Positions 1 to 42,951 of a stretch of 42,951 nucleotides of DNA are shown here, one piece after another. Each line of letters opens with the position of its first letter. The stretch's first letter is position 1. Position numbers and translations under genes: made by a program. Source of the DNA: a virus; IMG/VR virus record IMGVR_UViG_3300033148_007061, positions 1 to 42,951 of that record. One strand, written 5' to 3'. The notes beneath the pieces were generated by a model that was given only the letters and a program-made list of their open reading frames with translations, was not told the origin of the DNA and did no database searches.

Positions 1-97
1 GTGAAGGCCATACTTTAGCCGGCTCTAATCCAGCTACAGCCCTAGCCAAAAGAGTCGTCCCGCATCTAGGTATCCCTGCAATTATGATATGCTTCAT
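1..97 (-). CDS. sulfotransferase-like protein, 5' part only (duplicate of the gene at 42344-42934)
   Basis: This is the first 32 codons of the sulfotransferase-like gene that is complete at 42344-42934, present twice only because the contig ends overlap. The start codon at 97-95 overlaps the TGA of the methyltransferase gene at 94-96 (ATGA). The P-loop-like stretch GIPRCGTTLLARA is already within this part. It is not an independent gene. Confidence 0.9.
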   Translation of the reverse strand, partial: MKHIIIAGIPRCGTTLLARAVAGLEPAKVWPS

Positions 98-114
98 TTT
101 CTCTCCGCTATCCA
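1..114. repeat. terminal direct repeat, left copy
   Basis: These 114 bases are identical to 42838-42951. An exact end-to-end overlap with no partial decay is what a circular or circularly permuted genome gives when assembled, so it is most likely an assembly overlap. A true short terminal repeat of the packaged DNA is possible but less likely, because the overlap ends inside a coding region. Confidence 0.95.
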
Positions 115-987
115 GAGCTCCCTTTCAGGCTTTCTTACATATCGCTCTATTGCCTTAAATCCTTTCTCTCCGAACTTATCATATAGCCATGCTGAAGAAG
201 GCTTTGTTACATTCCCTCTATGTGTCAGCTCTTTGATATTGCTTTCATAAGCGCGGAGTTCAATAATAACGGTCTCTTTTGCTGTATCCAGTAGCTTTGT
301 GAAAAGCATCTCATATTCAAGGAGCGGAAAATAATGCAAAAGCCCAAGATTCATGACAATATCTGTTTTTTCCGGTTTATAAGACTCCCAATCGCATTCA
401 GTCAACAAGACTGATTCATGCAGTCCTAAAATCGTTATTGCTTTAGCCCCAGCTTTTATAAGCTCCTTCCTGATGTCGATTCCTACTGCACTTTTAGCCC
501 CCTGTCTTACAGCCTCTAAAACTGAATACCCGCAATGACAGCCTATATCCAAGACGGTTTTGTTTTTGAAATTAACCACCTTTTTGATAATAGGCCATTT
601 GTCTTTTGCACAAGCTCTTAACCAGCGGTAATCAAGACGGTGGAGTCTAGCCCCCTTATCCTCAATCTCTTTAAGCGATGCTTCGAGTAATCCCCAATAA
701 CCTGAATTCCGATGAATACATTTGCTGTAAATCTTAATATCGCATACAGCATTTTTCCTGTCTCTTCTATGGAGAGCCAGTATCCTATGAGCTCCATCTT
801 CGATTTGCCGGCAGTTTTTACAAAAATAAACAGGTAAAAAATCGGTTATCTCATCTGCTCTTTTAAGCCATATTTTATTTCTGGGTCTATTCAAAGCAGT
901 CCAGAATACAGGGTGATCCAAAGGCACATCCTGAACCGTAGTGCCTGCTCTTAATTTTAAAAAGTCCATGTCTTTTCTATATTTCAT
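94..987 (-). CDS. SAM-dependent class I methyltransferase
   Basis: The 297-residue protein has a Rossmann methyltransferase core in its C-terminal half. Motif I is VLDIGCHCG at residues 145-153, followed by an acidic strand end (VGIDIR) that would hold the SAM ribose, and a NLGLLHYF stretch like motif IV. The region just before motif I (YRWLRAC, then a short helix) resembles the CmoB/DUF1698-type arrangement. The N-terminal 100 residues carry CKNC (56-59) and further Cys and His, possibly a metal site. The ATG overlaps the stop of the upstream glycosyltransferase gene (984-987), and its own stop overlaps the sulfotransferase start, so it is translationally coupled in the glycan cassette. I infer a sugar O-methyltransferase. 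Methylation of another substrate cannot be excluded. Confidence 0.8.
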   Translation of the reverse strand: MKYRKDMDFLKLRAGTTVQDVPLDHPVFWTALNRPRNKIWLKRADEITDFLPVYFCKNCRQIEDGAHRILALHRRDRKNAVCDIKIYSKCIHRNSGYWGLLEASLKEIEDKGARLHRLDYRWLRACAKDKWPIIKKVVNFKNKTVLDIGCHCGYSVLEAVRQGAKSAVGIDIRKELIKAGAKAITILGLHESVLLTECDWESYKPEKTDIVMNLGLLHYFPLLEYEMLFTKLLDTAKETVIIELRAYESNIKELTHRGNVTKPSSAWLYDKFGEKGFKAIERYVRKPERELWIAERK

Positions 988-1676
988 TGTCCGAACTCCT
1001 TTTTTAGAACTGAAATATCAGCTCTTTTCTTTATAACATAACGCATATCCGGCCTTGAAGAAGTATTGATATCATGCAGCAGTACACAGAAATTACCGGC
1101 TGGAAGCTCCTCTGGATCCTGCTTTATCACTGCTTTATGCGTTGGGTGGCGTTTGTCTCTGTCAAACCTTTTAAGCTCTTTAGGATTGATCCGTCTAGCC
1201 CAAAAAGGTCCTGTCCCGATCGTATCATACTCATAAAACTTACTATTTTTTATATTTAGAGCATACCCATGCTTAAAATACATCCACTTAGACTTACACT
1301 GCATCATTATTTCCCCGGCATCTTTGGAATACATATCATCAGCATCAATAAGAGCCATGACGATTTCATCATATTCCTGAAGCCTCATAAGATGCGGTCT
1401 GTCTTTATAAGCATAGATAATACGCTTGTCCGGTCTATGGGGAAGCACACGCCTTGTCATATCTTTTAGAGCCGGGTCTAGAAGTATGATATAAAGAAAA
1501 TCCTCATATGTTTGGTTCAAGATAGAAGAAAGAGTATATTTCTGCCAGAGCCTAGCCCGCCTTTTTGTCCATTTCATGGTCTTTACAGGATGAATCGAGC
1601 CTTCAGGCAATCCCCGTAAAAGCTTAGAGCTTTGGTAAGAATTAAATGCTGTCCAGAATACAAGTTTCCGTTTCAT
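984..1676 (-). CDS. GT-A fold glycosyltransferase (rhamnosyltransferase-like)
   Basis: The 230-residue protein has the layout of small phage GT-A enzymes: a first strand LVFWTAFNSY, a RLWQKYTLSSILNQTYEDF segment, and the metal-binding acidic motif DADD at 111-114 after a hydrophobic strand. Near the C-terminus LLHDINTSSRPD looks like the conserved HxxNTSS end seen in putative rhamnosyl transferases (PF11316-like). The ATG overlaps the previous stop by four bases and the stop overlaps the next start. The donor sugar and acceptor are unknown. Its place between capsid and connector genes suggests late expression. Confidence 0.72.
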   Translation of the reverse strand: MKRKLVFWTAFNSYQSSKLLRGLPEGSIHPVKTMKWTKRRARLWQKYTLSSILNQTYEDFLYIILLDPALKDMTRRVLPHRPDKRIIYAYKDRPHLMRLQEYDEIVMALIDADDMYSKDAGEIMMQCKSKWMYFKHGYALNIKNSKFYEYDTIGTGPFWARRINPKELKRFDRDKRHPTHKAVIKQDPEELPAGNFCVLLHDINTSSRPDMRYVIKKRADISVLKKEFGQ

Positions 1677-2323
1677 CTATAGTTCCTTAAATATATTTTC
1701 TTATAATAATCACGCCTTATCTTTCGCATTTCTTTATTTCCGCAGAGCCTTTGTGCATCTTTTGACTCAGGAAGCCGATTATTATAATTTTTCGTTGGTA
1801 TTATATATTTCGGCACTTTAGGATATTTATAATTATGCCAGTAGATATCTTCAATCGGAGTAAGACAGCCCCTTAAGTCCATTGCCAAATATTTCCTGGG
1901 AGCACAGGTTATGACTCCAAGAAAATCCACCTTTTTCGGCTCTCTCAGCATATGCCCTGCATAAAGAGCAGTATCCCTATAGTAATCTTCACCTTCAAAG
2001 ATCCGGCCATGTATCCCGGTAACGCAATCCCCTAATATCTTATGCCATTTAATAAAATCATCTGCAAGCCCTGGCTTTGGAAGGATATCATCATCAGCTT
2101 TTATGACCAGGTCTCCATTTGTAAGCGTAGCTACAGCGTGGCGTACTTTATTCCCTGGGTCTGGGGAAAAGTAAACATAATTAAAACCCTTATGCGGAAA
2201 CGGAATGCCTTTTTTAGAGCAATCGCATAGCCAGACATCTGATACTTCATTAACCCATGCCTTCATTATCATTTCCAATCTTTCCAAACGCCTATAAGTT
2301 ACAATCACAACGCTGATTTTCAT
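1673..2323 (-). CDS. family 2-like glycosyltransferase
   Basis: The 216-residue protein opens with KISVVIVTYRRLERL, the classic first strand and loop of GT2 enzymes. It has the acidic metal/nucleotide motif DDD at 77-79 (KADDDILPKPG) and a later ED pair (IEDIYWH) in the position of a catalytic base. The C-terminal 40 residues are very basic. It is an ATGA-coupled member of the five-gene cassette. The first domain is confident. The sugar donor and acceptor are not visible. Confidence 0.82.
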   Translation of the reverse strand: MKISVVIVTYRRLERLEMIMKAWVNEVSDVWLCDCSKKGIPFPHKGFNYVYFSPDPGNKVRHAVATLTNGDLVIKADDDILPKPGLADDFIKWHKILGDCVTGIHGRIFEGEDYYRDTALYAGHMLREPKKVDFLGVITCAPRKYLAMDLRGCLTPIEDIYWHNYKYPKVPKYIIPTKNYNNRLPESKDAQRLCGNKEMRKIRRDYYKKIYLRNYR

Positions 2324-3786
2324 ATTTCCACCGTCCTATCTATCTGATCTGACCTTATAAGGTTTATGCCATAGCCTACTTCTTTTCTAAGTTTTCGGGA
2401 TGCCTGATAATGTATGATTACGGGTTCACATGTTTTAGCCTGCGGATAATCCCAAATACAGGTATAAGAAAACGGGAGTTTATATATATCGCTTTTTTTA
2501 AGCTGTCCCTTTTTAATCATTTCAATCATAGCCAATTTTAAACATTTCTGATGCCTTACATTTGATCGTTTAAGTGCTATATTATGCCATGTTCTTATGA
2601 GTTTACGCCCTTTTGCAGAGTTTCGGATCCAAAGCGTGCCGCTTAAAAGCTCATTCGCATCTCCAGACCGAGGAGAATATTCATAAAAATGAGCTGCTAT
2701 ATGATGCTCTTCTCTCTCTGAAAGCTTTGTAAAAAGAAATGGAGAGCGTTTTATTATGGCGTCTGCATCTACAAATACGATATCCCGGTCCTTAAATTCA
2801 TCCAGTGCCATAAGGATAGTCTTTGATTTGTAATTTAGATTTCCTCTCCAGGTCCCCGTAGGCTCAAAACTATATATCTTATGTTCAAGGTTAAAGCGTC
2901 TTAAAGAATCTTTAAGTCTCTCTATTTCCTTTTCATAGCCTGTTTCTATTGTATAAAATGATATGATAACCGGATATTTGATTTTCTCTATATTATTGAA
3001 TTTATCAAACTCAAAACATTTAAGTTTTGAATAAGGATTAAGATTTATGACTTTAATTCCTCTTTTTTTAAGCTCAGGGGCTATTTTCTCAAATCTGCTT
3101 ATAAATGATTTATAGACATTTTCTCCCTGCGGTTCAGGATAACCCTTATGCCACCAGGACTGCTTTCCATTCTTTCCCTTCATGTCATATCCTAAAAGAT
3201 AAATCGGATTAGCTCCAAGACATACAGCCAGGTTCAATGCCCCATAGCCTGAATTATTGCCAGTTGACAGGCCATCTTTTAAAGACCAGGAAAATCCATC
3301 ATTCCCTATACTAGGCACCATAAAAATATCTTCCGGATATTTATACCCATAAGCGTTTATCCATACTTTATAACCTCTGTATTTGTCCCATCTCTCTTTA
3401 GCCTCCTCACCTAATCGCCCTTGATAAAGCCAGTTAAAAAATCTCTTATCCATAGCAAAATTAATAGTGCAATCTATCTTCTCATATGCTCTATTAATAC
3501 CAATAGTAAGTTCGTTCTTCAGCTTTGAAAAATCAAAATCCTTTAAACTAGAGCCTCCGCCTATGATAAAACACCGCTGGCCTTTCCATTCCCCATCTTT
3601 AAGTTCAGAGGATAAAAGGCGGTCTTCAGGGGGAATATACCGCCTGTATCCTACGCCAGTTGTCTTGTGTGTAATATTGCCGATTCGTTTTATTTCAGCC
3701 CAGGCAGTCTGCTGCTGATTTATACGATTCCTGCGGTCAATAATCTCCTGGACTCTTTTATTTCTAGTCGTTATTTTAGGCATCAT
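2320..3786 (-). CDS. two-domain protein: MptE/DUF115-like plus GT-A glycosyltransferase
   Basis: I start at the ATGATG at 3786-3781 (488 or 487 residues). An upstream ATG at 4014 would overlap the capsid gene out of frame and translate a terminator. Residues about 70-270 resemble the MptE/DUF115-like family of phage and flagellin-glycosylation loci: CFIIGGGSSLKDFDF near 72, IGINRAYEKID, and NSGYGALNLAVCLGANPIYL followed by LGYDM. Residues about 290-488 look like a GT-A sugar transferase with a DAD metal motif near 340 (VFVDADAII). The fusion joins two glycan-related domains in one chain. The gene directly follows the capsid terminator, has a weak ribosome site, and heads the glycan cassette. 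Confidence 0.72.
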   Translation of the reverse strand: MMPKITTRNKRVQEIIDRRNRINQQQTAWAEIKRIGNITHKTTGVGYRRYIPPEDRLLSSELKDGEWKGQRCFIIGGGSSLKDFDFSKLKNELTIGINRAYEKIDCTINFAMDKRFFNWLYQGRLGEEAKERWDKYRGYKVWINAYGYKYPEDIFMVPSIGNDGFSWSLKDGLSTGNNSGYGALNLAVCLGANPIYLLGYDMKGKNGKQSWWHKGYPEPQGENVYKSFISRFEKIAPELKKRGIKVINLNPYSKLKCFEFDKFNNIEKIKYPVIISFYTIETGYEKEIERLKDSLRRFNLEHKIYSFEPTGTWRGNLNYKSKTILMALDEFKDRDIVFVDADAIIKRSPFLFTKLSEREEHHIAAHFYEYSPRSGDANELLSGTLWIRNSAKGRKLIRTWHNIALKRSNVRHQKCLKLAMIEMIKKGQLKKSDIYKLPFSYTCIWDYPQAKTCEPVIIHYQASRKLRKEVGYGINLIRSDQIDRTVEI

Positions 3787-3803
3787 GATTCCAATCTGAT
3801 GGC

Positions 3804-3862
3804 AAAAGAGGGGAAAGGGGGGCTGGGGTTTAAATTGCCCCCCAAAAAATATTTCCCCTTTT
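3804..3862 (-). terminator. two-tier stem-loop terminator after the major capsid gene
   Basis: Read on the minus strand, an outer arm AAAAGGGGAAA (3862-3852) and an inner arm GGGGGGC (3843-3837) are answered by GCCCCCC (3823-3817) and TTTCCCC (3816-3810), then TCTTTT. The inner loop is 13 bases and an 8-base AT bulge separates the tiers. It lies 16 bases past the capsid stop. It would cut transcription after the most abundant product or protect the 3' end. It is nearly symmetrical and could work in both directions. Confidence 0.75.
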
Positions 3863-3877
3863 GTTTTTGAGCCAATT

Positions 3878-4945
3878 TTATGCAGTGTCGCAACGTTCCA
3901 GCTGGTCTGTGTCTGCAATAGCTCCTGCAAAAGCCATCCAGCCTGCCACTGTGTCTGTTCTGGAAAGCATATCAAAATCTGCATATGTAACAAGATCCAT
4001 CCGGTCTCCGCCAACGATTTTCCTCTTGGGGAGTATTACCCAATAATGATCTTTAACAGTCAGCATCGTGGTTATAATAGGAGTGAAATTGTAGTCTATA
4101 ACTGGAGTGGAGCCTGTAACATTGTCATAGTTGACACCCAAAGCTCTCTTGATCCGCCCTCTCAGTTGAATAGGTGCAAGGACAATGAACGAGGCATTTT
4201 GAGCAGAAATCCCAAAGCCTTTTGTCTGGCAAGCCAAAAGAATAGTCTGTGCCGCAAGGTTCATCGTAGCTGCATCCCTCTGAGCCTGATATCCTCTTGT
4301 CCCTGCTGCCAAAGCATCAGGTGAAGCCTGCCATGCTATATCTGCTTTAAGAGCTGCAACTGCTTCAATCAAGGCATAATAAGTAGCCGCCTTTATCCGG
4401 AAAGCCTCATTCCGGAATTCAATCGCATTTTCCTCAAGTGTCCACCAGTCCTGATTTTCAAACAGCTTCCTATCCCAGCCTAAAGCTCCGCCATAATAGT
4501 CAAAAAACACATACTCCCTGTCTCCTGACATCTGATAGACTTCCAGCTTTTCACCTGTGAGCATCTTCTTGAATGTCAGCCCGCTTGTTACGGTATCAAC
4601 AGCAAAGCCATCCCTTCTTGAGCCTGTATAATCTCTCATGTTAAAAATGGTTTCATATCCATTGTCATAGACGTCCATCTCATGATACTTATCAATCGCC
4701 TCTTTTGCTGTAGCAGGGAAGTCGTTCAGCGTGGCAAAATACTGAGCTTGGATTTCATTGAATTCCTTCTTCTTTTCAAGGAATTTTTTGTTGCTTCTGA
4801 ATTTAGGGGGGATAGTCCTATTGGGAAGTGCAAAAAAGAACTGAAGTGCATCCATGACTTTTCTCTGATGCTCAGGGTCTTTATTAGGACCAAAAAGCTT
4901 ATCAGGATTAACTTTTGTCCAGTCTTTTATTATTTGTCCTCTCAT
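3878..4945 (-). CDS. major capsid protein (HK97-fold type)
   Basis: The 355-residue protein sits after the portal, protease-scaffold and decoration genes and has the composition of an HK97-fold capsid subunit. An N-terminal charged helix is followed by an E-loop-like stretch (YETIFNMRDYTGSRRDG), a long alpha-helical spine with ALIEAVAALKADIAW, and a P-domain strand region ending with WVILPKRKIVGGDR and DMLSRTDTVAGW. The ATG has AAGGAGGTAGAAA just upstream. A strong terminator follows it. Assignment rests on gene order and overall pattern, not on a single motif. Confidence 0.82.
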   Translation of the reverse strand: MRGQIIKDWTKVNPDKLFGPNKDPEHQRKVMDALQFFFALPNRTIPPKFRSNKKFLEKKKEFNEIQAQYFATLNDFPATAKEAIDKYHEMDVYDNGYETIFNMRDYTGSRRDGFAVDTVTSGLTFKKMLTGEKLEVYQMSGDREYVFFDYYGGALGWDRKLFENQDWWTLEENAIEFRNEAFRIKAATYYALIEAVAALKADIAWQASPDALAAGTRGYQAQRDAATMNLAAQTILLACQTKGFGISAQNASFIVLAPIQLRGRIKRALGVNYDNVTGSTPVIDYNFTPIITTMLTVKDHYWVILPKRKIVGGDRMDLVTYADFDMLSRTDTVAGWMAFAGAIADTDQLERCDTA

Positions 4946-4956
4946 TTTCTACCTCC

Positions 4957-5373
4957 TTAAGTAGCCTTATCGCCTTTTAGGTCAATCATGACCTGAGTGG
5001 CACCTTCGGCGGCTGCTTTAACGCAAGTTCCGATCCACAGATAACCGCTTGAGCTGTTAGGGGTCACAGAAGCACCCTGCGTCCCTGACCAATAAACCTT
5101 GTCGCCAGGCAAGAAACTATTCCCTGATCCAGTCTCTTTGTACACCATGATTTTCTCAGCATGGTAAATCAGAACACCTTCATCGCCAACTGTTATTTCT
5201 TTGTCCTCTTTACACCCAGCAGCTGAATAACTAATATCAAGCATCAGAACGCCAACTGTATCCTCAATCTTATACAGCTTTCCTTCTTCATATGTAACGC
5301 CTGATTCAGCATGGGTGAACTTAAAACTCCGCCAATCTCCCATTGGAGTGGCTGTCCTTATAAATTGAGCCAT
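4957..5373 (-). CDS. capsid decoration/stabilisation protein, DUF2190-like
   Basis: This 138-residue, Gly- and Val-rich beta protein lies directly upstream of the capsid gene. It shows the DUF2190 style: alternating beta strands, a GDKVYWSGTQGAS turn and a strand-rich end (TQVMIDLKGD). Proteins of this family form trimeric capsid cement. The ATG has GGAGGC upstream. The 11-base gap to the capsid gene implies co-expression in near equal amounts. Confidence 0.72.
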   Translation of the reverse strand: MAQFIRTATPMGDWRSFKFTHAESGVTYEEGKLYKIEDTVGVLMLDISYSAAGCKEDKEITVGDEGVLIYHAEKIMVYKETGSGNSFLPGDKVYWSGTQGASVTPNSSSGYLWIGTCVKAAAEGATQVMIDLKGDKAT

Positions 5374-5405
5374 TATAGCCTCCGTTTAATTGATTTGTTT
5401 TCGCC

Positions 5406-5427
5406 CAGGTGCTTAATATTTCACCTG
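5406..5427 (-). other. small hairpin upstream of the decoration gene
   Basis: A perfect 6-bp inverted repeat, CAGGTG and CACCTG, flanks a 10-base AT-rich loop in the 79-base gap between the scaffold stop and the decoration start. There is no U tract, so it is not a normal terminator. It may be an mRNA processing or stability element. Confidence 0.35.
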
Positions 5428-5452
5428 CCGACTGTACGCAGCCCATCCCCTT

Positions 5453-5989
5453 TTAATCGGGAATAAGCTCGTTGTCATCGCTTGATCCTGTATCGCTTCC
5501 GGGTTCTGATCCGCCCTTAGATTCTGCCTTGTCCTCTTCTTTTACTCCAAAGATCTCAGCAGTAGATTTGTATTCCTCAAGCACAGAATCCATAAACTCA
5601 TCTACCTCTTTTTCCAGCTTATCAGGGTCTTTTGGGGCAAAACTTTCTTTCTTGTTCTCTATGAACCGTATTTGCCTATCATCAAGTTTTCGTTCTTTGG
5701 CTTTTGTGTTGAAAAGATCAGCAGCCTTTACTTTAGCAGATTCAGATTGAAGTTTTTTTATCTCCTCTTCAAGTTCCTTTTTCTCTTTTTCCCACTCTTC
5801 TTTGGATTTCTGTAGAGCCTCTTCTTTTCGTTTCCTGCCGGCATATTCACCCGCGACTTCTTCTTTGATTCTTTCCTTTGTGTAACCCTTTACTACAGGA
5901 TCATCGATTAAAGCATCACGCCCAAATATTTCATTCGGGCTTATGCCTTCATCGCTCACAAACTTCCTTATTTCACTGAGCGTTGGCAT
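5453..5989 (-). CDS. scaffold protein from an internal start
   Basis: The codon for Met196 of the protease-scaffold gene is preceded by GGGAGG with a 7-base spacer (6002-5990), a better ribosome site than that of most genes here. The product would be 178 residues beginning MPTLSEIRKFV, all coiled coil and acidic tail. This nested arrangement is the same logic as lambda C/Nu3, giving many scaffold copies per protease. The start site is seen in the sequence. Its use is inferred. Confidence 0.6.
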   Translation of the reverse strand: MPTLSEIRKFVSDEGISPNEIFGRDALIDDPVVKGYTKERIKEEVAGEYAGRKRKEEALQKSKEEWEKEKKELEEEIKKLQSESAKVKAADLFNTKAKERKLDDRQIRFIENKKESFAPKDPDKLEKEVDEFMDSVLEEYKSTAEIFGVKEEDKAESKGGSEPGSDTGSSDDNELIPD

Positions 5990-6574
5990 TGTATCGCCTC
6001 CCTTGTTAAATTGTTGTTGGGATCGACTATACGCAAAAGCCTGGATCTGGGATAAAAGCGTGGCATTCGCAAACCCCGGCTTTTCGATCGCTGAATTGCC
6101 TAAGGCAATCCCTGTTATGTCCTTCACATCAATAGCTTCTACGCTATCTTTAGAAGGGCTAATATTGATGTTTGCCTCAATGGATGCCACGTCCAAAGGC
6201 ATACCTCGATATTCTGGATATATATAAGCTATCCCTATTGCAGATAACTTATTTTCCACCTTTTTTAAAGCCTTGCCGACAATCTCTCCTATAGGCTGCC
6301 GGCCTTCATGGCTTGAGTCTAAATTATGTCCATGAAATAATTTTGTTCCGAACTGAAGTTTATCCACTATTTTTCTAATAGCAGAAGAAAACCAGTTCTT
6401 AACGACCTGCCAACCTCCGACCTGCTTTCCAGTTGCCTCCCCTTCATGGCCTATAACATAAGCTCTAAATACAGGATTAGGGTCTTTTTCTTTTATCTCA
6501 TGGTATATTTCAGAGGGTATAACATTCATTATTTCAGAAGCAGCCATATTCTGGAGTTTGGCTAAAAATTTCAT
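5453..6574 (-). CDS. prohead protease fused to scaffold
   Basis: The 373-residue chain has two parts. Residues 1 to about 175 resemble phage maturation proteases: FHGHNLDSSHEGRQPIGEIV holds candidate catalytic His residues, and DITGIALGNSAIEKPGF matches the later conserved strand of such proteins. Residues about 196-373 are a highly charged coiled coil with a long E/K stretch and an acidic Ser/Gly tail, typical of scaffold. An in-frame ATG at 5989 with its own strong ribosome site would make scaffold alone. The ATGA overlap with the upstream gene (6571-6574) implies coupling. The catalytic residues are proposed, not proven. Confidence 0.75.
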   Translation of the reverse strand: MKFLAKLQNMAASEIMNVIPSEIYHEIKEKDPNPVFRAYVIGHEGEATGKQVGGWQVVKNWFSSAIRKIVDKLQFGTKLFHGHNLDSSHEGRQPIGEIVGKALKKVENKLSAIGIAYIYPEYRGMPLDVASIEANINISPSKDSVEAIDVKDITGIALGNSAIEKPGFANATLLSQIQAFAYSRSQQQFNKGGDTMPTLSEIRKFVSDEGISPNEIFGRDALIDDPVVKGYTKERIKEEVAGEYAGRKRKEEALQKSKEEWEKEKKELEEEIKKLQSESAKVKAADLFNTKAKERKLDDRQIRFIENKKESFAPKDPDKLEKEVDEFMDSVLEEYKSTAEIFGVKEEDKAESKGGSEPGSDTGSSDDNELIPD

Positions 6575-6861
6575 TTCTTTTCCCCTTTCTTTGCCCTGGC
6601 AGCTCTGGCTTTAGCCATACGTTCCTTTATTTTTTTCTTTTTTATGTATTCCTCTTTCTCTTCAATGACTTTAATTCGGGTCAATCTATCTGCAACATCT
6701 AAATCATCACCAGTTATATTTGTGCTTAATGTCTGGCTTTTTATTATCTTCTCTGGCTTCTCTACTCTAATGCTGGCATCTATATTTTTTGTCGTGACTC
6801 TGGATGTTTCTTTTTTCCCGCCATCTAATTCAATATTTATTTTGTTTGTGTTTATCATCAT
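6571..6861 (-). CDS. hypothetical Lys-rich head-module protein
   Basis: The protein has 96 residues. The N-terminal half is Thr/Lys/Asp-rich beta-like sequence and the C-terminal third is a very basic helix (EEYIKKKKIKERMAKARAARA). ATGA overlaps link it to both neighbours (6858-6861 and 6571-6574). I do not recognise a family. The position between portal and protease and the basic tail suggest a minor head or DNA-contact role, which is a guess. Confidence 0.7.
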   Translation of the reverse strand: MMINTNKINIELDGGKKETSRVTTKNIDASIRVEKPEKIIKSQTLSTNITGDDLDVADRLTRIKVIEEKEEYIKKKKIKERMAKARAARAKKGEKK

Positions 6862-7103
6862 TCCTCCCTTGCCGGCTCAAATCGGCCATCATGCTCCCTG
6901 CAGTGTTTCCCAGCCTGGGCTGCTGTCCAAGAGTCTTTGGGATATCTATAGGCCTGCTCTGTCATCACGTTTTGACCTTTAAGCCTTCCCATGATTATAT
7001 GATATATTTTGCCCCCGCTTTTCCTTGTTACCCTTCTGAACTTTCCTTTCTGAAAAGCATCAGGTGATTTTAAACGACAAGCATGTTCATTCGGATATGG
7101 CAC
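6858..7103 (-). CDS. conserved phage head-module protein (YPKDxWTxxQAxxHC type)
   Basis: I choose the GTG at 7103 because GGAGGTGG lies about 8 bases upstream, while the longer alternative at 7118 is a TTG without a site. The 81 residues contain two features I recognise from phage proteins beside portal or protease genes: PYPNEHACRL at the N-terminus and MTEQAYRYPKDSWTAAQAGK followed by HCREHDG near the C-terminus. In some phages this segment is fused to the protease. The gene overlaps the portal stop by 17 bases. The function is unknown. Confidence 0.72.
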   Translation of the reverse strand: MPYPNEHACRLKSPDAFQKGKFRRVTRKSGGKIYHIIMGRLKGQNVMTEQAYRYPKDSWTAAQAGKHCREHDGRFEPAREE

Positions 7104-8520
7104 TTTCCCCACCTCCAAATAATTTATTTTCTTCTTTTTCTGCTTTAAGGTCTTCGTTCTCTTTCATAATCCGCTCTATTTCACTTTTTTCCTTTTCTGC
7201 TTTTCTCTTTGCCTCTGTATCAATGTCTATCCCAGGCATCTTCTCAAGAAAAGCTTCATCAGATATCTTGCCTGCCATAGCTGCAGGTAAATATACTTTC
7301 TCAAGATGTTCCCAATGCTCTTTAGTAATAAGCGGTATCTCTACCCCTATTTTATCCGGATTCAGCTTCTTTGCAGCACTCATCCCTTGATTGACCTTTT
7401 CATTATATAAATTCATAGCCTTTCTTATCACTTCTTCATAAGCACCTTTCCAGGTCTTTCTTTCCTTTGTCGTCCCTGCATTTATCATCTCCATAAGGTT
7501 TTCAGCAGTAGCTCTGTTCGACATAAGATTCGGGAAGCCAAGATAATGGACAGGGATTCCAGTAGTCCCGCTTATTAGCTTGGCATTCGTTGTTATCTCA
7601 TTTTCAATCGACTCAACATTACTTGTATCCAGGGTAATAAAGCTTAATTTGAATGTGCCTGCTAATATCTTCTTTAGCTTAAAATTCTTATTGCTGAAAG
7701 CATTTAATGCTTCTTTTACCTCTTCTTCGGTTTCACATTCAGCGTATAGAATAGGGCCCCCGAATATCCGGTTTATCTCTCTCCAGTCCCTTAGGGCTTT
7801 ATCTAGATTCTCTATCTGCGTTAAGCATTTCATGACCTTTGGAGCTGCCTCGTTTGGCTTATAAATACGGCCTCCGAATTTCTTATAAACAAATTCCTTT
7901 TTCTCTAATACCTCTTCTTTTTCTTTATCTTTCGGCCTCCATTTAAGCCGCTGATAATCAAGGTAATCCTGAGGATTTGTCTCTACTGTATAATTTTTTT
8001 CAATCCAGCTTATATACCGGACGCTTACCATCCATCTTTCTTCTTCTTTTTCCGCATCCTTATCTTCTTCAAGTGCCAGTTTAAGTGCGATCTTCCCCTC
8101 TATTTCCGCTTCTTTTGCAAACTCCTGTGCTACTTCTTCATCAAGGTCATTATATTCTAAAAACCTCTCAGCCCATTCCAGTTCTTTGTTTGCACTTTTA
8201 TCCTTCTTTACAATGACCAAGCCTTCCCCTATCGTAAAAGCAGCTCTCAAATCTACTATAATCCCTGTCTGCAGGGAACCCCAGTCTGCTATACCTCTGT
8301 ATTTTTTATCGACTTCAGAGATAGCCGAGGCGTAAGACGTATAAGAATTCCCTTTATAAGCAGTTGCCTTTTCAGTGATAGATAATATATCGTCTTTAAT
8401 CAGGTGCTGGAGCTTGGTGACCTGATTCTCAAGTTTTGTTACCCGGCCTTTCTGTGAAGCCACTTTATATTTCATCATTTGCACGTTTGCTAAATTCCTA
8501 ATTGTATTTATTATTGCCAT
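7087..8520 (-). CDS. portal protein
   Basis: The 477-residue protein follows TerL directly (10-base overlap). It has portal-like order: an N-terminal coiled stretch, a clip/wing region with RYISWIEKNYTV, a stem-like FKLSFITLDTSNVESIENEI, then GTTGIPVHYLGFPNLMSNRA, a signature I associate with phage portals, and a long charged C-terminal helix. It would form the dodecameric DNA gate at the capsid vertex. Gene order between the large terminase and the protease supports the call. Confidence 0.85.
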   Translation of the reverse strand: MAIINTIRNLANVQMMKYKVASQKGRVTKLENQVTKLQHLIKDDILSITEKATAYKGNSYTSYASAISEVDKKYRGIADWGSLQTGIIVDLRAAFTIGEGLVIVKKDKSANKELEWAERFLEYNDLDEEVAQEFAKEAEIEGKIALKLALEEDKDAEKEEERWMVSVRYISWIEKNYTVETNPQDYLDYQRLKWRPKDKEKEEVLEKKEFVYKKFGGRIYKPNEAAPKVMKCLTQIENLDKALRDWREINRIFGGPILYAECETEEEVKEALNAFSNKNFKLKKILAGTFKLSFITLDTSNVESIENEITTNAKLISGTTGIPVHYLGFPNLMSNRATAENLMEMINAGTTKERKTWKGAYEEVIRKAMNLYNEKVNQGMSAAKKLNPDKIGVEIPLITKEHWEHLEKVYLPAAMAGKISDEAFLEKMPGIDIDTEAKRKAEKEKSEIERIMKENEDLKAEKEENKLFGGGESAISE

Positions 8521-9773
8521 ATGTCATCTACTCCTATATCAGGTATCCCGGCTCCGCTGTTCTTTTTTGTCCTAAGCCCCCAATTTGCCAAAGCCAGGGC
8601 TATGACACAATCATCATGGCTTCCTTCCGGAGCGTTATACCGGATAAGCCCAGACGAGGTCATCTCATATTCAAATATCTCAAGCTCATTTACCAAGACC
8701 GGGTTAATATCCACGCCGAATATCTTAATCTTACTTTGCTCAAAAGAGATCATAAGGTTCTGAATAAGCCGTTTTTTGCTCTCATTCGTAAAGTTATAAC
8801 CATTGACCTGGATGCCCTCTTTCCTGAGATCCTCGTAGATCGGATCCCCGACTCCAGTTGAATCCAGCCAGACTTTAGCATGGTATTTTTTGGCTATCTG
8901 TTTTATCCTGGTCTTTTGCACACTCCAGTCAATTTCATTGAACCTATCCATATAGACCTGGTTCCCATCATCATCCAGAACAATAATCACTGTATAATCT
9001 TGCAGACGGGCTAAATCCACACCCATATAATATGACTTATTGCTGTTATATTCCTGCGGTTTTGCCCCCTTGCACTTCTCAAGATTTCTGAATACAGTTG
9101 ATGAGTCCTCTAGGAAATCAGCATATATTTCCTGTTCCTGGATAGACTTTGGTATTTCATTGATAAGCTCCTGAAGGCTTTCTTCTGGCAGGAAAGGGTT
9201 ATCATATGAAGTGAAATGGAAATGACGCTGGTCTTCATTTGCCGGGTCTTTAGCCCTTGTGTATAACTCAAAAAATAGCCCTCTCCCTTTTGGAGTGCCG
9301 CCAATATAAAAGTCCGGATTATAATCCAGTGTCATAGGAAGTATGGAGTTTTTATAGATATATTCTTTTCTCAAGATAATCCCAGCCTCATTTAGGAATA
9401 TGAATTTATAGGCAAAGCCCTCAATAAGCTCAGGTCTGTCTGCTGACCGCATATCCATTTTATGCCCGCATATCTCAAGCTCCTTTTTCTGCTGACGCCA
9501 TTTCCAGTACTTCTGAGGGAGCTTGCTGAGAATCGGATAAAAATAACGCTCTATGTATTTATCAATATTGCTGTTTACGGTATCCACCCAGAGACCGGGA
9601 GACACTCCATCAAGCAAATATTCGATTGCTCTATTTGCAAATCCATGAGTAAGCCCGAACCGCCTTCCTTTAGCTATGACCTTTTTCTTTTCGTTTGATT
9701 CAAAAAATATCTTATGCTGATTAGGGTGATAGTATATGGGAAGGCTCAGCTCACCTCTTTCTTGTGTCTGCAT
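8511..9773 (-). CDS. terL: terminase large subunit
   Basis: The 420-residue protein carries an ATPase and a nuclease domain. The Walker A equivalent is KGRRFGLT (35-42), a variant with Leu where GKT/S enzymes have Lys and with the Lys moved to the front. The Walker B equivalent is FIFLNEA (124-130). The RNase H-like nuclease has GVDLARLQDYT (Asp253), VWLDSTGVGD (Asp304) and GSHDDC (Asp387/388). It packages DNA through the portal. The TAATG overlap with the small subunit couples them. Confidence 0.93.
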   Translation of the reverse strand: MQTQERGELSLPIYYHPNQHKIFFESNEKKKVIAKGRRFGLTHGFANRAIEYLLDGVSPGLWVDTVNSNIDKYIERYFYPILSKLPQKYWKWRQQKKELEICGHKMDMRSADRPELIEGFAYKFIFLNEAGIILRKEYIYKNSILPMTLDYNPDFYIGGTPKGRGLFFELYTRAKDPANEDQRHFHFTSYDNPFLPEESLQELINEIPKSIQEQEIYADFLEDSSTVFRNLEKCKGAKPQEYNSNKSYYMGVDLARLQDYTVIIVLDDDGNQVYMDRFNEIDWSVQKTRIKQIAKKYHAKVWLDSTGVGDPIYEDLRKEGIQVNGYNFTNESKKRLIQNLMISFEQSKIKIFGVDINPVLVNELEIFEYEMTSSGLIRYNAPEGSHDDCVIALALANWGLRTKKNSGAGIPDIGVDDIWQ

Positions 9774-10096
9774 TAATCCGGCCTCTTATCAGTTATTATG
9801 CGTTTTATGGTTAATGTCAAATCCCCTGCTACATTCGCATCAACGTTTTTAGGCAACATTGAAAAATACCAGCTGTAAACTTTTTCTCTATTACTGTTGC
9901 TTTTATTAGCCCATTTAACAAGCCCTTCGACTCCACCTAGTTTCTGGAATGTCTCCTCGATATTTTCCTTTATTGTCCTGGATATTCTGTTTTTAGCTCC
10001 TTTAGGCTTGCCAGGATTGCCTTTTTTGAATTTTGGACGTTTGTTAGGGATTTTTTTTACATAAGGACTTTGGGTATCTTTGTGATTTTTACTCAT
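9773..10096 (-). CDS. terminase small subunit-like (DUF5681 N-terminus)
   Basis: The 107-residue protein begins with a basic FKKGNPGKPKGAKNRISR segment, the hallmark of DUF5681 proteins that precede TerL in many phages. A helical part follows. Its stop overlaps the TerL start as TAATG, and its own start overlaps the previous gene. It probably recognises DNA for packaging. The helix-turn-helix expected in many small subunits is not obvious. Confidence 0.72.
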   Translation of the reverse strand: MSKNHKDTQSPYVKKIPNKRPKFKKGNPGKPKGAKNRISRTIKENIEETFQKLGGVEGLVKWANKSNSNREKVYSWYFSMLPKNVDANVAGDLTLTIKRIITDKRPD

Positions 10097-10274
10097 CTTT
10101 TATCTCCGCTATAGCCACGGCCACTTGGCTATCGGCCTTATGGAGTTCTGTTAATTTATTCTCTATTTCTTTTGTCGGCCTAAATCTCAATAAAAGCTCC
10201 ATTTCTAAATCACCTGATACAAGCGATTTTATGGTTCGCTTCTTTATTAAGGCAGTGAATGCAGTTTTATTCAT
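10089..10274 (-). CDS. hypothetical protein, 61 residues
   Basis: A small basic, then acidic helical protein (KKRTIKSLVSGDLE, then an amphipathic helix ending IAEIKDE). It overlaps both neighbours by a few bases, between the holin-like gene and TerS. I recognise no family. It could be a packaging accessory protein. Confidence 0.65.
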   Translation of the reverse strand: MNKTAFTALIKKRTIKSLVSGDLEMELLLRFRPTKEIENKLTELHKADSQVAVAIAEIKDE

Positions 10275-10576
10275 TTAACTTTCTCATACAGTTTATCCAG
10301 CTTGTCAAATATCCTCTTATGGTCATCCTTATTGTCTCTTTTCATGCCATTTATTGTATTACAAACTGCATCTATGGCTTGCTTGTTTAAGAGGCTTCGA
10401 GTTCTATTTTCCATAATCATGTGATAATGGTTCTTATTATTGCTGTTTCCTTTTCCGTTATTTCTCTTCTTTGAAATAAAGGCCATAGCCTTATCTAGAG
10501 CCACAAATGCCACTGTTATCCCCATGCCAATATATAAATAAACCTGCCCTCCTGCCTGTGTTATCTGCTCTTCCAT
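10271..10576 (-). CDS. holin-like or XhlA-like membrane protein
   Basis: The 101 residues start with one transmembrane helix (VYLYIGMGITVAFVALDKAM, residues about 12-31). A short basic Asn/Lys-rich linker and a soluble C-terminal helix with KRDNKDDHKRIFDKLDKLYE follow. One N-terminal helix plus a charged coiled tail fits haemolysin XhlA-like or class III-like holins. It lies next to a lipoprotein and an NlpC/P60 gene, so a lysis role is likely. A structural or inner-membrane accessory role is possible. Confidence 0.5.
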   Translation of the reverse strand: MEEQITQAGGQVYLYIGMGITVAFVALDKAMAFISKKRNNGKGNSNNKNHYHMIMENRTRSLLNKQAIDAVCNTINGMKRDNKDDHKRIFDKLDKLYEKVK

Positions 10577-10819
10577 TTATTTTAGCCCCCTTCTTAATCT
10601 CCTTACTTCAAGCTGTAATTCTTTTACATATTTCAGAAATTCGGGATTAACAATAAAATTCCCATCTTCTGTTATCCCTAATGGATTTGCTTTTATTATC
10701 GCAGGCGGGTTCAAGACATCATAACCTGCGTCCGGATTGATGTACCCTATACTTGCACATGACCAGGAAAGAATGAGGATGCTGAATATTATGAGTCCGG
10801 TTAATGTGCGTTTTTTCAT
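10577..10819 (-). CDS. small lipoprotein, possible outer-membrane spanin-like protein
   Basis: I start at the ATG at 10819, which overlaps the upstream stop as ATGA, giving 80 residues. An earlier ATG at 10834 would add five residues. The N-terminus is MKKRTLTGLIIFSILILSWS followed by Cys21, a signal peptide with a lipobox-like end. The mature part is Pro/Asn-rich and finishes with a basic helix (KELQLEVRRLRRGLK). In the lysis cluster this fits an Rz1-like lipoprotein or a small surface lipoprotein. If an Rz1-like role is right, the host is diderm. Confidence 0.55.
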   Translation of the reverse strand: MKKRTLTGLIIFSILILSWSCASIGYINPDAGYDVLNPPAIIKANPLGITEDGNFIVNPEFLKYVKELQLEVRRLRRGLK

Positions 10820-11016
10820 TTTTCCCACAGCCATTTTTTTACTTTTTTAATAGCCTTTTCCTGGGCTTCTTTTGTCTCTGCTTTCAAAGCCTTTGCTACA
10901 GCCTTTTTAATTCCCTTTCGCTGGCGGTTATCCCCTATGACATATACCCAGTCCTCTATTTGTTCTTTCAGGTCGAATATCCGATTCAGCAGTGTTATTA
11001 TTTCTTCAAAGTTCAT
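10816..11016 (-). CDS. hypothetical helical protein in lysis cluster
   Basis: The 66 residues form two amphipathic helices. The second is Ala/Lys-rich (GIKKAVAKALKAETKEAQEKA) and ends KKWLWEK. ATGA overlaps couple it to the endolysin before and the lipoprotein after. It has no membrane segment and I recognise no family. Confidence 0.65.
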   Translation of the reverse strand: MNFEEIITLLNRIFDLKEQIEDWVYVIGDNRQRKGIKKAVAKALKAETKEAQEKAIKKVKKWLWEK

Positions 11017-11486
11017 TCTTCAATACTCCTGAAAGGGTCAGTATAAATGACCTTAAAACCTTGCCTTCTCTCTATTTCCTGTTTGAGAGAGTCCTTTTTG
11101 ATATATGCGTTTTGCTCTATAGCCTCTCTTAGTGATGTGATTCCTCTTCCCCCTCCTGAGGCATGGATAATAAACTCACTATCCACACACATTGCTACAT
11201 GTTTAGCCTTTAATTCCAGAGGATGGATGAAAAAGACAAGACAGCCGGCATAGGGTCTCTCTACTGTATATTGGGAATATTTTCTTCTCAGCCCTTCGGC
11301 TGTATAATCAGAGAACCGTTTTATAAGCCCATGAGCTTGGAGTACTTCCACTATCATTCCAGAACAATCAAATCCTTCTAGTGGATTTTGACCGCCCCAG
11401 AAATACGGAAGCCCAAGCCAGCGTTTAAGATAATCCACAGCCTCGGCTCGGATATATTCCTGCCTGATTAGAGAATTATTTGCCAT
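11013..11486 (-). CDS. NlpC/P60-type peptidoglycan peptidase (endolysin candidate)
   Basis: The 157-residue protein begins at the ATG at 11486. An adjacent GTG at 11489 is an alternative. It has the NlpC/P60 pattern: LGLPYFWGGQNPLEGFDCSG with catalytic Cys41, KHVAMC with His96 and FIIHASG with His108. It would cut peptide cross-links in the cell wall at lysis. There is no signal peptide, so a holin must release it. It neighbours a holin-like gene and a lipoprotein. A virion-associated role is less likely because it lies outside the tail module. Confidence 0.83.
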   Translation of the reverse strand: MANNSLIRQEYIRAEAVDYLKRWLGLPYFWGGQNPLEGFDCSGMIVEVLQAHGLIKRFSDYTAEGLRRKYSQYTVERPYAGCLVFFIHPLELKAKHVAMCVDSEFIIHASGGGRGITSLREAIEQNAYIKKDSLKQEIERRQGFKVIYTDPFRSIEE

Positions 11487-11581
11487 CACCTATAAAAATA
11501 GGGATAAATAATAATAAATGCAAATATTTTTTAAAGGAAGGTTTGTTTTTTGGAAGGGTTTATATGGGGAATTTTAAATAT

Positions 11582-11968
11582 TTATTTTTTTCTTGCCTGG
11601 GTATAACATGCTCTAGAATGATATTTCCTATGACTCTGGGAAGGAAGCACATAGAATATTTTCCCGCAGAACTCACACCGCTTTCTTACCCTTGTTGCTG
11701 ACTTTCTGCCTTTTTTATGAGGCACATTCTTTTTTGACATCTCCTGCATATAGGTGTTTCTGTTTCTCTCTATGTAAATTTTATGGATTTGAGCATCGCA
11801 GAATCCGCAGGCGTTTATTTTCCTGCACTCCTTGACTCTGCGATATGCTTCTTTTTTCGTAATAGGTAACCACCTTGCCGAACCCCACTCACCCCAGACA
11901 TATAAAGACCGGATGTCCATTTCATTATCAGATGAGCATGTTATAACATAACAGTTTATCTTTGCCAT
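11582..11968 (-). CDS. zinc-finger protein with CxxC treble-clef-like C-terminus
   Basis: The 128 residues include an N-terminal part with MDIRSLYVWGEWGSARWLP and CRKINACGFC, and a C-terminal finger CEFCGKIF then YHSRACYTQARKK. That finger resembles those of the GIY-YIG protein at 23176-23868 and the mini-protein at 23878-24066. It is probably nucleic-acid binding. The gene starts after an AGGAGAATAA site that directly follows a CNNGG repeat array. After it, about 90 bases of AT-rich sequence lead to the endolysin, with no clear signal. Confidence 0.65.
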   Translation of the reverse strand: MAKINCYVITCSSDNEMDIRSLYVWGEWGSARWLPITKKEAYRRVKECRKINACGFCDAQIHKIYIERNRNTYMQEMSKKNVPHKKGRKSATRVRKRCEFCGKIFYVLPSQSHRKYHSRACYTQARKK

Positions 11969-11994
11969 TTATTCTCCTTTCAGTTTAAATTTTC

Positions 11995-12049
11995 CCGTGC
12001 CTTGTCATGCCCTGCCTCGCCAAGCCAAGCCTCGCCTCGCCTGACCGTG
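11995..12049 (-). repeat. degenerate CNNGG pentamer array, 11 units
   Basis: Eleven back-to-back pentamers read CNNGG on the coding strand, with C1, G4 and G5 nearly fixed and the middle two bases free. The array ends about 27 bases before the ATG of the gene at 11968, just upstream of its ribosome site, so it is in the mRNA leader. GG every three bases could allow a two-layer RNA G-quadruplex. It has the same phase and orientation as the array at 12659-12723. Confidence 0.85.
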
Positions 12050-12054
12050 CCTTT

Positions 12055-12639
12055 TTATATCTTCACTTCAAATAAGCCAAAATTACCTGTCTTCTCTTTT
12101 CTAAAAGCACCCACTCCAATATGGAATCCAGCCCAGTTGAGAATATTAACAATCTGCTCTGCTGATAATTGCTCTTTATTATATTCAATTTCAACATCTA
12201 CTGACCAATCATAAAAAGCATTCCGCATTATCTTCCTTGGAGAACGATTAATCCCTGAATTTTTTCCCATATGAGTCTCCACTTTTTCTTTTGAATATTT
12301 AAGTGGCAATATCTCATCTTTTATTAAAACGCCCTCTCTAACTATTCTCATGCCACCATCTTTTTTCTCAATCAAATAGCTTGAAGCTCGAACCATCGCC
12401 TGAAAAATCGCCCTTGATGGAATCCCCTTTTTCCCGTCTTCTGTGTAATAATATTTAGCTTTGACTTTCTCTTCTTCAGGAATATCATCTTTTTTGTAAG
12501 TTTGATGGGATTTTAATTTGTTATATCTCTCAGCAACTTCACTGGACGCTGGTTCAGGCATATATGGAGTTTTGCCTTTGATTGTTAATTTTAAAACTTC
12601 CGTCTGGATTGGTTTTAAGTTAATGCTTCTTGTTTTCAT
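12055..12639 (-). CDS. conserved phage hypothetical protein (GxGxxRxEKxGxFGxFEV family)
   Basis: The 194-residue protein belongs to a family I recall from many phages, defined by a C-terminal block. Here that block is VNILNWAGFHIGVGAFRKEK followed by GNFGLFEVKI. A central IPSRAIFQAMVRASSYL helix precedes a beta-rich part. The function is unknown to me. The Gly-rich turn and beta-alpha layout loosely recall RAMP-like folds, but I would not claim that. An AGGAGAAACAA site precedes the ATG, immediately after a 13-unit CNNGG array. A second array follows the gene. Confidence 0.75.
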   Translation of the reverse strand: MKTRSINLKPIQTEVLKLTIKGKTPYMPEPASSEVAERYNKLKSHQTYKKDDIPEEEKVKAKYYYTEDGKKGIPSRAIFQAMVRASSYLIEKKDGGMRIVREGVLIKDEILPLKYSKEKVETHMGKNSGINRSPRKIMRNAFYDWSVDVEIEYNKEQLSAEQIVNILNWAGFHIGVGAFRKEKTGNFGLFEVKI

Positions 12640-12658
12640 TTGTTTCTCCTTTTAATTT

Positions 12659-12723
12659 CCTTGCCTTGCTTTGCCTTGCCCAGCCAAGCCACGCCACCCC
12701 ATGCCATGTCACGCCCAGCCACG
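12659..12723 (-). repeat. degenerate CNNGG pentamer array, 13 units
   Basis: Thirteen contiguous five-base units on the coding strand, such as CGTGG, CTGGG, CATGG, CTTGG and CAAGG, fill the gap between the gene at 12737 and the ribosome site of the gene at 12639. The last four units drift to CAAGG or CAAAG. It is not a clean microsatellite and has no spacer structure, so it is not CRISPR. Its function is unknown. It lies in the leader mRNA. Confidence 0.87.
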
Positions 12724-12736
12724 TAAGGCACATTTC

Positions 12737-13198
12737 TTATGCATGATTCTTTTTTAAACCATCACCTATTTTCTTAATAGCCTCAAAAACAGGCTCAAAT
12801 TCTTTATAATCCTCATACTTGGATTTCCAATATAAAAGCTGATTATAAGCTGATTCTACTACTTGCATCCTCAAGGAATCATCTTTTAAAATCTCATCTC
12901 TTAATTTGTATTCTCTTTGTCCCTTACCGTCTTTGATTTCTATACGAACATTTTCAAAAGCATAATATTCTTTGTCTTCGACAATAACTTTTACCTCATT
13001 GATAATCACCCTTGCCTGTTGAAGCCTCCATAAATAAGCAGCTTCTTTGTCATCCCATTTGAATAACGAATGCAAAGGATTGCTTTTCTTTTTTGCCTCT
13101 TTTAATAAATTCTCAGCGGTCAAGCCTTTTTCCTTGTGTATCCTAAAAATTTCATCAATGACTTTTTTAGAATACTTTTTCGTAGTTTTATATTCCAT
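12737..13198 (-). CDS. conserved phage hypothetical protein, 153 residues
   Basis: This is an alpha-helical, charged protein with a short HTH-like N-terminus (KKVIDEIFRIHKEKGLTAEN). A middle segment, HSLFKWDDKEAAYLWRLQQA, is typical of a phage family often found beside the protein at 12055-12639. It has an excellent AAGGAGGTATAA ribosome site. No catalytic residues are evident. I recognise the family by pattern but not its role. Confidence 0.75.
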   Translation of the reverse strand: MEYKTTKKYSKKVIDEIFRIHKEKGLTAENLLKEAKKKSNPLHSLFKWDDKEAAYLWRLQQARVIINEVKVIVEDKEYYAFENVRIEIKDGKGQREYKLRDEILKDDSLRMQVVESAYNQLLYWKSKYEDYKEFEPVFEAIKKIGDGLKKNHA

Positions 13199-13218
13199 TT
13201 ATACCTCCTTAAAATCAC

Positions 13219-13314
13219 TCACAAATTCCTTTTAATCTTCATAATCCCGATAGCCACAAATGTCCCGATGATGATAGCAAAAGCCAAAAAGAAGAATACT
13301 TTTATCCAAATCAT
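13219..13314 (-). CDS. tiny single-pass membrane protein (31 residues)
   Basis: The ATG overlaps the stop of the preceding 30-residue gene (ATGA), with CAGGAGGGACAA upstream. Nearly the whole chain is one hydrophobic helix (IKVFFFLAFAIIIGTFVAIG), followed by a basic end, MKIKRNL. With its partner it may be part of a holin or pinholin-type system or a membrane toxin. Confidence 0.6.
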   Translation of the reverse strand: MIWIKVFFFLAFAIIIGTFVAIGIMKIKRNL

Positions 13315-13403
13315 TTGTCCCTCCTGTGAGCATTCCAAAGAAACAAAACTGCCCATAAGTATCCGGCTATAAGGCCAAGTATTACAAACAGTTTCGTCTT
13401 CAT
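13311..13403 (-). CDS. tiny single-pass membrane protein (30 residues)
   Basis: ATG AAG ACG starts a 30-residue chain with one helix (KLFVILGLIAGYLWAVLFLW) and a basic tail, NAHRRDK. It is translationally coupled to the next tiny membrane protein through ATGA. It lies just downstream of the holin-like gene at 13443-13808. The ribosome site is loose (G-rich stretch upstream). Confidence 0.55.
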   Translation of the reverse strand: MKTKLFVILGLIAGYLWAVLFLWNAHRRDK

Positions 13404-13442
13404 TTTAATCAGCCCGCCCCTATCCCTTTAGCCCAAAATAAA

Positions 13443-13808
13443 CTAGGTTCTTTTTCTGGGGAATAAATAAATCCCATTAGCAGCAAGCGTAACAAGTACT
13501 GTATAAACCAAGAATTTCCACAAAACAAACCCAGCAGGAATAAGATAGATCAGGACTGCAGCTGCACTTACTACTACTGAAATTGCAATAACTGCAACTC
13601 CTTGAGCTTTTAGCCATCGCTTAATAACACTAACAAGGGCAGTAACGCTGAGGCCACCAATACCAGCTAGAAAAATCGCTTCACTTGATGCCAAAATCGC
13701 AGGGACATCGATTTCTACGTCTGCTGTTGCAGTAACAGCAATAAGCGGGGTAACAAATGCCATGAAGAAAAAAACACCTGCCATGATAAGTAAATTCTTT
13801 TTTCTCAT
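13443..13808 (-). CDS. holin-like membrane protein with 3-4 helices
   Basis: The 121 residues have an N-terminal hydrophobic helix (LLIMAGVFFFMAFVTPLIAV), possibly a signal anchor. After a short acidic loop come AIFLAGIGGLSVTALVSVI, a basic KRWLKAQG loop and two more helices ending before FPRKRT. Such a compact multi-pass protein fits a phage holin. It lies about 2 kb upstream of the NlpC/P60 gene on the same strand. An AAAGGAGATAAAA site precedes the ATG. Confidence 0.6.
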   Translation of the reverse strand: MRKKNLLIMAGVFFFMAFVTPLIAVTATADVEIDVPAILASSEAIFLAGIGGLSVTALVSVIKRWLKAQGVAVIAISVVVSAAAVLIYLIPAGFVLWKFLVYTVLVTLAANGIYLFPRKRT

Positions 13809-13810
13809 TT

Positions 13811-14206
13811 TTATCTCCTTTCGTTAAATTGATTATTCTCAAGCCCAAAGTCTTCTAAAGTATAGACCTTGACTCTGGGACGCCAAATCTTTAGTTTCCC
13901 TTTTCTAGGATGTTTTTTTACCTTACGCCAGCCGATAAGTATCAATGTAGCCCCAACTTTTAACCATAATTTGGATACAGGATTAGCTAAAATATTTCTA
14001 TCATGTTCAGCAAAATTAGAACCACAAGACTGGACTCCAATAATTTTATTTTCTCCAATAGCTATAATATCTAGCAAACCCATAAAGTCTTTCCTAAACC
14101 CACCGCCAGGATGTTTTGGGTTTGGTATCCATCGTTCAACGATATCACATTTATAATCTTTTTCTTTTAAATATTTAAGAGTCCTTTGGGTGTTTGAGAG
14201 GCTCAT
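13811..14206 (-). CDS. PD-(D/E)XK-like nuclease
   Basis: The 131-residue protein has the pattern of small phage PD-(D/E)XK proteins. Asp lies in a GLLDIIAIG strand, then KIIGVQSCGSNFAEHDRNIL, where GVQSC replaces the usual (D/E)XK strand by Gln, a variant I recall in VRR-NUC or resolvase-like phage proteins. A strand ending LILIGWRKV and a basic PRKGKLKIWRPR region follow. It could process replication or recombination intermediates. The ribosome site is AAAGGAGCTAAGAAC. Confidence 0.62.
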   Translation of the reverse strand: MSLSNTQRTLKYLKEKDYKCDIVERWIPNPKHPGGGFRKDFMGLLDIIAIGENKIIGVQSCGSNFAEHDRNILANPVSKLWLKVGATLILIGWRKVKKHPRKGKLKIWRPRVKVYTLEDFGLENNQFNERR

Positions 14207-14235
14207 GTTCTTAGCTCCTTTGTTTGTTTATAAAA

Positions 14236-14565
14236 TCATTCGGCCATCTCATAAAACAGCTCCATCTGGCTTTCCCCATCCATAAGCTCTGTATGAGCAT
14301 CGCTGACCATCCGCCACCTCTCAAATAAAGGGATAGCCTTCTTTTTCAGATATTCCCGGTATTCTAAAACCTCACTTTTCCGGATAGGCCAGAAGCCTCC
14401 CCTTTCACAGGTTACGATAGGAAGCTCGCTGTAAATGTCCCTAAACTTCCTATCCGATAGCTCTGGGATCTCACCAGCATATCTCAATAAAAAAGCATCC
14501 CTGGGTATAGCATTCTCTTTCCCTCTATGGTGTTTCTGATACAGCTCAAGAATGCTTTGTTTCAT
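14236..14565 (-). CDS. hypothetical protein with a QMELF beta-clamp-type tail
   Basis: The 109 residues look like a small winged-helix protein (PRDAFLLRYAGEIPELSDRK, then a YSELPIVTCERGGFWPIRKS hairpin). A helix follows, and then ESQMELF near the C-terminus. QMELF fits the bacterial sliding-clamp binding consensus QxxLF. Together this suggests a DNA-binding factor tethered to the host clamp, such as a replication or loading accessory protein. The family itself is not one I can name. Confidence 0.6.
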   Translation of the reverse strand: MKQSILELYQKHHRGKENAIPRDAFLLRYAGEIPELSDRKFRDIYSELPIVTCERGGFWPIRKSEVLEYREYLKKKAIPLFERWRMVSDAHTELMDGESQMELFYEMAE

Positions 14566-14566
14566 T

Positions 14567-14836
14567 TCACCTTTCCCTTGATAACCTCTCTATGTCCGGA
14601 CTAGACTCCGGTATCCAATACGCATCTAGTTCCAGCTTTAAAGCATCCAGCCTTTTCTCTAGCTCTATTGCCTCATCTGTTATGTCCTCAAATTGCTCTA
14701 TTCTATCCGGTTCTAGGATGACACTTTGCCAAAACTTTTCATTTTTCCATTCAATATATACCCCGCATAAAACGCCGAATACAAAGAACAAAAAGCTGAA
14801 TATTGCTATTAGGGTAAATGCTTTATTTTTCGTCAT
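14567..14836 (-). CDS. membrane-anchored coiled-coil protein
   Basis: The 89-residue protein has one N-terminal transmembrane helix (FTLIAIFSFLFFVFGVLCGV) and a helical, acidic periplasmic or cytoplasmic part (DITDEAIELEKRLDALKLEL). This resembles i-spanin or Rz-like topology. It lies outside the lysis cluster, among accessory genes, so I do not call it Rz. ATGA overlaps the pseudogene remnant just upstream. Confidence 0.6.
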   Translation of the reverse strand: MTKNKAFTLIAIFSFLFFVFGVLCGVYIEWKNEKFWQSVILEPDRIEQFEDITDEAIELEKRLDALKLELDAYWIPESSPDIERLSRER

Positions 14837-15223
14837 TTGGATTGCTCCTTTAATAATTGAATTCCATAATCTATTATTACATCTCTTTTTTCATCAACAT
14901 CCTTACCAGCCCTAATAACAGCCATAATGGCCTCGGCAACGACCCTAGTGACAGTTCTAATAACCCCAGCTCTAGTAACCCAAGCTCTGTTTTTCTTGGT
15001 GGTGAATAAACTCAACACAATATGCAGCAAATCTGATTTTATCCCTCTCTGTCTTTATCAATCTTGGTATAGCCCAGCACAACCAATAATATTTTTCTTC
15101 AAGGCTAGAGTTACGTAATTTATCACTTAACTCGAACACATCTTTTGTATCTTGTTTTTCAATCCATTCTACAGCCTCATCACAAGGCTCCCATTTTTTA
15201 ATCCATTTTTTTGTTATTTTCAT
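14833..15223 (-). pseudogene. frameshifted, internally deleted copy of the gene at 15566-16141
   Basis: The first 78 bases (15146-15223) are identical to the start of the gene at 15566-16141. The first 83-codon frame matches its N-terminus up to FAAYCVEF, then runs into TAG at 14972. A second frame, shifted by +1 and readable as 65 codons from a TTG near 15030, recovers the C-terminus (VIIDYGIQLLKEQSK against KIINYGVRLLKEQSD). The middle, including most of the Ala-rich repeat, is deleted. Both pieces might still be translated, but the simplest reading is a decaying duplicate. Confidence 0.7.
15146..15223 (-). repeat. 78-bp direct repeat, copy 1
   Basis: Identical to 16064-16141, 918 bases apart. 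It encodes the first 26 codons of two paralogous genes. Identity this complete at codon third positions shows a recent duplication or gene conversion. Confidence 0.95.
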
Positions 15224-15378
15224 TATCCCTCCTTCTTAAGTCTTTTGAGGCGTCTCTTACATTGCTCTAATTTAGTACCTTTTTCCCTGACTTGATTGGA
15301 TAATTTTGCATTCTGATTTTGCAAAAAATATAATTCGTCTTTCAAGACATAAGCCGCTAACTTTTTAAGAATCTTCAT
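15223..15378 (-). CDS. basic coiled-coil mini-protein (51 residues)
   Basis: The ATG at 15378 directly abuts the upstream TAA, and the TAA of this gene overlaps the next ATG (TAATG). The chain is a Leu/Lys-rich amphipathic helix: LKDELYFLQNQNAKLSNQV, then CKRRLKRLKKEG. It probably dimerises as a coiled coil. No function can be inferred. Its last codons AAGGAGGGA double as the ribosome site for the next gene. Confidence 0.65.
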   Translation of the reverse strand: MKILKKLAAYVLKDELYFLQNQNAKLSNQVREKGTKLEQCKRRLKRLKKEG

Positions 15379-15576
15379 TTAGATTACTCCCCTCCCCCCA
15401 AGTTTTTCCTTTAGCACTTTGATGCAGTATTTAAGGGATTTGATATCATAATCAATATGAGGCATCGGTTCTCTCGTGCTTTTTTTTAGTAAATTGTAAT
15501 TAACAATCATCCATTCTAATTTTGTAATCCACCTCTCCAGCATTTTTCGTTCCTGTTCTTTTGGTTCATTTGTCAT
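15379..15576 (-). CDS. hypothetical helical protein, 65 residues
   Basis: The chain is charged helices (EQERKMLERWITKLEWMIVN, then SLKYCIKVLKEKLGGRG) and starts 11 bases before the stop of the Ala-rich gene upstream, behind AAAGGAGCAATC. The two-helix hairpin pattern suggests an oligomerising accessory protein. I do not recognise it. Confidence 0.65.
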   Translation of the reverse strand: MTNEPKEQERKMLERWITKLEWMIVNYNLLKKSTREPMPHIDYDIKSLKYCIKVLKEKLGGRGVI

Positions 15577-16141
15577 CAGATTGCTCCTTTAATAACCTAA
15601 CTCCATAGTTAATTATTTTATAAGTTATTTCTTTGTCTCCAGCGGCATCAACAGCCTCAATAGCACTATCGGCAGCATTCCAAGCAGCCCCGACAGCACC
15701 ATCCCCAACAGTCCCAGCGCTATCAGCAGCTCCGATAGTAGCCCAGGCAGCACTCCAAGCAGCGGTAATAACGATAGCAGTAGCCTTATAAGCAGCATAA
15801 GAAGCAACCCTAGCAACAAAAGCGCTTGTTTTCTTGTTTGGATTCTTTAGCCAGCTTTTAGCCGCCTGAATTGCCTGTCTAGGACGTTTATCATTAGGAT
15901 ATTCCTTCTCAAATATAGGCAGTGCTAATTCCGCACAATATATGGCAAACCTCACCCTATCTTTCTTTATCTTGAATAATCGTGGTATAGCCCAGCATAA
16001 CCATTCATATTTATCCTTAATATTAGACTTGCGGAGTCTGTCAATTAATTCAAATACATCTTCTGTATCTTGTTTTTCAATCCATTCTACAGCCTCATCA
16101 CAAGGCTCCCATTTTTTAATCCATTTTTTTGTTATTTTCAT
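15566..16141 (-). CDS. Imm-5-like Ala-rich protein
   Basis: The 191-residue protein has three parts. An N-terminal helix region (KKWIKKWEPCDEAVEWIEKQ) is shared with the pseudogene at 14833-15223. The centre, YCAELALPIFEKEYPNDKRP then RQAIQAAKSWL, matches proteins I associate with the Imm-5-like putative immunity domain in phages and toxin loci. The tail of Ala/Trp/Tyr helical repeats (AAWSAAWATIGAAD and onward) ends RLLKEQSDDK. Imm-5-like proteins are proposed toxin antidotes, but their role in phages is unknown. The ribosome site AAAGGAGCAATCCAA is inside the end of the preceding gene. Confidence 0.65.
   Translation of the reverse strand: MKITKKWIKKWEPCDEAVEWIEKQDTEDVFELIDRLRKSNIKDKYEWLCWAIPRLFKIKKDRVRFAIYCAELALPIFEKEYPNDKRPRQAIQAAKSWLKNPNKKTSAFVARVASYAAYKATAIVITAAWSAAWATIGAADSAGTVGDGAVGAAWNAADSAIEAVDAAGDKEITYKIINYGVRLLKEQSDDK
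16064..16141 (-). repeat. 78-bp direct repeat, copy 2
   Basis: Exact second copy of 15146-15223. It forms the 5' end of the intact Imm-5-like gene. Confidence 0.95.
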
Positions 16142-16371
16142 TTGGATTGCTCCTTTTGAGGGGTTTCAACATATTGCGGATATTCATAGCCACAGTCTTG
16201 ACAATATACATTTAGGAACTCAACCCCAATCCATTCAGAACTCCAATAACGGCCATATACATCTTGGCCAACTCGATATGTCCGTTTTGTTTTTCCGCCA
16301 CACTTGGGACATCTAGGCGATTTCTTTGCGAAAGGAATCCTATCCTCTGGATAGTACGTATAATCACTCAT
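16138..16371 (-). CDS. zinc-ribbon protein, 77 residues
   Basis: Two CxxC knuckles, CPKCGGK (residues about 21-27) and CQDCGYEY near 57-64, flank an RVGQDVYGRYWSSEWIGVEF core. This is the pattern of a small zinc ribbon. It may bind nucleic acid or help transcription. AAAGGAGATAAAAA precedes the ATG. The tail PQKEQSK is encoded by the same AAGGAGCAATCC sequence that ends other genes in this block. Confidence 0.72.
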   Translation of the reverse strand: MSDYTYYPEDRIPFAKKSPRCPKCGGKTKRTYRVGQDVYGRYWSSEWIGVEFLNVYCQDCGYEYPQYVETPQKEQSK

Positions 16372-16391
16372 TTTTTATCTCCTTTATTAGA

Positions 16392-16724
16392 TTACTCCTT
16401 GCTATCTACTTTTTTTGACCATATAGCGACATAACTCCCTACGGCTTGGTAATCAAAAAAATAATGCCCTCCCCTTTCTGTTCTCTGCCAAAAAAGAATC
16501 CAAAATGTTGTTTTTCTTAATTCTGATATAATATCCTCATTACCAGACCAGCCACCCGTATGAAGCTCAAAACCATCTTTTCCATTGTCAACGAAAAAAT
16601 TACCATAATGCCATATAGATTTGAGATGAGACAGCATTTTAGGGACTTTTTCCTTTATCGGAAGTTCGAGTTTATCAATCTCATGTATCTTCTCTAATTG
16701 TTCTTTTGTTGGATACATACTCAT
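16392..16724 (-). CDS. hypothetical protein, 110 residues
   Basis: I start at the ATG at 16724. AAAGGAGGCAAAAA is just upstream and the ATG overlaps the previous stop (ATGA), whereas the longer frame to 16826 lies inside the upstream gene. The sequence is globular with many aromatics: FFVDNGKDGFELHTGGWSG, then TTFWILFWQRTERGGHYFFD. It looks like a small alpha/beta protein of a phage accessory family. I cannot name a function. Confidence 0.68.
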   Translation of the reverse strand: MSMYPTKEQLEKIHEIDKLELPIKEKVPKMLSHLKSIWHYGNFFVDNGKDGFELHTGGWSGNEDIISELRKTTFWILFWQRTERGGHYFFDYQAVGSYVAIWSKKVDSKE

Positions 16725-16927
16725 TTTTTGCCTCCTTTGTTGGAGTGCTCCTCTTGTGAATTTATCCAATCCCAATGAAGAATGCTTAACCAAATTGTTC
16801 CTGCCCCAGAAATAATAACAATCCAATTATTAATACAAAATCCGGCAACTAACATCCCAACACCCATAAGCAAACCAACGGTGACCATAAACCAAGACAA
16901 TCTATTTGTGTCTTCTTTGCTCATCAT
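16721..16927 (-). CDS. small two-helix membrane protein
   Basis: The 68 residues contain two hydrophobic helices, WFMVTVGLLMGVGMLVAGFC and WIVIISGAGTIWLSILHW. A hydrophilic end follows, whose codons AAAGGAGGC serve as the next gene's ribosome site. Two ATGs in a row (16927 and 16924) can start it. It may act at the inner membrane, for example in superinfection control, but that is a guess. Confidence 0.62.
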   Translation of the reverse strand: MMSKEDTNRLSWFMVTVGLLMGVGMLVAGFCINNWIVIISGAGTIWLSILHWDWINSQEEHSNKGGKK

Positions 16928-17309
16928 TACCCTCTCTGGTCTTTTCCAGCTTTACCTCTATACCCAATTTAGAAAGCCATGTTATTAAATGCTCTTGTAT
17001 ATATGGCTCATCCTCTACGCCACACCAATCGAAGTCGCTTAAATCTTCCAGGAGTTTCTGTATTTCTTTTTCTGTGATTTCTTTTTTCTTTCCCCAGGCT
17101 TCATGGATTTTGGTGCAATCATCAATACTTAATCCAGTACCAATTACTTCATCATCTTTCCAAGTAGCCCCCACATCAGGCTGTAACGATTGTTTAATCG
17201 AAACTATAATATCACTTTGCCTGTCTTCACCACATACAACCTTATGTTGATATCTCACTAGGTCGTATTCAATATCAAGTAGCATAATCTCTTTTGGTTT
17301 ATTTTTCAT
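16902..17309 (-). CDS. hypothetical acidic protein, 135 residues
   Basis: A soluble protein with a central IVSIKQSLQPDVGATWKDDE, and an acidic helical C-terminal half (SDFDWCGVEDEPYIQEHLI). It overlaps the replication gene stop by 11 bases and the membrane gene start by 26. I recognise no family or catalytic motif. Confidence 0.65.
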   Translation of the reverse strand: MKNKPKEIMLLDIEYDLVRYQHKVVCGEDRQSDIIVSIKQSLQPDVGATWKDDEVIGTGLSIDDCTKIHEAWGKKKEITEKEIQKLLEDLSDFDWCGVEDEPYIQEHLITWLSKLGIEVKLEKTREGNDEQRRHK

Positions 17310-18165
17310 TGGATTGCTCCTCCCAATATTTTTTAGACCATTTTGATATTTCTATTTGTATTTCGTTTTCATTTAAGCCCCTTTTAGCCAATTCGGCAAT
17401 CTTCTTTTTCCTGTCTTCCCAGTAATTCTGTTCTTTTTGGGTTTGCCTTGAAGTGCGTTGACCCGGCTCCGTATATTCAAAATTAATAAATTCCTTCCAG
17501 CGGTTCTTGTTAAGGAATGTTTTCGGATACATCGGAGCCTGATCAAAATTATTTTGAATCCGCTGGTATTTCAAAAACTTCAAATATCCTTTTAAAGCCT
17601 TGATGATATCAGCAGATAACCCCTGCCGGCATCGCACCATAAAAGTTTCTTTAGCATCTTGCTTTTGTGTTTTTCGTGGATATAGATCCCAAAATTCTTT
17701 AAATTCTTTTTCAAAAAGAGAAGGATCTTTTTTGACCTTTTTTTTATTTAATTTTACTTTACTTTCTTTTAATTTAATTGTGCTGGAGTTCTCCGGGAGT
17801 ACTCCAGGAGTTATTATAGAACCTTCTTTTGGAGATGGTATTTTTGAATCTGCTTCTCTGTCTTTTCTTATTATTTGATGTTTTTCAAAAACAGTAAATT
17901 CAAGATAATAATCCCCATCTGCTTCATATAATATAATAAGCCCTTTTTCAGCCATATCCTGAAGATAATCCCATATTTTTTTCTTTGTCATTTTTAGACG
18001 TGGAACCACATGGCCTTTCACAACATCAGGATCTGCGGAAAATCTCCCTTCAACATCCAAATGAGGAATTAACCAGGTATATAAAAGACGTGCTGAATCT
18101 GATTTTAATTCAGGCAAAGTTTTACTTATGGATATCTGTTTTTTTAGCATACGTCCTTCAGGCAT
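17299..18165 (-). CDS. replisome organiser / DnaD-like replication protein
   Basis: The 288-residue protein starts with a winged-helix region, with SISKTLPELKSDSARLLYTW and PHLDVEGRFSADP near residues 12-50. A second wing (KIWDYLQDMAEKGLIILYEA) then leads through a basic linker to a DnaD/DnaB2-like helical part (EFKEFWDLYPRKTQKQDAKE, then FLKYQRIQNNFDQAPMYPKT). Such proteins melt origins and load the helicase. A later start at Met6 (18150, after GAAGGACGT) is possible. The phage has no polymerase or helicase gene of its own that I can see, so it probably redirects the host replisome. Confidence 0.72.
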   Translation of the reverse strand: MPEGRMLKKQISISKTLPELKSDSARLLYTWLIPHLDVEGRFSADPDVVKGHVVPRLKMTKKKIWDYLQDMAEKGLIILYEADGDYYLEFTVFEKHQIIRKDREADSKIPSPKEGSIITPGVLPENSSTIKLKESKVKLNKKKVKKDPSLFEKEFKEFWDLYPRKTQKQDAKETFMVRCRQGLSADIIKALKGYLKFLKYQRIQNNFDQAPMYPKTFLNKNRWKEFINFEYTEPGQRTSRQTQKEQNYWEDRKKKIAELAKRGLNENEIQIEISKWSKKYWEEQSNEK

Positions 18166-18664
18166 TTCTTAGCTCTCTATTCCATTTTTTTAAAACCCAA
18201 GCACAATTCGTATCTAATAAAAAATTCCATTTAATACATAGATTTATTGTGTATCCATAATGAATAACAGAATGTCTTGGTTTTACATATTTACTAACGT
18301 TATCTTTCCATTCATTTTTTAACATAAGTTTCTTGAGATTAGACATTGAGACCTGATATAATATATATGGAAACATGCCTTGTAGGTAATAAAAATAATG
18401 AATATAATCAGCTTTTGTGTCATAAAACCACCCGGAATCAAAAGGCCATACATTCTGTATTAACTCAATCGGACAATCTGAATGATAATAGGTTAAAGCC
18501 TTCTCCTCAATCTTTGCTTGTTTATTATCTTTTACTAAAACAACATCGTAATATCTATTTTCTTTGCCCCTAATCCTTTTAACAATTTGATAACCAAGTT
18601 CTTTATATATCCTATCCAGTTCTATTTGATATAATTTTTCAAATTCAAATGTATCTTGATTCAT
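18158..18664 (-). CDS. PD-(D/E)XK-like nuclease next to the adenine methyltransferase
   Basis: I start at the ATG at 18664, overlapping the methyltransferase stop as ATGA (168 residues). Residues about 35-60 give YYDVVLVKDNKQAKIEEKAL, an Asp strand followed by an EEK strand, the core of PD-(D/E)XK nucleases. WPFDSGWFYDTKADYIHYFY is a later signature of this phage nuclease type. The C-terminal 60 residues contain Cys and aromatic residues. It may repair or resolve DNA, or act as a partner of the upstream methyltransferase. The nuclease fold is likely, the biological role open. Confidence 0.65.
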   Translation of the reverse strand: MNQDTFEFEKLYQIELDRIYKELGYQIVKRIRGKENRYYDVVLVKDNKQAKIEEKALTYYHSDCPIELIQNVWPFDSGWFYDTKADYIHYFYYLQGMFPYILYQVSMSNLKKLMLKNEWKDNVSKYVKPRHSVIHYGYTINLCIKWNFLLDTNCAWVLKKWNRELRNA

Positions 18665-19653
18665 ATTTCTAGTCCCCAAGAATCCCAACCATTAACCTTT
18701 TTTCTTGCAAAAAGCTCAATGCGATTTCCAGTTGGGTAAAGCATATCTATGATCTCTCTAAATTTTTCCGGTTTTTCTGAATGTCTTGTCCTTTCAATAG
18801 ACACGACATTGTCAATAAGTTTTTTTGTATCCGGCGTACAGCTTCCTTTGGTACAGATTAAAAGCAATTCGCTTCTTACTGATACATAATATCCAAAGTT
18901 ATGCTTTATTTTATCCCAAACGATACCTGTTTTATATTGGAATCCCCATGCTTTTATGACCTTAAAACATTTTTCTAAAAAAGGAAATGTAACCCATAAG
19001 AATAAAACAGCATTATCCTCAGTTTTTGGCATCTCCATATCGCAAAGTTCATCAATGGACATAGGTGAATAATGTTTTGGTATATTGCCATATTCGTCTC
19101 CTCGATGATAAGAATCAGATACACCGGTTAATCCCTGCTCTGTATATTTCCAGGGTGGGTCTGCATAAATGATCCTATAAATATTTTTTGGGATTGGCGG
19201 TGATTTAACCGATTTTTCTGATTGTGAAAAACGCAAAAGCCCAGCCGTTGTCAATTCTTTCCCTTCTTGATTACAGAGATTCTCATATTCCAAAACTTTC
19301 TCTTTTGGGATACATGATTCCTTTGCCCATTTATGAAAAGTTTTTTTGTCTTTGCCAACATCTTTTATAATGGCTTGTTTTCCCGTGGGGGATTTAGTCC
19401 CCGACGGGGAATGTATACCTTTTTTTAAATATTTTGTGCTTTCATCTGGTGCTTGTTTATAAAATTCTCCTGCTTTCTGCTCTAAAAATATTCGATATCG
19501 TGAACATTTATTTTGTGTTCTAAGGCTCCCGTCTGTTTGTTTGATTAATATTTTAATAGCCTCGACTTGCTCTTGCATCTTTACAATGCTTTTCAAATCT
19601 CTTGCTTCATCGATTTGATGTTCAATTTCATCCCATTTAACAAGATTACTCAT
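18661..19653 (-). CDS. MT-A70 family N6-adenine DNA methyltransferase
   Basis: The 330-residue protein has an N-terminal helical half and a C-terminal MT-A70 domain. It carries the catalytic motif DPPW at 165-168 (IIYADPPWKY), then LFLWVTFPFLEKCFKVIKAW, GFQYKTGIVWDK, a SVRSELLLICTKG strand and RHSEKPEKF, all in the order of phage MT-A70 enzymes. It would methylate adenine in DNA, perhaps to evade restriction. The ATG at 19653 follows AGGAGG by 4 bases, and a TTG at 19656 is possible. A promoter and structured leader lie upstream, at 19807-19961. Confidence 0.88.
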   Translation of the reverse strand: MSNLVKWDEIEHQIDEARDLKSIVKMQEQVEAIKILIKQTDGSLRTQNKCSRYRIFLEQKAGEFYKQAPDESTKYLKKGIHSPSGTKSPTGKQAIIKDVGKDKKTFHKWAKESCIPKEKVLEYENLCNQEGKELTTAGLLRFSQSEKSVKSPPIPKNIYRIIYADPPWKYTEQGLTGVSDSYHRGDEYGNIPKHYSPMSIDELCDMEMPKTEDNAVLFLWVTFPFLEKCFKVIKAWGFQYKTGIVWDKIKHNFGYYVSVRSELLLICTKGSCTPDTKKLIDNVVSIERTRHSEKPEKFREIIDMLYPTGNRIELFARKKVNGWDSWGLEI

Positions 19654-19795
19654 CAATCCTCCTGGTGAATTTAACCATGTCTGAAATGTTATGGATAATA
19701 ATTTTTCCTGATTTTTCTTCCATAAGAAGAATTATTTTTCCCTTGTATTTTAAACCATAAAATCCATTTAGTTTAATTACTGAAAATTTCCTCAT
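19646..19795 (-). CDS. small beta-rich protein, 49 residues
   Basis: The ATG at 19795 follows GGGGGAAATAA, just after the U tract of the structured element at 19817-19889. The chain MRKFSVIKLNGFYGLKYKGK and onward gives four beta strands typical of a small SH3-like fold, with a basic end. It overlaps the methyltransferase start by 8 bases. The function is unknown. Confidence 0.58.
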   Translation of the reverse strand: MRKFSVIKLNGFYGLKYKGKIILLMEEKSGKIIIHNISDMVKFTRRIDE

Positions 19796-19806
19796 TTATT
19801 TCCCCC

Positions 19807-19926
19807 AAAAAAGAAAGAACCCCCAGACCGATCAGACCCGGACAGCCTTTGGATATCGTTATAGAACGACAGACCGATACTGGGGGTTCATTTTGTTTTC
19901 TCATTTTTTGCTATCCGGGATTTCAT
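19807..19926 (-). ncRNA. structured leader or small RNA ending in a terminator-like stem
   Basis: The predicted transcript from the promoter at 19933-19961 would begin near 19926. It contains a hairpin with arms CGGG and CCCG. A 73-base element (19889-19817) follows whose 10-bp outer stem is GAACCCCCAG/CTGGGGGTTC, with an inner 5-bp TCGTT/AACGA hairpin and two copies of ATCGGTCTG. A run TTTCTTTTTT follows directly. It could be an attenuator for the methyltransferase operon or a self-contained small RNA of about 120 bases. The length tempts a tRNA call, but T-arm and anticodon arm are missing. Confidence 0.5.
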
Positions 19927-19932
19927 AACCCG

Positions 19933-19961
19933 ATTCTATATCAATCATTTTTTTATGTCAA
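19933..19961 (-). promoter_or_regulatory. sigma70-type promoter upstream of the methyltransferase operon
   Basis: TTGACA (19961-19956), a 17-base spacer, then TAGAAT (19938-19933). The -35 is perfect and the -10 differs from TATAAT by one base. It overlaps the last codons of the 41-residue membrane gene. It would start transcription near 19926. Confidence 0.7.
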
Positions 19962-20078
19962 GAAAAACTTTATAAAATCAATACTTGGCTCCCAAATCCA
20001 CAGCCATAAAAGGATAATAAACATAACCAGGATAATCAATCCAAAGAGACAAAAAAGGATTTTTTCAATGGGTTTCAT
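19953..20078 (-). CDS. tiny membrane protein, 41 residues
   Basis: The ATG overlaps the previous gene's TGA (ATGA). One long hydrophobic helix, ILFCLFGLIILVMFIILLWL, is followed by WIWEPS and a short tail. The end of the gene contains the -35 box of the next promoter. The function is unknown. It is a candidate for a small membrane effector. Confidence 0.6.
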   Translation of the reverse strand: MKPIEKILFCLFGLIILVMFIILLWLWIWEPSIDFIKFFLT

Positions 20079-20254
20079 TCTTGCCATCCCCTCTTTGGAA
20101 CCCAACTTGAACAAGCTTCCATATCAGGATCACGTGAGCAAACAACTTCTGAATTATATCCACGCCAAACAACAAAGGGTAATCTTCCCTCTTGTTTTTC
20201 TTCATCCCACCACTTACACTCACCACAGCGATGGCGGTCTTTAATTTCACTCAT
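20075..20254 (-). CDS. Cys-rich zinc-binding mini-protein, 59 residues
   Basis: The frame from the ATG at 20254 gives HRCGECKWWDEEKQEG, then VVCSRDPDMEACSSW, a CxxC plus two further Cys pattern that resembles small zinc-binding phage proteins. It has GAGGTGAAAC upstream. A frame of similar size shifted by one base in the same stretch has no such pattern and is rejected. Confidence 0.65.
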   Translation of the reverse strand: MSEIKDRHRCGECKWWDEEKQEGRLPFVVWRGYNSEVVCSRDPDMEACSSWVPKRGWQE

Positions 20255-20257
20255 GTT

Positions 20258-20638
20258 TCACCTCAAATTTTCATATTCTGTAATTAAATTGGATTGCTCT
20301 GAATTTAGTGATTTTTTAAAATTCTTCAATGCTTTTTCTTTTTTAGCAAAATATTCTCCAACGGCTATATGGGCTTCCTTAGCTCGCTTTCTATTAGTAT
20401 CTATGCCAAACCCAAATAACATAAATTCAAAAATTAAATTATATGGTGGTTTACAGAGATCAATATAAAAACTAAAAATAGGCCACCTATTAAATGTAAT
20501 ATTAATCCCAATTAAATGCAGATTGAGGTAAGTTGCTAAAACATATAACCATACATTAAACTTAAAAACTCCGATATGGCTATCAACTACTCTATGTTTG
20601 TAAAAAAAGTTAATTATATTATTTCTTAATTTTTTCAT
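20258..20638 (-). CDS. hypothetical protein with two hydrophobic segments
   Basis: The 126 residues have a basic N-terminus and hydrophobic, aromatic stretches VFKFNVWLYVLATYLNLHLI and IFSFYIDLCKPPYNLIFEFM. These suggest a membrane-bound part. A soluble Lys-rich helix (EKALKNFKKSLNSEQSNLI) follows. The ribosome site is AAGAGGTGAGAC. It lies behind a terminator that separates it from the SSB gene. I know no family. Confidence 0.62.
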   Translation of the reverse strand: MKKLRNNIINFFYKHRVVDSHIGVFKFNVWLYVLATYLNLHLIGINITFNRWPIFSFYIDLCKPPYNLIFEFMLFGFGIDTNRKRAKEAHIAVGEYFAKKEKALKNFKKSLNSEQSNLITEYENLR

Positions 20639-20654
20639 GTCTCACCTCTTAAGA

Positions 20655-20690
20655 CAAATAAAGGGGGCAAGCCCTTTCGAACCTGCCCCC
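20655..20690 (-). terminator. intrinsic terminator after the SSB-like gene
   Basis: On the minus strand, GGGGGCA (20690-20684) pairs with TGCCCCC (20669-20663) around a 14-base loop, followed by TTTATTTGTCTT. It lies 57 bases past the SSB-like gene's stop. It should reduce transcription from the recombination genes into the next block. Confidence 0.75.
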
Positions 20691-20746
20691 GAAAAGGAGG
20701 GTAAAGATGTTAAGCCTCTCCCAGGTTTCATTATTTATCCTCTTGT

Positions 20747-21160
20747 TTAAAATGGAATATCATCCTCTTCTTCTATTTCCTCGTTTTCTAGAGCCCGGAT
20801 ATTACTGAGCCTTGCCCATGATTTTGTCGGATCATCATTATCAGGTACGTGAATAATATCAGCATGAAATGATTGCCCCACAATACCAACGGAATCAGAT
20901 AAATGGACTCTCCCATCATTTCCACGCTTTCCACCTAATGCTTCTAAAAGCTGTCCATATTTTTCATCCCAGGGAACAAATCGTTCAACATGCTGCCTTC
21001 CAGGATTGATGTTATTTCCAGAAACTTTAAACACAAACTTGACTGAAATAAAGTCTCCGGCTTTTCCAGCTTGTCTTCTTTTTTCCGGTTCTTCTTTTAA
21101 AGTGAATACATAAGAACCTTCTGGTAATTTTTGGGGTTCATAATCAGGAAGTTTACTCAT
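20747..21160 (-). CDS. SSB-like protein with acidic C-terminal tip
   Basis: The 137-residue protein has an OB-fold-like beta core (LPEGSYVFTLKEEPEKRRQA, then AGDFISVKFVFKVSG). Its acidic tail ends EEEDDIPF, the tip used by bacterial SSB to bind partner proteins. It resembles DUF669-type phage proteins. It pairs with the RecA-like ATPase upstream (ATGA overlap at 21157-21160), the usual layout of an SSB plus Sak4 module. DNA binding is inferred from the tail and context. Confidence 0.75.
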   Translation of the reverse strand: MSKLPDYEPQKLPEGSYVFTLKEEPEKRRQAGKAGDFISVKFVFKVSGNNINPGRQHVERFVPWDEKYGQLLEALGGKRGNDGRVHLSDSVGIVGQSFHADIIHVPDNDDPTKSWARLSNIRALENEEIEEEDDIPF

Positions 21161-22212
21161 GATTTTTTCTCCTTTATCTTTGTTTCCTTTTTACCATGCC
21201 TTTTTTTTCTATTCGACTTTTCAAGCAAAGCAAAAAAACCATCCTCTAATTCTTGGTTTTTCATGCTTTCGATCTCTGTCTTTGAGCGTGTCTTGAAAAC
21301 CTCATCCATAAGCTCAAGTCGTGCGGTTTTTACATCGCTGTTATTTGGAGAACCGGGAACAAGAAAATGAATCTCCGCTTCAATCTTTTCCAGCAAAATC
21401 TTATGGCGTTTGTATCTTTCCTCTCCATTATTCCCGGTTTCAAAAAGGTCTTGTGAATTACGATCCTGATCAATAGCCTTATGCTTACCATGAATGTTCA
21501 GTCGTTCAATATGAGGAATAAATTCTTCAAATCCGGGATCATCAAAACACTTCCCATCAATTACATCAAACCGGTCTTTTTCCACCCATGCTCGATGAAC
21601 CCATCCAGCTCCAGGTCTTGCAGATACTCGATGTTTCACCATTTCCACCAGCAGGGATGGTTCAAATGCTGTTTCGACTTCAGCTTTCATTTTTGTCCCG
21701 GTTTTTTTTGTCTCAATCACCCCGTCATCATCCTCTGTGTCTTCCCAAACATCTCCGACCCTGCCGCACATGATAATGTGCAAGTTCGTATTTACATAAA
21801 GGTCAGTAAATTCTCTCCAGGTTTGTTTTAGGGGTATCCAATGACGGAGTGTTATCCGGCTAAGGTTATGCTTTTTTTGGTAAGCAGTCATAAGCTCGTT
21901 CCAAAAATGCGTGATAGAGTCAATAATCAGAATCGAGCCTTCCTTTTCAGCTATCCTCACCCCTTCAATCAGGTCTTTAAAGGCTCTGGATTTAGCATTT
22001 CTGAATTTAATATTTTCTTTTTCAAACATAGGTATTACAAAATCAGACCCAGTTTCAGTATCCAGAAAATAGATGGGCTTCTTTGCCTTAATAAACTTAT
22101 GAAGCCCGATTGCGATTTTAGAGCTGGTATAGGTTTTTCCCGAACCAGCCCCACCATACAAGCCCATTTTGAGATATGCCATCTCAAGTTTTGCATCCTT
22201 AAATATACTCAT
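21157..22212 (-). CDS. Sak4-type RecA-like ATPase
   Basis: The 351-residue protein has a Walker A motif GGAGSGKT at 20-27, a YFLDTETGSDFVIP acidic strand, and a Walker B-like ILIIDSITHFW at 94-104. LHIIMCGRVGDVW follows. This is the AAA_24/Sak4-like family that performs single-strand annealing or strand exchange in phages. A long charged C-terminal helix (KSNRKKRHGKKETKIKEKK) is probably flexible. The SSB-like gene follows directly. Recombination-dependent replication or repair is the likely role. Confidence 0.83.
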   Translation of the reverse strand: MSIFKDAKLEMAYLKMGLYGGAGSGKTYTSSKIAIGLHKFIKAKKPIYFLDTETGSDFVIPMFEKENIKFRNAKSRAFKDLIEGVRIAEKEGSILIIDSITHFWNELMTAYQKKHNLSRITLRHWIPLKQTWREFTDLYVNTNLHIIMCGRVGDVWEDTEDDDGVIETKKTGTKMKAEVETAFEPSLLVEMVKHRVSARPGAGWVHRAWVEKDRFDVIDGKCFDDPGFEEFIPHIERLNIHGKHKAIDQDRNSQDLFETGNNGEERYKRHKILLEKIEAEIHFLVPGSPNNSDVKTARLELMDEVFKTRSKTEIESMKNQELEDGFFALLEKSNRKKRHGKKETKIKEKKS

Positions 22213-22413
22213 TTACTTTTCCTCCTTTTCAATTTTTTCCATCCAATCCCAGCATTTCTCACAAAATCCATGCTCTTTTATCTTGGAGTCTTCATCAAAA
22301 AAATAAAACTCACCACAGCAGGCACAGATCTGTCCTTCATGCCGGGGATTGAATTCATCCAAAAGCTCTGAAAAATTTGCCGGATTGATTCTGTCAAATA
22401 ATTCTTTTGTCAT
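22213..22413 (-). CDS. zinc-ribbon protein, 66 residues
   Basis: Cys pairs CACC (about 30-33) and CEKC (about 50-53) surround an EFYFFDEDSKIKEHG loop, a typical small zinc ribbon. The ATG overlaps the previous TGA. It ends one base before the ATPase start. It is perhaps a transcription or recombination accessory protein. Confidence 0.7.
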   Translation of the reverse strand: MTKELFDRINPANFSELLDEFNPRHEGQICACCGEFYFFDEDSKIKEHGFCEKCWDWMEKIEKEEK

Positions 22414-22574
22414 TTATCCCTCCTTTCTTTAAATTCTTTTATCCAGGCTTCATAATGCTCAATTTGAGCAATAATAGTAGCCTTTAGATATTGCTTTATT
22501 TTTTCCTTTGGATTTTCAACTTCAGTCATCATCAGGATATTGTCAACATGCTCGTCTATTTCTTTTTCAGTCAT
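22410..22574 (-). CDS. small helical protein, 54 residues
   Basis: The ATG at 22574 and the TGA at 22410 overlap both neighbours as ATGA. The chain is helical and acidic (MTEKEIDEHVDNILMMTEVE, then EHYEAWIKEFKERRDK). Its last codons AGGAGGGAT supply the next gene's ribosome site. The function is unknown. Confidence 0.6.
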   Translation of the reverse strand: MTEKEIDEHVDNILMMTEVENPKEKIKQYLKATIIAQIEHYEAWIKEFKERRDK

Positions 22575-22792
22575 GCTTCTTCTCTTTTTTCTTTAAACAT
22601 TTTTTCCAATATCTCAATATTTTTATCAATTTTTAACATCAGTTCGCCTAAAGTAATAATATCAGCAAAATCCATTTGCTTTCCATCTTTTCGGCAAATA
22701 GAAAAACTTCCTTCTGGGCTTATATTAGACTTGAGCTTTTTAATATCATTCATCAAGAACTGCACCCTAGCTTTTAATTCTTGTATCCTCAT
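22571..22792 (-). CDS. hypothetical coiled-coil protein, 73 residues
   Basis: I start at the ATG at 22792, which follows GAGGAGGGATAAA. A longer frame to 22897 would overlap the upstream gene. The chain is two helices (LKARVQFLMNDIKKLKSN, then LMLKIDKNIEILEKMFKEKR) around a short Ser/Cys/Lys turn. It is probably an oligomeric accessory protein. Confidence 0.6.
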   Translation of the reverse strand: MRIQELKARVQFLMNDIKKLKSNISPEGSFSICRKDGKQMDFADIITLGELMLKIDKNIEILEKMFKEKREEA

Positions 22793-22793
22793 T

Positions 22794-22964
22794 TTATCCC
22801 TCCTCTCTTTCCGGAATATCTCCGGTATAGATATAATCCTCACTATCCCCTCCTCCCAAATCAAAACCAATATCAGTGGTTTCGTATGGATCTTCATTAT
22901 GCCTTTCGCAGAACTCCTTCCATTTATTCCAATCGCTTGTGTAATGTGTCCGTCTTTTTCTCAA
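22794..22964 (-). CDS. small acidic protein with TTG start, 56 residues
   Basis: The TTG at 22964 sits five bases after GGAGGG and two bases past the end of that gene's usual gap, while the ATG at 23099 would read backwards through the upstream gene in another frame. The product MRKRRTHYTSDWNKWKEFCE begins basic and ends very acidic (GGGDSEDYIYTGDIPEREEG). I cannot name a function. Confidence 0.55.
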   Translation of the reverse strand: MRKRRTHYTSDWNKWKEFCERHNEDPYETTDIGFDLGGGDSEDYIYTGDIPEREEG

Positions 22965-22977
22965 TCTTTCCCTCCTA

Positions 22978-23157
22978 TTACTTTTTTGCCGGCAAGGACG
23001 CAGGCTGGTCTCCCAACTGATAATGGAGTATAATCTCATCTGTGTCCTTATCCACCAGGATCCTCTCCCCTTCTCTGCTATAGATAGGATCCCAAGCAAA
23101 ATACGAGCCGGTGAACCTAAACTTTTTCCCTTTGTGATACTTGTATTGTTTTGACAT
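22978..23157 (-). CDS. hypothetical protein, 59 residues
   Basis: The ATG at 23157 follows AAGGAGGGACT. The chain starts basic (MSKQYKYHKGKKFRFTGSYF) and contains a short beta hairpin (ILVDKDTDEIILHYQLGD). It is a likely small DNA- or RNA-binding beta protein, but I cannot name it. Confidence 0.6.
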   Translation of the reverse strand: MSKQYKYHKGKKFRFTGSYFAWDPIYSREGERILVDKDTDEIILHYQLGDQPASLPAKK

Positions 23158-23175
23158 AGTCCCTCCTTTGTTTTA

Positions 23176-23868
23176 CTAACTGCTTATTTTTTGCTTTAAT
23201 TCTTCTATTTCTTTTTCTAGTTCATTGACTTTTGTTTTTAGATTAAGATTGTGTCTGCGATTAAATGCTTCCTTTCGACACTTAGGGCTACAGTATTTCT
23301 GCCAATACCTGGTTTTTGTAAATTTTTTATGACATACCATACAAACAGCCTCATTTTTGTTTTTGGATTTAGGATGATTTTTGATGTATTGTTCTCTTGA
23401 TTTTTTATTCCGATATTCAGTTCGACATACAGTCGAGCAAAATTTTATACGTGATCTTTCTGCATAAAAACGCTCTTGACAATTTTTGCAAATTTTAGAA
23501 TAAAGTTTTAATTTCTTCTTTTTTTTAGGAGAATCATTTTTAAGGATAACATTTGAAAAAGCTATTCTAAAAACTTTGGTGGGGTATTTAATGTTATATC
23601 CATTCTTTCCGGCAAAGGATTTATAATAGCCAATCCATTTATTTTCCAGTTTATTTAACAATTTTAAATCTTCAGTTTTTTCAAGGATATGGAACGAAAA
23701 GGCTTCTTTGCCATATTTATTATATGAATTCTGTAAATGCACATTGAAGTGTTTATTGTTTTCTAAAAGATGCTTATGGTTTAAAAGCCTTTTGTCTAAT
23801 TGTTTAGATTGTCCAATATAAATTTTATTGTTCAATTTGTTTTCTATACAGTAAATTCCCGCATTCAT
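23176..23868 (-). CDS. GIY-YIG endonuclease with two zinc fingers
   Basis: The 230-residue protein begins with a GIY-YIG nuclease domain: GIYCI at 4-8, YIGQS at 17-21, and the conserved HLQNSYNKYGKEAFSFHILE helix near 43-62. Two CxxC fingers follow, CKNCQERFY with FCSTVCR, and CMVCHKKF with YCSPKCR, and then a coiled-coil end. This is a free-standing homing-type endonuclease of the segF/seg class. It probably spreads itself by cutting relatives lacking it. A neighbour's finger at 23878-24066 is very similar. Confidence 0.85.
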   Translation of the reverse strand: MNAGIYCIENKLNNKIYIGQSKQLDKRLLNHKHLLENNKHFNVHLQNSYNKYGKEAFSFHILEKTEDLKLLNKLENKWIGYYKSFAGKNGYNIKYPTKVFRIAFSNVILKNDSPKKKKKLKLYSKICKNCQERFYAERSRIKFCSTVCRTEYRNKKSREQYIKNHPKSKNKNEAVCMVCHKKFTKTRYWQKYCSPKCRKEAFNRRHNLNLKTKVNELEKEIEELKQKISS

Positions 23869-23877
23869 TTTCTTTCC

Positions 23878-24066
23878 TTATTTAATATTTAATCGCTTCT
23901 TGATTTGTTCTAATTCTTTTGCTGATAAATATGGATGAAGCTCTCTCCAGTGTTCTGCACGACAAGAATTAGAACAGAATTTTGCATGCGGACGATATGC
24001 TGTAAAGCGTTCCCCGCAATTTTCACATACTTTGTGATAAATCTTTCGTTCTTTCTTTTTTGCCAT
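23878..24066 (-). CDS. single zinc-finger mini-protein, 62 residues
   Basis: CENCGERFTAYRPHAKFCSN then SCR is one treble-clef-like finger. It is nearly the same as the first finger of the GIY-YIG protein downstream. A basic start (MAKKKERKIYHKV) and a helix (SAKELEQIKKRLNIK) flank it. It may be the remaining piece of an older endonuclease or a small DNA-binding regulator. Confidence 0.65.
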   Translation of the reverse strand: MAKKKERKIYHKVCENCGERFTAYRPHAKFCSNSCRAEHWRELHPYLSAKELEQIKKRLNIK

Positions 24067-24103
24067 TTAAACCTCGATTCTTAATAATAATGATGTTTTA
24101 TAC

Positions 24104-24292
24104 TTAAAAAGCGTTTGGATACCGTTTAATCGCCAAATACGCCCTAACCAGCATCAACGCCATTTGCCCGGGCTTGTTCTGCCCCCACAGCCACCGGCGT
24201 ATAGTCTGAGCACTTATCCCGATTTCCCTGGATATAGCCTCTACAGATACACCGGATTTATTGATTTTTCTCAATGCTTCAATTTCTTTCAT
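24104..24292 (-). CDS. HTH DNA-binding protein, 62 residues
   Basis: A helix-turn-helix reads VSVEAISREIGISAQTIRRW, with the turn IGIS in the usual place. A helix GQMALMLVRAYLAIKRYPNA follows. It resembles small XRE-like or MerR-like phage regulators. Being fifth in the early operon, it is a candidate for controlling the promoter at 25069-25097, which contains a TGTATATACA palindrome. That link is my inference. Confidence 0.68.
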   Translation of the reverse strand: MKEIEALRKINKSGVSVEAISREIGISAQTIRRWLWGQNKPGQMALMLVRAYLAIKRYPNAF

Positions 24293-24543
24293 TTTGTCTC
24301 CTTGTTTTCAATATAACCTGGACAGCAATATGACAATTCTATCCATGCTTTTAAATATGGATTATCTCTAATATCAAAATCAGGATGAATAGTCTCAAAT
24401 AAGTTATCGGCTTTTACTAGAATTTTATAAGCCTTTTTAAGCGTTTTAAGCTCACTCTTGCTGAACTGGATTGTCTTTTCCGGTTTGTATTCTGGATTTG
24501 CCAATTTAATTAATGGGTCTATTTTTTTTGTTTTTATCTTCAT
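24289..24543 (-). CDS. hypothetical protein, 84 residues
   Basis: Basic N-terminus followed by two helices (IQFSKSELKTLKKAYKILVK, then NPYLKAWIELSYCCPGYIEN). The gene overlaps the zinc gene at 24506-24679 by 38 bases, and its stop overlaps the HTH start. I recognise no family. Confidence 0.62.
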   Translation of the reverse strand: MKIKTKKIDPLIKLANPEYKPEKTIQFSKSELKTLKKAYKILVKADNLFETIHPDFDIRDNPYLKAWIELSYCCPGYIENKETK

Positions 24544-24679
24544 TCTTATTCTCCTTATTTTGCTTTTCCCATCTTTTCCCGTTATCGTTCCATTTTTCCC
24601 CGCAGATCATGCAGTATGAAAAAAACTCTCCTCGTCTGCAATCAATGCCTCGGCTGATTTTGTGATTGCAGTCTTTCAT
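24506..24679 (-). CDS. zinc-finger mini-protein, 57 residues
   Basis: The ATG at 24679 overlaps the previous TGA as ATGA. CNHKISRGIDCRRGEFFSYC then MICGEKW forms a possible CH/CxC zinc knuckle. A long Lys/Asn-rich tail overlaps the following gene's start. Translation coupling supports a real gene, but the tail could be a by-product of overlapping frames. Confidence 0.5.
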   Translation of the reverse strand: MKDCNHKISRGIDCRRGEFFSYCMICGEKWNDNGKRWEKQNKENKNEDKNKKNRPIN

Positions 24680-24843
24680 TTCTTTTTGTACCAGGTTAGT
24701 TGAAGTTTCAATCCCATTATTGTTAAAATGATTGTGTATTCATCAAGGATATAAGTAAACCAGAATTCAAAAATGGTAATTCCAAAAACTGTAATGTTGA
24801 TATGTTCTGAAGGCCTGACTTTTAAAAAAACTTGTAATTTCAT
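24676..24843 (-). CDS. small hydrophobic/amphipathic protein, 55 residues
   Basis: GAAAGGAAGGGTAAA precedes the ATG. The chain has alternating hydrophobic residues: FLKVRPSEHINITVFGITIF, then WFTYILDEYTIILTIMGLKL. It could be a beta-sheet protein or a short membrane protein. I cannot decide. The function is unknown. Confidence 0.55.
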   Translation of the reverse strand: MKLQVFLKVRPSEHINITVFGITIFEFWFTYILDEYTIILTIMGLKLQLTWYKKK

Positions 24844-24860
24844 TTTACCCTTCCTTTCGT

Positions 24861-25028
24861 TTAATTACCGAATCGGATCTCAAACCTGTTATATCGAGGA
24901 TGATTCTTAGGCGGTAATAATCTCTTAGCACCTCTCAATGTGCCGGTATAGATTACCTTTTCCCTAGTTGCCCCATCCTCAAACGTCCATTTTTTAATGA
25001 GGCTACATTTCTTTTTTGTTTTTGACAT
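24861..25028 (-). CDS. first gene of the early operon: small basic protein, 55 residues
   Basis: An AAAGGAGAGTAAAA site precedes the ATG, and the strong promoter lies 41 bases further up. The protein is basic: KCSLIKKWTFEDGATREKVI, then AKRLLPPKNHPRYNRFEIRF. An immediately expressed, Lys/Arg-rich product is typical of host-takeover proteins. It may bind nucleic acid or a host factor. Confidence 0.62.
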   Translation of the reverse strand: MSKTKKKCSLIKKWTFEDGATREKVIYTGTLRGAKRLLPPKNHPRYNRFEIRFGN

Positions 25029-25068
25029 TTTTACTCTCCTTTGTTTTTTCTTTCATTGTTCTATATAT

Positions 25069-25097
25069 AATATACTATTTGTATATACATTTGTCAA
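25069..25097 (-). promoter_or_regulatory. strong sigma70-type early promoter with palindrome in the spacer
   Basis: TTGACA (25097-25092), 17 bases, TATATT (25074-25069). An A/T tract upstream of the -35 (about 25098-25118) could act as an UP element. The spacer contains the perfect palindrome TGTATATACA (25080-25089), which could be an operator for a dimeric repressor. It is the only strong promoter at the head of the early gene run and fires toward lower coordinates. Confidence 0.83.
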
Positions 25098-25202
25098 GGT
25101 ATTTTTTCAAAAAAATCAGAAAAATAATAATGGGGAAAGGGGGGGGTACAAATTATGTGGCTATTTCTTTTAATGCTATAATTATAATCCTAGTAAAATA
25201 AA
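25098..25202. other. intergenic region between late end and early promoter
   Basis: About 105 bases lie between the last late gene's stop and the early promoter, with no gene on either strand. It holds A/T tracts, a TATAATTATA palindrome and a G-run (8 G) at 25139-25146. Written on the minus strand, that run is CCCCCCCC TTTCCCC, nearly the 3' half of the capsid terminator. I find no matching 5' arm, so a working terminator is not evident and readthrough into the early genes is plausible. Confidence 0.5.
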
Positions 25203-26366
25203 TTAATTATCTCTCCACATTCTATATTGTTCGACTACCGCTTTCATAACCTGCCATTGTGCCACCCCTTCAAAGGTATAATAAGGGCTTCCTGGATGCG
25301 GTTCTCTTATGTCATTCTTTCTGTGCATCTGCATGAGTTCTATTCCACGCCCACCGTCCTCAAGCATCTTATGTGTAAGCTGTATTGCCATTGCCTTTGA
25401 GATAAGCACTTTTTCACCATCCTTTTTATATCCATCCGTACTTATCATCCATTTGACTCCAGGGATAGGCACCCTTTCGTTATAAGCATCTATGTCTCCG
25501 ATTTTATGAGCCTGGTATATCCAGCCTTGCATCATCTGTGCTGTAATACCGCTTTGGGGAAGTGCAGAGGAAATCTTTTTCCATTTAGGGAAAGATGTGC
25601 CTGTTGCCTCGTTTATAATCCTTGTCATATTCACGTGAAAGCTCAAGTACGGGTCAATCTCATTCCCAGCATTAAGCCCTATGAATTTAAGCTCCTCTAC
25701 TGAAAACCTGGCTCTTATTTCCCGGATAATAAACTTTATAAACTTTTCATAAAGCATATGCGTATTCTGAGCTTTTTCAGACGTATTATCCCAATCGTAT
25801 ATGTCTGATGGGGATTTTCCTGTATTAGCATTATTCACATCCCCGTTGAGGAAATTATTCCCCCAGCTCATAGCCGGTGACCAGTGGCAAGAACAATTAT
25901 CTATAAGGTCAATCGAAAGGAATATTTTCCGCTCCACGAACATCTTAATCCGCTTTAAGACGATATCAAGATATTCTGGGTTTATCTTCTCTGCTATATC
26001 TCCAGCTACATCATATTTGCCTTGTGCGTTTTTTAGAAAAGGCTGATGCATCCATTGGGTATGTTTCCATTTCCAATTTACCCAAAGGAAAACCCTGATG
26101 CTGTTTCCTGCTTCCTGTTTGCAGAACTCATCCAGAAAGGCTTTAAGGTCAGCATCCTTTACCTTATGGGCTACGAGGTATTCCGGCATGAAGGCGGTCT
26201 GCAGGTATATGGGATATCCGATAGTACTTACAATAGTCGGCAACTGGATATCCTGGGCTACGGTTGGAATAGAAGGCGGAGGCGGCGATTCTGGGTCAGG
26301 GTCATTATTATGGCTGCATACAAAAGAAAACAAAAGCAGTATTAAAAATAATGTTTTAATCTTCAT
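25203..26366 (-). CDS. secreted lipoprotein glycoside hydrolase-like (clan GH-A type)
   Basis: The 387-residue protein starts with a signal peptide (LFLILLLFSFVC with Cys17 as a possible lipid site), then a Pro/Ser-rich linker. The rest looks like an (alpha/beta)8 glycosidase: RVFLWVNWKWKHTQW, a YLDIVLKRIKMFVERKIFLS barrel helix, and GLNAGNEIDPYL, where NE at 235-236 matches the Asn-Glu of clan A acid/base sites. The second catalytic Glu is not clear. It probably acts on glycans outside the cell, at the virion or host envelope. It is the last gene of the late run. Confidence 0.68.
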   Translation of the reverse strand: MKIKTLFLILLLFSFVCSHNNDPDPESPPPPSIPTVAQDIQLPTIVSTIGYPIYLQTAFMPEYLVAHKVKDADLKAFLDEFCKQEAGNSIRVFLWVNWKWKHTQWMHQPFLKNAQGKYDVAGDIAEKINPEYLDIVLKRIKMFVERKIFLSIDLIDNCSCHWSPAMSWGNNFLNGDVNNANTGKSPSDIYDWDNTSEKAQNTHMLYEKFIKFIIREIRARFSVEELKFIGLNAGNEIDPYLSFHVNMTRIINEATGTSFPKWKKISSALPQSGITAQMMQGWIYQAHKIGDIDAYNERVPIPGVKWMISTDGYKKDGEKVLISKAMAIQLTHKMLEDGGRGIELMQMHRKNDIREPHPGSPYYTFEGVAQWQVMKAVVEQYRMWRDN

Positions 26367-27105
26367 CGTTTAATTCTTTAAAGAAAAACTTCAAATCGCA
26401 ATTAGGCAATAGCTCTATGTTCTGGGTAACGCAATGGCCGCCGATTATCCCATCAGGTGGATAGAGAATAGGTCTTATAAACTGAGGTCGTCCAATCGAT
26501 TCATAGCCCTGGTTATAACTTTTATTTGCCTGGGTATAGACGTTTTTATAATCCACTCCATATTTATCGCAAAGTTTTTTTACTTCTTTTGCATATAGGA
26601 TGTTCCAGCCATAATAAGTAGTGCTTAAAATCTTTGCCAGCTCAAGACCAATTGACTTCCCAGCCCACCATTCCCATTTAATATTTAATTCTTCAAAATG
26701 ACTTATGATATCTTTTTTTGCCTGATTGTTTTCTACGAAAGAAGATGCTATATATTTAATAAAGTGATTTTTCACTGCTTCGTAAAGATGGTCATGGCAT
26801 CCTCTGATTGGTGAATAAAAAAGAATAGGGCTGACTGTCTTCTGTATGGAATTTGTCGTGCCTGGTTTTACAGTCGAATGAATAATTACATATTTAGGTT
26901 TATATGCTCTGCAATACCTTATAATCGATTCTTCAAAAAAATGGCTGTAAGGAAAACAGGCGTGCATAATGAAATGATTTTTTGTAATTTGCCCTCCATT
27001 GTGAACAGGGTCAAGAATTTCGCATTTGTTTCCAGCCTCTTTTTCAATTCTTAATATGACCTTTCCTACATCACCGCATCCGGCTATAAGTATTTTTTTG
27101 TTCAT
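26356..27105 (-). CDS. truncated UDP-glucose/GDP-mannose dehydrogenase-like protein
   Basis: The 249-residue protein resembles the first two domains of nucleotide-sugar dehydrogenases. It has a Rossmann GCGDVG at 9-14 and STVKPGTT at 77-84, then the middle-domain signature LELAKILSTTYYGW at 154-167 with the conserved Lys and GGHC at 222-225, the active-site Cys position. It ends soon after that, without the C-terminal UDP-binding domain. Either a different partner completes it or it has a changed role. It is coupled to the glycoside hydrolase by an 11-base overlap. Confidence 0.72.
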   Translation of the reverse strand: MNKKILIAGCGDVGKVILRIEKEAGNKCEILDPVHNGGQITKNHFIMHACFPYSHFFEESIIRYCRAYKPKYVIIHSTVKPGTTNSIQKTVSPILFYSPIRGCHDHLYEAVKNHFIKYIASSFVENNQAKKDIISHFEELNIKWEWWAGKSIGLELAKILSTTYYGWNILYAKEVKKLCDKYGVDYKNVYTQANKSYNQGYESIGRPQFIRPILYPPDGIIGGHCVTQNIELLPNCDLKFFFKELNDED

Positions 27106-27359
27106 CTGTCCTTGTCTTTCTTTGGTATCTCTTCTTTTGGCACTTTAAGCATCTTTTTCCGTACGAAATACCTCTCTGACTTATCAAATTCCCATTCACT
27201 TAACTCTTTCTTTGGTATCCCAAGCTCCTCTTTCATCCTGGCAATTGTCTTGCTAAACTCAATCCTCATCCCATTTAGCTGTTGCTGTACCTGGTTGATT
27301 TGATTGACCTTGATATTCAATAGTTCCTTTTGGCTTTCTAATAGTTCTTTTTTGGTCAT
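27102..27359 (-). CDS. coiled-coil tail-region protein, 85 residues
   Basis: The N-terminal half is a long helix with heptads (LESQKELLNIKVNQINQVQQ, then GMRIEFSKTIARMKEELG). A basic C-terminal region follows. It overlaps both neighbours by four bases (ATGA). It is perhaps a fibre-associated or assembly protein. Confidence 0.62.
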   Translation of the reverse strand: MTKKELLESQKELLNIKVNQINQVQQQLNGMRIEFSKTIARMKEELGIPKKELSEWEFDKSERYFVRKKMLKVPKEEIPKKDKDR

Positions 27360-27589
27360 TTTATCTCTCCTTTCAACGCCTCTAATTCGGAAACCTGTTT
27401 ATCTATCGTAGCTTTATAATTCTCTTTATTCTGTTTCCATTCATCCAGTTTATCGAGTAAATATGGCTTAACTTTTTCCACTTTAAAATAAGCCCCTATC
27501 ATCTGCTTAAATTCATCCATTGTCCGCACTTTTTCGATGTGTTGTATGATTGCTGATTTTAGTATTTCGACTTTCTGTTCTTCATCCAT
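27356..27589 (-). CDS. helical protein after the tail fibre, 77 residues
   Basis: A helical protein (VEILKSAIIQHIEKVRTMDE, then LDEWKQNKENYKATIDKQVS) with a coiled-coil C-terminus. It begins 10 bases after the tail-fibre stop, with AGGAGTAAAAA upstream. It could be a fibre chaperone, as such small proteins often follow fibre genes, but no motif proves it. Confidence 0.6.
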   Translation of the reverse strand: MDEEQKVEILKSAIIQHIEKVRTMDEFKQMIGAYFKVEKVKPYLLDKLDEWKQNKENYKATIDKQVSELEALKGEIK

Positions 27590-27598
27590 TTTTTACTC

Positions 27599-29803
27599 CT
27601 ATGATAAAGACACAGTTCCTGTTTTAACTGTGCCATCACTATATTTTACTTTTATATCAAGCTCATGGTTTACTTCATCCACAGCAAATGAAACTTCACC
27701 ATTTGCTAAATCCGCATCATCACAAAGGGCAGTCGGACAAGCTAGATATACCTCTCTTGCATTTATATGACCCCTTAATATATCACCTATAGAAAGTTGG
27801 TAATTCCCAGTTGCAGATTTTGCGTCTATTTCATACCCAATAATAATATTATAGCTACCTGATGTAATATTATCGCCAGCTTTATGCCCAATGCCAATAT
27901 TACCCGTCCCATTTGTCTGATTTAACCCATAATAACCTATCGCTACATTTCTAACGCCGCTTGTTAAACTATAAAGCGAATTAGCCCCAACACCAGTATT
28001 ATAACTACCAGTATCTAAATTAAAAGAACTCGCATATCCAATAGCTAGGTTGTGACTACCGCTCTCTATAGAACGTAATGTATTTGTACCAAGGGCTAAG
28101 TTTTTTTCTCCCGTTGTAATGGCACGTAAAGCCTGACTACCAATAGCTACGTTATGATAACCTTCAGTACCACCAGTATGACTTAGGTTACCTAGCCCTA
28201 CTACATTTACCCCCAAAAAAACATTAGTCGCTTGTGATAACCACCTATCCGTGAAAAAATCACCACCTAAAACTTCAAGATAATGATTCGTGCTGTCATA
28301 AGCTATTCTGACATCTCCAGAAACACCTACATACTTACCATTTCCGACTTGAATATCACCAACAGAAGTAAGGTCTTGTGAATTCCAACTAAACGCCGCC
28401 CCTGCTTGCCCAGAAAGGTCAGATAAGACTTCTGCAGGACTTCTAAATTCCACAGCATCCGGAGTGGCGTTGACTCGTAAGAAATATCCAGCACTTCCAG
28501 CGTAATTTGCTGGGGTGTCGCTTAATCCAATAAAACCTGAAACTCCGCCTGTAACTGCTATCCACCTGCTTGTACCTGCATCCCAGGATAATACATCATT
28601 ATCATTTGGGGTCTCTGCGTTTACATCAGTCAAATCACCCAACTTTGGCGGGAAAGTCGTAGGGAATAATTCCTTATAAGCTGACTTAACAGTCAGCAGA
28701 TTTGCCCCAGACTTTTGAACTACGATTTTAGCTGCCAGGACTCCAAAATCGCTGACTAATTCCGGGACAGTGTCAGGAAGCACTGCATTTTCAGCCTCAG
28801 CCAGCTTGTAATTTCCCTGCCCATATACCACATTTATGTCGCTGTCAAAATGGATGTAGACCCAGTGGACTCCATAACGGTTTGCTGTGAGCGTTGCAAG
28901 AGCCCCAGAACCATCATCATAGTGGGTATTATCGATTTGCTGTTGACCTGTGACTTTTGTCCAGCCACCTCCGCCATCACGATACCAATAAGTGAACCTA
29001 TCTGCCCCAGATGTATCTTGTGCCGAGGTCGTAATTCTATTAAGCCCAAAATAGAATACGCCAGCCCCAGAGGTCAGATACCTCTGCCCGGTCTCTGATA
29101 TTTCACCACCAGAAGCACGTTCGAACCCCCTGACGTTTATCAGCCTCTCATGCTCATTGTATGCTAGTTCAGTTAACCTAATTCCAAAACTTAGAATATG
29201 AAGCGTTGTCCCTTCCCGATATACCTTACCTAGAATAAACTCTGTCCGTCCGTCAAGCGTAGTCCTGTCAGTCGTTACCCCTATAACAGGAGCTCCGCCA
29301 TTATAATCCATATACACATAATTTATTCTGCTGTCAGTCAAGGCTATTCCGGTATCAGCATCCCAATCGAATGATTTTGTCGTTCCCGTAGGTGAATCAG
29401 TCGTCTTTATAAATCCAGTCCCCGCAGCCACGTCTATTGTCCCGTTATGTGCTGCGTTCTCTGTTATCTCTCCGCCTGAGATACGCCCAGCAGATTGTAT
29501 GATATTCAGCCAGTCCTGAAAATCATCATAAGTCGGTGTCCCTATGCTTTCTATCGGATGGTCATGAGCACCTACATCTGTTAATTCGTTATGACTCACA
29601 TAGCCAAATTCTATACTGTCCTCATCGCTGTTTACTTTGGCTACTTTTCCAGCACTCTCAGCAAAAGTGGAAGGCGTCCCTAGTAAGTCAGTATAAACCG
29701 ATACACCTCTAGCTGCTTTAATCCGGACAGATTTGATTTGCCTTGAAAGCCTATCGCCTAGAGCCTCAAGCTCGTTAAAAGTCGCTGGTCTTTGTCCGTG
29801 CAT
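27599..29803 (-). CDS. tail fibre with YadA-head-like repeats
   Basis: The 734-residue protein has an N-terminal helical base (ELEALGDRLSRQIKSVRIKA), beta-rich domains with repeated LxDTPxxYxGxxGxxLRVN segments (for example FIGLSDTPANYAGSAG), and at 544-673 at least seven copies of a GxxNVAIG-type repeat (such as NVAIG, NLALG, NLAIG, NTGVG, NIGIG). The latter is the left-handed beta-roll of trimeric adhesin heads. The end is a beta domain with KVKYSDGTVKTGTVSLS. It is a trimeric receptor-binding fibre, probably host-specific. AGAGGTTAGAGA precedes the ATG. Confidence 0.82.
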   Translation of the reverse strand: MHGQRPATFNELEALGDRLSRQIKSVRIKAARGVSVYTDLLGTPSTFAESAGKVAKVNSDEDSIEFGYVSHNELTDVGAHDHPIESIGTPTYDDFQDWLNIIQSAGRISGGEITENAAHNGTIDVAAGTGFIKTTDSPTGTTKSFDWDADTGIALTDSRINYVYMDYNGGAPVIGVTTDRTTLDGRTEFILGKVYREGTTLHILSFGIRLTELAYNEHERLINVRGFERASGGEISETGQRYLTSGAGVFYFGLNRITTSAQDTSGADRFTYWYRDGGGGWTKVTGQQQIDNTHYDDGSGALATLTANRYGVHWVYIHFDSDINVVYGQGNYKLAEAENAVLPDTVPELVSDFGVLAAKIVVQKSGANLLTVKSAYKELFPTTFPPKLGDLTDVNAETPNDNDVLSWDAGTSRWIAVTGGVSGFIGLSDTPANYAGSAGYFLRVNATPDAVEFRSPAEVLSDLSGQAGAAFSWNSQDLTSVGDIQVGNGKYVGVSGDVRIAYDSTNHYLEVLGGDFFTDRWLSQATNVFLGVNVVGLGNLSHTGGTEGYHNVAIGSQALRAITTGEKNLALGTNTLRSIESGSHNLAIGYASSFNLDTGSYNTGVGANSLYSLTSGVRNVAIGYYGLNQTNGTGNIGIGHKAGDNITSGSYNIIIGYEIDAKSATGNYQLSIGDILRGHINAREVYLACPTALCDDADLANGEVSFAVDEVNHELDIKVKYSDGTVKTGTVSLS

Positions 29804-29816
29804 TCTCTAACCTCTA

Positions 29817-31346
29817 TCAATACGATAGCTCATCCAGGAGAGCCACGCAATTTACCGTCCCTGTACTTATCCTTTTTGTCAGACTTAACTGCCGGAATAT
29901 AACAGCGTCAAAAGCCCCAGTCGCTGAATCAGCCCTATCTCTTGATATAAGCACTTTTTCAGTAGGCAGAGCATCAAAAGCATAACCGCTTACTTCATAG
30001 CTTATTTTTTTCTGGGGAACTTCAATCAGAACCATATAAATATCAGCCAGGTTCTCAGCATCTGAAGCATCCTTAAGATAAGTCTCAATAGGCAAAGTGC
30101 TTTTCCGTTTATACAAATACTGAGCTATATCAGATGTTGATTCCCTTTTTTTGTATTTCATTGAGGAGGGGTCTTGGTCGTAAAGGATTTGAACCTTATA
30201 GTAAATACTTTTAGCATCCCTTATACAGCTAAATGCTAAAAAGTCCTCATTCTTAAGGTGTGTAGTCCCAGAGGGTACGCCAGCTTCGTAGAAAGGCACA
30301 GCCCACTTCCCATCTAGCCTTGGAAGGAATTTGAATAAAGCTCCTGATTCCAGCCGGGTCAATATTGTCTGGAAGGATTCTTCTCTATTGAGATATAGGT
30401 TTATTGGCTCCGGATGCTCTGTCTCTAAATCATCAAAAGAAGATACGTCTAGCAAATCAAGCGAGCGTCCCATAACAGTGACCCAAAGATGTTTTAAGAC
30501 TCCAGAGTGCGTATCAATGAGATTCCCAAAATTATCTACGTATCCTTTAGCTCCCACCCTTACATCTGAATCACTTGTGAACTGGTAATATTTATTCTGC
30601 AGAAGCGTTATTGCCGGGTTAAAATCAGATACGTCTTTTCGTTCAGTGAACCCCCCGACTCTTGTCTCCTGGTCGTCCTCGTAGATGGAGAGCCGAAAAT
30701 AATTTGTAGGGTTCCCGACTTTTTTGACCCATACGATGACCCTGGTTATATAATAACTATCAGCCGGCATGAGGAAACTTTGTGCTATTTTTGTCCTTAC
30801 CCCAGCATCCCTAAGAGGATAATCCGTATCATAATTGGATTTATCATGCTCGACTACAAGTTCTTCATCTCCATCTAAAGTCTTTTTCCCATAGATCTTA
30901 AAGCACAAATCTATCCCGGCATCACCTACCCAGTTATCAGCTCCATCTATTTTGTAATACTGGCCATCCCCATATCCAGCCCCGGAGTCTCCCCCTATCT
31001 CCACATAATCAGTCCCGTTTATCCCAAAATCTCCCTGAAGCACAATGATATAAGTCTGATTCCCAGCACAATAGGGCATACCATAGACCGTAAACTGAGC
31101 ATTAGCTAAATCAGTCTCATAATTTTCATCTTCAGCAAGGTCAATCCCATCTACTTCAACAGTGTCTATAGCCTTAATCTTACGATGGGCTATTTGATAT
31201 TTCATTATAGCCGTATCAATACACACTGGTTCTATTCCGTCTTTTTCGCCATAAAACTCAGGGATTACGTAACCGTCTTTTCCAGAGTCCATATTCGGAT
31301 AATTGGAGACCCAAAATTTATGTTTAGGAAGCATCTCTGTAATCAT
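29817..31346 (-). CDS. baseplate/tail hub protein (509 residues)
   Basis: This large beta-rich protein contains FWVSNYPNMDSGKDGYVIPE near the start, AFDAVIFRQLSLTKRISTGT near the end and YKVQILYDQDPSSMKYKKRE in between. That is the style of a tail hub in siphoviruses, which carries the fibre. The start overlaps the stop of the 226-residue gene upstream as ATGA. The pair may be the split equivalent of one hub protein. Confidence 0.65.
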   Translation of the reverse strand: MITEMLPKHKFWVSNYPNMDSGKDGYVIPEFYGEKDGIEPVCIDTAIMKYQIAHRKIKAIDTVEVDGIDLAEDENYETDLANAQFTVYGMPYCAGNQTYIIVLQGDFGINGTDYVEIGGDSGAGYGDGQYYKIDGADNWVGDAGIDLCFKIYGKKTLDGDEELVVEHDKSNYDTDYPLRDAGVRTKIAQSFLMPADSYYITRVIVWVKKVGNPTNYFRLSIYEDDQETRVGGFTERKDVSDFNPAITLLQNKYYQFTSDSDVRVGAKGYVDNFGNLIDTHSGVLKHLWVTVMGRSLDLLDVSSFDDLETEHPEPINLYLNREESFQTILTRLESGALFKFLPRLDGKWAVPFYEAGVPSGTTHLKNEDFLAFSCIRDAKSIYYKVQILYDQDPSSMKYKKRESTSDIAQYLYKRKSTLPIETYLKDASDAENLADIYMVLIEVPQKKISYEVSGYAFDALPTEKVLISRDRADSATGAFDAVIFRQLSLTKRISTGTVNCVALLDELSY

Positions 31347-32023
31347 TGTTCCCTCGGATCTAATATTTCGAAAGTTACTTCTTCATCTGACCAGGTAATA
31401 TTGCCAATAATTCCTCTGTTTAATGTAGCCATATCCCCAAACCCCACCCCTAAATCAATCACCTCTAAAATAATGTTTTTCCATTCATAAGCATATGTCG
31501 ATAACCTTGTATCAAAATATCCGTCTGCATTTATAAGTTTTATATCCCCGAATCCCAAGGATATTCCACCTTGATAATAATCAGATACCGCCATATCTAT
31601 ATCCGGAAGATCCTCGCTTCTCAAATAAGGTAAGTAATAATGACCGTTATAAATAACAGGCTCATCCTCATCCTGGATGTTTGTATAGTATTCCCAGTGA
31701 TAAGCGACCAGGAAATAACCACCGCTTACGCCTCCAGGGTCATCAGAACCGCTTGTATGAAGCCATAGATATTGATTGTCCTCATCATAATAAAACCCCA
31801 TACCGCCTGAAAGGTTCTGAAGCTCCAGGAGGGTCATGCATTCAGTATAAGGCGTGCCATTTTCCTCTACTTCCACGACTACCTCATCATAATCAATACG
31901 CCAACAATTCGTATATATTCCATGCTGTGTCCAAGAGCCAGTATCAATACGTTTAGCCGGCTGGATTCTGACCATAAAGACTTTTGTCCAGTCAGCCTTT
32001 TTTACAATATCTTCAAAGCTCAT
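31343..32023 (-). CDS. baseplate/hub N-terminal-like protein (226 residues)
   Basis: The sequence is strand-rich with many aromatic and acidic residues: ISLGFGDIKLINADGYFDTR, then WKNIILEVIDLGVGFGDM. It lies between the second discoidin-like protein and the hub and shares four-base overlaps with both. It probably links the distal tail ring to the hub. The assignment rests on position and general pattern. Confidence 0.58.
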   Translation of the reverse strand: MSFEDIVKKADWTKVFMVRIQPAKRIDTGSWTQHGIYTNCWRIDYDEVVVEVEENGTPYTECMTLLELQNLSGGMGFYYDEDNQYLWLHTSGSDDPGGVSGGYFLVAYHWEYYTNIQDEDEPVIYNGHYYLPYLRSEDLPDIDMAVSDYYQGGISLGFGDIKLINADGYFDTRLSTYAYEWKNIILEVIDLGVGFGDMATLNRGIIGNITWSDEEVTFEILDPREQ

Positions 32024-33051
32024 CTTGTTTCCTTAAAATGCAAAGTAGTATTTACCCGGTTATAAAGATATTCATATTCCAATGATTCTGAAAATGTTAC
32101 ATAATAAGTGCGTTTCCACCAATATCGGTAATTTTCTATTATAAAAAATGGAATTCCTTTTCCTTTGGCTTCGTAGATATCCCAAATAGTATCATAATCA
32201 GAGGAACCCAGTTTATCAAATGTATAGAAGAAATCTCTAAATTTCCACATCGGTCTTTCTGAAATATGGCCTTCTCTATCTGTTTTGTATTCCTGGCTGT
32301 CTTCTTCATATTCAGGGCTATGACCTATAAAATTTTGGCTTACCTCAAAATAATCACCCAGGAATATACGTCCTATCTTAAAATGCGGTTTGCAATATGG
32401 AACCATATCCCTATCGCCTCTAGTGCTTATATCTTCTTCTCCTGTCAAGCTCCCTGTAATGCTTCCAGCAGTCATATATAACCGCCAATAACGATAATTC
32501 TGTTCGGCATCCCAAAAATATTCGATTAAGGTCTTATCATCTATTATTTCAAGCTCTTGATTTATAGCCGGAGCTCCCCATACATCTGCATTATTTGCTT
32601 GGATTATTACAGTAGAACCAGGGTTAAACCAGTGATTTGCAATGACTAAAGCTCTTACTGGTTTTGCTTCCCCAAAATCAGCTTTTAGCCAAATCCCTTT
32701 TATTTTACTTTCAGCAGACCTCCAGCAACGGGAAAGCCAATGATGCTGCGTATTAGTGGCTGGGAATTTAAGCTGTTCACTATTTGTCGTTACAGTAGCT
32801 TCATCCCATTTATTATCCCAAAGGAAACGGAGCCTCGAAAACTCTCTTTCACTTACCGCTCCGCTTTCATTTCTTATCGTAAACCACATCTGATGCCTGA
32901 ACACCCCCAGGCAAAAGGGAACGTATCTTATATGCTTTCTATAGACACCAACGCACCAGGGTACATAACGGATTAAAGGCTCTCCTCTTGGTAAGTCATA
33001 TACTGCAGAACGTATGAAAGAACCACCATTAAAATAATCATGCGTCATCAT
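32020..33051 (-). CDS. discoidin-like distal tail protein, paralogue 2 (343 residues)
   Basis: Residues about 100-230 share with the protein at 34290-35072 a string of features: HHWLSRCWRS, WLKADFGEAKPVRALVIANH, QANNADVWGAPAINQELEII, EQNYRYWRLYM and GRIFLGDYFE. This is a galactose-binding or F5/8-type C-like sandwich. The C-terminal part (YTFDKLGSSDYDTIWDIYEA) looks like a distal tail domain that attaches to the tube. It differs from its partner by a 90-residue N-terminal extension. Confidence 0.7.
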   Translation of the reverse strand: MMTHDYFNGGSFIRSAVYDLPRGEPLIRYVPWCVGVYRKHIRYVPFCLGVFRHQMWFTIRNESGAVSEREFSRLRFLWDNKWDEATVTTNSEQLKFPATNTQHHWLSRCWRSAESKIKGIWLKADFGEAKPVRALVIANHWFNPGSTVIIQANNADVWGAPAINQELEIIDDKTLIEYFWDAEQNYRYWRLYMTAGSITGSLTGEEDISTRGDRDMVPYCKPHFKIGRIFLGDYFEVSQNFIGHSPEYEEDSQEYKTDREGHISERPMWKFRDFFYTFDKLGSSDYDTIWDIYEAKGKGIPFFIIENYRYWWKRTYYVTFSESLEYEYLYNRVNTTLHFKETR

Positions 33052-34290
33052 TTAACCTATCGTTAGCTTAAACCTTGCTATTTTTGCCTCTTGAGCCGCT
33101 CCTGATGGGTCAGCCCGTAGCCAAAAGGCTTTATATTCATTTTCAGTGAAGGAGCCTAGATTGACTGAATTACTCCAGGCACCAGGAGCCCCAGCCACAT
33201 CCGGAGCTAGTTCCAGAATATCTTCTGCATCTGTCCTATGGTCTGAAACAAATCCTATGGTAACATCCTCTGTTTCAGCTTCCAGTGCCTTTAAGTAGTA
33301 TTTTACGGGAATAGAAGTCCTGTCTTTTGGAATAGAGCCTAAAGAAGCAGGCTCATAAAGCTCAATTCCATTCGAGTCGCAAAAAATAAATCGAATTCTG
33401 GGAGTGTAAACTATCGAATGCTGGGAATCCAGCCCGTCTCCAGGAAAAGTAACGTACGCTTCCCAGGCTTCATCAATCAAGTCAAATCTGTATATTCCGT
33501 TGTCAACATCTGTTATCCAAAATAAGTATCTATCTCCGTCCCAAACAAGAGTATTGCTACCATATCCTGAACCTAAATCAGTGGGCATTGAGCCGATATT
33601 TGACCAGGAATTTGCACTGATATCGTACTTGTCAAATTTATCATCTTTTCTAGTTAGATAAATATATTCTGGCGTTCCGCTCTCAGGTACTTGAGCCCAT
33701 ACCATTCCCCTTGCATTCGTAACCCCATCCGACCCATCAGTATTGGCTTTAACCATCCAGTTTCCTGTAACCGGATTGAGCATGTAAAAATCTGCGGAAC
33801 CTGCCACTGACCTGGCTAAAAATATGTTTCCTGGTTGATTATTAGCCCAGGGAGGAACTGCCGCTATAGCTGGGTCAGTGCTGGTACCAACTGGCGGCGA
33901 AGGTTCGATTCCCCAGACTTTTGTTGCATAAGAGAAACTACAAACGTTAAATGACTCATAAGCCGCCACGTAGATTTTTCCCCCAAAATCCTGCGTCATC
34001 ATTCCATAATTAAACTCATCTATAATATCAGGGTCTTGAGGATAATCGCTTAATTCAAACGTATGGATATTTAATCTTTTTTTAACATAATCTGCATCAG
34101 AAGTATTATGTTGAATATAAATCCAGATATAAAAACCTCCGTCCCATACACCCATAGAATCTGCAGAAACATCAAAAGCAGGGAGTTTCACTATATCTGA
34201 CCATTCACCTGTAGCAATATTATACCGCTTCAAGTATCTATTAGCATTATCCTCGACCCAGCACCAAAGGCTCTCATCAATTGCAGCCAT
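33052..34290 (-). CDS. Kelch-like beta-propeller tail protein
   Basis: The 412-residue protein contains Kelch-type blades: RYNIATGEWSDIVKLPAFDV, DKYDISANSWSNIGSMPTDL, YRFDLIDEAWEAYVTFPGDG, with repeated WDGGFY or WDGDRY turns. The last 110 residues form a separate beta domain (VKYYLKALEAETEDVTIGF). It lies between two related distal-tail proteins, and its start overlaps the preceding stop by one base. A propeller in this position is uncommon and could bind glycans on the host. Confidence 0.72.
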   Translation of the reverse strand: MAAIDESLWCWVEDNANRYLKRYNIATGEWSDIVKLPAFDVSADSMGVWDGGFYIWIYIQHNTSDADYVKKRLNIHTFELSDYPQDPDIIDEFNYGMMTQDFGGKIYVAAYESFNVCSFSYATKVWGIEPSPPVGTSTDPAIAAVPPWANNQPGNIFLARSVAGSADFYMLNPVTGNWMVKANTDGSDGVTNARGMVWAQVPESGTPEYIYLTRKDDKFDKYDISANSWSNIGSMPTDLGSGYGSNTLVWDGDRYLFWITDVDNGIYRFDLIDEAWEAYVTFPGDGLDSQHSIVYTPRIRFIFCDSNGIELYEPASLGSIPKDRTSIPVKYYLKALEAETEDVTIGFVSDHRTDAEDILELAPDVAGAPGAWSNSVNLGSFTENEYKAFWLRADPSGAAQEAKIARFKLTIG

Positions 34291-35072
34291 TATAGAAGCT
34301 CCTCTGTTGTAATCGTAAGCCTATTAAAGTTTTTTATTAAAGGGTCAAATCCCCAATTATCTGTATTCTGCACATAATATGTTACCAAATACGGAGTTGC
34401 ATGAGTCGGGTCTTGACATATAAAATATTCTTTAGAGAGCCCTACTTCCTGCCACATCTCCCAAAAAGTATCAAAATCATCAGAATTGATTGCCCCAAAG
34501 GAATAAGTCCATGCTCTGTATCTTGGCTTCTGGTCGCTGGATATCTGCCCGCCTGTAGAACGCTTTACAGCAGAGAGGTCTAAAAACGCAGGGCTTTTTG
34601 ATTGGAAATTATAATAAGGCTCAAAATAAGGGCCTAAAAATATACGCCCTATTTCAAGATACCCATCGGGGTTCAGAGCATCCGTCATCACTATACGCCA
34701 GTAACGGTAATTTTGAGTGCTTGAGAAAAATTTAATGATAAGCCCGGATGTTACAGGAATCACCTCATCTAAAGCAGGAGCCCCCCAGGCATCCGTATCG
34801 TTTGCCTGGATCCTCAGTCCATCACTGCTTTCAAGCATGCTGAAATTATGATTTTTTATGATAAACGCCTCTACGTCATAGGCATATCCTAAATCAGCTT
34901 TTATATAAGCATCAGAAAGCCCGCCAGTAAGCCCTAATTCACTCCGCCATGTCCTTGTATGCCAACGATGTTGTGTATTGATTACAGAGAAACCTGATTC
35001 AGAGCTTGAAACAGATAAAGAAGCATCATCAAAATAATTTTTCCACATAAAACGTATATTCTGCCCGATCAT
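34290..35072 (-). CDS. discoidin-like distal tail protein, paralogue 1 (260 residues)
   Basis: This carries the same fold as the protein at 32020-33051: RWHTRTWRSELGLTGG, IKADLGYAYDVEAFIIKNHN, QANDTDAWGAPALDEVIPVT, TQNYRYWRIVM and GRIFLGPYFE. The C-terminal half, AWTYSFGAINSDDFDTFWEM, resembles the distal tail (Dit-like) end. It directly follows the tape measure, the classic Dit position. Four-base overlap with the tape measure gene. Confidence 0.74.
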   Translation of the reverse strand: MIGQNIRFMWKNYFDDASLSVSSSESGFSVINTQHRWHTRTWRSELGLTGGLSDAYIKADLGYAYDVEAFIIKNHNFSMLESSDGLRIQANDTDAWGAPALDEVIPVTSGLIIKFFSSTQNYRYWRIVMTDALNPDGYLEIGRIFLGPYFEPYYNFQSKSPAFLDLSAVKRSTGGQISSDQKPRYRAWTYSFGAINSDDFDTFWEMWQEVGLSKEYFICQDPTHATPYLVTYYVQNTDNWGFDPLIKNFNRLTITTEELL

Positions 35073-38000
35073 AATCTACCTCCAGCTATAGCTCCGAGGT
35101 TTATAGGAACATTGCCTTTTATAATATCTTTCTTTAATCTTTCGACTTTTTCAACAGTAAAGTTTATAAGATATTTATCATTTTTGGGAATGACTACAGG
35201 CTTTATCTGAACATTTATATTGCCTATGCCATCAGAGCCTGCTCTTGTTGGCTGTGAGTCTACATGGCGTATATCAACGATTTCACCTCTATGGGCTCTA
35301 AATAATTGCTCTTGAGCCTGAACATACCAAGTCCCTTCATCTTGTGCGGAGATCGCCCTCACTCCCATCATTGAAGCCCCTTGAGCCCCTGAGACTTCAT
35401 TAAAGTTTTTCATGCTTTTTATAAATTTATTATTAGAGTCTCTTATTCCTTTTTCTAATCCGGCGATCCCATTTCCTATTTTCCCGCCTAACGAAACAAT
35501 GTCCCCTCCAAGCCCTGTTAATCCTCGGTTAAAATCTTGCCCTAATTGTTCAAGTGGGTCTGATGCAAACATATTGACATAAACAGTGCCTTGAGTAGTC
35601 ATGGCATTATAAAGAGCACCTAATTTATCGTTAATATTCCATGAAGTCTTTTTTATGTCATTAAGCTGTGCATTGGTGTGATCCATTTTTTCCCCTTGAT
35701 CCCATGCGACTGTTTCAAGGAGCTTATTCGTATAACTTAAATCATCACCGCCGCTAATAAGAGTCCCTAAGAATGTCCCGACTGCTGCACCTAAGCCTAA
35801 AAAGACTCCACTCATAGCAGAAGCTGCACCACTAGCCGCTGAAGTTGCTGCAGATGCACCAGCACCAATCCCATCAAAAATGCCAGCAACGGCACTAGTA
35901 GCAGACTTTGTTCCTTCAAGAATTTTCATTAAAAATTTAGTTGTATAAATGACCATGATTTCTTCAATAGCTGTAGCAACAATGCCTTTGATTTGATTCC
36001 AAAGCGATTCTTCTTTTTTCAATTCATCCTGTCTATGTTTTTCCCTAGCCTGAGTTTCTGCATTTTGCAAGTCTTGTTTCTTCTGATAATATTTTTCTTC
36101 TAAAGCCTGTAAAGCAGCTGCTTTTTCTTCCTCGCTTTGGATTGTATTTTCAATGATTTGTTGTTGATTTTCATACCATTCATCTAAATTATTTTGTGCA
36201 TTTTCATAATAAGAATTATCAAACTCTTGGGCTTGGTATGTAAACGCCTCATAAATTCCCAATGTGTCAACAATGGTATTAGCAATGTTCCTCATAGAAT
36301 CAGCAATGATTGTACTCATTTCTTGGACTGCTGATGTTACTTCATTTTTTGTTTTCTTCCACTCTTCCTGAACTCCACCCAATTCTTCTCCATGTTCATA
36401 TAATATTCCATTTAAAATATCCATTGAAGATGTAAGTCCGCCACAAGACGTTATTAAGGCATCTATTTCAGATTGGGGAATATCAGTCAAATCCATTAAT
36501 CTGTTAAATTCTTCGACCTGCTTGTTTAGAGAAATGTAGCTTTCCCTTAAGATTTGTAAATCTGAATTAAGGCTCTCTATCGCACTATTATAAGTATCAA
36601 GAGATAGCTTCCCGGAATCTAATTTTGATTTTAGCTCATCTTTTATCTTATTAAGCTTGACTATTTCGTCATACCATTCAGTTGTAGTCTTAAGATTATT
36701 TTGCCTTAGATATTCTTCCCATGCCTGGAGCTTATCCTTATTATCTTTGAGAGCATCTGATGACCCATATAGCTGTTCTTTCAAATCCTTAATTTTGCTT
36801 TTAAGTTTTTCTACAGACCCCGGAGTCGCTTCTGTAGAATTTTTTAATTCAACAAGAGCTTTCTCAGCGGCTTCAAGCTCAGCTTTTAATTCAGTTCTTG
36901 TCGTGAGACCGAATTCTTTGAAAATATTTATTGAATTTTCTATTGTTTCGTTTCCTTTTTTCAGAGATTCTCTGTATTCTATTATCCGTCTATTAGCCTC
37001 TTCAGCAGATTTAGAATCAGCAAGAATTTGTTTCTCATGTTCTCTTATAGCCAAAGCATTTTTTAAAGCAACTTGAGTGAGCCCACCAAAAACATATTCC
37101 ATAGTAGTAAGCTTTTGGTTAGCTTTTTCCATCTTAACAAGCCATTCTTTCCAATATTGATCACCCTTTTTCCATGCCTTAAGTGCATCTTCGTAAGTAA
37201 CATCAAGATTTTCTAAGCCAGCAATAAAGCCCATAACCTGTTCTTTGGCTTCTTTCCCTTTCCTTCTGGCTTTGTCTTGAGCAGATTCCCATTTTTCAGT
37301 TGCCGGAAGAAGCCTGTCTAAAAGAGTATCTGCTGTCGCATTCATCATCCCTTTTAAAGAAACCAATTCCACAGTAACGTTTCCTACGGTACTGCCCAAA
37401 ATCCTCATAGATTCCTGAAGCCTGATGCTTATTGCGTCTAAATCCTCAGCACTTCCTACAGCTTCTTTTATTGGATTTATTAGCCCTTCATAAAAAGCTT
37501 CTTTTCCTTTATTGGATACGACTTTTGCTGTTGCTAACCAGGTATCAAAAGTATCTATGTTCTTTTTAAAAGCCTCGTCTGTAGAGCCTGCCGCATTCGA
37601 CATAAGACCCAAATCTTTTTCAAAACCATCTGCCGCCCTTCCAGCAAGAGCCATGACTCCTGTTAAAGCCCTGACATTGGGCACAAGTTTTGATAATGCT
37701 TCTGAATTTCCGCCTGTCTTTTCTTTCACTTCAGCAAGGAACCCACCAAGACCTTTGGCTTTCAAAGCCGCCGCAGACCATTCAATCCCTAATTCTTCTG
37801 CCTTCTTTTTTGCCTGTTCAGATGGTTTTAAGACAGCCATCATAACCTGGCGTAATTGCATAGTGGCTGTCGCAGCGGGTATCCCTTGACGGGTAAGGCT
37901 GGCTATAGCTGCAGCTACTTCATCAAATTTAATTCCTATAGTTCCTGCAACAGGGGCTACAGTCCCAAGAGAGTGTGCCAGCTCCCCAAATGTAAGTTTT

Positions 38001-38569
38001 CCCCGCTTAACAGTCATAAACATTATGTCAGAGATGTTCGTAGCTTCCTCTGCTTCCATCCCATATGCGTTTAGAACTGTCGTTATGGCATCAACTGCTG
38101 TATTCGTTTCTGTAAGCCCGGCTTTAGCTGCTTTAGCCGATGCAGTTAAAACATCAATGGCTTTAGCCGGCTCGACACTAGCTGAGAGGACTTGATACAT
38201 ACCTTTAGCAAGCTCAGTCGAATCTCCAAGCACAGGCGGAAGTTTCTGCAATTCGGCTCTAAGTTTGTCTGTCTCTCCCTGACTTACAGAAAGCATGGTC
38301 GTAACGTTTGCCCATTCTCTTTCAAACTCACGCCCTTTTTCAATCATATCGGAAAACTGACGGATAAACCCCCTCACAGCCATAGTTATTCCGGCTGTCA
38401 CTCCAAGGCCGGCAGCCATCTGCTTCCACATGCCTTTAAATGCAACTCCAGATTTAGAGGCATAGGTCTGCATAGACTTCTGGTCTTTGTTTACAGCTTT
38501 TACGCTTTGCGTAAAGCCAGACTTATCCAGCTTTAATTTTCCGAAAATACTCCCGGCATCAAAAGCCAT
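35069..38569 (-). CDS. tail tape measure protein
   Basis: The 1166-residue protein has a TP901-type core at about residues 60-310 (EFEREWANVTTMLSVSQGET, TVLNAYGMEAEEATNISDIM, QGIPAATATMQLRQVM). A long coiled-coil middle follows, then a Gly/Ala/Ser hydrophobic region (AIFDGIGAGASAATSAASGA-type) that may insert into the host membrane, and a short end. Its length predicts a tail of roughly 150-180 nm, by the usual 0.15 nm per residue rule. It sits just after the frameshifting chaperone genes. Confidence 0.92.
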   Translation of the reverse strand: MAFDAGSIFGKLKLDKSGFTQSVKAVNKDQKSMQTYASKSGVAFKGMWKQMAAGLGVTAGITMAVRGFIRQFSDMIEKGREFEREWANVTTMLSVSQGETDKLRAELQKLPPVLGDSTELAKGMYQVLSASVEPAKAIDVLTASAKAAKAGLTETNTAVDAITTVLNAYGMEAEEATNISDIMFMTVKRGKLTFGELAHSLGTVAPVAGTIGIKFDEVAAAIASLTRQGIPAATATMQLRQVMMAVLKPSEQAKKKAEELGIEWSAAALKAKGLGGFLAEVKEKTGGNSEALSKLVPNVRALTGVMALAGRAADGFEKDLGLMSNAAGSTDEAFKKNIDTFDTWLATAKVVSNKGKEAFYEGLINPIKEAVGSAEDLDAISIRLQESMRILGSTVGNVTVELVSLKGMMNATADTLLDRLLPATEKWESAQDKARRKGKEAKEQVMGFIAGLENLDVTYEDALKAWKKGDQYWKEWLVKMEKANQKLTTMEYVFGGLTQVALKNALAIREHEKQILADSKSAEEANRRIIEYRESLKKGNETIENSINIFKEFGLTTRTELKAELEAAEKALVELKNSTEATPGSVEKLKSKIKDLKEQLYGSSDALKDNKDKLQAWEEYLRQNNLKTTTEWYDEIVKLNKIKDELKSKLDSGKLSLDTYNSAIESLNSDLQILRESYISLNKQVEEFNRLMDLTDIPQSEIDALITSCGGLTSSMDILNGILYEHGEELGGVQEEWKKTKNEVTSAVQEMSTIIADSMRNIANTIVDTLGIYEAFTYQAQEFDNSYYENAQNNLDEWYENQQQIIENTIQSEEEKAAALQALEEKYYQKKQDLQNAETQAREKHRQDELKKEESLWNQIKGIVATAIEEIMVIYTTKFLMKILEGTKSATSAVAGIFDGIGAGASAATSAASGAASAMSGVFLGLGAAVGTFLGTLISGGDDLSYTNKLLETVAWDQGEKMDHTNAQLNDIKKTSWNINDKLGALYNAMTTQGTVYVNMFASDPLEQLGQDFNRGLTGLGGDIVSLGGKIGNGIAGLEKGIRDSNNKFIKSMKNFNEVSGAQGASMMGVRAISAQDEGTWYVQAQEQLFRAHRGEIVDIRHVDSQPTRAGSDGIGNINVQIKPVVIPKNDKYLINFTVEKVERLKKDIIKGNVPINLGAIAGGRL

Positions 38570-38573
38570 GATA

Positions 38574-39268
38574 TTATCCTCTCTTTTTCATTTTGAGCCA
38601 TCCCCAATTAGCTTCCCATTCTTCACGCCTTCTGTCAATTCCTTCTAGAGCTAGATATTCATTTAACATTTCTTTGTACAATTTCTTAGTTTCAGCACCT
38701 CCGACGAAGGCAAGGTTTACCATTTGAAGCTGAGACAAATCTCTCAAGATCTGTTTTCTTCTTGCCTCGATCATCCATCTTAATTCATCCCTTATATCAA
38801 GGTTATACAGCTGTTCACCGGGAAACTGGCCTGGAAACTCTCTTGCAATAAGAATTAAGCCTTGTCTCCAGGCCTCTTTAGGTTTTTTTCTATTTCCTTT
38901 TCAGCTTGGTTTGTATCTTCAAATTGCCATGCTTTTTTAATCGTATTTTTAATGAGCTCGATTCTTTCCTTCTCAATCTCATTAAATCTCTGTGTTACAT
39001 AAAGATATATATCCTCGACTTCTCTTAGTTCCAGTTTATCCAGTATCTTCTTTTCTATATTGAAAACAAACATAACAAATTGATAAAGAGCATCAACGCT
39101 TTCCTTTTTTGCTGAGGTCAAGACGATATTTTCACTTATCTCCCCCATTCTTACCCTAACTTCTCTTGTCATAGGGATACTTTTATACACCTCATCATTG
39201 ATTTCAACTTCGATCGGATCATAAAAACTTTTTCTTGTGCTTAATTTCAATCTTTTGTTTTGGCTCAC
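38574..39268 (-). CDS. tail assembly chaperone, long form made by -1 frameshift
   Basis: The long product reads the first 129 codons of the chaperone gene, slips at A AAA AAC (38888-38882) and continues in the -1 frame through PKEAWRQGLILIAREFPGQF into the frame that holds MIEARRKQILRDLSQLQM, ending at 38574. That makes about 231 residues. No stop lies between the slip site and the end of the second frame. This is the lambda G/GT arrangement, which is conserved between tube and tape measure genes. The second frame is therefore not an independent gene. Confidence 0.82.
38855..39268 (-). CDS. tail assembly chaperone, short form (gpG-like)
   Basis: The 137-residue protein has a beta-rich N-terminus (KLSTRKSFYDPIEVEINDEV) and a helical C-terminal half, ending LKRPGDKA in frame 0. 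It lies between the tube protein and the tape measure. It should coat the tape measure during tail growth, with the frameshifted long form helping recruit tube subunits. The ribosome site is AAAGGTGAGCC-like, and it starts 18 bases after the tube stop. Confidence 0.83.
   Translation of the reverse strand: MSQNKRLKLSTRKSFYDPIEVEINDEVYKSIPMTREVRVRMGEISENIVLTSAKKESVDALYQFVMFVFNIEKKILDKLELREVEDIYLYVTQRFNEIEKERIELIKNTIKKAWQFEDTNQAEKEIEKNLKRPGDKA
38882..38888 (-). promoter_or_regulatory. -1 ribosomal frameshift heptamer A AAA AAC
   Basis: In frame 0 the codons are GAA AAA AAC. The heptamer fits the X XXY YYZ rule exactly and lies 8 codons before the frame 0 stop. Slippage by -1 opens a frame of about 100 codons. 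I cannot fold the downstream RNA. Confidence 0.82.
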
Positions 39269-39286
39269 CTTTAGTCACCTTTCCCG

Positions 39287-39808
39287 TTAAGATGCAGGTC
39301 CAACACGCCACATTTCACCAACCTGACCGCTTGTGTCATCAGGAAAACCCTTGAATATGGTATTGAAAACACGCTGACCTGAATTGTCATAAGCAAGCTC
39401 CATGCTGATTCTTGGGTATGCTCTGTGAATATGCAACCATTCAGTATCAGTTGTAGATACAACGCCATTGGCAATAGGTTTTACAATAACTTCTTTTGCG
39501 TCTGAAAATACCGCCTCCCCAACAGGATTGCTGACCTTTAGGTTATTGGCTCCAGCTGTAGCATTACCAAAACATTTCTCAAGGTTTCCCACCTCTTCTC
39601 TTGTCAAAGGGACTTCCAGCTCAGGATTAGTGACTCCGGTCTTCACCTCATCAACATCTGTTTCACCTTGCTGGTCTTCTTTTATTCCAGCTCGGAGTTC
39701 TTCATATCTGAAAGTAACCCCGCCGAATGTCTTGCTAAAAGAAATATTGTCACCAGAAGGATCCCAGATAACAACACAAGGCCCTAAGTCTTTGATTTGT
39801 AGACTCAT
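39287..39808 (-). CDS. major tail tube protein
   Basis: The 173-residue protein begins SLQIKDLGPCVVIWDPSGDN and includes GGVTFRYEELRAGIKEDQQG, VDEVKTGVTNPELEVPLT and WLHIHRAYPRISMELAY. These have the tube-subunit beta-barrel style of non-contractile tails. GGAGGTTAAAA precedes the ATG. Upstream 61 bases hold no credible gene. It lies just before the chaperone pair. Confidence 0.8.
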   Translation of the reverse strand: MSLQIKDLGPCVVIWDPSGDNISFSKTFGGVTFRYEELRAGIKEDQQGETDVDEVKTGVTNPELEVPLTREEVGNLEKCFGNATAGANNLKVSNPVGEAVFSDAKEVIVKPIANGVVSTTDTEWLHIHRAYPRISMELAYDNSGQRVFNTIFKGFPDDTSGQVGEMWRVGPAS

Positions 39809-39869
39809 TTTTAACCTCCAAAAATATCATGTTTTAATTTAGCCCAAAAGCTATCATGATAATTTTTTT

Positions 39870-40289
39870 TCATAAATTTTTATCCTTAATTTTAAAAACA
39901 TAATTACAGCTAAACTCATATCTTCCTTTTTCATCTTGCCCTATATACTGAGGTATAGCCAAAGGTTCAATGACCATGACCTCGTATTCCTCACCGCTGG
40001 TCACAACAGGCAAAGCCCATCCAGCGGATCCTAAAGACCAATCTCTATAAATAGCATCATAAACATTCCAGGCTCTTGTTCTGGCTGTAAAATATGTCTT
40101 AGCCCTGGAAAGCACTTGAATCGAATAATCAGCCCTATCCGGCAAATCAAATTCAATACCCCCGCCCCCTGTCTCCAATATCAAATCGCAGGCATCAGGT
40201 GCATCTTGAGGACGATGACCGGAAAATAAATCAGTCCCTAAAGTCAAACTGGCTTTATCTTCTATAAACCTTATAATTTCTTTAAACAT
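39870..40289 (-). CDS. tail terminator/completion protein
   Basis: The 139 residues include HRPQDAPDACDLILETGGGG, IQVLSRAKTYFTARTRAWNV and YEFSCNYVFKIKDKNL, the pattern of the minor capsid/tail terminator family (gpU or gp17-like) that caps the tail tube. It directly precedes the tube gene. It abuts the gp10-like gene without a gap. Confidence 0.75.
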   Translation of the reverse strand: MFKEIIRFIEDKASLTLGTDLFSGHRPQDAPDACDLILETGGGGIEFDLPDRADYSIQVLSRAKTYFTARTRAWNVYDAIYRDWSLGSAGWALPVVTSGEEYEVMVIEPLAIPQYIGQDEKGRYEFSCNYVFKIKDKNL

Positions 40290-40712
40290 TTATTTTGCAT
40301 TCCTTATTGTTTTTGCAATAATCTTTAAATAATCCTCTTTATATTTAGCCATTTTACTTTCTAAAAATTTTGGCCCTGGTTGTTTAGCTCCTGTTCTTGT
40401 GTATTTATATCTTCCTGGCTCAGCTTCATGTTGTTTTGCTGCATAAGAAATATTGAATCCTCCAATGCCTATTATTTCATTGGTTTTTCTTTCAACTTCA
40501 ACAGGGGACTGTCCTGGCTCACCAGATTTAGATCCCCATAAATCGCCATGTTTAAACGGAGCTTGCGGCGGTTTCGTTACAGCATCATCAAGTAATTGAT
40601 TAACTGCATTAAACATACCTTTCTCAGCAGCCTCTGGAATGGTCTTTTCAACTATTTTTTTAAACTTTTTATCAAAATCGCTGAAATCTAAAAAATAACC
40701 GCCTTTATTCAT
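40290..40712 (-). CDS. HK97 gp10-like head-tail protein
   Basis: The 140-residue protein has a helical start (DKKFKKIVEKTIPEAAEKGM), a PPQAPFKHGDLWGSKSGEPG turn and YAAKQHEAEPGRYKYTRTGA then GPKFLESKMAKYKEDY, which is the HK97 gp10 pattern with its GPKFLE end. It joins head to tail. It overlaps the upstream gene by four bases. Confidence 0.78.
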   Translation of the reverse strand: MNKGGYFLDFSDFDKKFKKIVEKTIPEAAEKGMFNAVNQLLDDAVTKPPQAPFKHGDLWGSKSGEPGQSPVEVERKTNEIIGIGGFNISYAAKQHEAEPGRYKYTRTGAKQPGPKFLESKMAKYKEDYLKIIAKTIRNAK

Positions 40713-41008
40713 GCTAAAAATACCTCCTGAGCTACATCGCTAAAATCCTTCACATACCTTACTGTAATTATTGAATATTCAACACCATTTATTTTCAATC
40801 TATCTTGATGAGTCAAATCTCCATCATAAAGAATATAAACAGAACCCCTGGAAACAACCTCCTCTCCATTAATATTCCTTATAAGTCTTGTTTTCCAATC
40901 CACATAACCTTTAACATCAATTTCCAATGCAGCTAAAGGCTCATTCCAGTCATCATCCCCCTGCCAACGGAGAATGGTTATATCATCTACGCAATAGGCT
41001 CTAATCAT
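40709..41008 (-). CDS. head closure/stopper protein
   Basis: The 99 residues are beta-rich (ITILRWQGDDDWNEPLAALE, then VDWKTRLIRNINGEEVVSRG and VYILYDGDLTHQDRLKINGV). This is the layout of SPP1 gp16-like or gp6-type closure proteins. It stands between the Mu F-like and gp10-like genes. ATGA overlaps link it to both. Confidence 0.7.
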   Translation of the reverse strand: MIRAYCVDDITILRWQGDDDWNEPLAALEIDVKGYVDWKTRLIRNINGEEVVSRGSVYILYDGDLTHQDRLKINGVEYSIITVRYVKDFSDVAQEVFLA

Positions 41009-41883
41009 ATCCTAGCCTCCCTGACTTCTATTGCCTCTTGAGATGTTGGGCTTGTATTGTGCATACATGAGGGGTGGAAAGGCGTGTATTGATCCATATA
41101 AGGATACTTTGTGCTTTTGCCACTTAAAGAATAAACATTCCCTTCATAAGGCAAGCAAATCGGGCATTTTGTCCCATGATCTGAAATCTGCACCAAATCA
41201 TTTTCAAACTGTTCGCATGCTCTTAATACAGCCCTCGTCTGGATAGTCCTTAAGCGTGTACGACTTACCATCCGTCCGTAATAGATAAGATCATAGTTCC
41301 TGCCATTTATGTTTATATACTTCCTCTCATAAGCTTGCCGGCCAAAATGTTCCCTTATAAGAGTCTGGAGCCTCTGTCTTGAAGCCCCCTCTGCAATTTC
41401 TTCATCCAGCAACTCAGCAATAACCGCCTCGTCCCTTAGGTCAAAATACTGTATATTTTGGATCTGCCTCCCAGCCTGGCGTATCAGATATAAATATGTA
41501 GCAACGTTTGTAATAATGCTTTGATTAGCCCTTATATAAACATCTATTGTCTCCTCTATTCCCTTTTCGATTTCTTGCTGATGCAGATTTGTATTATAAT
41601 CAGGCTTCGGCTTTTTCCCTAATATTTCAAGGCGTGTTCTGGCTATAACATAACTTTTTTTATAAGCTTCCGGAACAGCAATATTTACCCAACGGATGAC
41701 TCTGCGATTAAGTTTCTTCACAATATCCTTTATTTTTTCTTCGGTTTTTATAAGCTTCAATTCTGTAATTTCCCCAGAAACCGCTCTTAACAGCTCATCT
41801 TTAATCTCATCAGATGCTTTTTTATAGATTTGTCCTATATCGGCTGTTTTATCTCTGAGCGGTATTAATCCTTGTTTAGCCAT
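41005..41883 (-). CDS. Mu F-like minor head protein
   Basis: The 292-residue protein has a helical first half (ADIGQIYKKASDEIKDELLR). The C-terminal part has TRLRTIQTRAVLRACEQF, then CPICLPYEGNVYSL and PFHPSCMHNTSPT, the conserved CxxC...HPxC end of phage Mu F/SPP1 gp7 head morphogenesis proteins. It is a minor structural component at the portal. The start overlaps the previous gene as TAATG. In many phages it sits near the portal, but here it lies beyond the glycan cassette. Confidence 0.82.
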   Translation of the reverse strand: MAKQGLIPLRDKTADIGQIYKKASDEIKDELLRAVSGEITELKLIKTEEKIKDIVKKLNRRVIRWVNIAVPEAYKKSYVIARTRLEILGKKPKPDYNTNLHQQEIEKGIEETIDVYIRANQSIITNVATYLYLIRQAGRQIQNIQYFDLRDEAVIAELLDEEIAEGASRQRLQTLIREHFGRQAYERKYININGRNYDLIYYGRMVSRTRLRTIQTRAVLRACEQFENDLVQISDHGTKCPICLPYEGNVYSLSGKSTKYPYMDQYTPFHPSCMHNTSPTSQEAIEVREARI

Positions 41884-42347
41884 TAAAATTCATCCACCTC
41901 TGTATCAACAGATTCGTCCTCATCTCTATCAACATCCACCATACCAAATGTTTTTGCAGTCTTAAAATCCTTTAATAAGGCATCTACAAATGGAGGCACT
42001 GGAAGCGACATCAAATCATCTTTATTGTAATCCTCTTTAACTATCCCAGCCTTAATCACAGCCTGAGCCTGGAGTCCTTTTCTGCGGTCTTCATCCTCAA
42101 GATGCTGAGCCAGATAATAAGCCATTTCACCGTTTACTTTCTTGAGAATCACAAGCTGTGCTGCTGATGCTTCAGCATAAGTAGGAACATCATATTTAGG
42201 GCTGTAATAGATGCGGTTATAAGCGTTTTTTACAGCTTTTGTTTTTGCAGCATCATCTGATAAAGCATCCCAGACTGTTGTTATAAGGCGTTCATCTGTA
42301 AAATACGATTTTGCTTCTGCTAAATCATCAAACCATCCTAGACTCAT
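41883..42347 (-). CDS. head-tail adaptor-like protein (154 residues)
   Basis: The chain is helical: SLGWFDDLAEAKSYFTDERL, AVKNAYNRIYYSPKYDVPTY, AQLVILKKVNGEMAYYLAQH. This matches DnaT-like/gp6-like adaptor proteins that bind below the portal. An acidic end (DRDEDESVDTEVDEF) follows. It is the first connector gene after the glycan cassette and overlaps the sulfotransferase stop as ATGA. Confidence 0.7.
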   Translation of the reverse strand: MSLGWFDDLAEAKSYFTDERLITTVWDALSDDAAKTKAVKNAYNRIYYSPKYDVPTYAEASAAQLVILKKVNGEMAYYLAQHLEDEDRRKGLQAQAVIKAGIVKEDYNKDDLMSLPVPPFVDALLKDFKTAKTFGMVDVDRDEDESVDTEVDEF

Positions 42348-42934
42348 GACGCCCTCCCTTTAATCAATTTTATATCCGGCATCTTCTCTGTTTTTAAAAT
42401 CAAAGAAGAATAAGCCTTGCAAAGCATATCTAATTCATCAGAAGACAGGTGTTCAAGTTTTGAATGCCGCTCCCTTTTAGGTGGAAGCTTTATGTCTCTA
42501 TGCGGTGAAACAGCACTTATAAACCATTCGATTTCTTCTTTATATTTCCATAATTTTTCATATCTCATAGCAGATACATAAAAAGGGAATTCGCCGCTTG
42601 TCCAAAAATCAAATATCTTCTCATAGTTAAGATAATCAGCTTCGAGGATATTTATCTTTTCCGGGTCTCTTTTACATAAGCAATTCTCAAAATGTCTTTT
42701 ATCCATCCGAGTCCGTTTCGTGCTTATTATCGCCTTTGGTATATTCCCGAATAGAAATATACAGCCGCATGCATTGTTTATGTCAGCCTTTGATACCTTG
42801 AGATGTCGCTTTATAACCCCGTTTACAGGCTCTTGACGTGAAGGCCATACTTTAGCCGGCTCTAATCCAGCTACAGCCCTAGCCAAAAGAGTCGTCCCGC
42901 ATCTAGGTATCCCTGCAATTATGATATGCTTCAT
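42344..42934 (-). CDS. sulfotransferase-like protein
   Basis: The 196-residue protein opens with IIIAGIPRCGTTLLARAVAG, the P-loop-like site that binds PAPS 5'-phosphosulfate in sulfotransferases (PRSGTT type). Later come IISTKRTRMDKRHF, in the place of the 3'-phosphate loop, and SAMRYEKLWKYKEEIEWF, the RYExL signature. It is shorter than typical sulfotransferases (about 250-350), so its acceptor-binding part is reduced. It follows the methyltransferase gene by an ATGA overlap at the contig junction. Transfer of sulfate to a glycan is the likely job. Confidence 0.78.
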   Translation of the reverse strand: MKHIIIAGIPRCGTTLLARAVAGLEPAKVWPSRQEPVNGVIKRHLKVSKADINNACGCIFLFGNIPKAIISTKRTRMDKRHFENCLCKRDPEKINILEADYLNYEKIFDFWTSGEFPFYVSAMRYEKLWKYKEEIEWFISAVSPHRDIKLPPKRERHSKLEHLSSDELDMLCKAYSSLILKTEKMPDIKLIKGRAS

Positions 42935-42951
42935 TTTCTCTCCGCTATCCA
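42838..42951. repeat. terminal direct repeat, right copy
   Basis: Identical to bases 1-114. Joining the copies restores one intact sulfotransferase gene and the ATGA overlap with the methyltransferase gene, which supports circularity. Confidence 0.95.

Follow-up and report, generated by a model that had tools for sequence, protein, structure and literature searches.

The five genes of the cassette all lie on the minus strand of the window, the whole 42,951-bp stretch of DNA analyzed here. They encode a two-domain glycosyltransferase (GT) (2320–3786), a GT2-like enzyme (1673–2323), a putative GT-A enzyme (984–1676), a class I SAM methyltransferase (94–987), and a probable sulfotransferase (42344–42934), the last being reached across the contig ends as the fifth and final gene. 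Consecutive genes have exactly four bases, ATGA, in common (2323/2320, 1676/1673, and 987/984). Another ATGA overlap (97/94), between the methyltransferase and the sulfotransferase-like gene, appears once the contig ends are joined, and an overlap at 42347/42344 links the sulfotransferase-like gene to the head-tail adaptor. Both ends carry an exact 114-bp repeat (1–114 and 42838–42951) through which the cassette is continuous; joining them via this repeat gives a circle of 42,837 bp in which the sulfotransferase-like start ATG at 42934 coincides with position 97. The same 114 bp form the end of contig L003 and the beginning of contig L006 from the same sample, and the repeat is therefore probably an assembly-graph node shared by sister strains, with the joined circle as a candidate. 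The adjacency of the last two genes holds because L003 runs from the methyltransferase into the node and L006 from the node into the sulfotransferase-like gene. The cassette is real: the coordinates, the overlaps, and the flanks given in the initial annotation, which had placed the five genes between the capsid and the connectors with the fifth across the junction, were all confirmed.

The upstream border of this slot is the major capsid protein (MCP; 3878–4945, minus strand), which matched phrog_24071 (E = 1.2e-27) and, under the cut-off, Phage_capsid_4 (PF25209, E = 5.8e-5), and which has relatives in L008–L036. Next to it is a capsid cement/decoration protein (4957–5373, minus strand; PF09956, E = 4.8e-7; phrog_122). 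Either protein could be the glycan acceptor; their alignments contained no obvious conserved Ser/Thr-rich tail. The downstream border is an Ad1-like head-tail adaptor (41883–42347, minus strand), a weak match to phrog_477 (E = 0.0045) that is kept at the slot end in relatives, and beyond it lies a phage minor capsid protein 2 (41005–41883, minus strand; PF06152, E = 8.1e-11; phrog_4611, E = 1.2e-29). A capsid search of GTDB genomes for a host returned nothing.

The first gene starts at the ATG at 3786 or at an upstream TTG at 4014, in which case it would overlap the capsid gene. Its product combines an N-terminal DUF115/Maf/GT42-like domain with a C-terminal GT-A domain, as expected of the MptE/DUF115-GT fusion named initially. 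The protein matched phrog_4603 (alpha-2,3-sialyltransferase; E = 1.4e-25) and PF03407 (E = 5.6e-5). In its AlphaFold2 model (pLDDT 81, pTM 0.80), residues 49–348 resembled the Maf flagellin GT 5mu5 (VIA-align, Z 15.7, 197 residues, rmsd 3.4) and residues 269–469 resembled the PBCV-1 capsid GT A64R (2p73; VIA-align, Z 18.4); these are the nearest solved structures for the two domains. The score against PF01973 was below the gathering cut-off (17.3 vs 34.6 bits, with 26.0 for the best relative), and we therefore name the protein Maf-like rather than a Maf protein. In the window protein, His213 is invariant. Maf enzymes attach O-glycans to flagellin Ser/Thr, and a resemblance to the sialyltransferase Cst-II has been described for their Maf_flag10 domain (PMC11339370). 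In addition to the fold of the N-terminal domain (PF01973; 5mu5), the window protein may share with Maf GTs the trait of being a protein-directed, sequon-free Ser/Thr transferase acting on a self-assembling surface protein. Maf GTs have flagellin as target and nonulosonic acids as donors, whereas the window protein is fused to a second GT and belongs to a phage head operon. No sialic-acid genes were seen in the window cassette. The N-terminal domain is a candidate initiating protein O-glycosyltransferase and the GT-A domain a candidate extender.

For the next two genes, the initial GT2 and GT-A identities are reasonable, with Pfam evidence that is absent for one and under the cut-off for the other. 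The 1673–2323 product had no match in a Pfam scan and a weak NCBIfam match to EpsD. It is assigned as GT2-like through an L005 protein with which it shares 51% identity and which matched Glycos_transf_2 just under the cut-off (E = 1.4e-4), and many slot phages have homologs of it in their cassettes. The 984–1676 product is a putative rhamnosyltransferase-like GT-A enzyme with a DADD motif, a match to Rhamno_transf under the cut-off (PF11316, E = 6e-4), and a weak NCBIfam match to TuaG; homologs occur in 10 other loci, including L123 (59%). The methyltransferase assignment stands, as the SAM-binding domain passed two Pfam cut-offs (PF13649, 32.5 vs 27 bits; PF02353, 34.3 vs 27), making this protein a candidate sugar O-methyltransferase. 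Searches of viral contigs with the GT2, GT-A, and sulfotransferase-like proteins singly found almost only sister contigs.

The fifth protein is a P-loop protein with a 5'-phosphosulfate loop of the GxPRxGTT type (AGIPRCGTT) in which R11, G13, and T15 are invariant in four sequences. In the 3'-phosphate motif region of the same four sequences, Ser71 is invariant and the Arg position is Gly or Phe; the window protein reads FGNIPKAIIS where RNPxDxxxS is expected, and the PAPS 3'-phosphate Arg is not recognizable. A four-sequence profile aligned with human SULT1B1 over residues 6–144 (139 residues, E = 0.0035). The match to PF13469 had an E-value of 0.086, no curated cut-off was reached, and a structure prediction from a two-sequence alignment gave a pLDDT of 33 and was left unused. 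Motif, profile, and context nevertheless speak for the sulfotransferase identity originally given, which we retain as probable. A PylS N-terminal match (NCBIfam, far under the cut-off) and matches to AAA-protein P-loops were judged to be chance or P-loop matches. Relatives carry classical-motif sulfotransferases at the equivalent slot position. The two groups aligned poorly by profile (20.7% probability), and we therefore treat them as separate families in the same place, not as homologs. The profile of the classical-motif group found no sulfotransferase in the PDB, and tblastn in cultured phages found no match for the window protein or its L005 counterpart.

The slot was conserved among relatives and its content was variable. 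A Maf-like GT opened it in 19/19 IMG/VR relatives of the MCP (~40% identity or more, on contigs reaching the next genes; one of the 19, L008, is a near-identical sister), and a 116-aa cupin preceded or followed this GT in several of them. The genes behind it varied among GT2, GT4, GT9, methyltransferases, an epimerase, a pyruvyltransferase, LicD, and several sulfotransferase types, with capping enzymes recurring across cassettes. Homologs were not scattered; in many phages they were grouped in this slot. MCP relatives at 26–27% identity (Microcystis phage MACPNOA1 and L038), as well as L037 (39%), had no recognized GT in the slot, which limits the association to nearer MCP relatives. Among the best 80 of 455 Maf-like loci, a set biased to near relatives, a recognized head gene was at most three genes away in 64 of the 72 loci having upstream sequence, and in the great majority the GT came after the MCP or adaptor. 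Head types beside the Maf-like GT included the window's own, the PHROG 1623 type, the VP882/Klebsiella-phage-type MCP, and that of Tetraselmis viridis virus S20, an isolated phage in which the cassette is flanked by Hc1 and by the gene following the protease (the MCP by position). The 168-kb record L123 contained in a row a Maf-GT (47%), GT2 (57%), GT-A (59%), GT4, methyltransferase, and Sulfotransfer_1 gene (E = 1.4e-16), which is the window's gene order plus a clear sulfotransferase; none of the genes near it was recognized as a head gene. This sulfotransferase passed the PF00685 cut-off (61.1 vs 22 bits) and that of L122 passed the PF13469 cut-off (44.1 vs 27 bits).

Some relatives raise the alternative that not the capsid shell but tail or neck fibers bear the glycan, an example being the variable repeat proteins that adjoin the cassette in L006, L011, and L029. 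L006 (88, 566, and 119 aa) and L011 have extra structural-looking genes with sequence repeats between the sulfotransferase and the adaptor, and in Caulobacter jumbo phages the homolog adjoins tail and lysis genes, not head genes. However, the window slot has no such extra genes, and the prevailing position of the Maf-like GT after the MCP or adaptor points to the head, leaving fiber glycosylation quite unlikely.

The enzymes could also modify the host surface late in infection or in lysogeny, converting the serotype, excluding superinfection, or causing decoy receptors to be shed; the head-operon position would then do no more than set late expression. Serotype conversion is the classical role of phage GTs, LicD and pyruvyltransferase are found in surface polysaccharides, and a bacterial homolog of the sulfotransferase-like protein lies inside an exopolysaccharide locus, adjoining a flippase. 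Yet Pfam scans of the window cassette and of those relatives' cassettes that were scanned recognized no flippase, polymerase, or polyprenyl-phosphate GT and no gtrABC-like serotype-conversion set (flippase GtrA, polyprenyl-phosphate GtrB, membrane Gtr), and none of the five window cassette proteins had a transmembrane-like segment. Placement right after the MCP or adaptor was repeated in several head types, late expression would leave little time for envelope remodeling, and the window genes scanned gave no sign of lysogeny. We regard a host-surface role as unlikely; the initial annotation had left the target as virion or host surface, and the evidence favors the virion. Hypermodification of phage DNA bases with glycans is highly improbable. 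Clusters of virus-encoded GTs are able to decorate DNA with diverse glycans (Pyle 2024, as cited in PMC12619734) and the window genome has an MT-A70 gene, but no hydroxymethylase, TET/JBP, thymidylate-synthase-like, or base-kinase gene was among the window proteins scanned, the cassette lies in the head module away from replication genes, and its first gene is similar to protein and capsid GTs.

We consider it likely that this locus serves virion glycosylation and that its five genes are expressed together with the late head genes, and the initial proposal of a sugar chain that is built and capped is a sound one. In the cytosol of the infected cell, the Maf-like N-terminal domain would transfer a first sugar from a nucleotide-sugar onto Ser/Thr hydroxyls of an abundant head protein, either the capsid or the cement protein. 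Chain extension would fall to the C-terminal GT-A domain together with the 1673–2323 and 984–1676 products. The methyltransferase would add a methyl cap, the fifth protein would probably add sulfate, and the finished particle would bear the glycan outside. The capping set differs from phage to phage in the manner of an O-antigen locus and could give each lineage a particle glycotype, which would affect adsorption, decoy binding, charge, or protection. A broader reading is more tentative and, to us, somewhat short of an even prospect: tailed phages of several unrelated head types would keep, at a fixed place next to the capsid gene, an exchangeable, serotype-like locus for glycans. In it a Maf-derived enzyme would start a head O-glycan, and the exchange of GTs and of caps (methyl, sulfate, pyruvate, or LicD-type phospho) would make the particle glycotype of each phage distinct; the first sulfated virions of phages would be among them.

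If this is true, the particles of many environmental phages are coated with sugars that are lineage-specific, chemically capped, and made by the phages' own enzymes, and such coats may be far more varied than recognized, with a bearing on the avoidance of wrong surfaces, survival in soil or sediment, and immune recognition in therapy. A Maf-like GT adjoining the MCP is a simple genomic marker for choosing phages for mass spectrometry, and the cassettes are a source of compact, soluble candidate protein-glycosylating and capping enzymes.

The initial view that a full chain with sulfation was undescribed held in part: phage capsid and tail-tube glycans are known from mycobacteriophages, and chloroviruses have self-made, methylated capsid glycans, while sulfation and a variable cassette in a fixed slot were not found described. 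In Che8 and related mycobacteriophages, phage GTs glycosylate capsid or tail-tube subunits and the virion glycans act as a shield (Freeman 2023, doi 10.1016/j.chom.2023.05.028, as cited in PMC12619734 and PMC11256854). The proposed locus likewise has phage-encoded GTs, which would place glycans on virion proteins. The GT genes of mycobacteriophage Maravista are near the genome 3' end, in contrast to the MCP-adaptor slot (PMC11256854), and the excerpts read of the citing papers mention no Maf-like initiator, sulfotransferase, pyruvyltransferase, or LicD. PBCV-1, like the window, encodes its own capsid glycosylation machinery, and A64R, the closest structure to the C-terminal domain of our first protein, also has a methyltransferase-like domain; PBCV-1 is, however, a eukaryotic virus with N-linked and O-linked sites on Vp54 and a separate evolutionary setting, and a sulfotransferase step is not described in the excerpts read of PMC4691112. 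In a search mostly of non-subscription literature, we found no description of GT cassettes that contain a sulfotransferase or pyruvyltransferase and lie next to phage capsid genes, nor of a fixed variable slot, a Maf-like initiator, or sulfate-type capping, and no literature account of the S20 cassette. S20 (NC_020840) has an unrelated head type and no annotated sulfotransferase, and like the window it has a cassette beside a probable MCP, with two sialyltransferase-like genes, two GTs, and a methyltransferase before Hc1. Marine phages carry Sulfotransfer_3 genes of unclear function (PMC10580990); here phage sulfotransferases are parts of glycan cassettes, which, if the virion-glycosylation reading is true, would give them a concrete role.

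The five glycan-enzyme genes of the window (an IMG/VR virus record), here termed the cassette, all lie on the minus strand at the positions proposed in the initial annotation (gene 1, 2320-3786; gene 2, 1673-2323; gene 3, 984-1676; gene 4, 94-987; gene 5, 42344-42934, across the contig ends), and gene calls and the window sequence bore out its reading that an ATGA overlap joins each gene to the next. The window ends in an exact 114 bp repeat (1-114 and 42838-42951), and gene 5 therefore continues the gene 1-4 series; it also overlaps the adaptor gene that follows. The identical 114 bp occur at the end of L003 (13538-13651) and the start of L006 (1-114), two sister contigs from the same sample, so the window circle passes through a node that sister strains have in common. 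This suggests an assembly-graph node rather than a packaging repeat; the gene order is safe, and closure of the window's own circle is putative.

Gene 1 encodes a two-domain glycosyltransferase (488 aa from the ATG at 3786) with a good predicted structure (pLDDT 81, pTM 0.80). Its first half matched phrog_4603, a phage alpha-2,3-sialyltransferase family (E 1.4e-25), and the solved structure nearest to this N-terminal part was the Magnetospirillum Maf flagellin glycosyltransferase (5mu5, Z 15.7). Enzymes of the Maf type add O-glycans to Ser/Thr residues of flagellin and have a central domain similar to Cst-II (PMC11339370). The second half matched the nucleotide-sugar transferase family PF03407, with PBCV-1 A64R, a glycosyltransferase linked to capsid glycosylation (PMC4691112), as the nearest solved structure (2p73, Z 18.4); many GT-A enzymes also reach Z 14-15 against this domain. 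Likeness of the modelled fold to Maf and A64R is not sameness of function. Gene 2 is predicted to be GT2-like, an identity taken from a relative; gene 3 is GT-A-like, with a PF11316 match below cut-off; and gene 4 is a SAM methyltransferase with family scores exceeding the cut-offs. Gene 5 is probably a sulfotransferase, as predicted from its PAPS loop (GIPRCGTT), from a profile built on four sequences that matched SULT1B1 (E 0.0035 across 139 residues) and from a bacterial relative encoded beside a flippase in an exopolysaccharide locus. The protein reached no curated family cut-off, and its 3'-phosphate Arg was not recognisable.

The cassette occupies a recurrent slot. Among MCP relatives gathered from IMG/VR with about 40% identity or more and a contig long enough, 19/19 (L008, L010-L015, L020, L023-L026, L029, L030 and L032-L036) carried a glycosyltransferase of the gene 1 family (Maf-like), either as the next gene downstream of the MCP or with one or two small genes in between; L009, L021 and L027 were outside the count, their contigs stopping after a cupin. 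The cupin (PF07883) often accompanies the Maf-like gene, and the genes behind the latter vary: GT2 copies, GT4, GT9, TOD1/MUCI70 glycosyltransferases, five consecutive Methyltransf_24-type genes (L020), a GDP-mannose-dehydratase-type epimerase (L010), a pyruvyltransferase with LicD (L025) or dehydrogenase/transketolase genes (L024). The capsid gene of L014 seems interrupted (10254-10979; 241 aa read, with a tblastn match that spans nearly all of the query), which a sequencing error may explain. In L029, low-complexity repeat proteins (10341-13558; glycine-rich and GTAAISG-type repeats) separate the glycan genes from the adaptor. Structural-looking extra genes come between the sulfotransferase or sulfotransferase-like gene and the adaptor in L006 (612-2934; three genes of 88, 566 and 119 aa) and in L011 (5467-8483), the middle component across the two being 566 aa or 363 + 291 + 142 aa. 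The 566-aa protein ends in repeats such as AEADVKKGVGYGANGAEFEG, with its last part 90% identical between phages and its front different, and may be a variable fibre of the head or neck.

A profile search of viral contigs with the Maf-like domain returned 455 relatives. Within the best 80 of these, a recognised head gene lay at most three genes away in 64/72 loci with upstream sequence (MCP/cement/head protein, 43; PHROG 1623-type head adaptor, 17; other connector, 4), which is not a general estimate because this set is biased to close relatives. Further head types included L106, with the MCP confirmed through cultured relatives, and L091, with a confirmed portal; another is that of Tetraselmis viridis virus S20, an isolate whose cassette lies between a probable MCP and Hc1. 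The window's order recurs in L123, taken from a 168-kb record: Maf-GT (47%), GT2 (57%) and GT-A (59%), then GT4, a methyltransferase and, at 61 bits against a cut-off of 22, an unmistakable Sulfotransfer_1 domain. None of the genes around the L123 cassette was recognised as a head gene. L123:12104-13468 encodes a 454-aa protein, weakly GDSL esterase-like in its front half and clearly sulfotransferase in its back half.

A second sulfotransferase type, marked by GRSGTK and R[DN]PxxxWLS motifs, comes last among the enzymes in L005, L010, L011 and L013, the L011 copy being, as read, without its loop; profile comparison gave no convincing similarity to the gene 5 protein. By local profiles, at least 6/81 non-redundant Maf-like loci contained a sulfotransferase of either type and at least 28/81 a methyltransferase of the modelled kinds, both lower bounds, since contigs are often truncated and those models did not include the clear sulfotransferases found in L122 and L123.

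No membrane-like segment was found in the five cassette proteins, and none of the cassettes scanned had a recognised flippase, polymerase or polyprenyl-phosphate enzyme. The simplest path would be direct glycosylation of a cytosolic protein from nucleotide sugars. The Maf-like domain, first in nearly all cassettes, is the candidate initiator; the GT-A domain fused to it and the two glycosyltransferases that follow would extend the chain, and methyl and sulfate groups would cap it. A head protein is the acceptor suggested by the cassette's place next to head genes across several head types; acceptor, sugars and step order are all inferred. Modification of the host surface by these enzymes comes next in weight: a bacterial relative of the gene 5 protein lies in an exopolysaccharide locus, adjoining a flippase. 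Fibre glycosylation follows; in Caulobacter jumbo phages the homologue adjoins tail and lysis genes, with a glycosyltransferase, a methyltransferase and GT9. Hypermodification of DNA ranks last.

The novelty first claimed holds in part. Chloroviruses and other giant viruses are known or proposed to make methylated glycans for their capsids (PMC4691112), mycobacteriophage enzymes make capsid and tail-tube glycans according to the accounts of Freeman 2023 in PMC12619734 and PMC11256854, and phage sulfotransferases of unclear function are on record (PMC10580990). In the literature searched, mostly outside subscription journals, we found no description of the fixed-yet-variable slot, the Maf-like fusion or the recurring sulfate/pyruvate/LicD caps.

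Elsewhere in the window, near the tail genes, a minus-strand gene (26356-27105) had weak but above cut-off similarity to UDP-glucose/GDP-mannose dehydrogenases (PF00984, E 1e-6; phrog_9148, E 3.9e-7), and its product could supply a sugar-acid donor. Also on the minus strand were an Imm-5-like putative immunity protein (15566-16141; PF21805, E 1.3e-11), an MT-A70 methyltransferase (18661-19656), a GIY-YIG nuclease (23176-23868) and an NlpC/P60 protein (11013-11489).
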